Shown: positions 1-34,793 of the stretch, piece by piece | Layout of the letters: every line of letters starts with the position of its first letter | How positions within the stretch are numbered: the first letter of the stretch is position 1 | Virus record (IMG/VR): IMGVR_UViG_3300032092_004242 | Location: 1 to 34,793 of that record | Length of the DNA stretch: 34,793 nt | Origin: a virus | Strand: one strand, 5' to 3' | Position numbers and translations under genes: made by a program | The notes under the pieces: generated by a model | Told to the model about the DNA's origin: nothing | Databases searched by the model: none | The model's input: only the letters and a program-made list of their open reading frames with translations

Positions 1-950
1 CCTTCTACGACTCCTTCAGCTCCCGGGACGGTTCCATTTGAAGAAGCCCCGGTAGGTTCAGCTACTGCAACCAATGTTTCTCTCGATCAACCTCTAATAA
101 GTGATAACATTTCTGGATCTGTTGAATTACAAGCGCCGCCTCTAACAGGAGCACCTCCATCCAATATTGTTTTGGAAGCGCCTTTGATTTCACCATCGCC
201 AGACAAAGCAGTTGTTTTGGAAGGTCCAATTTTAGGACCACCAACAGCGTCAAGCGTTACTTTAACATCGCCTCCTGTAAATGGGTTGACTGGAAATACA
301 GTAGACCTAGAAGGACCTGCGATTGCAAATGATCCTCCAGGTCAAGCTGATCTAGTTGCGCCTCCAACAGAAGGTGGCCGTGCAGATTCTGTGGATTTGG
401 AAGCTCCTCCAAAGGACAACATTGCGCCACCTTCAAACGTAGAATTGGCATCCGCACCGGCCTCGCCTGTTACGGTCAAAGTTGTTCAATTGGATTCTCC
501 TCCAGTAAGCCCTACGCAGTTATCAAATGTTAAACTTGATGATGGAGGAGCAAGCATGGACGGAAGACCTGGATCAGTTAGTCTAGATGGACCTAAAATT
601 CCAAAAACTCTATCTGCGAATGAAGTGAATCTTGTAGAGGCTAGACCAAATACAGATACACCTGCCAATGTAGAACTAACAGAAGCACCAGTTTCAAATG
701 TAAATGTGACAAATGTAGATCTTCAAGCGCCTAACGTTTCAAATATAGCGCCGGATCCAGTTCGCTTAGAAGAGCCTCCAAAGAGTAATGTAAAGCCAAC
801 CACTGTTAACTTGCAAGCTCCTCCTTCTCCGGAAATTGCAAAAGAAGGTAACTTTGGCTTAACTCCTGATTTTGGTTCGGTTCCATTAGAAGGTCCGTCA
901 ATTCCTGATAAAATACTTGGAAAAGAGGACTTAACAGGCCCTGCAATCAT
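1..950 (+). repeat. Protein-level tandem repeat, about 15-16 residues per unit
   Basis: Successive units read as V-S-L-D-Q-P, V-E-L-Q-A-P-P, I-V-L-E-A-P, V-V-L-E-G-P, V-T-L-T-S-P-P, V-D-L-E-G-P, V-D-L-E-A-P-P, V-Q-L-D-S-P-P, V-S-L-D-G-P, V-D-L-Q-A-P, V-R-L-E-E-P-P, V-N-L-Q-A-P-P and so on. Each unit spans about 45-48 bp. The array continues off the left edge. Several units are degenerate, with loss of the leading Val or of the Pro, especially around bases 540-660 and after 860. Confidence 0.85.
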
Positions 951-1308
951 TAAGCAGTTCCTCAATCCGGTTGTGTTTAACAATCTTCCAAAAAATGACG
1001 ATGACCCTGGAAAAGTTTTGTTTGATAGCTATCGCGTAAATCAAATACAGGATCTTGGAAATGCTGATTTGGAAGGCCAAAGAATTGAAAAGCCGTCTCT
1101 AGGAAAAGTTATTATGAAATCAACTGGAGAGAAATTAGACATTACCAACTACACTACAATTGGTCAAGTTGATCTTAATGCATCAAGACCCGAATCCAAT
1201 ATGAATGAAAAAAATACTGGAATGAAAGGTCCTGATGTAAATTTACAAAGTCCGGGCACACTTGGAAATTCTCCGCAAGAAGCTCCTCCAACAAACACCG
1301 ATAAATAA
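1..1308 (+). CDS. Repetitive V-x-L-x-x-P protein, 5'-truncated by window start
   Basis: The frame is open from base 1 to the TAA at 1306-1308. The real start lies upstream; the first ATG in frame, at 172, sits inside the repeat array and is not the start. About 20 imperfect units of 15-16 residues follow one another, each with a core such as VDLEAPP, VELQAPP or VNLQAPP, then a polar loop often ending in Asn or Ser before the next Val. Repeats end near base 950. A non-repetitive C-terminal part of about 120 residues follows, with a Pro/Asn-rich tail. No signal peptide or catalytic motif is visible. The gene lies 18 bp upstream of a gp5-like spike gene, so a virion fibre or baseplate role is likely. 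The repeat length and turn residues recall fibrous folds such as the triple beta-spiral, but that is inference. The repeat exists mainly at protein level; the DNA copies have diverged. The function is not recognised. Confidence 0.8.
   Translation, partial: PSTTPSAPGTVPFEEAPVGSATATNVSLDQPLISDNISGSVELQAPPLTGAPPSNIVLEAPLISPSPDKAVVLEGPILGPPTASSVTLTSPPVNGLTGNTVDLEGPAIANDPPGQADLVAPPTEGGRADSVDLEAPPKDNIAPPSNVELASAPASPVTVKVVQLDSPPVSPTQLSNVKLDDGGASMDGRPGSVSLDGPKIPKTLSANEVNLVEARPNTDTPANVELTEAPVSNVNVTNVDLQAPNVSNIAPDPVRLEEPPKSNVKPTTVNLQAPPSPEIAKEGNFGLTPDFGSVPLEGPSIPDKILGKEDLTGPAIIKQFLNPVVFNNLPKNDDDPGKVLFDSYRVNQIQDLGNADLEGQRIEKPSLGKVIMKSTGEKLDITNYTTIGQVDLNASRPESNMNEKNTGMKGPDVNLQSPGTLGNSPQEAPPTNTDK
1300..1307 (+). 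promoter_or_regulatory. GATAAATA, candidate late-promoter -10 motif
   Basis: GATAAATA differs by one base from the T4 late-promoter core TATAAATA and lies 27 bp before the ATG of the gp5-like gene. It also encodes the last residues and stop of the upstream gene, so chance is possible. Similar copies sit at similar distances before the genes at 8462 and 28614. Confidence 0.3.
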
Positions 1309-1326
1309 GGTATAACTCATAAATGA

Positions 1327-2091
1327 ATGGCAACACAAAAAGATTTAGCACAAAGAATTTGGTTAGGGCCTGTTGTTGATAATGACGATCCAGAAAAACT
1401 AGGTCGATGCAGAATAAAAGTTTTTAGCCTTTTTGATGATATACCCGATGAAAGTGTTCCTTGGGCATTTCCAGTAACCAATAGTGTTTTTGCAGGTGGG
1501 GCTGGGGGATTTGGAAGCTTATCAATACCTAAAATAGGTGCAATTGTAAGAGTTCAATTTTCTGAAGGAAATTTATACTCTCCGGAGTACTATGGAATTC
1601 AGACTATTAACCGAGCAATGCAATCTGATATTAGTGACACATACCTAAACAGTCACGTTCTTGCTTATGATGAAGACGAAGAGATGAAAGTCTACTATAC
1701 TCCGGGGAACGGTATGGAAATCTTCCACAAAGATTCTCATATTACTATCAATCCGGATAGCAGCATAACCATAGAACACAAAGACAGTCAAAGCATCATA
1801 GAATTGGTCGGCACTACCATCAATATCACGGCAAACAGTACTATCAATATCACTTCAAATTCGCTAATCAAGGCAGAGTCTACCGAGGTGAATATGAACG
1901 GATCTGCGACTACAAAGCTTGGGCCCGCTCCAATGTATTCGGCAGTTCTCGCCGAACCTCTCTGGGCATTTCTTAAAATGATGGCGGGAGCAGTTGACGC
2001 AAAACTCCCGTCTACTCCTGGCGTAATGGTAGGCGCGGCTTCTTCATTTGAACAGCTTTCAACTTCCAAGAACGTTAAAGTTTCGCAATAA
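1327..2091 (+). CDS. gp5: gp5-like baseplate central spike protein (OB-fold plus short beta-helix, no lysozyme)
   Basis: The 254-residue protein would form the tail-tip spike under the baseplate hub. Residues about 10-95 match the OB-fold pattern of gp5/VgrG proteins: a DDPEKLGRCRIKVF strand, then VPWAFPV, then the KIGAIVRVQFSEG strand and YYGIQ. Residues about 125-190 contain short alternating strands (ITINPDSSITIEHKDS, then INITANSTINITSNS) typical of the intertwined beta-helix. Phage T4 gp5 has a lysozyme domain between these two parts; here nothing of that size or motif is present. The last 60 residues are a separate tail. The ATG at 1327 was chosen because the ATG at 1323 runs straight into TGA. 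There is no Shine-Dalgarno sequence. Its stop overlaps the next start (TAATG). A VgrG/gpV-type spike is the same family under another name. Confidence 0.85.
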   Translation: MATQKDLAQRIWLGPVVDNDDPEKLGRCRIKVFSLFDDIPDESVPWAFPVTNSVFAGGAGGFGSLSIPKIGAIVRVQFSEGNLYSPEYYGIQTINRAMQSDISDTYLNSHVLAYDEDEEMKVYYTPGNGMEIFHKDSHITINPDSSITIEHKDSQSIIELVGTTINITANSTINITSNSLIKAESTEVNMNGSATTKLGPAPMYSAVLAEPLWAFLKMMAGAVDAKLPSTPGVMVGAASSFEQLSTSKNVKVSQ

Positions 2092-5000
2092 TGAAAAAAG
2101 AGATACATGGTATAAATTGTGAATGCTGCGAATCTAAATCACCCGAGGCAAAGCAGATCTTAGAGGAAATTAGAAAAATTCTGGATCCAAGTGGCACGGG
2201 AATAGAGTCCGAGAAAGAACAAATACTAAAGAAATTTGATCAAGTCGTGGATCAATTTACACGGACGGTTAGCGCAGATGACTACAATAAGGTAGAAATA
2301 AATGCCGACGGCAGCGAGTACCGACCGTATGAGGCAATTCCCGAAGACGAAAGATTTGTTGGTAGCGTTGATGCAAATGGAGGCCTCGCATCTCTAAGAA
2401 AAATAGTCGACGAGGTTTTTAGTCTGCCAGACGGAGACCTGAATTTTGAACTCCTAAAAATTGATGATCCTAATAAAGAAGTAGGCGGGCTCAAAGTCAC
2501 CGAGATCACTGACCATCCAGGAATCGATGTTTCAAAATTAGTAGACTTCGATAGCATCAACATGGGACCAATTCAAAACTTAAAGATCTCAATTATATCA
2601 AAGACTATTGAGGCAACTATTGGAATGAAGTTTGGTCCAGTTTCGCTAGGTCTGCTGTTCAAAATAGGCGGTGGAGATGTTGCATGGGCGCCTGCATTTT
2701 CAGTAAAAACCAACGAAGAAGCTCTTGATAGATTAAAAGGATCCACATACAAAAAAACGCTCACACCTTCTGGACCAGAAGGCCTGGATGAGCTAAAGGC
2801 TCTCGCCAAAGAGCAATTTGCATCACCTGAAAACTCATATGTAAAAGAAATGCTCGAGCTGGCAACAGATAAAGAGAATTTCTTTGAAACTGCTGAGCTT
2901 CTTAAAGTGAACATACAGAAAGACGTGGATGTTGCAAAAGAAATGGCTGATATGGTAAAAGCCGTGGAGAGCGTAAAAGAGATAGAAAAGCTTTCTTCCG
3001 TTCCTGCAAATGGAGATCCTGATCTGGTAATTATACCAGAAAAGGCGGTCCCTTCCGATATTGGCAAAGTCATAGGCAAATGTGCTGAACGAGTACCATC
3101 TCCAGCGCCATATAGGCCTGAGGAAATTCAAAAAGTCCATGATCAAAATTGTAAAAACTGGAAAGCGCCTGGAAGAGTGCTTGTCAAAGATCCTGGAGAA
3201 CAATCTGGTCCTGAGACAAAAACTGTGTCAGTGGACATTAAGATTGCGGGTAGCGGTGACGTTGTTTCTGCATTTGCAAGAGAAAAAGGTGATCTTGCTC
3301 CGCTCGCAGAGGATGCTGCGCTAACTGCAAAATTCAATGATATTGGCGATGCTCCGGATCAGGATGGGTTTATTGCAATTGATTTTGTTAAAAACCCTAT
3401 AGACTCTGGTTTACTTCAATCCGATGCAGGTTCTACTCTAAATATCCCTGACGTTTCTCTTCCAAACCAAGCCGAGGCAATTGGCGAGTTGGAAAAATTC
3501 ATGGAAGGCCTACAGAAAATTACCAATGAGATGCAGTCGTGTGCAAAGACCAAAAGTGATGCGTCAGATCGCTGGTGGGGGTTCTTTGAACACACGTTCC
3601 AGCACAGGATCACTACCAGGTATTTTGATCTATTACGAGACAATTTAGAAAACTATTATGGAGAACTACAAAGCATTTTAATACAGAGAGATTCTGCTCT
3701 TAAGCAACTTGCGCTTACTCAAATTAGCGAGAGAGAAATAACAACGAACCGGGAGAAATTCGAGACCTTAATAGAAGAGACTTTGTATACCCCAGGCGCC
3801 AACGGCGAATCTATTGATCCCAACTATATTGCTGCGTTTTCAAATGGAATTCTAAGCGCCGAGGAAAGAAACTATCAGTTATCCATATTGGAAGAGACTC
3901 GGGATTCTTTCAATGAATTTGTAGAAATTTTAGGACAAATAGGAAATCAAGACCTGAGTAGCATTAGACAAAGCCTGCAGTCATCTAACAACCCTCTTAC
4001 AAATACTGTAGGATTCCCTCCTGCCTCCAATGCGCTCACAAACATATGGTGGCCGCCTAATTATGCGTCTTTAGTTTCTTCACAGAATCTATTTTGGACT
4101 GTGATGGTAAAAGGAAACATTGCTGATCGATGCAAAGAACTCTGGACACAGGCTTCAACAACCTCTTCAAGAACATTGCAAATTCCTGTAGATGGAGTAA
4201 CCACGCCTCTTACTCCTTACATAGTGCCTATATCACTTCCGTATTACACGTCAGAAGGCAACATTATTCAGAATCGCACTGGCCTATTTGAAACAGGAGT
4301 TTGGAATAAATTCTACTCGGCGCAAAGAATTAACGCTTTTTTTACATACCAGGAGCAGGGTTACAATCAGCAGCCTCCTCAATACGATGACAGAGGAAAT
4401 TTAATAGGTGAAAAAATTCAAAAAATAGTAAAGAACGGTCTAGAGGAAGATGTAATAATAGAAAGTCCGGCAGCTGCTGAAGGGCTGGAAGTAGATGACG
4501 CAGTCGCTACTGCTTTCTTGGAAAATATGGACGCAAACCTGCGTATACGGGTTGAGCAGGCGGCTTTGAACATTGAAGCATCTACAGCGTACAGCAACTA
4601 TGTCAATAATGTTTTGAATGATGCAGCTCAAAAAGAGGCAGCAAAAGTTTTCTTTGAAGAATTGCAAAATAGAAACTTTCTAGATGGCCCGAGAAATATC
4701 TTTGCAATAAATTCAATCAACGACTTTCGAAGAAAATCTTTTGTCTGTGAAAAATATACTGAGCTCATACTGCAGGAGTTAATCGACTTGGAAATTACGA
4801 TGCAGAATGCACAGGCATGTGTTGATCAAAAAGAGAAAGACATAGAAGAAGAAGCAAAACGGAATCTCACAAGTGTTGATGAAGGAGGCTCACAAAATCA
4901 AAGTCTGGAAGCACAGTGCAAGCAGCTGCTTGGATCAGATCCAGTAGGACAGAGACCGCCAAGCGGAAAATGTCCAAGTTACACAAAGAACTGTTATTGG

Positions 5001-7154
5001 AAGGAATACACCAAGATTATGCAAAAGGTGAGTCTACTTCCAGTCATAGAGCTTGACCCGCCTAATATGAGCCAGCGACTCTTTAGGTATTACCCAGTGG
5101 CTATACAAATACCGATTCCTCCGCCAATTCCTCCGCTTCCTTCTCTAGCAATGGGCATACCGAGCCCTATTCTTTGCATACCTCTTCCATATGTGTGGAA
5201 ACACATCATCACTGTCACAACACCCATAGGAACTATCGTGGTCTGGATTGCATTGGCTGGAATTGTGCCATCTCCGTTTGTGATGCTCATTGATGAAAAA
5301 GGCGAGGCTACATTTATGGTATCCTTGTTTGGTCCATGTTCAATACCGCACCCAACCGTAGTCAGCCCCGCAACGGCCAACATTGAACTCAAAGCCCTGC
5401 TAGATTTGATTCTTCCTCCTGGAACAATTAAGATCAATCTAAGCTCGCCACTAGGAAAACTTTTAGCAGGTAGCACTCGTAATGACGTTGACAATCCAGA
5501 TTCTGGAAAAAATATCATAGACAAGCTCAAAGAAAACATCAAGTCTTCTTTTGATCAATTAGAAATTAACGACCCGCCTTCACTTGGAGGAAACTCACCC
5601 GAGGCTATCGAGAGGCGGAGAAAGATTAAAGAAGCGTTTGAGCTTGTACCACCCGATGCTCAGCAAATTGAGAGAGGTCTAACTGAAGTGTTTAGCATAG
5701 TGAACGCCGCTATCGATGAACTGAAAATACCCGTGATCAAATTTCCAAAGGACGATAAGAAATTGATGATGCCTACTTTGGGGCCTGGCGAAATTATTGA
5801 CAACTTCCAAAAACTGCTAGAGACAGCTCTAGCCGCTCCGGCGGAACTGAAAAAGACAGTCCTCCAGGATATTGGTGCTGCTGTTAAAGTTCTCGATGTT
5901 AAGAAAACAATCAAAGAGCGCGTTACACAAGCAATTGATAAACCATCAGTAAAAGAGTTTTTTAGAGATCTGGATCAAGAGATATCGGATTTGGAAAATC
6001 GTCTTTCTCTGGACGTGAATATAACAGCAGAAGAAAAAGTAATAGAACGTGTCAACGCAATCAAAAAAGCTGCTAAAGAGGTTTTAGGAGAAGTTGCTAA
6101 AGAAATAACTCCAGAAATCTTAGGCTTTGTTGCAAAAGCGCTAGATGTTCCGCCTCTTCCATTTCCATGTTACACAAACATAACGCTGCCAGCGGTACCG
6201 CCTTACGTGTATCTTCTCATAGCTGCCATCAAAGCTGCTCCATCTATTATAGACGCGCTTTCTGCAGAACGTATTGCAGAACTTGTATCTTTTGAACTTG
6301 ACCTATCAAAGGCACTTCCAAGAGCAACTCCGATGTTCTATGGAACTATTAACGGGCTCCTTGACGCTATTCCTGACCTGTCAGTTCCCGCAGGTCTCAA
6401 CGACAATATGTTTAAGCAGACAATTGACATGGTGAAGCAAATACCTACAAAGTTTAAGGTGCGCCTTCCAAAGGTTGGCTTACCAACCCAGGTTGTCATT
6501 CCACCGTCTCTGATTAAAACACTCTTAAAAGAGGCTGCGCAGATAGCAATTGAAGGACTCATTGGCTTAATAATGGGAAAAGTGTATGAAGCAATCCAGG
6601 AAGGAAACGCTGCAAAGATCATCGCAGTATCAATGATCATCAAAGCAATGTTTGGAGTTTCTCTTTCTGACATTAAAGGAAGCGATATCAAGAATTTCAT
6701 CAATGGCTTTTTGGAATCCACACTTTATCCAGTACTAGATACAATTTCTAACATCATAGATCTGGTCAATTCTCTAAAAGGCAATTTTCTGAGCATAATT
6801 GAGCTCTTTCAATTCCCACCAAAGATTTCTCTTCCTGGGAATGACGGACCTTTTTATGATGTAGGTGAATTTGTGGTCAAGCCAGTAGTGCAGCCTATCA
6901 TTGAATCCGTTCTTCCGATACTTTTTAATAATTTGCCAGCCATTGTAACTCTTCTTGCTTGCAGTTTTACGCCTTCCAGAGTAGCGTTTACTAAATTGCA
7001 TCCAACTAAACCGGTAGACAGGTTGCCGTCTTGGGAGTCTCTGAGCATCAAAAACATTCCGTTCTTGGTGTGGCTAGACCAACTAATAGGCACAGCTCAA
7101 AGAAAAGGTGGACTGGGATCGGCATATGTAATTCCATACGTCTCAGTTCCATAA
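2091..7154 (+). CDS. Very large virion-associated protein of unknown function (1687 aa)
   Basis: I do not recognise this protein. It starts in a TAATG overlap with the spike gene, which suggests translational coupling and a linked role in the tail or baseplate. A C-x-C-C cluster is at residues 10-13. Residues about 200-320 and 470-960 are charged and largely helical. A Pro-rich stretch at about 1008-1026 (PIPPPIPPLP) leads into a strongly hydrophobic segment at about 1038-1067 (TTPIGTIVVWIALAGIVPS). Further hydrophobic stretches occur near 1370-1390, 1476-1520 and 1608-1626, separated by charged helices at about 1140-1350. The pattern could suit membrane contact during injection, or a tape-measure or hub-associated role, but no catalytic motif supports any of these. 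Length and composition resemble no single T4 baseplate protein that I know. The coding call is certain; the function is open. Confidence 0.75.
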   Translation: MKKEIHGINCECCESKSPEAKQILEEIRKILDPSGTGIESEKEQILKKFDQVVDQFTRTVSADDYNKVEINADGSEYRPYEAIPEDERFVGSVDANGGLASLRKIVDEVFSLPDGDLNFELLKIDDPNKEVGGLKVTEITDHPGIDVSKLVDFDSINMGPIQNLKISIISKTIEATIGMKFGPVSLGLLFKIGGGDVAWAPAFSVKTNEEALDRLKGSTYKKTLTPSGPEGLDELKALAKEQFASPENSYVKEMLELATDKENFFETAELLKVNIQKDVDVAKEMADMVKAVESVKEIEKLSSVPANGDPDLVIIPEKAVPSDIGKVIGKCAERVPSPAPYRPEEIQKVHDQNCKNWKAPGRVLVKDPGEQSGPETKTVSVDIKIAGSGDVVSAFAREKGDLAPLAEDAALTAKFNDIGDAPDQDGFIAIDFVKNPIDSGLLQSDAGSTLNIPDVSLPNQAEAIGELEKFMEGLQKITNEMQSCAKTKSDASDRWWGFFEHTFQHRITTRYFDLLRDNLENYYGELQSILIQRDSALKQLALTQISEREITTNREKFETLIEETLYTPGANGESIDPNYIAAFSNGILSAEERNYQLSILEETRDSFNEFVEILGQIGNQDLSSIRQSLQSSNNPLTNTVGFPPASNALTNIWWPPNYASLVSSQNLFWTVMVKGNIADRCKELWTQASTTSSRTLQIPVDGVTTPLTPYIVPISLPYYTSEGNIIQNRTGLFETGVWNKFYSAQRINAFFTYQEQGYNQQPPQYDDRGNLIGEKIQKIVKNGLEEDVIIESPAAAEGLEVDDAVATAFLENMDANLRIRVEQAALNIEASTAYSNYVNNVLNDAAQKEAAKVFFEELQNRNFLDGPRNIFAINSINDFRRKSFVCEKYTELILQELIDLEITMQNAQACVDQKEKDIEEEAKRNLTSVDEGGSQNQSLEAQCKQLLGSDPVGQRPPSGKCPSYTKNCYWKEYTKIMQKVSLLPVIELDPPNMSQRLFRYYPVAIQIPIPPPIPPLPSLAMGIPSPILCIPLPYVWKHIITVTTPIGTIVVWIALAGIVPSPFVMLIDEKGEATFMVSLFGPCSIPHPTVVSPATANIELKALLDLILPPGTIKINLSSPLGKLLAGSTRNDVDNPDSGKNIIDKLKENIKSSFDQLEINDPPSLGGNSPEAIERRRKIKEAFELVPPDAQQIERGLTEVFSIVNAAIDELKIPVIKFPKDDKKLMMPTLGPGEIIDNFQKLLETALAAPAELKKTVLQDIGAAVKVLDVKKTIKERVTQAIDKPSVKEFFRDLDQEISDLENRLSLDVNITAEEKVIERVNAIKKAAKEVLGEVAKEITPEILGFVAKALDVPPLPFPCYTNITLPAVPPYVYLLIAAIKAAPSIIDALSAERIAELVSFELDLSKALPRATPMFYGTINGLLDAIPDLSVPAGLNDNMFKQTIDMVKQIPTKFKVRLPKVGLPTQVVIPPSLIKTLLKEAAQIAIEGLIGLIMGKVYEAIQEGNAAKIIAVSMIIKAMFGVSLSDIKGSDIKNFINGFLESTLYPVLDTISNIIDLVNSLKGNFLSIIELFQFPPKISLPGNDGPFYDVGEFVVKPVVQPIIESVLPILFNNLPAIVTLLACSFTPSRVAFTKLHPTKPVDRLPSWESLSIKNIPFLVWLDQLIGTAQRKGGLGSAYVIPYVSVP

Positions 7155-7197
7155 CCATAAGGGGTAGTTCATAGAAGATATATAGACATAGAAAACC

Positions 7198-7205
7198 TAT
7201 AAATA
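7198..7205 (+). promoter_or_regulatory. TATAAATA motif touching the S1 gene start
   Basis: This is an exact match to the T4 late-promoter core, but it ends on the A of the ATG at 7205. If it were a -10 element, the transcript would start inside the gene, so it may instead be an A/T-rich translation leader. The 50 bp gap before it (7155-7204) contains no hairpin or Shine-Dalgarno sequence. Confidence 0.2.
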
Positions 7206-8419
7206 TGCAAATCAAAAATAACACAACAATCGACTTTGACTGGGCGGCTTTTGAAGCAGAAGACCGTCAAGCACGAAGAATCCCAAACCCTACCATTTTG
7301 AAAAAATATGGTGTGAAAGTTTGGAGACATGACAGCGGAGCAGAAGAAATGTTTCTCCGCTATGAAAAATCTGTTTCTGGCGGAATAAAAGAACCAAGAG
7401 TAGGGGAATATCACTCAATCACTTCTGTCGTCAGCATAAATGACAAAGAAATGGTAGTAACTCTTTCTGGTATGATTGACGCCGTCATTCAATTAGAAAA
7501 AGAGAAGCCGTATTTCAAAACTATCGGCATGAACCAAGAAACTTTTGTGGAATGGATGAAAAACACAGAAGGGGCGTTCTCGGGATTCATTGGAGAGGAT
7601 GGAAAAAAGGTGGTAATTGAAACCATCAAGCCATACACTATAGCTTCTCTAAGTAAAGGACATTCGCAAAGCATTCGCACAGAGTTCTTCCATCAGATAG
7701 AAAAACCAACAAGTGCGTACACCGCAAAAGTTCTTAGCAGAAACGGTGGAGGCTTCTTGGTAAATGTGGCTGGCGTAGAAGGATTCTTACCAGGATCGCT
7801 GGCGGCAGCAAATATAGTTAGAGACTTCGAATCTATGCTCGGTAAAGAAATTTATGTAATGGTAGAGGATTACTTGAAGGATGCTGGTACATTTGTATTC
7901 AGCCATAAAAAGTATCTTTCGCATGTATTGCCTTCCAAAATTGACAGCCTTAGCTTGGAAGAAAAGTATTCTGGAGTGGTTACAGGCACTGCTAAATTTG
8001 GTGTATTTGTGGAATTCAATGAAATTTTCACAGGTTTGATACACACTAGCAAAATGACTCCTGATATGCGCGAAGACTTCAAAAACGGAAAGTTCTCGGC
8101 AGGAGACACCGTTCACTTCTGGATTAAAGAAATTACACCAGATAAGAAGATCATTCTTACCGATGAAGACCCGAGCATTCGTATGAAAGAACTTGAAGAA
8201 TTCAAGGAAAAGAATCTTGGAATCATCACAGGTGGTGAGGTTGTTTCCATACAACCATTTGGAACTCTGGTAAAACTTCAAAAGGATATCGTGGGATTGA
8301 TCTCCAAGAAAGAAATTAAGGTAAAGAAGAAAAACTTTGCTGTAGGGGATCACGTAATGGTATCGGTTGAACGCGTTCACAATGATAAAATCTTTTTAAC
8401 GTTGCCTAACGAGGAGTAA
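7205..8419 (+). CDS. S1-domain RNA-binding protein (ribosomal protein S1-like)
   Basis: The 404-residue protein carries three S1 (OB-fold) RNA-binding domains: residues about 171-235 (YTAKVLSRNGGGFLVNVAGV, then EGFLPGSL), 254-321 (YSGVVTGTAKFGVFVEF, then GLIHTSKM) and 336-401 (GEVVSIQPFGTLVKL, then VGLISKKE, then GDHVMVSVERV). Each shows the usual G-x-V, F-G-x-F/L-V, G-L/F-I/L and V-G-D steps. Residues 1-170 are not clearly S1, though 65-100 could be a degenerate copy. Cellular S1 has 4-6 domains, so this is a short relative. It probably binds mRNA and may act at the ribosome; this is inference. The gene lies between structural genes and has no Shine-Dalgarno sequence. A polynucleotide phosphorylase or IF-1 identity is excluded because no other domain is present. 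Confidence 0.85.
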   Translation: MQIKNNTTIDFDWAAFEAEDRQARRIPNPTILKKYGVKVWRHDSGAEEMFLRYEKSVSGGIKEPRVGEYHSITSVVSINDKEMVVTLSGMIDAVIQLEKEKPYFKTIGMNQETFVEWMKNTEGAFSGFIGEDGKKVVIETIKPYTIASLSKGHSQSIRTEFFHQIEKPTSAYTAKVLSRNGGGFLVNVAGVEGFLPGSLAAANIVRDFESMLGKEIYVMVEDYLKDAGTFVFSHKKYLSHVLPSKIDSLSLEEKYSGVVTGTAKFGVFVEFNEIFTGLIHTSKMTPDMREDFKNGKFSAGDTVHFWIKEITPDKKIILTDEDPSIRMKELEEFKEKNLGIITGGEVVSIQPFGTLVKLQKDIVGLISKKEIKVKKKNFAVGDHVMVSVERVHNDKIFLTLPNEE

Positions 8420-8430
8420 TTAAGTTACTC
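8414..8430 (+). terminator. Small hairpin at end of S1 gene, possible weak terminator
   Basis: GAGTAA, loop TTAAG, then TTACTC form a perfect 6-bp stem that includes the S1 gene stop codon. No T-run follows, so it is not a typical intrinsic terminator. It may be an RNA processing or stability element, or chance in AT-rich sequence. Confidence 0.25.
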
Positions 8431-8437
8431 ACATTGA

Positions 8438-8445
8438 GATAAATA
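8438..8445 (+). promoter_or_regulatory. GATAAATA, candidate late-promoter -10 motif
   Basis: This is the same octamer as at 1300 and 28585. It is 24 bp before the ATG at 8462 and just after the 8414-8430 hairpin, in a 42-bp non-coding gap. No clear -35 element is visible, which is also true of T4 late promoters. Confidence 0.35.
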
Positions 8446-8461
8446 TAAAAAAGCTGTTTAG

Positions 8462-9859
8462 ATGAAAATTAAGAAGAACTATAGCCCTGCTGAAATTTTA
8501 GAAGCAGGAAAGATTGGAGTAGAATTCGAGTTCTACTCTAATTTGAAAGGTCACGTAGAGACAGCGCGGTCATTGTCAAAATATATCGGGAAAAGAGTTG
8601 TAGTTCCTATGGCTCTTTCCGATATAAAAGAGATGAAGCCGCTATATCACTCGCCAATAGCACCAACAAGTGATATTTTTAAACTTGAGCCAGATTACTC
8701 TGGCGGAAAGACTATGTGCGAATTGGTCACTGGCCCTATGAAGTACGCGGAGGCCAGGAACGTAATCATCAAAGTCTTAGAATGGATTAGCAATAACGGG
8801 TACACTACCGAAAGATGCTCAATTCATATGAACGTTTCAATTGATGACGTAGAGCTTCCTACAATTTTTGACATCAAAAACATGAATGTTCTAAAGTTCA
8901 TTCTGTCATTTGATGAGGAAAATGTGTATGCATCTTTTCCTAGCAGAAGGGATTCGGTTTACGCCAGAAGTATCAAAGAAATACTGCCTAACAAATCTGC
9001 TTTCTTTGTAAATAAAGATAGCACGGTGTACAGCAGAAACGCTTTTCAAACTCCTTTTGAAAAGTACTATGGAGTCAACTTTCTTAAGCTTGAGAAAAAT
9101 TACTTGGAGTACCGATACATAGGCGGTGCGGATTACGAAAAGAAAACAAAAAAGATTTTGGATCTGTTGTCTTATTTCGTAACTCATATGCATTCAGTTC
9201 TAAACTTTATGGATTATACAAAATCTGAAGTCCGTGAATTTAAGAAGATGATTGAAAAGCAGAACAAAATTTCTCAAGCCTTTGTAAGATACGTGGATTT
9301 CAAAAAAGAATTCCCGGATATCAAGGTAACTCTTGATATGAATGACAACGATGATGTTCTTGAAGGCGTTTGGGTAAATTTGCGAGATAAGTTATTTGAA
9401 GTCATCGTAACCGGTGGAATGACCAAGGGTGAGTTCAACCTTGATACCGAGGCGGGCCGCTTTCAACTAAAGAGCACTAAGCTAAAGAATTGCAGGCTTT
9501 CTGATTTAGAGATGATTGACTGTGAAATTGAAGGAGTGCTTGAGAGATGTTCATTCTATGGTTGCAAGATAAAGAATAGCCGCATTTTATTTAGTGTTTT
9601 TCCTAAAGGAAATACTGTTGATTTTTCAAAAATAGTAGAATCTCCGCTGCATGTTGAAAATACCTGCAACGACTGCTTTATTGAAAACAAGTCAAACATC
9701 ATTAACTGTCAAGTTGAACGAGGAGTGATACGAAATGGTGAAGTTGGAAAGCTTGCAAAAGTTTCTAAAGAAACTATGGTTGTTGAGGAGAAAGAACCTG
9801 CAGAATCATCGGGCAGCTATAATGAAAATTCAAAAGATAAAAAGAAGGATAAAAAATGA
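8462..9859 (+). CDS. Amidoligase-like protein with pentapeptide-type C-terminal region
   Basis: Residues about 15-240 resemble the glutamine-synthetase-fold amidoligase (COOH-NH2 ligase) family. There is an N-terminal IGVEFEF strand (E21, E23), then SGGKTMCELVTGPM (E87), then RCSIHMNVS (H122, N124), then NYLEYRYIGG (E216, R218) followed by a helix. These are the acid, His and E-x-R positions expected for nucleotide/metal binding and ligation in that family. Residues about 325-430 have Cys, Leu or Ile recurring every five residues (NCRLSDLEMIDCEIEG and onwards), as in pentapeptide-repeat or beta-solenoid folds. A Lys/Asp-rich tail ends the protein. It would join an amine to a carboxylate, perhaps on a peptide; the substrate is unknown. 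Its stop overlaps the next start (ATGA). The fold call rests on motif order only, so moderate confidence. Confidence 0.6.
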   Translation: MKIKKNYSPAEILEAGKIGVEFEFYSNLKGHVETARSLSKYIGKRVVVPMALSDIKEMKPLYHSPIAPTSDIFKLEPDYSGGKTMCELVTGPMKYAEARNVIIKVLEWISNNGYTTERCSIHMNVSIDDVELPTIFDIKNMNVLKFILSFDEENVYASFPSRRDSVYARSIKEILPNKSAFFVNKDSTVYSRNAFQTPFEKYYGVNFLKLEKNYLEYRYIGGADYEKKTKKILDLLSYFVTHMHSVLNFMDYTKSEVREFKKMIEKQNKISQAFVRYVDFKKEFPDIKVTLDMNDNDDVLEGVWVNLRDKLFEVIVTGGMTKGEFNLDTEAGRFQLKSTKLKNCRLSDLEMIDCEIEGVLERCSFYGCKIKNSRILFSVFPKGNTVDFSKIVESPLHVENTCNDCFIENKSNIINCQVERGVIRNGEVGKLAKVSKETMVVEEKEPAESSGSYNENSKDKKKDKK

Positions 9860-10203
9860 AGCATCTAAAAAATTTTTCGGAGTTTGTCAACGAGTCGCAT
9901 CTTCCATTTGACATCGAAAAAGCTCTTCGTCTTGGCGGTTTCTCATTTGAAAGAGACACTGAAAGAAGCGAAGAAGTGCTAGATGACGATAACCGATTTG
10001 ATGAGGTGGATGTATATGTAGCCAATGACCGCAATGGCGGAACTGAATGGGTTGTCACAGCTGGTATTGGTGGAAGCACTTATTATTTAGATATTGCTAA
10101 GGATGATACAATTGTTTGGAGTTCAAAATATCCGCGTTCACAGCAAGCGCACTTTAATCAAGATTGTATGAACAGCATCGGGTTCTTGCCCGATTTTGCA
10201 TAA
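9856..10203 (+). CDS. Small protein with capsid-targeting-like N-terminus
   Basis: The 115-residue protein begins MKHLKNFSEFVNES. This resembles the T4 capsid-targeting sequence MKTYQEFIAEA, found on internal proteins that are packed into the head and cut after Glu by the prohead protease. Here the cut would fall after FVNE, residue 13. The rest (residues 25-115) is acidic, then beta-rich (EVDVYVAND, then TEWVVTAGIGGSTYYLDIA), with no catalytic motif I recognise. The start overlaps the stop of the amidoligase-like gene (ATGA) and is preceded by AAGGA six bases upstream, one of the few Shine-Dalgarno-like sites in this window. The tight coupling suggests the two proteins act together: this one could be a packaged effector or the ligase's substrate. 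Both are inference. Confidence 0.65.
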   Translation: MKHLKNFSEFVNESHLPFDIEKALRLGGFSFERDTERSEEVLDDDNRFDEVDVYVANDRNGGTEWVVTAGIGGSTYYLDIAKDDTIVWSSKYPRSQQAHFNQDCMNSIGFLPDFA

Positions 10204-10223
10204 TTAAAAATTAGTAGACTTAA

Positions 10224-10955
10224 ATGACCAGAGCAGAGCTTATTGAAATGGTAAACAACGAGATCACTGGATCTTGTTCGCTTCCGTATTCGGTTCCTGA
10301 GAGAGAAATGGAGAGGATCATAGATCAGGCTCTTAATTGGTTCTATGTCAATTACGGACCAGCCGTTGAAACTCAATACTATGTAATAACGAAAGATTGG
10401 TTTATGAAAGACGAGTTCAAAAAGACTCGATCTTTACTGCTTCCAGATTGTGTAGTTTCTGTTTACGAAATCAGGGAAATCAATGGCGCAGGCCGACTTG
10501 GAACTATTGATGCGGACTTTTACGACAACCGCTTGCTGGCTGCTGAGCTATTTCTTTCGCCTTTTGCGTCGGATGACTTGGTTCTCCGAGCTGCTCAATA
10601 CTCTTATTGGGATTTAACACAAGCTTTTATCTTGGAAAGGGTGTCTTACGACTTCAATCGAAATACTAAAAGACTTAAAATCATAGGTAGAAATCCCAAG
10701 AGAAACTGCGCTGTTCAAACGTATGTTAAAATTGAAGAAAGCAAGCTTTATGATGATTGGTTCTTCCAGAGATGGGTGACAGCGCAGGCTAAAATCTCTT
10801 TAGGTAGAATCTTAGGGTTCTTTTCGTTCAACCTTCCAGGCGGAGTGCAAGTAAATGCTGACAGCATTAGAGAAGAAGGAAAAGAGGAGCTTGAGCAAAT
10901 CAAACAAAGGATTGACGACGAAAACAGCCCAGACTGGTTCTACATATTCCACTAA
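10224..10955 (+). CDS. Putative virion structural protein (neck or baseplate-associated)
   Basis: The 243-residue protein is not matched to a named family with certainty. Its N-terminus is helical (residues 1-45: RAELIEMVNNEI, then MERIIDQALNWFYVNYG). A mixed beta core follows (YYVITKDWFMKDEF, LLLPDCVVSVYEIREI), then helices and a C-terminal charged helix (about 215-235). A short N-terminal helical pair followed by a beta core is seen in head-tail connector and neck proteins, and the gene sits six bases before gp25. That context supports a baseplate or neck role. It has no signal peptide, membrane segment or enzyme motif. The start at 10224 follows a 20-bp A/T-rich gap without a Shine-Dalgarno sequence. 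Confidence 0.6.
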   Translation: MTRAELIEMVNNEITGSCSLPYSVPEREMERIIDQALNWFYVNYGPAVETQYYVITKDWFMKDEFKKTRSLLLPDCVVSVYEIREINGAGRLGTIDADFYDNRLLAAELFLSPFASDDLVLRAAQYSYWDLTQAFILERVSYDFNRNTKRLKIIGRNPKRNCAVQTYVKIEESKLYDDWFFQRWVTAQAKISLGRILGFFSFNLPGGVQVNADSIREEGKEELEQIKQRIDDENSPDWFYIFH

Positions 10956-10961
10956 TTAAAG

Positions 10962-11324
10962 ATGATCAAAGACCTATACATAATCAATCAGAACGAACCT
11001 GGTTATGACGCATTCAAAATTGAAGAGCGCGATTCTGTAAGAATTCTCCTACAGAAAATCAAGATGATTATGTTTACAAGAAAGGGTGAGATTCTAGGAG
11101 AACCGCAGTTTGGCATAAGTTTGGAAGATCTTCTATTTGAATTGGGATTCAGCTCAAACGAACTAAGAAAGGCGTTTGACCAACAGCTTGCTGCGTATGT
11201 GCCCGAGGCTGCCTCTTTTGATCTTAAATTGAACGTCAATTTTGTACCTGGAACTGCCAGGGATGTTGCTTACATTGATATATATGTTAACGGTACTAAG
11301 GCTTTTGGGCTTGTAGCCGTATAA
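10962..11324 (+). CDS. gp25: gp25-like baseplate wedge protein (GPW/gp25 family)
   Basis: The length of 120 residues is typical for the family. The family signature is clear: DSVRILLQKIKMIMFTRKGE, then ILGEPQFGISLEDLLFE, i.e. helix, T-x-K-G-E, P-x-F-G, L-x-x-L-L (residues 24-60). A C-terminal strand pair (DLKLNVNFVPG, YIDIYVNGT) completes the fold. In T4, gp25 joins gp6 and gp53 to form the core of the baseplate wedge and contacts the first sheath layer. The next gene is gp6-like, matching the conserved W-J order of contractile tails. The start has AAAG before the ATG but no Shine-Dalgarno sequence. Confidence 0.9.
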   Translation: MIKDLYIINQNEPGYDAFKIEERDSVRILLQKIKMIMFTRKGEILGEPQFGISLEDLLFELGFSSNELRKAFDQQLAAYVPEAASFDLKLNVNFVPGTARDVAYIDIYVNGTKAFGLVAV

Positions 11325-11340
11325 CATATAATGTCATTCA

Positions 11341-13044
11341 ATGCTAGAGATCTTTAAACTTACCAGGATAACCTTCAATCAAATGTACTTTGATGTGAAG
11401 AATTTCCTGGAATCAAAGTACGAACAATCTGACCAAATTTTTTCTCCAGCTAGCCCTTATGGACAGCTGTTAACCGTTATTCTTGATTTAGGTCGATTGA
11501 TGTTCTATTACATAGAAGATAGCATCAACGAGCTTAACATATATACTGCTCAGCGTCCTAATTCTATACGAGGTCTTGCTAGAATAGCTGGTCACGATCC
11601 AACTCGAGCAATATCGGCCACAGGTACTCTTAAATTAACATACAATGGTCAAAAGGTTGACATGTATGGAAACACTGTGGTGATACCAAACTTCACCACT
11701 CTACAGTGTAAACTCAACGGTCTTACTTATACACTTGTTTTGGATCAAGAGGCGGTCACATTAGATCTGAGCGCCAGAAATTCGATTGAAGTATTTGCTC
11801 ATCAAGGAGTTATAGAAGTACAATCTTTCACCGGCACAGGAAACGATCTACAGTCATTCACTACTTCTCCAAAGAAAAACTACATCATTGACAACTTTTT
11901 TGTAAAGGTTTACGTCAATAATGAAGAGTGGAAAAAATATGATTCTTTGTATGACGTAAGTTATGATGAGAAGGCTTGCATTGTTAAAACAGGTATTAGC
12001 GGTGGAGTTGACGTATTTTTTGGAAACACGTACTTTGGAGCGGTTCCGCCTCTTGGTGCTGTGATTAGGGTTGAATACATGACAACTTCCGGAAACGCTG
12101 GAAATATCATCACTGATAATGCGCCGCCTTTCAAATTTTTACAGGAAGGATATGACATTGCTGGTCAGGATGTAGATCTCAACAAAATTTTGGATATTGC
12201 GATGGTAAATGCGTTTTCCTTTGGATCGGATGCAGAGCCTCTCACTTTAACAAAATTACTTGCACCTAAAACAAGTCGTTCTTATGTGCTAGCTAACACT
12301 GATAACTACGTCTACTTCTTTCAAAAGTTTAACTTCTTTTCTGTTGTTGATGCGTTCAACACTCTTGGGGACGATAACATTGAGGATGACAATACTGTCT
12401 ATTTGTTTCTCATACCCGATGTAAATAAGCGGAAAAAAGCTTCCGACGACTACTTTTCGGTTCCTATCAGTTTATTTAGATTGACTGAGCAGGAGAAGAC
12501 GAAAGTTTATGAGTTAATTGAAAAGAGCGGACAAAAGATCATGACGGTTGTGAATAAAATTGTGGATCCTATTATTAGCAGATATGTTATGATGGTGAAT
12601 GTGACTGCTTTTGAAGGATTTAATAAAGACATCATTCGTCAACAAATTATTTCAAAGTGCTCTGATTATTTCCTTAATAATCGCAGAAGAGACCGCATTC
12701 CAAAATCCGACCTCATAGCAGTAATTGAATCTATTGAAGGCGTAGATTCGGTCAACGTCTATTTTGTTTCTGAGAAAAACGAGCAGTTCAAAAAGAATCC
12801 AAAAAATGATGCAACAAAAAAGGATATTGGTTTAGATGAATTCGGCGATATCATCATGGAAAAAGGAGAACTTGTAATTATTCGTGGTGGATGGGTCAAC
12901 CGTTATGGAGAATACTTCAATACAGGAATAGATGCCGGAAAGCCTTCTACTCTAAATATAACTTTCACCAAGAAAGATACTCCAAGATCTTTGAACATGG
13001 AGCTTCATAGAATTGAGGTTAACAATATCAAAAAATCTGTATAA
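11341..13044 (+). CDS. gp6: gp6-like baseplate wedge protein (baseplate J family)
   Basis: The 567-residue protein has the baseplate J plan. A helical N-terminus includes PASPYGQLLTVILDLGRLMF (residues 37-56), and NIYTAQRPNSIRGLARIAG follows (about 67-85). A beta-rich middle begins ATGTLKLTYNG. The C-terminal alpha-beta domain (about 420-480) includes DIIRQQIISKCSDYFL and IPKSDLIAVIESIEGVDSV, the usual last domain of gpJ/gp6. T4 gp6 is about 660 residues, so this one is slightly short. In contractile tails gp6/J forms the ring of dimers that triggers sheath contraction. It follows gp25 by 16 bp and overlaps the next gene (TAATG), as expected for subunits made in fixed ratio. Confidence 0.85.
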   Translation: MLEIFKLTRITFNQMYFDVKNFLESKYEQSDQIFSPASPYGQLLTVILDLGRLMFYYIEDSINELNIYTAQRPNSIRGLARIAGHDPTRAISATGTLKLTYNGQKVDMYGNTVVIPNFTTLQCKLNGLTYTLVLDQEAVTLDLSARNSIEVFAHQGVIEVQSFTGTGNDLQSFTTSPKKNYIIDNFFVKVYVNNEEWKKYDSLYDVSYDEKACIVKTGISGGVDVFFGNTYFGAVPPLGAVIRVEYMTTSGNAGNIITDNAPPFKFLQEGYDIAGQDVDLNKILDIAMVNAFSFGSDAEPLTLTKLLAPKTSRSYVLANTDNYVYFFQKFNFFSVVDAFNTLGDDNIEDDNTVYLFLIPDVNKRKKASDDYFSVPISLFRLTEQEKTKVYELIEKSGQKIMTVVNKIVDPIISRYVMMVNVTAFEGFNKDIIRQQIISKCSDYFLNNRRRDRIPKSDLIAVIESIEGVDSVNVYFVSEKNEQFKKNPKNDATKKDIGLDEFGDIIMEKGELVIIRGGWVNRYGEYFNTGIDAGKPSTLNITFTKKDTPRSLNMELHRIEVNNIKKSV

Positions 13045-13316
13045 TGGCCGAAACACCTAAACCAGGTCCACATTTAGGAAGACCTAGCTATTACAACTGG
13101 ATGATACATCAGCAAGATGTATTGAAGAATCAGGGGTTTGACTATGAAAACCGTCTGTTTGAGAAGACTATGTCAAATTATATGTTTGTAGATTCACGAA
13201 AAGAATATACATTTTTGCAATTTCAAGGAATGTTAGTTTATCTAATCAATTACATAGGAAGCATTAAGAAGGCTTTCAACTACACTGTAGATAAAAACTA
13301 TAAAGTACACTCTTAA
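13044..13316 (+). CDS. Small conserved-looking protein between gp6 and giant wedge protein
   Basis: The 90-residue protein is coupled to its neighbours by TAATG overlaps at both ends, strong evidence that it is real. It has a Pro-rich start (MAETPKPGPHLGRPSYYNWM), a charged middle and a hydrophobic helix at residues about 58-77 (LQFQGMLVYLINYIGSIKKA). It has no enzyme motif. The position between the J-like and I-like wedge proteins suggests a minor wedge component or assembly factor. It is too short to equate with T4 gp53, which is about 196 residues. Confidence 0.65.
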   Translation: MAETPKPGPHLGRPSYYNWMIHQQDVLKNQGFDYENRLFEKTMSNYMFVDSRKEYTFLQFQGMLVYLINYIGSIKKAFNYTVDKNYKVHS

Positions 13317-16300
13317 TGCTTTTAACAAATAGGCTAAATTTCTTTGACAAGAAGGGAAATGAAATCAACCTTCTTCCGCAAGTTGGTACAAGGGTAACTG
13401 TAGTCGATCCTACCAATTCTGGTGGATATGGCGCAACATTTAATGTGTACACAAATCCAGACGGAAACATTGCTGCACTAGAAATTGCAAATGGCGGATA
13501 TAACTACGATATAACGGGAAACGCTTATCTGCGATTTGAAAATCTACTCACGGGATATGTTTGGGACAGCAATCCTGCAGATCTCGTAGTCGATCCGCTA
13601 ACAGGAACAATCATAGGTTTTAACGGTCTATCATTTACAGGAAATTCCGATTGGAAGCCTGGGAATGAGACATTTGCGTATCCGAATGTTACATGGCTTG
13701 GCGAAATGTATTTTGACATGGTATCCACTGGTTTGATCGAGAACCAAGATATTTTTGTACTTGAGCAAGTAGTAGCTACTCCGCAAACGCCTTTCAATCA
13801 ACTTAATTATGGTTATAGCTTTCCAAGAGCAGAGGAAGGGCCTGCTAATGCAGTGAGCTTTTATTCAAATGATGTTGCAAATTCAGCAATTACTTCAAGC
13901 ACTGGAGTAGGATCTGTGACAGTGTACATTGAATCCGTTACGGGAAACTTTTTTGCGGGGGAAGGAAAGATATTTAGTATGTCCAGCACAGCAAATCTAA
14001 AAGCTGGAATGATTATTGAAGGCACGGGAATACCCGCTGGCACAAAAATTGTTTCTGTTGATAGCGCAACACAAATTACAATAGATTCGCTGCCAACTCA
14101 AAATGGCATGTCTATTGCCCTTGAATCATATGTGCCTCATGGATTTATTGCTGGCATGTCTATTAGAGTATATGACAATTCGCTCTCTTTGCCAATCGCT
14201 GGAACTTATGAGGTTGTGCAAGTTTCTGATAGAAAAGTCTATTTTTCTACTACTAGTGCCATACCTACAATCGGCAGTACGGCTGCTGCAGCCACTACAT
14301 TCTTTAGTGCAGCTCCTAAATGGCGAGGACGCATGGTAGGTCTTGAAGAAGAGATCTTTATGTTTACTGTGAAGTACGAAGAAGAGTTTCCCGTGATTAC
14401 AAAAGTTCAATCTTTTGTTCACGACCCAATAAATGCGTCAGAACTCACAAGTCCGGATAGTTTTACAGCAGGGCTAACTGGCGATCCAGCCGTAGGAAAT
14501 TTCATAGACGCGTCAGTACCTGGGTATCAATTTAGACAAGTATTTGAGAATTGGGAAGAGCGTCTTATGCATTTTCACCTAGGTTTTTCTGCAGGAACCG
14601 AAGGATCATATATAAGAGTTTTTGTTTTAGAAGACATTACATTTCCGTATGCGCCTAGGTTAATTTCACAGATTTCTCTTAGAGGAGAAGCGCAAGGCGA
14701 AGACGAAAGACTGCAAAAGCTATTAGAAAACTTTGGAAGATCAGTAACCGAGAATCAAGAATTGATTCTCCGTGATAGCGACGTTTTTGAAGACCTTCCT
14801 AACTATCTTCTTCTTAATGAGAAGAGAAAAGAAATGCTTTTGCAAGGCGATCAAATTTGGCCTTATCTTGGATCGTATAAAGGACTTGTAAACATCATCA
14901 ATTGGTTTGGATACTATGACATTCGCATCAAGGAATACTGGCTAAATGTCAATAAGAATGACGCATATTATGGAAAGTACAAGCAAATTCAAATACCTTT
15001 TCAGTTAGAAGCACGAGGAGTTCCTTACGGTATTGAAATGATGCCGAGCAAAGTCTACAAAAAGACTAATAAGTTTGGCTTATTTTATGACTTAAATAAA
15101 GAAAGCGGGGTATTAGATGAAAATGGCGTTCCGCAAACAGTGGATGCATTTCAGTTTAGCAATCAAGAAGTTCTTATTAAATTGTTTGCATTAAAACAAT
15201 ATTTGGAAGGTAGCTTCATACCGTTAAATGCAAAAATTGTAGATATTGTAGGTGAAGGCGTCTATTTTGAAAGATACGCCGCTAACACCTGGAATGATAG
15301 AGTAGAACAATTTGTGGTTGAACTCACAAGAAACGTTGATTTTGTTGTAAATGATACACGTTTGCCTATTGAAGATGCTCGTAGATATGATACTAATGAG
15401 GTAGCGTATTCTTATTCTCCTGGTACAGATACCTTAAAGTCGTATTTTGCAACATACACCATTAAAGGTGTGAATATGACTTTGCCTCTGGCAACGGTAA
15501 ATAGAATTCCTACGCTCACTGTTGGTTCTACTTCAGGAAACGCGTCTCCGTCAAAATTATGGAATGGCGTAGCCTATGTAAAAGGCAGTCCTAATAACTA
15601 CTTTCTATCAGCAAATTCTGATGGCGGAATCAACTACACAGTCGGTGATATTGTCACTCTTGGTGGAGGCGTCTTTTCTACTCCTATTAGAGTGCGCGTT
15701 GGAGCAATTGCTCCTGGCGGAGTTGTTACTTCTGTACAAATCCTGACAGGGCTTACTCAAGGAAGCCGTTATTATTCATTGCCTCAGAAATTTTCGCAAA
15801 CTTACGTAGCTAGTTCAGATTACGTTAATAACTTCTATTACTCAGGAATAGGTCAAGGCCTTAAACTCGATGCAGGGGATATTCAATATGAATTAGAAGG
15901 CGTAACCACCACTACTCAAGGAAAAGGTTATCCTATCCTGGACCCGCCAGTGTTTATAGTAACTGACCCTCTCACTGGATCCACGATCCCGTCATCTTAC
16001 AATTTCAACTTATCAACTGTTCAAGGGCCATACGTTGGTTATTTTGATGAAGGAAAGCAATTAGAAGCTCTTACCAATGAGCCTAATGCACCAGTAGCAG
16101 CATTTCTAGAACTTGAGGCCATCGGTTTCGACGTTACATGGGATGAGATGGCATTCACTTGGGAGAATTTATGGGGAGCCACTGAAGCAACATTAAAAGC
16201 ATACATAGATCCGCTGCCTGCTGGAACTGGAGCAATTGAAGCAATTGAAGTAGTAGAGCCCGGAAGCGGATATTCCAGGACGCCATCTGTTGAATTTATT

Positions 16301-19300
16301 GGAGGAGATGGCATTAATGCTACAGCAACTGCTTTTATGCGTGATGGAAAGGTAAAAATAATAGAGGCAGAAGTTACATCAATAGCAGTTCTTTCTCCTA
16401 CATCGTCTAGGGTATTTTTTGCTACACCACAGACAGCGTCTCCATTGCAAATTGAGATATTGCCAACTATGTTTGTAACAGCTACTGATACTGGTGGTAA
16501 TAGTTTAGAAAAGCCTTGCGTAGTTATTACGTATGATACCGTGGGAGGCAGTTATATGGACATAACTACCGCCTTTAATTCAGTACCAGGTAATTTTAAT
16601 CTACAGATACACGCGGTACAAATTACTAGCAGTGGTTCGGCTTATGTATCTAATCCTGAAGTGAAACTTGTTGGTGGCCAAACTTCTACTCTTTATACTT
16701 GGGATGAGATTGGAAGAGGAAATTTCTATGATATGGAATGGTTGGTCACTTCTGAACCTGGAACAAAAAACTTTACATATACTTCTGGACAAAAATCAAT
16801 TGACGAGCTAATCAATCACACCGTTTTATTGCCATACAAAGGGTTCTACAAGGTTGAGATGATTGTGTATGACACCGATAACAATTGGGTGAATGAAATA
16901 AAGAGAAACTTTGTAGAGGTGTACATGCCTGAAGCTCTCTCTTCTTTTGCTACAAGGTACATTGGACCGTCATCAACTCCTGGAGTAAGCGATGGTTCAG
17001 AATCAGAATCAAACATTGCACAACTGGAGAAAAATTGCGTGGACACTTGGGATGAAGCTTTTTATATGTGGGATGAGTATTGGGGAAGATGGATCAATCC
17101 AATCAAGACTTGGACTACGTGGGACGACTGTGATATTCTTTGGGACACATTAAATGTTACACCTCTCAGTCAAGAAAATAATTGGAACTACCCCAATGTG
17201 CCGGAATACGAAGTCTATCGGGTATCGGCATATGATAACCTAGTTGGCGACGTATCAAATCTAACAACAATTACTCCTGGATCGACATATCAATTAGAAG
17301 TTGAATTAGCAGATGTTCAGAACAGGCCAACTCTAAATGCAGCAATACCAGAATGGATTTATATCCGAAGAGGGGATAACATTTTTCAAGTAGAAGCAGT
17401 CAACTCGGGCACAGTCACGGGTAATACATTTAGCGTTACAATAACTACGACTAATCCTCTGCCTGATAGTTTTCTATCTAGCCCTACTACGTGGGAAGTT
17501 CTAAGAGAAGTTGCTAACACCGTGGTTGTGCAAGATGATCTCTACACTCCAGAGAATGGAAAGACTCTGGTTCCAGGACAGTTTATCACTCTTAAAGGAA
17601 ACAACAACACGCCTCTCAATGATAGCCGTTGGAATTTGGCTATGCCTCCATTGACATGGGGTATTCCAGTGTATGCAAAGACTGTTGACGGCGTTTCAAC
17701 TTTAGATTCTGGAATCCAAATAGATTCGGAGTACGCTTCTAATCCATTTATGACAAAAGAATGGGTGAACGGACAAATCTATAATTTCAGAAACCAGTCC
17801 TATGAGAACGGATATCTCTTCTTAAGCCCGCTTCCAAACGCAAATACTTCGGCAGTAAACATTCAGGTATTGGAAAGTTTCACTGAAGACAATTGGGGTA
17901 ACCGGGTGATGTTCTACATTAACAATACCAATACTAGTGAATATGCAACTACTGCGGACATCTTACGAGAAGTTCGTCCAGGATTTACCGAGTTTGACTT
18001 ATTGATTGTGGAACCTGACCAGACATTTTGGTGGTGGTTTGATCCAACAGATACAGAATTCCCACCTCCACTGGTTTCTCCAGTATTCCCAAATACATCC
18101 AGTGGAGCGTATCGCCCTAGCCCTACAGGCGGTCCAGGCTATATTTACGGAGTGTACTCTTCTCCTTCTACAACAGACGCATACTACATTGATATAGAAG
18201 CAGCAACGCAGAACAATGTTTCAATTCCTGCTAATGTGAAGAAGCTTTGGTATAATAGAGGCTTGGATCGATTCTATTTTCCAGAAGGCCAAGGAATAGG
18301 TAACGAAATATATGTACTTGATCCAAACACAAATACGTCTTCTCTATTTACAACTTTGTCAAGCCCAACATCATCCAACGCAAATATGACTTTTGTAGAT
18401 GACGTTGGGTATAACATGATCTATTGTGCAACCACTGATGAATTTGTGTATTGTTTAGATGCGGTAACTGGCTTTGAAATCGCGAGAATAGACACCACGC
18501 CTAACACAAGCGGGTCAGGGATCACATACGATCCAATAAGAAAGCATGTATGGGCTCTGGCTGGAGATAACTCACCGCTTTCAATTATTGACGCAGACCC
18601 TAATTCATCTACTTGGAACACGATTATTGCAACAGTAACTCTCCCAGATGTAGCTCTAGGAATTAGATATGTTTCGCAGACAGATACCATGATAGCTTGG
18701 AGGTCTTCGGCAGCCACTACCAATTATTACACGATTGAATGCGTTGCGCCGTATACAGTGACCACCAATAACATTCCTTTTACGTGGGATACTGTTCGTG
18801 GAATAGCTTACCATGAGGCTGACGGGCATTGGTGGATTGGGAGAACTAATGGAAATATAGACATATTTAGCTTTTTTGATCTTTCAACACCAGTGCACAC
18901 CATATCGGTGCCTACGCCAGGGCTATTTAGATTTATAGTCTATAATCCAGTTACTAATTCAATGTGGGTATGTCGTGAAGTTGGTGGGGTGGATTCAGTA
19001 TACGAAGTCAAAGGTCTCATATATGATACAGGGACTACTCTATACGAGCAGCATTTTAGAACCATAGATGCTTACGAAGACACAAGCAATCAAGGAACTC
19101 CTTGGAGCATCTGGAGCGAAGCCAGCTCTTCTATTTATTGCGTAGAAGCGGTTTCTCTTGAAGGAAAAAAGTATAATGAACTAGAGACGGTACTTCAACA
19201 AATAGACAACGTAACTGTTTTTGGATGGATAGAGTACAAATACAACTCTTTCCCTACACGGACGTATTCAAATAGTTCAGCCACCAATCTTAACCTGGTA

Positions 19301-21784
19301 ATGGATTTCAACACTCGACCAGTTCTGGGAGCTTTCGAGGACAGCATTATTTTTCCGGCAGAAAAAACTGGAAGAGGTTGGTTCTATGATCATGGAATTT
19401 CTGAAGGCGAGTTTTCTCAAGAAGTTGTAAATGTTGGAGAATTCATGGAGAATCCCGGATGGACTGTTGTGACAGTAAAAGACCCTAACAACGAGCTCTA
19501 CCTTTGCGATTCAACTTTCATGGAGAAAGCTCGCGATTTTGATGAAGATTACGCGGACACTCACTTGGGAGTAAAACTTGCATGGAACGAGGTAGAAAAC
19601 CTCGACTGGGATGCAATGTGCTCACAGACATGGACTACTCTAGATTGGCCATACACACTAGGTACAAATTTTAGAATTGCTTTGGATCCAGATGCCAATA
19701 CCGAAATATCTTTACAGCTCAACGAGCTGTCTGCTTCTGTGTTTGACCTATCAGCCGTGGATGCAAACCGACCAGCACTGGCGTCATATATGACAAGCTT
19801 GCTGAACAACAATTTCTATGATTACTTAGGAAACACTCCTAAGAACGATAACCCTGGGCTGAGTAAATTTAACTACAGTCTTGTTTCCAGAGATCCTACA
19901 GCGACAACTGTGGAAAGAGTTTTTACATGGGGGAATCCTACTGACTTTAACATATATGGAGATACCACTGGCATACAAGTTTTTTCAATTGTTCATGGAC
20001 CAGGAATACAGCCCGGATACACAGTCGATTCAGTATTACCCGGATCGGTGTTCATTCTTCCCAGTGTTGCAGGAAGCAACTTGGGAAGTCCAGGTCCTAC
20101 TTCATATGTTCCATGGATTCCAACGTGTTCTTTCCACTGTAGCACAGTTGCAAATAGCAAAGCGTTAACCAATATAGTAGGTTATGATTCAAATCTACCG
20201 ATTGCTGGTTATCTTTATGATCCAGTAGCAGAGACCGTGATTGGCGAATTCGGACCTGGAAAAGGTGTAATACAAGAGTCGTCAGGCTTTGTAACATACA
20301 TTGAAAGTGATACTCCAATGTTAGCAACAGAAGACAACCGTCTGCTCTATGCATTTCCGTATCAGTCCAATATAGTTCAATTTATCGATCCAGCTGTTTC
20401 ATCGACAGAAGACTTATATTATATTGCAGCTAGCGCCAAGTCTCCAGGAACGGACACACTTGGTTACCTAAGAGGAGACTATGATCTGTTTATCCAGAAT
20501 CATTACTGGATTGATTCAGATCTCGCGGTAGGTCTGCCTTATGATGCGTTTTCTCACACTTTCCCTCTAGGAAACTACTATAATTGGGTGCAAGATCCTG
20601 ACATATTTTATGGAGGAGGCCTCGAAAACAGTCTTCTACAGTTTGCGAGCCCATACAGAAACATACAATCTTACATATTTAACGGCGAAGAAGGCTCGCG
20701 AGAATATACTGCGGTAAATGGTGGTTGGTACCCCGCTATCACTTGGGGTACCAACCAAACGCCCGATGGATTACTTTTTGATACTCCTGTGCCAGGAACA
20801 TATCCTAATTTGTACAAACCGTGGGCACAGGTAGAAGTAGTCGACGAAACCGGAATTGTTATTGCAGTTAATGGAACAGCTCTTATTTTCAATTCGTTCT
20901 TTGACGGTCAGGCAGTATTGTATACAGCAGGCTCTCCGTATGACTTGTTTACAAATGCAAATTTTGCCGCTAATCACTCAGACTGGAATGAATATCCAGT
21001 TCCTGTAGTAATAAATGTGACTGATCCTTTTCAGGCCGAGCATATTTTAAGTTTTAACGCAGTAGTTGTGGATCCAGAAAATGGAATCATTGGAAGAGAC
21101 GCTGTCTATTTTAATGGAACAACCACTCTTGACGGTTCTCTTATTTTTGATCCTGGCGTGTACCAAATAACTGACATAACTCAGCCAGGGGTTCCGTACT
21201 TTACGTCTTCGCTGATGCCAAGCCCAATTCAGTCATTAAAGCCAGGTATGGTATTGATGCAGCTTGGTGGAGGGCCGCTTACTGATCCGTATAAAACACG
21301 GATTACTAAAGTGGATCAAGAAAATTCTCTAATTGAAATTGACATTCCTCAGGATTCTTCAACTTCCGGAAACTTTGTTGCATACACCCCACTAGATTTA
21401 GGACTAAAAACTAATCAAACAGTCACAAACAGTATCTGGAGCTCTACAAAACAGTGGGATTCTATGAGACTTCAATACGAGGCTTCCATGAATTCTGCAT
21501 ACACATGGGAAGACACCACAATTTCATACAGTGAAAAGAGGATTCCAGCTGGAAGCTCAGTTTTGTTTTCGTCTGATGCTTCAAACATAGCCGGAAAAAC
21601 CAAGTTTCTCTGGAACTTGTATCACGATGGAACAAAGGTATGTTCAATTGAAGATCCTAATTTCTTATGGACATTTTTAGAGACTGGTTTGTACGACTTG
21701 GAATTGCAAATCGTAGATACTAATGGAAATGTTCAGAGAAGATATAACCAAGACTACCTGGAAGTTTTTAAGGCAGAACATTAA
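13316..21784 (+). CDS. Giant baseplate wedge/fibre protein with gpI/gp7-like segment and internal propeller (2822 aa)
   Basis: Its place after gp6 matches gp7 of T4 or gpI of simpler phages. Residues about 470-545 fit the gpI/gp7 core: helices LLENFGRSVTENQELILRD, then LPNYLLLNEKRKEM, then IWPYLGSYKGLVNIINWFGY. Around this are repeats of the G-x-G-Y-x-x-x-P type (ANGGYNYDITGNAYLRF near 60; PGSGYSRTPSVEFIGG near 985). Trp-rich segments such as TWDEAFYMWDEYWGRW lie near 940, 1120 and 1242-1277. PKD/Ig-like domains lie near 1125-1205 and 2742-2822 (GLYDLELQIVDTNG). Residues about 1608-1900 read as a beta-propeller, with recurrent strands such as NEIYVLDPNTN, FVYCLDAVTG, PLSIIDADPN and GNIDIFSF. 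T4 gp7 is about 1030 residues, so most of this protein is added exterior modules, probably for host contact. Start is by TAATG overlap. The gpI/gp7 call is moderate. Confidence 0.6.
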   Translation: MLLTNRLNFFDKKGNEINLLPQVGTRVTVVDPTNSGGYGATFNVYTNPDGNIAALEIANGGYNYDITGNAYLRFENLLTGYVWDSNPADLVVDPLTGTIIGFNGLSFTGNSDWKPGNETFAYPNVTWLGEMYFDMVSTGLIENQDIFVLEQVVATPQTPFNQLNYGYSFPRAEEGPANAVSFYSNDVANSAITSSTGVGSVTVYIESVTGNFFAGEGKIFSMSSTANLKAGMIIEGTGIPAGTKIVSVDSATQITIDSLPTQNGMSIALESYVPHGFIAGMSIRVYDNSLSLPIAGTYEVVQVSDRKVYFSTTSAIPTIGSTAAAATTFFSAAPKWRGRMVGLEEEIFMFTVKYEEEFPVITKVQSFVHDPINASELTSPDSFTAGLTGDPAVGNFIDASVPGYQFRQVFENWEERLMHFHLGFSAGTEGSYIRVFVLEDITFPYAPRLISQISLRGEAQGEDERLQKLLENFGRSVTENQELILRDSDVFEDLPNYLLLNEKRKEMLLQGDQIWPYLGSYKGLVNIINWFGYYDIRIKEYWLNVNKNDAYYGKYKQIQIPFQLEARGVPYGIEMMPSKVYKKTNKFGLFYDLNKESGVLDENGVPQTVDAFQFSNQEVLIKLFALKQYLEGSFIPLNAKIVDIVGEGVYFERYAANTWNDRVEQFVVELTRNVDFVVNDTRLPIEDARRYDTNEVAYSYSPGTDTLKSYFATYTIKGVNMTLPLATVNRIPTLTVGSTSGNASPSKLWNGVAYVKGSPNNYFLSANSDGGINYTVGDIVTLGGGVFSTPIRVRVGAIAPGGVVTSVQILTGLTQGSRYYSLPQKFSQTYVASSDYVNNFYYSGIGQGLKLDAGDIQYELEGVTTTTQGKGYPILDPPVFIVTDPLTGSTIPSSYNFNLSTVQGPYVGYFDEGKQLEALTNEPNAPVAAFLELEAIGFDVTWDEMAFTWENLWGATEATLKAYIDPLPAGTGAIEAIEVVEPGSGYSRTPSVEFIGGDGINATATAFMRDGKVKIIEAEVTSIAVLSPTSSRVFFATPQTASPLQIEILPTMFVTATDTGGNSLEKPCVVITYDTVGGSYMDITTAFNSVPGNFNLQIHAVQITSSGSAYVSNPEVKLVGGQTSTLYTWDEIGRGNFYDMEWLVTSEPGTKNFTYTSGQKSIDELINHTVLLPYKGFYKVEMIVYDTDNNWVNEIKRNFVEVYMPEALSSFATRYIGPSSTPGVSDGSESESNIAQLEKNCVDTWDEAFYMWDEYWGRWINPIKTWTTWDDCDILWDTLNVTPLSQENNWNYPNVPEYEVYRVSAYDNLVGDVSNLTTITPGSTYQLEVELADVQNRPTLNAAIPEWIYIRRGDNIFQVEAVNSGTVTGNTFSVTITTTNPLPDSFLSSPTTWEVLREVANTVVVQDDLYTPENGKTLVPGQFITLKGNNNTPLNDSRWNLAMPPLTWGIPVYAKTVDGVSTLDSGIQIDSEYASNPFMTKEWVNGQIYNFRNQSYENGYLFLSPLPNANTSAVNIQVLESFTEDNWGNRVMFYINNTNTSEYATTADILREVRPGFTEFDLLIVEPDQTFWWWFDPTDTEFPPPLVSPVFPNTSSGAYRPSPTGGPGYIYGVYSSPSTTDAYYIDIEAATQNNVSIPANVKKLWYNRGLDRFYFPEGQGIGNEIYVLDPNTNTSSLFTTLSSPTSSNANMTFVDDVGYNMIYCATTDEFVYCLDAVTGFEIARIDTTPNTSGSGITYDPIRKHVWALAGDNSPLSIIDADPNSSTWNTIIATVTLPDVALGIRYVSQTDTMIAWRSSAATTNYYTIECVAPYTVTTNNIPFTWDTVRGIAYHEADGHWWIGRTNGNIDIFSFFDLSTPVHTISVPTPGLFRFIVYNPVTNSMWVCREVGGVDSVYEVKGLIYDTGTTLYEQHFRTIDAYEDTSNQGTPWSIWSEASSSIYCVEAVSLEGKKYNELETVLQQIDNVTVFGWIEYKYNSFPTRTYSNSSATNLNLVMDFNTRPVLGAFEDSIIFPAEKTGRGWFYDHGISEGEFSQEVVNVGEFMENPGWTVVTVKDPNNELYLCDSTFMEKARDFDEDYADTHLGVKLAWNEVENLDWDAMCSQTWTTLDWPYTLGTNFRIALDPDANTEISLQLNELSASVFDLSAVDANRPALASYMTSLLNNNFYDYLGNTPKNDNPGLSKFNYSLVSRDPTATTVERVFTWGNPTDFNIYGDTTGIQVFSIVHGPGIQPGYTVDSVLPGSVFILPSVAGSNLGSPGPTSYVPWIPTCSFHCSTVANSKALTNIVGYDSNLPIAGYLYDPVAETVIGEFGPGKGVIQESSGFVTYIESDTPMLATEDNRLLYAFPYQSNIVQFIDPAVSSTEDLYYIAASAKSPGTDTLGYLRGDYDLFIQNHYWIDSDLAVGLPYDAFSHTFPLGNYYNWVQDPDIFYGGGLENSLLQFASPYRNIQSYIFNGEEGSREYTAVNGGWYPAITWGTNQTPDGLLFDTPVPGTYPNLYKPWAQVEVVDETGIVIAVNGTALIFNSFFDGQAVLYTAGSPYDLFTNANFAANHSDWNEYPVPVVINVTDPFQAEHILSFNAVVVDPENGIIGRDAVYFNGTTTLDGSLIFDPGVYQITDITQPGVPYFTSSLMPSPIQSLKPGMVLMQLGGGPLTDPYKTRITKVDQENSLIEIDIPQDSSTSGNFVAYTPLDLGLKTNQTVTNSIWSSTKQWDSMRLQYEASMNSAYTWEDTTISYSEKRIPAGSSVLFSSDASNIAGKTKFLWNLYHDGTKVCSIEDPNFLWTFLETGLYDLELQIVDTNGNVQRRYNQDYLEVFKAEH
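20722..20757 (+). repeat. Perfect 13-bp inverted repeat with 10-base loop inside the giant gene
   Basis: The arm TGGTTGGTACCCC (20722-20734) is the exact reverse complement of GGGGTACCAACCA (20745-20757), with a 10-base loop. It would be a strong RNA hairpin. No T-run follows, so it is not an ordinary terminator. It lies in frame within the 2822-residue gene. Confidence 0.75.
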
Positions 21785-21787
21785 ATG

Positions 21788-21795
21788 AATAAATA
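21788..21795 (+). promoter_or_regulatory. AATAAATA, weak late-promoter-like motif
   Basis: One mismatch to TATAAATA, 13 bp before the ATG at 21801, in the 16-bp gap after the giant gene. It is closer to the start codon than the other copies, so support is weak. Confidence 0.15.
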
Positions 21796-21800
21796 GTTAT

Positions 21801-22355
21801 ATGAATGAAGCTTCAATAAAAGGTACTTCTCTAGGAAGGCTTGCCGTTTTTGATTTGGATGATACGCTAGTTGTATCATCAGCAAAAATACAGGTGCTAG
21901 ACCGTCGCGGAAAGGTTGTTAAAAGTCTTACGCCAGCAGAGTTTAACTTTTTCAAGCACGATCCTAAAAAGCATTCGCTGTCTTTTACTGAATTTGAAAG
22001 CGCGGACATACTTAGAAATGCCGAATTCATCACTCACGTTTTAGAAAAACTCAATGATTTCTACAGAAGAGGTGTACACGTTTGTATTCTAACTGCACGG
22101 TCATCTTCCAATATGATTAGGACTTTCTTTTTGGAAAATGGAATAGACATTCACCCCGATCTTGTAATTGCGGTAAACGATCCCAAGTACAATTTTAAAG
22201 GAAGTATTGCACAAAAAAAATCAGAAGCTTTGAGGGACCTCATAGCTCAAGGATACCACGACTTTATCTTTTTCGATGACAATCAAGAAAATCTTGATCA
22301 CGCAAAAGAATTGGAAAAAGAAAAAGATGTAAAAGTTGAAACCGTAAAAGTATAG
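21801..22355 (+). CDS. HAD-superfamily phosphatase, polynucleotide-phosphatase-like
   Basis: All HAD motifs are visible in 184 residues. Motif I is FDLDDTLV, with nucleophile D18 and acid D20. Motif II is ILTARS, with T98. A Lys pair at about 140 (KKSEAL) fits motif III, and FFDDNQEN at about 157-164 is motif IV. The cap is small, as in the phosphatase half of T4 polynucleotide kinase and other phage nucleotide-end phosphatases. No P-loop kinase domain is attached, so it would only remove phosphate, perhaps from nucleic-acid ends or nucleotides; the substrate is inference. The gene starts the non-structural island and is directly followed by phoH (stop TAG, then ATG). It has no Shine-Dalgarno sequence. 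Two in-frame ATGs occur nearby; the one at 21801 was kept. Confidence 0.85.
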   Translation: MNEASIKGTSLGRLAVFDLDDTLVVSSAKIQVLDRRGKVVKSLTPAEFNFFKHDPKKHSLSFTEFESADILRNAEFITHVLEKLNDFYRRGVHVCILTARSSSNMIRTFFLENGIDIHPDLVIAVNDPKYNFKGSIAQKKSEALRDLIAQGYHDFIFFDDNQENLDHAKELEKEKDVKVETVKV

Positions 22356-23132
22356 ATGGCAAGAAGAAAAACCCACCAACAACCCGCAGAAGAAAGACCT
22401 CACTACATTAAGGAGGAAGAAATTTCAGCTGCCCGAGTAAAAGTCAGTTTTCTACCAAAAACTGAAAATCAGAAGCTTCTTAGTAGGCTTATCAAAAATA
22501 AAGACATAGTCATCTGTGGAGGTCCTGCCGGGACCGGCAAAACTTATGTAGCCTGCGCCGAGGCATTAAAGCTTTTGGCAAATCCAGAGAACTTTTACAA
22601 GAAAATTATTCTTGCTAAAAGCGTAACTGTCACAGAAGGAGAAGACATTGGATACCTTAAAGGAAGCCTTAAAGAGAAGATGGAACCATTCATGGAATCT
22701 TTTCTTGACAATTTTTACAAGATCATTGGCAAGCCTCTTACACAAAAACTCATCGAACATGAAATTATTGAGGTACTACCTCTGGCGTACATTAGAGGTC
22801 GCTCTATTGATAACACGATTATTATTGTAGACGAAGCTCAGAACATTTCACTTAAAAATATGAGGACTACAATGACTCGTATCGGTGAAGACAGCAAGAT
22901 GATCATCATAGGAGATACTAAACAGATCGACCTAAAAGACAAAAAGCTGTCATCACTGGAAATTGTAATGAGACTGTTTGAAGGAAAGCCACCATTTGGA
23001 ATAATGCACTTTAATCGTGAAGACATTGTAAGGAACCCTATCATCATTGACATTGAAGACGAATTTGAGAAATATGAATTCAGAGCTTTTGGAGGTAGTC
23101 CTTCTGCTTCCACCAGTGATCCCCATAGCTGA
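22356..23132 (+). CDS. phoH: PhoH-like ATPase
   Basis: The 258-residue P-loop ATPase has Walker A GGPAGTGKT (residues 55-63), then the VTVTEGEDIGYLKGSLKEKM region, RGRSIDNTIIIVDEAQN with Walker B (about 148-162), and GDTKQIDL as sensor. This order and spacing are diagnostic of PhoH, an SF1-like ATPase linked to RNA metabolism and very common in marine phages. Length fits the short phage form without KH or PIN domains. It directly follows the HAD gene. Its last 53 bp overlap the 3' end of the SET-domain gene on the other strand, so the two genes converge tail to tail. Its exact role in phage infection is not established. Confidence 0.95.
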   Translation: MARRKTHQQPAEERPHYIKEEEISAARVKVSFLPKTENQKLLSRLIKNKDIVICGGPAGTGKTYVACAEALKLLANPENFYKKIILAKSVTVTEGEDIGYLKGSLKEKMEPFMESFLDNFYKIIGKPLTQKLIEHEIIEVLPLAYIRGRSIDNTIIIVDEAQNISLKNMRTTMTRIGEDSKMIIIGDTKQIDLKDKKLSSLEIVMRLFEGKPPFGIMHFNREDIVRNPIIIDIEDEFEKYEFRAFGGSPSASTSDPHS

Positions 23133-23496
23133 CGGTGATTTCCTCTCCTGACTGTATAGATTTTGTAGATCGAATTCCAACAAGTTCGTCACTAACGTAT
23201 ACAAATTCTGCAGAAGGGTCGTCTGAATGATTGTAAAGCCCTACCCATCCAAGAGGAAAAAAAGCTCTACCATCAGTCCAGCCAATTCCATATTGGTCGA
23301 GCATGATCTCTTCAGGCTTTAGTCCTTCTGCTTTTGCAACGTAATGACATGCATTCAGAAAGCTTTGCTCTAGAATTACGCCGGGAGCAACTTCGATCAT
23401 TTCGTTAGCAGAAATGTCATCATCAGCAAAAACGCCCCACCCATGAAGGGGAGAGCGTTTCACTGAAATTTTCTGATAGTGCTTTACTTCTTGCAT
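23080..23496 (-). CDS. SET-domain protein lysine methyltransferase-like
   Basis: The 138-residue protein is nearly all SET domain. The N-terminal turn is HGWGVFADDDI (residues 19-28), the cofactor/active-site loop is GLYNHSDDPSAEF (N89, H90, S91), and the last motif is SGEEITVSYGDHWW with catalytic-position Y124. The pseudoknot formed by N-H-S and the G-E-E-I-T-x-x-Y-G motif is complete. There is no post-SET Cys cluster. It should transfer methyl from S-adenosylmethionine to a lysine on a protein; the target could be a phage or host protein and cannot be read from sequence. Its start overlaps the end of the upstream small gene by 13 bp, and its end overlaps phoH by 53 bp on the opposite strand. 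Confidence 0.9.
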   Translation of the reverse strand: MQEVKHYQKISVKRSPLHGWGVFADDDISANEMIEVAPGVILEQSFLNACHYVAKAEGLKPEEIMLDQYGIGWTDGRAFFPLGWVGLYNHSDDPSAEFVYVSDELVGIRSTKSIQSGEEITVSYGDHWWKQKDYLQKL

Positions 23497-23747
23497 TCTG
23501 ATACATGCTCAGCAGGGCAGTCACCCATTTTCTCAGCAAAGAATGGTGGAATCTTTCCGCACTTTCTGCAAACTACCACTTCTGCAGCAGCAAATTCTTC
23601 GTTGCCTGTAGGAGAAACAATTGGTGATATGCGCTTAAACATTGTAGCGCTGTCGAATAAGTAATTTCCCTGCTCACAACCGTGCCAAGGAGCCGTGCTT
23701 AAGTCAATCTGTGACTGCATAGCATTTCTGATGTCGTTTTGATCCAT
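23484..23747 (-). CDS. Small zinc-ribbon-like protein
   Basis: The 87-residue protein has a C-terminal Cys set: C60-x2-C63 (VVVCRKCGK), then C77, H81 and C85 (GDCPAEHVSEC). This suits a single zinc-ribbon or zinc-knuckle. The N-terminal half has no known motif. It is the first gene of a two-gene minus-strand unit with the SET-domain gene, which it overlaps by 13 bp. The ATG at 23747 lies 36 bases after a strong Shine-Dalgarno-like sequence that is too far away to serve it directly. Function is unknown; nucleic-acid or protein binding is possible. Confidence 0.7.
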   Translation of the reverse strand: MDQNDIRNAMQSQIDLSTAPWHGCEQGNYLFDSATMFKRISPIVSPTGNEEFAAAEVVVCRKCGKIPPFFAEKMGDCPAEHVSECKK

Positions 23748-23879
23748 ATTGAGTGTTTATTTGTCATAGAGAATAGTCTTATCCTCCTTTCTTCTGATAC
23801 TAATTTTATACAACATGTGAAAAAAGTTTCGGAAAACTTAAATCTCTTGGTGTATAGAATAATCAAATAAAGTAAAACT
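23748..23879. promoter_or_regulatory. Divergent intergenic region with candidate promoters and operator-like palindrome
   Basis: This 132-bp gap, the largest in the window, separates the minus-strand SET unit from the plus-strand exonuclease unit, so it should hold at least two promoters. A TATAGAAT box at 23854-23861 could be a -10 for the + strand, 19 bp before the ATG. TATAAAAT on the - strand (23803-23810) could serve the other side. No good -35 is seen for either. AAGTTT-CGGA-AAACTT at 23825-23840 is a 6-bp inverted repeat lying between the two boxes, where a regulator could block both. An AAAGGAGGA on the - strand is at 23782-23790. Confidence 0.45.
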
Positions 23880-24599
23880 ATGTATTCACGAGAAAAGTTT
23901 AAGAAATTCCTCTTTTTCGACATTGAGACATGTGGTCAATACCCAGACTACCAATCCATGATCGATGACAAAGGTCCAGAGTCAGGCAGCATTTTTGAAA
24001 AGAAGAGCAGCCGTCTCCTCAATGGAAAGAGCTGGACGGGGGACCTTCACCAAGACTATCCAAATAATGTGGCTCTCTTTCCTGAATTTGGAAGAATTGC
24101 TTGTCTCTCTTACGGAATTTGGAAAGATGGCGAAATGCAGATTCAGACAATTTCTGACATTGATGAGGTAACAATGCTGAAAAAGATTGCAAACCTCTTT
24201 CATAAAGCCGATTCTGCTGGATTGATTCCAACTGGGTGGAACATTAAAAACTTTGACGTTCCATGGATTGTTCGCCGATTGTTGATGAACGGAATTCAAG
24301 TTCCAAATTGCCTAAGCTCATATGAAAAGAAGCCTTGGGAAATGAATATCTTTGATATGAAAGAAATGTGGAAGAGCGGCTCATCACTGGACGTCACTTT
24401 TGAAGAGGCATGTTTTGGCATGGGAATTCCAACTCCAAAAGACGATATCGATGGCAGTCAAGTACACGCTACTTTTCATGCTGGAGAAGCTGATAGAGTT
24501 GTAACCTATTGTGAAAAGGATGTAAAGTCTATGATACTTCTTGCCGAAAAGATCTACAACACATATCACCCAGAAACCGTAAAAGAAAACATACTGTAA
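23880..24599 (+). CDS. DEDDy 3'-5' exonuclease, family-B-polymerase proofreading type
   Basis: The 239-residue protein has Exo I FFDIETCG (D14, E16), Exo II GWNIKNFDVPW (D126) and Exo III VVTYCEKDV (Y210, D214). These are the four acids plus Tyr of DEDDy nucleases, which remove nucleotides from DNA 3' ends with two metal ions. There is no polymerase domain, so it is a stand-alone proofreading-type nuclease. Residues 22-65 form an insertion between Exo I and the next strand, typical of the predicted polymerase-B-like exonuclease family. It is the first gene of the plus-strand unit leaving the divergent region and overlaps the glycosylase gene (TAATG), which points to a shared DNA repair or end-processing role. 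Confidence 0.85.
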   Translation: MYSREKFKKFLFFDIETCGQYPDYQSMIDDKGPESGSIFEKKSSRLLNGKSWTGDLHQDYPNNVALFPEFGRIACLSYGIWKDGEMQIQTISDIDEVTMLKKIANLFHKADSAGLIPTGWNIKNFDVPWIVRRLLMNGIQVPNCLSSYEKKPWEMNIFDMKEMWKSGSSLDVTFEEACFGMGIPTPKDDIDGSQVHATFHAGEADRVVTYCEKDVKSMILLAEKIYNTYHPETVKENIL

Positions 24600-25447
24600 T
24601 GCCTGAATTAGCAGAAGTTAAAATTATGAGCGACTTTATTAACGCAGTCGCAACAAATCAATTCTTTGAAAAAATTGAAAAGTCTCCCGTTTCAAAAGTA
24701 AAAACAGAACTTGATCCTTTTGGCGGTGGAATCTTTACAGTAAGAGCCATAAGCCGTGGAAAAGAACTCATGTTAGAACTTGATCTTGTTGGTGGTGGAC
24801 CAACCGGAAAGGATCAACGAAACTTAATGGTGACTTTAGGCATGAGTGGATCTTGGGCAATGGTTCGACACGATAGTCCCAAGAAAGAAGAAGTGCTAAA
24901 GCATGCACATTTACGGCTAATAACTAATCGCGGAGATTTATTGGTCCTACACGATGTAAGAAGGTTTGCAAAATGGAAATGGGGTACCTGGAATTCTGGT
25001 AGAGGGCCCTGTCCTCTTACAGAATTTAATGAGTTTGCAAATGCGGTTCGAGCAAATTGGCAATCATCTAAAGCATTTAATTCACCTGTAAATGAGATCT
25101 TAATGAATCAAGGCTATTTTAATGGAGTAGGAAACTACCTCCGAGCTGAGATTCTCTATCGTACCGATGTTATGCCTTTTACCATTGCAAAAGATCTTAC
25201 TCGTGACCAGTTAGAAGAGATTCTAAAAACTGTTCATCTTTGCGTAAGAGATGCATACACCCTTGGAGGTGGGCAGCTAAAAGACTGGGTAAACCCTAAT
25301 GGCGTTCCCGCTGATGGTTTTGGCGCGTGGATGCAGGTCTATGGCAAAGGCAACAACGTAATTGATAAAACTGGTAGAAGATTCTGGTATGACCCAAAGT
25401 GGGAAAACGATGTTCCAGAATCATACAATCGGTCAAACTCAAAATAA
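24599..25447 (+). CDS. Fpg/Nei-family DNA glycosylase-lyase with zincless finger
   Basis: The 282-residue protein starts MPELAEV, giving the catalytic P2 and E3 of the family. K55 (SRGKELMLEL) matches the conserved lysine of the N-terminal domain. The helix-two-turn-helix is at about 163-188 (NQGYFNGVGNYLRAEILY, with N179). The C-terminal finger region (about 243-268: AWMQVYGKGNNVIDKTGRR, then FWYDP) keeps the Y-G-K start and the arginine at 260/261, but has no cysteines; the only Cys in the protein are C138 and C215. This is the zincless-finger form known from human NEIL1 and mimivirus Nei1. It should excise oxidised bases and cut the strand by beta/delta elimination. It is coupled to the exonuclease gene. 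Whether it prefers Fpg or Nei substrates cannot be told. Confidence 0.92.
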   Translation: MPELAEVKIMSDFINAVATNQFFEKIEKSPVSKVKTELDPFGGGIFTVRAISRGKELMLELDLVGGGPTGKDQRNLMVTLGMSGSWAMVRHDSPKKEEVLKHAHLRLITNRGDLLVLHDVRRFAKWKWGTWNSGRGPCPLTEFNEFANAVRANWQSSKAFNSPVNEILMNQGYFNGVGNYLRAEILYRTDVMPFTIAKDLTRDQLEEILKTVHLCVRDAYTLGGGQLKDWVNPNGVPADGFGAWMQVYGKGNNVIDKTGRRFWYDPKWENDVPESYNRSNSK

Positions 25448-25496
25448 GATGTTGGAGATATATAGTTTAGAAAAAGCATAAAAAATACGCACATAA

Positions 25497-26303
25497 ATGG
25501 CAACAGTAACTATCACAGAAATCTTAGGCGGAGATAACATTGCCGCCTCGAGAATTGTTCTGAATAACAACTTTACTCTTTTACAAAACGCAATTAACAC
25601 TATTGAAACTCGTCTAAACACTTCATATGTTCCTGGAGGATCATTGAACGTAGGCGATGTTCAAATTCTAAGATATAACAGAGCAGCATCGGTAAACCTC
25701 TTCCTTTGTCAAGGATCAGCACAGATTGACGGAAATCTTAATCTAGGAACCCCAACTAACAGCTCAACGGTTGGACTTACTGGATCAATGACGGTCAGCG
25801 GCACTTTTGGCGCTGATGGAGCGGTTACATTTGACAATACTGGAGGATTCGACGTTTTCGTTAATAATTTACGGTATATCGCAAACGACTCAGAAGCTAA
25901 TGAGCAATGGTACGCGGCTAATTCAAAGAGCCCTGCGGTTAATACCGAAGTTGCTACTGGCATTCTACCAATTACTAGCATGGTTAGAGTTCTTCACTTG
26001 GACGTATCGACTGCTTCATCTTTCAATGTGTTGACTCTTCCTGCTGTAGGAACTGTTAATGATGGTCAACTCGTAACTATTGTTTTTGACACAGCGGCTC
26101 CCTCAAACTTGCAATTTGAATTAGATAACTCTTCTAACTTTGACCCTGCTTTTGATAACACTGCCGTAGGATCAAATATCATTCTTAATACAACTCTTAA
26201 TTCGCAAACTGATGCTAAATTTACCGGTATCTGGATTGACTTGGCGGCTGGAACAAACGGTTGGAAAGTCGTAGGAGCTCACGGTGACGTAACCTACTGG
26301 TAA
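25497..26303 (+). CDS. Beta-rich virion structural protein, fibre-like
   Basis: The 268-residue protein begins MATVTITEILGGDNIAASRI, then a helix with NNNFTLLQNAINTIETRL (residues about 24-41). Gly/Ser/Thr-rich strands follow (NVGDVQILRY, DGNLNLGTP, TGSMTVSGTFGADGAVTF). The C-terminal half is a beta domain ending WKVVGAHGDVTYW. A trimer-forming N-terminal helix followed by beta repeats is usual for small phage fibre or head-fibre proteins. It opens the second structural block after a 49-bp A/T-rich gap (25448-25496) without a Shine-Dalgarno sequence. No enzyme motif is present. A capsid decoration role is an alternative. Confidence 0.6.
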   Translation: MATVTITEILGGDNIAASRIVLNNNFTLLQNAINTIETRLNTSYVPGGSLNVGDVQILRYNRAASVNLFLCQGSAQIDGNLNLGTPTNSSTVGLTGSMTVSGTFGADGAVTFDNTGGFDVFVNNLRYIANDSEANEQWYAANSKSPAVNTEVATGILPITSMVRVLHLDVSTASSFNVLTLPAVGTVNDGQLVTIVFDTAAPSNLQFELDNSSNFDPAFDNTAVGSNIILNTTLNSQTDAKFTGIWIDLAAGTNGWKVVGAHGDVTYW

Positions 26304-26321
26304 AATTAGATAAGCACATTA

Positions 26322-28562
26322 ATGGCTGTTGCACCACTCATAAGACCTATAAGACTTCAAGGAGGAACGTTCTACACGTTCTCATCCGCATCTGAAGATT
26401 TAGGTTTGACATTCAATGATTCTCAAAAGAAGTTTCGTTTTTCGAAATATGCTTTGATGAATCTGCCTCCAATTGAAAACACGTCGCCATCTTTCATTAA
26501 CACCATCGGACTATCAAATGTTCCCGGTGGCTTTGAACAAGTTGACGGAACAAAAACATGGAACGACTTCTTTGCAGAGTCCTTTCAAAACTACTGCTTA
26601 AATTTGGAAGCAACTTTAACTGGGCAAACTGGTTATGATCCAACTTCAACGCTAACGGTTTCTGAACGTGTTTTTTTCAAATGGCTTAAAGAGATTGGTG
26701 CAATTCGTTTCCGCGAAGCTAATTCTGCGGAATACGTGCAAAGCGTGATTGCGTCTAACCCTACTAAGTATCCTGCAATTAGCCCGGTAACTTCTAATCC
26801 AACAGTTTATGTAGAAGAGGATGATAGCATTTTTTACAAAAAGGTAGTGAAATACCTGGGAGACGTCAGCATCATCAATTCAGTTCGAAATAGTTACAAC
26901 GCTTTTTCTGAAGTTTACATATATCTTCCAACAAGTCACGGAAATACTCCGGTGATTTTGTTCAATTCAGTAGATGATACGAATTACCCAAAGACTGGTG
27001 CATTTCAAAATAATCCGCCAAACCCGCTAAATGCTCCGTATCTTTTCGGGAGAGATACCAACACAGTATCGCCGGCAGGCCTAAGTGTTGAATCATATTT
27101 TGATTCTGTTCTTAATACGTTTACGGTAAATGATCCGTTTGGAGCTCTTGCTACATTCTATTATTATGATCCAGCATCCGCAGCATATGTTGATCCTTCA
27201 AACCCTCTGTTTACTTGGTGGTTTGGGCTGAATCCATATGCAAACACATATTTTACTGAGCCAAGCGCTACATTTAATGATAGTCGAAACGACCGCTATA
27301 AGATTGAAAGCGTAAATAAGCTAGTTGAATACGTTCGTAGCCGTCTAGACGGTATTAGCCTTATCTATAGCACCGATGCTTATGCAGGTATGGCAAACCA
27401 AAACATAACAGAATTTGGTAAGTATAACGAGCAAGCAATTGCACAGTCTTTTGATTTCAACGCGGTTCTTCTCTATTACGATTTGTACGATCCAAATAAC
27501 ACTGCAGATTCTACAACCAACCTATTTGGTGTGCTGTTCTTGGATAACGTAGATCCAAAATCTGGAGGCGGCGGATACATTCCGACATACACAAAATACA
27601 AGCCAAATTCTCTAACAGGAGATAATGGTAATTCTTTTGCGTTCCGAGTTAACATTAAATTTGATGTTAATTCTCAAGATACTTCCATTGAAACAAGCAT
27701 TAATGACTACAATCCGTATTCGTTGTCGCAGTTCATGGAGGCAATCAATCAGTTGCTTAATTCATCGGACCTTCTCAATGCAAATCAAGATCAACTAATA
27801 GCTCTGCAAACGCAGGTTAACGCTATAGAAGATCAGCTTATCAGTTCACAAACTGCTGATGAATTGCAAATACAGATTGATGAACTCAAGACTACAATAG
27901 CTCAATCTCAACAAGTGTTCATCAATAATCAAAATTTGGTGAGCTTGATTGAAAAGAATTATGAAGAGATCAATAACATCTACAAAGGTCTTACTAGCGT
28001 AGAGATTTCCTATAATTTAGATCTCTTAGAATCTGGCCCTGGAATCTTCATTGACAAGTCAAATCCAGGAAAGGCAAAGATCGTTAACACACGCGAACTA
28101 TTTAACATAGGCAGCTCTACATCCACTACGGATAAGACGCTAGTCTACTTTAATGTTCCATCAGGAATAATGGACTTTACGACAAACAGCAACACATACA
28201 GTTATCTTCGTAGAGTACTAGAATATAACAACTATCTCAAAATACTTGGTGGATCCCCAAGCTCTTTACCAATAACCGACAGAGACATTGTCCTGTACCT
28301 GGATGACTCGGTTAATAAGTGGCAGGCTGGTCAGGTATTTAGAATAGCATTTGAAAATGGAATTGATATGTCCAATACTAATGGCAATTTCAATTTCATA
28401 ATCTACTCTGATGCTCTTGATACATTGAACACAGGGTTCCCTTATTCAGCAGAAATTGGCTTTGTTACGTATTCGCAGTTCATAGCCAAAGGCGACAATC
28501 CAATTATTGAACTCATCTGCTTAGACCCAGCAACATATACTTTCTCAGTGGACATTTTCTAA
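26322..28562 (+). CDS. Large virion structural protein with central coiled coil (746 aa)
   Basis: The N-terminus (MAVAPLIRPIRLQGGTFYTF, then SSASEDLGLTFND) is beta-rich. Residues about 60-160 are mixed and include a Trp-rich helix pair (TKTWNDFFAESFQNYCLNLE; RVFFKWLKEIGAIRFREA). Residues about 478-558 are a long coiled coil (NQDQLIALQTQVNAIEDQL, ELQIQIDELKTTI). The C-terminal beta domain has DLDLLESGPG-type strands and ends in IELICLDPATYTFSVDIF. This suggests an elongated trimeric baseplate or fibre protein. I cannot assign it to a specific T4 gene product; gp8- or gp10-like roles are possible by position only. An 18-bp gap separates it from the previous gene. Confidence 0.6.
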   Translation: MAVAPLIRPIRLQGGTFYTFSSASEDLGLTFNDSQKKFRFSKYALMNLPPIENTSPSFINTIGLSNVPGGFEQVDGTKTWNDFFAESFQNYCLNLEATLTGQTGYDPTSTLTVSERVFFKWLKEIGAIRFREANSAEYVQSVIASNPTKYPAISPVTSNPTVYVEEDDSIFYKKVVKYLGDVSIINSVRNSYNAFSEVYIYLPTSHGNTPVILFNSVDDTNYPKTGAFQNNPPNPLNAPYLFGRDTNTVSPAGLSVESYFDSVLNTFTVNDPFGALATFYYYDPASAAYVDPSNPLFTWWFGLNPYANTYFTEPSATFNDSRNDRYKIESVNKLVEYVRSRLDGISLIYSTDAYAGMANQNITEFGKYNEQAIAQSFDFNAVLLYYDLYDPNNTADSTTNLFGVLFLDNVDPKSGGGGYIPTYTKYKPNSLTGDNGNSFAFRVNIKFDVNSQDTSIETSINDYNPYSLSQFMEAINQLLNSSDLLNANQDQLIALQTQVNAIEDQLISSQTADELQIQIDELKTTIAQSQQVFINNQNLVSLIEKNYEEINNIYKGLTSVEISYNLDLLESGPGIFIDKSNPGKAKIVNTRELFNIGSSTSTTDKTLVYFNVPSGIMDFTTNSNTYSYLRRVLEYNNYLKILGGSPSSLPITDRDIVLYLDDSVNKWQAGQVFRIAFENGIDMSNTNGNFNFIIYSDALDTLNTGFPYSAEIGFVTYSQFIAKGDNPIIELICLDPATYTFSVDIF

Positions 28563-28584
28563 ATTCATCTTTAGAAACCGCTGG

Positions 28585-28592
28585 GATAAATA
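28585..28592 (+). promoter_or_regulatory. GATAAATA, candidate late-promoter -10 motif
   Basis: This is the same octamer as at 1300 and 8438, 29 bp before the ATG at 28614, within a 51-bp non-coding gap. AGGGG lies five bases before the same ATG, a rare Shine-Dalgarno-like site in this window. Confidence 0.35.
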
Positions 28593-28613
28593 AAAACAAA
28601 AATAGGGGTCAAA

Positions 28614-31600
28614 ATGGCAGAGACCAATAATAGTTTTTCAACGATTCTAGCGGAGTTTGTTAGATTACAGAATAATGCTCTAGAGATTATTACAAAACAA
28701 TCGCAGGCAGTTACCACTGATGCTGACGTAGTCCAAGTAACTACTACAAATGCAGATGGCTCTACTAGCACTTACACGATTCCTTCTTTTTCGGGAATTC
28801 GTGGATCCATCAATCGAATTGACAACACTCTAACCACCTTGATGGGATTTGATTCTGATGCATATGTCAGAATGCCGGATGGAACTTTCAAAAGAATTTA
28901 TCAAACCAAAACACCAGTGGATCCTCCTCGCATAGGATCTCTTCCTGTCCCTTCGAAGTTTACTCCCGAGAACAATTGGTTCTTTGAGTCGCTGATGACT
29001 CCTGCTCTCAAAGTAAGTTTTAAAGTTACGAAATATGTTTCACAGCAAGAATCTAAAATTGGGGTAAAGCGTTTAATCATCAATACCGATACCGAGGACA
29101 AAGTTACATACTTCGATAGCAATATTAAAGGAAGAAATGATATTGATTATGTTGACTTTCTGATTGAGCTTCAGAAATTGAACTACACTTATTATGTAGA
29201 TGAAGATATAATTGATTTGCCGCTTTCTGTCGTGAGATATAGCGGTGAATTTACTGTTGTATCTTTCCGAGATCAAAAAGTCACTCTACAGGATGGCACA
29301 GAAGTTACTAAGAGAAGATACCTTTTTAGCAATTTAAGATATACCGACAATCTATCAATCCAGCAGAACACCATGACTTTAAAGGCTGGTGATCAACTTA
29401 TCAAAGGAGAAACTATTTATGAAGTAACCGATGTAAACAGCGAAACTCTTTACGTTGGAATTAAGAGACTGCGAGGATATGAGCCTCTTGTTGCAGGTGA
29501 ATCAATTTCTCTCTATTCCCCTATATTTTCACCGAAGGTTGCAAATGTTGGGGTGGGATTTGATGAGAGACAAGTGGTATTCTTTAAGAACGTAAATGAC
29601 GAGGACAACCTAATATCCACAAAGTATTCTCCAGGAGTTGCTTTTTATTCGAATGATTTGTCAGTAGATTTGGCAGAAGGGACTGTAAGTTTAGTAGACT
29701 ACTACCAAACACGCGTAATGGATTTTGGTTCTCAACTGTTAGCGGCTACCAAAAATAATACTATTTCTCCTCTTGACGGTATCACTCCAGACGCTCCTGA
29801 GCTTAATTCTACAAACTTTAAAGTTGTGCAAATCAATGAGCACAAACTGGATCAAGCTCAGATAGTTTCTATTAGAAAAAAGGCAGCAGATAAAGTAAGA
29901 ATTGAGGCATTGATTGATCAACTGCAAAGCTCTATCGATAAAAAGACACAGCAGCTCAATACCACAAATTTTGCGTCGGAAACCGATAGACGCGGTGTAA
30001 AGAACGAATTGGAGACTCTAATTCGCGAAAAGAACAGCCAGTCTTCTCTCTATGCAAGTATTGTAAATGAACTCGCGGCCACATCACAAGATGCGCCAGC
30101 CGCTCTAGATACTCCTAAGTATAGAGTACGCGGATTCTTTGATGTGCCTACGCCAAAGTACAGCGACAAGACTGGCTTTCAGAATGTAATACAGTTCTAT
30201 GTATACTATCGATATGTCAATCCCGCTGGAAACGCTTCCGACACCAAGCAATTTGATATTGAATCTGCCACAGGAAAAACTATCAGAGCAAGCTTTAGCA
30301 ATTGGCAGCAAGTAAAATCTGAAATTAGAACCAAGAGTTACAATACAACTGTTGGAAAGTACGTTTGGGATAGCGAAGATATTGAAAACCCCGACACCAT
30401 CAATGTTAATCAGGTGGACATTCCTATCAGCAAGGGAGAAAAGGTTGAATTCTATGTTGTATCGGTTTCTGAGGCAGGATGGCCAGTGACTCCACTGTTA
30501 TCGGTGCCCTCAAACATCGTTACTATTGAGTTTCCGCAAGATCTTACAGGAGAAGACGAGGCGTTGCTGGCACTTGCACAGGCAAGACAAGAAGCTGTTA
30601 AAGTTCAACTCGAATCTGACCTAGCAGCAAAAGGCCTTGATGTTCACTTGAGTTCATCGTTTAACGCAGGAGAGCAGTATTACGCTCACAGCGCGGATGT
30701 TATATCTTCATCCTTCTATGATTCTTCAGGTGTAGTAATATCTCTCTATGAAAAACTGAAATCTTTGGATATCGCCATTCAAGAAATTCAAAATAAGATT
30801 TCTCAGGCAAAAGGAGAACTGCACGTATTTGTAATAGACAAAGATGCAAGTTCAAAGACAGAAATACAAAACGGTTCAACTATAAAATTGTTTGCTGGTT
30901 ATTACACAGATTATGTAGCGCTATTGCCGGCATCTTCGCAAAGAGGAGCAATCATTAACAAAGTATACATTCTGTCTCTCGAGAATCCGATTGCAGCAAC
31001 ATTGGAACTTGTTTCACGCTTCCCAGGCGGAATTGGACAGGATCTACCAGATAGCGGTCTTACTACCACGTTCAATGACTACGATTACATTTACGCTAGA
31101 AAGTACGATCTTGTTCCTATCGTAAACACAACGATTGCTAGAGCGGATACAAATAATGCTAATAAGTTTAGCTCTGCTTTCTATCAAAGCGGACAACTAA
31201 GATCACAATATCTCTACAGCAGATATACGGACATTGGTTTGGCAACCCCTCTTTACATAGATCCTGATCGTGATGTTGATAGAAGACTTCTGCCTAATAT
31301 CAATGGTTCGTCTCCAATTCAATCTTACGTATGGAACGGATCTTACAATGACGGGGCCCCTCAAGGCGGAGGTCAAATCAATGATTTCTGTGTTCATATT
31401 CAGCATCCTGCTTTGGCCACAGGCACGCTGCCAACTCCATTGCAATCTCCACAAATTTTTTCAACAACCGTTGACGGTTATCCTACATCAGCAGAAAGCG
31501 TTTCAGCTTTTAGGCACGCCTACAATTTTAACACTACATCCGACGACGTAAGACAACTCCAGTACAAGAATAATTGGTATGCAAATTCAACGGCTACGCC

Positions 31601-32135
31601 TCCTGGAACTATACCTCCAATACCACCAAACCCGGTATTTACACCAGCTGTGAATTTGCTGCCGGACAAATTTGGATTTATTGACGGTGATAGGTATTTG
31701 ATTGGCAAAAACACATGTGGATCTTACCTATTGCTAGCTCCTGCTACATTTGATCAGCTTCTGGTCGATGGTACGGATTATCGGGCAGTCAAAGATCTTG
31801 GAACTGGCGAGGCTAATGCAATTCAAATACCTATCATCTATCAATTTAGAATGACCGACTATGCAGGTGATAACACGGGTACTGGTACTGGTTACGTTGG
31901 AGGCTACGACAGCTCTGCCGGATGGACACCCCCAACTCAATTGAACTACTCTAAAAAAATTGGAATAGATATCTACGTAAAAGAAACCACGGTGTTTTCT
32001 TTTGATGTGCAAGTTTCCGCTACCTATAAGAGACAATCTACCGCTCAAAGAGTTGATGAACTGCAAACGTCTCTAATTAAAACCAAGGAAAACATCACAT
32101 ACGATAAAAATAGCATCAAAACGCTAACTAGGTAA
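28614..32135 (+). CDS. Large virion structural protein with coiled coils and a fibronectin-like region (1173 aa)
   Basis: The helical N-terminus (residues 1-40, TILAEFVRLQNNALEIITKQ) is followed by a beta-rich part up to about 400. A coiled coil spans about 413-488 (VRIEALIDQLQSSIDKKTQQ, KNELETLIREKNS). Residues about 500-640 read as fibronectin-III-like sandwiches (QFYVYYRYVNPAG, KVEFYVVSVSEAGWPV). A second coiled coil lies at 712-739, then a long beta region, and a final coiled helix at 1143-1173 (RVDELQTSLIKTKENI). Alternating coiled coil and sandwich modules fit a baseplate-attached fibre or wedge component. No catalytic motif is seen. It has a candidate late promoter and overlaps the next gene (TAATG), so the two are probably made together. 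Confidence 0.6.
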   Translation: MAETNNSFSTILAEFVRLQNNALEIITKQSQAVTTDADVVQVTTTNADGSTSTYTIPSFSGIRGSINRIDNTLTTLMGFDSDAYVRMPDGTFKRIYQTKTPVDPPRIGSLPVPSKFTPENNWFFESLMTPALKVSFKVTKYVSQQESKIGVKRLIINTDTEDKVTYFDSNIKGRNDIDYVDFLIELQKLNYTYYVDEDIIDLPLSVVRYSGEFTVVSFRDQKVTLQDGTEVTKRRYLFSNLRYTDNLSIQQNTMTLKAGDQLIKGETIYEVTDVNSETLYVGIKRLRGYEPLVAGESISLYSPIFSPKVANVGVGFDERQVVFFKNVNDEDNLISTKYSPGVAFYSNDLSVDLAEGTVSLVDYYQTRVMDFGSQLLAATKNNTISPLDGITPDAPELNSTNFKVVQINEHKLDQAQIVSIRKKAADKVRIEALIDQLQSSIDKKTQQLNTTNFASETDRRGVKNELETLIREKNSQSSLYASIVNELAATSQDAPAALDTPKYRVRGFFDVPTPKYSDKTGFQNVIQFYVYYRYVNPAGNASDTKQFDIESATGKTIRASFSNWQQVKSEIRTKSYNTTVGKYVWDSEDIENPDTINVNQVDIPISKGEKVEFYVVSVSEAGWPVTPLLSVPSNIVTIEFPQDLTGEDEALLALAQARQEAVKVQLESDLAAKGLDVHLSSSFNAGEQYYAHSADVISSSFYDSSGVVISLYEKLKSLDIAIQEIQNKISQAKGELHVFVIDKDASSKTEIQNGSTIKLFAGYYTDYVALLPASSQRGAIINKVYILSLENPIAATLELVSRFPGGIGQDLPDSGLTTTFNDYDYIYARKYDLVPIVNTTIARADTNNANKFSSAFYQSGQLRSQYLYSRYTDIGLATPLYIDPDRDVDRRLLPNINGSSPIQSYVWNGSYNDGAPQGGGQINDFCVHIQHPALATGTLPTPLQSPQIFSTTVDGYPTSAESVSAFRHAYNFNTTSDDVRQLQYKNNWYANSTATPPGTIPPIPPNPVFTPAVNLLPDKFGFIDGDRYLIGKNTCGSYLLLAPATFDQLLVDGTDYRAVKDLGTGEANAIQIPIIYQFRMTDYAGDNTGTGTGYVGGYDSSAGWTPPTQLNYSKKIGIDIYVKETTVFSFDVQVSATYKRQSTAQRVDELQTSLIKTKENITYDKNSIKTLTR

Positions 32136-34793
32136 TGCGCAATTCAGAATTCTACAGAGTAAATTTTGAGAAAGAGATTGTTGTTCAAGGAAGAACGACT
32201 CTCTTTCTTAGTATAGAAGCAAACGATCCAGATCCTTCTACAAATATTGAGTGGGTTGACGGGGAAACTCTTTGGGTTTCTCCATACATACAGCCGCAAA
32301 CATTTGAGACTAAATTTGAGGCGCTTACGCAAATTCCCGAGGACCCGATGCCTCAGCCAAATCCTGCGCAGTTTAGATTCTACTTTACCGAATTTGCAAA
32401 AAGAGGCAAGGCTTTTGAACAAGCCGCGTGGAATTCAATACAGATAGGAGATGATGTAAAGGCGGCTTCAATGTTCACGAGAACCCCACCTGGAGTATCA
32501 ACGGCCTCTCCTTATGCTGGGCCTCTTGATGTTATGAAGTTTCAGGCAAAGGTAGTAGAAAAAGGACGATATCTTATAGGAGGCACATATTACTATTATG
32601 TTGCAATAGATGCAGCAAATGCTGGAAGCGATCAAGTATCAGGCGAAGGATTTATGATGCAAATCGGAAATTGGAAGGAAGACGACAATTGGCAAATTAA
32701 CCAAATAAGCGCAGCAGTTGTAGCAGAGCAGACGCTGAGAAATCAGAACCCAGTATATTATGAGACATCTCCAATAGGCCCTAATCAATTTGACGGACAA
32801 TCAGCAACGGAAGATTGGCCTAACGATGTAAATTATTTTACAAGAATAGTTTCTAGCACGCCTAATCCTTGGTCATCTTATAGGAAAAATCTGGAGGCGC
32901 CTAACCCACCCAGAATAACTTATAGGATTGATTATGACGGAATAGCAAATTCACACCTAAAAATCAATTTTTTAGTAGCAAAAACAAGCTCTTCTTCGGT
33001 TCAGCCTTTTTTGTGGGGTGTTAATGCTACAATGTCAGGGGAAATTCAAAGATCTACCGTAAATTACGGACAAAAATTAGCGCAGCCAGATTTAGATTCT
33101 GAACATTTAATAGACTATCATGAGGTTCATTTATTTGGTTATCCAGAAACCTCTGTAAAAACTTCTCGTACAACATATCAAAACGAATTTTCTGCCACAG
33201 GTTCGGAAATTTATGATGACCTTTCGTCGTATGGGGTGCTAAAAACAAACCCAAAACTTACAGGAAACGTAAAGCTCACGGTGGATTCAGGAGGATCTCT
33301 GTGGCTAAATTCTATCGATGCGTCAGAAGAACTTTCGAGTTCCCGATTTAAGAAGTATGCAATAAGTTCAAATTCAACATATCAAAGAGACTTATTTTAC
33401 TTCTTGGATCAAGGAAAGCTTTCACCCGAGTTATTGTATCAACTATATCAAAAAGACAATCAATATCTCAACACAAAGAGAAACCTTAGCGAACAATACG
33501 ATAACTTCTACAATTATGGAATAGAGCAGCTTAATAGTAAGTTTTACGATGAAGATTACACATTCCTGGCTCCTCTCTGGATGAGAAAGCAGTTGCCAGA
33601 ATTTTTTGTAATTTTTAGATTGGATCACCCGCTCAACCCTCTTTCTTATCAAAATACGAGCAATCCTGAGAAGTTTCAAGAGTTTTTCAAGGATGCCAGA
33701 ATTGTTAAAACTTTTGATATGCGGGTTTCATCCCCTCTTGGATCGTATCTTAGAAAGATTGTTGATGATCCTAGGTTTAATGAAAGGCCACTTGAAGTAT
33801 CATTTAGCACAGACACTCCAACTACCTGGTACGGAATTGACTACACTTCCGGAAACATAACCGGGAAGGGTGAATTCCTAAATGATTTCTGGACAAGCGA
33901 TAACCGCATACTTGATTTTGAGGAAACTATCACAGGAGGCTTTGAAAGAAATTCTTTGATTAGCACAAACCTAATCAATTTAGAGTTTTTATTTAGCGAC
34001 ACAGAAGCTACACCGTATTCTATCAATAGATATTTTGGCTTTTACGTAACAGAAAATCAACTTGCCGAGTTTGAGATCGTACCGGAAATTTTAGGTGCAA
34101 TCAGCGGTCAAACGCCAGCACCTAAATTAGGGGTGGATGGCGCTCCATATAATTTGCAGCCATTTGTGCAAACAAATCCAGTTGGAATACAACTACCTGT
34201 TGATTATTTTCACAATCCGGCTGATGGGACAATCAATACATCAGCAACCCCGGAGTACGTAGGATTGGTCAATGGTAAATTCCCATTACCATCAATGGTT
34301 GATGATCCTCTTCGTTTTTTCTATGTAAAAGACCGATTTGGAAATTTCAAAAGGGTTAATCGACTTCAAGAATTAAATTACGGAACGCCAGGCTCTCCAA
34401 GCTTTAAGCGTGTTACACAGTTGCAGCTCTTTGACAATCAAGAAAACATCAGCGATTTTGGAGGAATAACGCAGCTGTCTTCTCAAAGTAATGCAGATTT
34501 GCTGCCTGGCGGAAACGCGCAAGTTGTGTTGGCTATTGAAGACCTTCTAAAAGATGGAGTTCCAATAGCAGATTATGAAACTATTGAAATCTCTTTAGAG
34601 AAATTAAATTCCGAGCCTCGCACATACTATTATAGAATTACAATTGCCGACGAGCCTGTTCCTGGAGAAATAGAAATCACAGTCCAGAAAAATGATACGG
34701 GGGTTTTCGGTTCTCTTCCTCAAGACTACTATACCACAGTCTTTACGCAAACGTCAAGCCCTGCGTGGATTGACAGTTATCTCCTATGCTACA
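32135..34793 (+). CDS. Large virion structural protein, 3'-truncated by window end
   Basis: The ATG at 32135 overlaps the previous stop (TAATG), and the frame is open to the window end: 886 codons with no stop, so the gene continues beyond. The N-terminus reads MRNSEFYRVNFEKEIVVQGR, then beta-rich sequence with an extended Pro-rich segment near 70-85. Residues about 405-490 are the most distinctive: FKKYAISSNSTYQRDLFYFL, a helix with LYQLYQKDNQYLNTKRNL, then FNYGIEQLN-like and YTFLAPLWMRKQLPEFFVIF. This helix-then-strand block looks like a conserved assembly core. The rest is beta-rich. No enzyme motif is visible. Position and size suggest a baseplate or tail-fibre network protein. Confidence 0.7.
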   Translation, partial: MRNSEFYRVNFEKEIVVQGRTTLFLSIEANDPDPSTNIEWVDGETLWVSPYIQPQTFETKFEALTQIPEDPMPQPNPAQFRFYFTEFAKRGKAFEQAAWNSIQIGDDVKAASMFTRTPPGVSTASPYAGPLDVMKFQAKVVEKGRYLIGGTYYYYVAIDAANAGSDQVSGEGFMMQIGNWKEDDNWQINQISAAVVAEQTLRNQNPVYYETSPIGPNQFDGQSATEDWPNDVNYFTRIVSSTPNPWSSYRKNLEAPNPPRITYRIDYDGIANSHLKINFLVAKTSSSSVQPFLWGVNATMSGEIQRSTVNYGQKLAQPDLDSEHLIDYHEVHLFGYPETSVKTSRTTYQNEFSATGSEIYDDLSSYGVLKTNPKLTGNVKLTVDSGGSLWLNSIDASEELSSSRFKKYAISSNSTYQRDLFYFLDQGKLSPELLYQLYQKDNQYLNTKRNLSEQYDNFYNYGIEQLNSKFYDEDYTFLAPLWMRKQLPEFFVIFRLDHPLNPLSYQNTSNPEKFQEFFKDARIVKTFDMRVSSPLGSYLRKIVDDPRFNERPLEVSFSTDTPTTWYGIDYTSGNITGKGEFLNDFWTSDNRILDFEETITGGFERNSLISTNLINLEFLFSDTEATPYSINRYFGFYVTENQLAEFEIVPEILGAISGQTPAPKLGVDGAPYNLQPFVQTNPVGIQLPVDYFHNPADGTINTSATPEYVGLVNGKFPLPSMVDDPLRFFYVKDRFGNFKRVNRLQELNYGTPGSPSFKRVTQLQLFDNQENISDFGGITQLSSQSNADLLPGGNAQVVLAIEDLLKDGVPIADYETIEISLEKLNSEPRTYYYRITIADEPVPGEIEITVQKNDTGVFGSLPQDYYTTVFTQTSSPAWIDSYLLCY

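Follow-up and report, generated by a model that had tools for sequence, protein, structure and literature searches.

Phage-encoded enzymes of the Amidoligase_2 family (PF12224) are known from LUZ24 (gp18) and tf (tf_21). In the available text of the papers that describe phage amidoligases, these enzymes share a cassette with genes for glutamine amidotransferase, ATP-grasp and cyclotransferase proteins (PMC3890496, PMC5498523, PMC10580990), and the cassette is placed in the early module (PMC3890496). Genome annotation of LUZ24 and tf gives the same three partners, of which the ATP-grasp protein is RimK-like and the cyclotransferase a gamma-glutamyl one. A gene of related type is analysed here in a 34,793-base virus record, IMGVR_UViG_3300032092_004242, the whole of which is called the window below. 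Its product of 465 amino acids (aa) resembles LUZ24 gp18 and tf_21 in carrying, by eye, the motifs GxExE, D-S, GP, CSxH, N and ExR in the same order, and it shares their family of predicted folds (matches in a viral structure library include tf). It differs from them in lying in a tail cluster rather than in the amidotransferase cassette, and in its C-terminal beta-solenoid; a Pfam scan of both LUZ24 gp18 and tf_21 returned no pentapeptide family.

The kind of enzyme is already known; what is new is the fusion to a solenoid, the tie to an S1-like gene and the tail-cluster setting. The first-pass annotation had named the locus as a candidate for an undescribed system. This stands for the architecture and location, of which no description was found in the available text of the literature on phage amidoligases (with pentapeptide repeats, with jumbo phages), but not for the enzyme superfamily. 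No report of an assay on this ligase was found in the same body of text.

Organisation of the tail cluster

The cluster runs in the order gp5-like hub protein, a 1687-aa ORF, S1-domain protein, ligase, small gene, gp13-like, gp25-like and gp6-like (Table 1). The S1-domain protein contains several S1 domains with similarity to bS1, and a profile of its family matches E. coli S1 with E=4.9e-63. It is best called S1-like rather than a certified bS1, because it scores below every listed NCBIfam equivalog cut-off. Weak Pfam matches to MSV199, HEPN, AraC and a zinc finger were set aside as chance-like. The ligase and the small gene are both under strong purifying selection in the comparison of the window with the relative L002 (ligase dN 0.057, with dS saturated; small gene dN/dS 0.078).

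Table 1. Positions of genes, domains and other features in the window.
Feature	Position	Strand	Evidence
Baseplate hub/spike gp5-like OB protein	1327..2091	+	Pfam Phage_base_V 3.3e-8; PHROG 37871 5.7e-17
Ribosomal protein S1-like protein, 404 aa, several S1 domains	7205..8419	+	Pfam S1 9.5e-22, 3 stretches
Amidoligase_2-type (GS-fold) ligase with C-terminal beta-solenoid, 465 aa (very probable)	8462..9859	+	ORF, Pfam, predicted model, fold matches
Ligase, catalytic GS-like domain, residues ~8-270	8483..9271	+	Structural alignment rows span 7-268; conserved columns
Ligase, helical linker, residues 277-318	9290..9415	+	Secondary structure of model
Ligase, degenerate pentapeptide-type beta-solenoid, residues 323-428	9428..9745	+	Strand ladder, MfpA profile match, Pentapeptide_4 in relatives
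Ligase, Lys/Glu-rich C-terminal tail, residues 444-465	9791..9856	+	Mostly pLDDT <50
ATGA stop/start overlap of ligase and small gene	9856..9859	+	Read in DNA
115-aa protein of the variable ligase-gp13 slot; accessory, proposed to be packaged in the head as an internal protein	9856..10203	+	ORF, relatives' loci, model
Capsid-targeting-like N-terminal leader MKHLKNFSEFVNE of 115-aa protein, predicted cut after E13	9856..9894	+	Leader pattern; residues 1-12 pLDDT <50
Neck protein gp13-like / head-tail adaptor	10224..10955	+	PHROG 211 E=2.5e-14; family profile vs solved neck protein gp13 E=1.6e-4
Baseplate wedge gp25-like	10962..11324	+	PHROG 261 3.5e-6; Pfam GPW_gp25 E=0.011, under cut-off
Baseplate wedge gp6-like	11341..13044	+	PHROG 219 (baseplate wedge subunit) 1e-27

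Classification of the ligase

The motifs EFEFYS (21-26), CELV (86-89), HMN (122-124) and EYR (216-218) are found in the 465-aa protein, and the catalytic domain as a whole carries GxExE (19-23), D78xSGG, E87LxTGP, H122xN124, KYxGxN (201-206) and E216xR218. Across 47 ligase sequences, G19, E21, E23, D78, S80, E87, K201, Y202, N206, E216 and R218 are invariant, and H122 and N124 are at least 90% conserved. A further set of 19 sequences, huge phages included, shows no variation at any of the seven residues E21, E23, E87, H122, N124, E216 and R218. Thus, the motifs are not due to chance, as they are near-invariant across relatives. We take the conserved residues to correspond to the catalytic residues of glutamine synthetase (GS).

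The window ligase alone matches Pfam Amidoligase_2 with E=0.006 and 16.9 bits, under the cut-off of 22 bits, and a match at E<=0.01 is obtained for 21 of 47 family members (best 4.4e-6). With PF12224, two of 12 records are over the Pfam cut-off, the G001 relative (a 482 kb contig; 22.7 against 22 bits) and the Agrobacterium jumbo phage Atu_ph07 (30.7 bits), and seven of the 12 have no match at E<=0.01. A profile-profile comparison of the ligase family with a two-sequence profile of LUZ24 and tf was not significant (probability 0.4, E 0.14). The Atu_ph07 homologue, AUZ94978, is over the Amidoligase_2 cut-off as a protein (30.2 bits), is encoded close to the portal gene and shows homology over residues 62-273 of the window ligase (tblastn 7e-8); it differs in having no tblastn match over the solenoid part, an acidic insert near its N terminus, and no S1 homologue found in its genome.

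A model of the ligase predicted from the 47 sequences has pLDDT 87.5 and pTM 0.82. In this model, residues ~7-268 align with glutamine synthetases (Z up to 11.4, 174 aligned, rmsd 3.5), although identity is 8-15%, the first ~100 residues of GS lie outside the alignments, and the solenoid is fused only here. Foldseek also recovers GS (E=7.3e-5), with a whole-chain TM of only 0.24. The best match in the viral structure library is a phage protein aligned over nearly the full length (TM 0.83, 26% identity), followed by many entries named 'amidoligase enzyme', among them those of Atu_ph07 (E=1.8e-10) and tf. Assignment to the Amidoligase_2 superfamily was judged on a GS-like fold, which was found in the predicted model, on the catalytic motifs, which were found in columns that are invariant or at least 90% conserved, and on the Pfam score and the profile-profile comparison, with the values given above. 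The 465-aa protein is very probably an ATP-dependent carboxylate-amine ligase of this GS-fold superfamily, catalysis being read from the fold and the conserved motifs.

The C-terminal solenoid

The window ligase alone matches Pfam Pentapeptide_4 with E=0.066, under the cut-off, and matches at E<=0.1 are found in 15 of 19 ligase members, the window protein among them (best 5.6e-6). The solenoid part of the ligase family profile matches the pentapeptide-repeat proteins MfpA, AlbG and Qnr, with the best value for MfpA (E=1.1e-4, profile positions 327-390), and in the model residues 323-428 are arranged as a ladder of short strands. The pentapeptide-like part appears to be genuine, if degenerate. 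In contrast to MfpA, AlbG and Qnr, it is short and fused to an enzyme, and an action on gyrase is not implied. The solenoid most likely docks the ligase on a partner or substrate.

Much of what the first-pass annotation had read in this stretch therefore holds: the two open reading frames with their ATGA overlap lie where it placed them (Table 1), the motifs E-F-E, C-E-L-V, H-M-N and E-Y-R are those of a conserved family, the amidoligase fold whose absence it had named as grounds for rejection is present in the prediction, and a solenoid, degenerate as it is, follows in the same chain. The S1 gene next door, which it had counted to the same island, is likewise real and tightly tied to the ligase, as the distribution indicates.

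Distribution of the ligase and its neighbours

Relatives of the ligase are encoded on at least 509 IMG/VR stretches and in eight phage records, namely six from uncultured huge phages, two of them identical in length and match, and two of Atu_ph07. A collection of bacterial and archaeal genomes gave relatives on only two MAG contigs, and the ligase is therefore, as judged from these matches, a phage family. It extends to huge phages of 634-735 kb; in the available text of Al-Shayeb et al., the largest phage genomes are placed in the Mahaphage clade, with predicted Bacteroidetes hosts (PMC7162821).

Neighbours were counted in 52 clusters at 90% identity, made from 101 ligase ORFs in 102 loci (L001-L102; that of Atu_ph07, L022, was under the threshold and is outside the count). 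The IMG/VR loci, the best 80 of 509 plus those of an earlier scan, are weighted towards close relatives; because each gene was taken to begin at its first start codon, intergenic distances are approximate. The conserved neighbours of the ligase are S1, gp13, gp25 and gp6. Within the fetched loci, an S1-family gene is found in 48/52 clusters and a gp13-family gene in 49/52, against 5/52 for a homologue of the 115-aa protein. The end of S1 lies at most 134 bp from the ligase start, or overlaps it, in 45/52 clusters. In 29/52, gp13 starts 0-32 bp past the ligase, leaving no space for an intervening gene.

The reciprocal searches used the best 80 of 547 gp13 relatives and the best 80 of 524 S1 relatives. 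The ligase is present in 73/78 gp13-started loci with at least 2 kb upstream, and in 71/76 S1-started loci with at least 2 kb downstream, the other five having no ligase nearby. Where a gp13 locus reaches 3.5 kb or more upstream (73 loci), S1 and ligase come together or not at all: 70 carry the two, three carry neither, and none has just one (by cluster, both in 20/22 and neither in 2/22). The seven of the 80 gp13 loci with less than 3.5 kb upstream were left out of this count; by subtraction, four have both genes, one has the ligase without S1 and two have neither. In the four 634-735 kb phages, S1 and ligase are both present and are unlinked, ~48-440 kb apart in the records, and gp13 is close to the ligase in one of the four and away from it in three. 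A search of the Atu_ph07 genome for S1 gave no match. In the loci sampled, the ligase is a core gene, inherited together with its neighbours, gp13 of the neck and the phage S1-like gene. The synteny of S1, ligase and gp13 could reflect plain inheritance of a tail operon.

The small protein and its leader

The first-pass annotation had seen in the 115-aa protein an obvious partner or substrate of the ligase, and had named a survey of related phages for conserved pairing as a check. Such a survey upholds the pairing from one side only. Its second ground for rejection, that related phages carry the two genes apart, applies in so far as most relatives have no such small gene. All ten homologues found, which are close relatives, sit downstream of a ligase; however, the family occurs in only 5/52 ligase clusters, and the 29 clusters mentioned above have no room for it. 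The four-base overlap is confined, among the ten loci, to the window lineage and L002; in L118 the genes overlap by one base, and in the others they are 106-371 bp apart. The slot between ligase and gp13 is filled by dissimilar small proteins in different phages, or by nothing, and in two huge phages (L018, L019) a leader-like gene follows the ligase with a 4-bp overlap. The pairing of ligase and small gene is thus only partly real. The small protein as an obligate ligase partner was rejected on its distribution, even with all ten homologues behind a ligase.

The predicted model of the small protein (pLDDT 83.3, pTM 0.77) has a compact alpha-beta body, preceded by residues 1-12 with pLDDT <50. 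It has no match in the PDB at E<=0.001 (best Z 5.2), and its fold suggests no function. T4 internal proteins are absent among the structural-match rows shown for it, which excludes nothing.

The protein begins with the leader MKHLKNFSEFVNE, followed by S, and is predicted to be cut after E13. Proteins in the slot that open alike carry MKHLKNFSEFVNE, MKHVKTFESFLNE, MKYIKLYENFLNE or MKHIKLYEDYINE; the bodies behind this shared leader are dissimilar by eye. Of 2256 ORFs in the 52 representative loci, 32 match the leader pattern; 20 shuffles gave 0-2 matches. This first regular expression was built from observed leaders and is biased, and therefore a pattern in which E is not required and a control with the reversed pattern in DNA were used. 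Run against DNA, the leader pattern is found 65 times, spread over 10 of 12 records; its reverse is found in none of the 12. With the pattern that requires no E, 27 of 36 sequences (46 before collapsing; fetched loci only, with the T4 locus L107 excluded) still have E as the final leader residue, and the residue after that E is A, S or G in 16/27, as compared with 5/27 and 3/27 at the next two positions. A looser pattern has 61, 53 and 25 matches in three of the four huge phages, counted as pattern matches in DNA rather than gene by gene, with none for the reversed pattern; the looser pattern has no match in the 735 kb phage or in Atu_ph07. The ligase was also considered as a leader-bearing protein; this was dropped, since the pattern is absent from its N terminus and relatives do not conserve the E at position 14.

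The closest known counterparts of this leader are those of the T4 internal proteins IPI, IPII and IPIII, which are small proteins with a common N-terminal leader. In IPII and IPIII it reads MKTYQEFIAE, then A, and its last seven residues, from the aromatic residue to E, are spaced as in MKHLKNFSEFVNE; the T4 leader is cut after the E. For IPI (MKTFKEF), only the start is common with the leader here. A protease of the S77 family, that of T4 gp21 (PF03420), is matched in 10 of 12 records of relatives, six of them over the cut-off; the window record is a fragment and lay outside this search. The leader here differs from that of T4 in being three residues longer and in its number, with tens of copies in each of three huge-phage genomes; the cutting and packaging are predictions in the present case. 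It counts against this reading of the leader that 25-61 copies per genome are many for cargo and that the 735 kb phage and Atu_ph07 have none.

Because the leader recurs on dissimilar genes genome-wide, packaging in the head as cargo is a likelier role for the small protein than that of a dedicated ligase substrate. Head packaging is where the shared leader points in place of the first-pass reading of the protein as the ligase's partner. The position of all ten homologues behind a ligase counts against cargo.

Proposed function and alternatives

The 465-aa enzyme would join a carboxylate to an amine at the expense of ATP, with the solenoid tail docking it on a partner or substrate. To judge from its place in the tail cluster, the gene would be expressed late, and the ligase would attach a single amino acid or a short peptide to some protein active at that stage. 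It is presumably a late-acting, protein-modifying enzyme, as suggested by gene position. Position is also what points to a class of targets, either a neck or tail component or the phage S1 and ribosome, and this assignment is tentative, somewhat short of an even chance. The first 13 residues of the small protein would act as a capsid-targeting sequence of the T4 type, an S77-type prohead protease like that of relatives would cut after E13, and the remaining 102 residues would enter the head and could later reach the cell together with the DNA. That the small protein is such a variable accessory gene, with its leader cut, its remainder packed and possibly delivered, is probable on the evidence of the leader. 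For the explanation as a whole, with ligase, late protein target and small protein as cargo, we put the chances at about even.

Phage amidoligases have been proposed, in the available text of PMC10580990 and PMC5498523, to act on the cell surface or on metabolites, and the ligase could do the same as in phiEco32/LUZ24-type phages, making an unusual amide link in peptidoglycan peptides or in a small molecule, for example to block superinfection. This is unlikely here: the ligase is of the same superfamily as those enzymes, but they come with a glutamine amidotransferase, ATP-grasp and cyclotransferase cassette, while the neighbours here are S1, gp13, gp25 and gp6, and the glutamine amidotransferase profile GATase_6 is over its cut-off in none of 12 relatives' records (one sub-threshold match, E=0.0092; six of the 12 may be fragments) as against 14/14 for the control. 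A role in translation like that of RimK is also improbable, to much the same degree. Here the ligase would modify the phage S1 or a host ribosomal protein, such that ribosomes favour phage messages, as would suit the short S1-ligase distance in 45/52 clusters, the presence or absence of the two together in 73/73 gp13 loci, their retention in all four of the largest phages, and the proposal in the available text of Al-Shayeb et al. that phage S1 helps to redirect host translation (PMC7162821). However, 5/76 S1 loci have no nearby ligase, Atu_ph07 encodes a distant homologue of the ligase and gave no match to S1, and the adjacency is one that the tail genes share.

Quite unlikely is a role as a virion part, in which the ligase protein would be built into the neck or baseplate with its fold serving only as structure or for self-linking. 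The location in the tail cluster is in keeping with this, beta-solenoids are common in tail parts, and the Atu_ph07 homologue is encoded one gene away from the portal gene; near-invariant catalytic residues, however, would not be expected in a purely structural role, and the ligase is away from gp13 in three of the four huge phages. We consider it very unlikely that the overlapping 115-aa protein is the specific substrate of the ligase, to be tagged or cyclised. The ATGA overlap in the window and L002, the ten homologues downstream of ligases and the 4-bp overlaps in L018 and L019 would fit such a pair, but the small family is missing from 47/52 ligase clusters, its slot is taken by dissimilar proteins or left empty, and its leader stands on many unlinked genes.

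The preferred reading remains a ligase with a late protein target beside a small protein that is cargo. A wider proposal, to which we attach a low probability, is that the S1-like protein and the solenoid amidoligase form a conserved module that would modify ribosomes or late proteins by ATP-dependent addition of an amino acid or peptide, a viral tagging step at late translation or tail building; such a module would be very old, since all four of the largest phages searched keep the two genes although these are unlinked there. Many giant marine phages keep a probably catalytic ligase in the tail cluster; it is found from hundreds of phage contigs to the largest phages, and in the sampled loci an S1-like gene nearly always accompanies it. 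Such an enzyme is a promising candidate for a viral step of protein modification. The leader, in turn, offers a direct, testable list of candidates for packing into giant-phage heads and delivery into the cell.

S1 loci, gene starts and large ORFs

By raw count, only 3 of the 17 gene starts in the window carry any of four loose Shine-Dalgarno (SD) 4-mers within 20 bases. This agrees with the huge phages that carry S1, in which SD sequences are described as rarely identifiable (PMC7162821). Both the ligase and gp13 are absent near five related S1 loci (L256, L257, L259, L260 and L261), and in L256 and L259 gp25 and gp6 directly follow S1. The window also has two very large ORFs; family scans of the shorter one gave no match with a useful E-value.

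Features located in the window and in loci around ligase relatives
Feature	Length (aa)	Location	Position	Start
Leader-like gene	758	L018:13826-16102	two places behind ligase	MLRKYGQFINE
Leader-like gene	663	L019:13826-15817	two places behind ligase	MISKYNQFINE
Small-gene run		L056:11775-17665	behind ligase, 482 kb contig	
Very large ORF	2822	window 13316-21784		
Very large ORF	1687	window 2091-7154		

S77 prohead protease

In nine phage records (G001, G002, G004, G006 and W01-W05), the open frames that contain the S77 prohead-protease match are long, at ~630-810 aa, whereas the corresponding frame in Agrobacterium phage Atu_ph07 is 255 aa, suggesting that the protease of these nine is part of a fused protein.

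Putative capsid-targeting leaders

The two proteins with leader-like starts in the huge phages L018 and L019 have in common the sequence HKDLDGV, which we take to resemble a DHH-type phosphoesterase motif. Many of the L056 small genes carry near-identical leaders, with differing bodies. Genome-wide, the T4-like leader pattern at an ATG has 61, 53 and 25 matches in the huge phages W02, W03 and W04 (LR756502.1, LR745206.1 and LR756504.1, respectively), and 0 in these three when reversed as a control. The shared leader also has matches in G001 and G005. Judged by sequence pattern, the leader-bearing matches of W02, W03 and W04 may constitute a list of head-packaged proteins of the largest phages.
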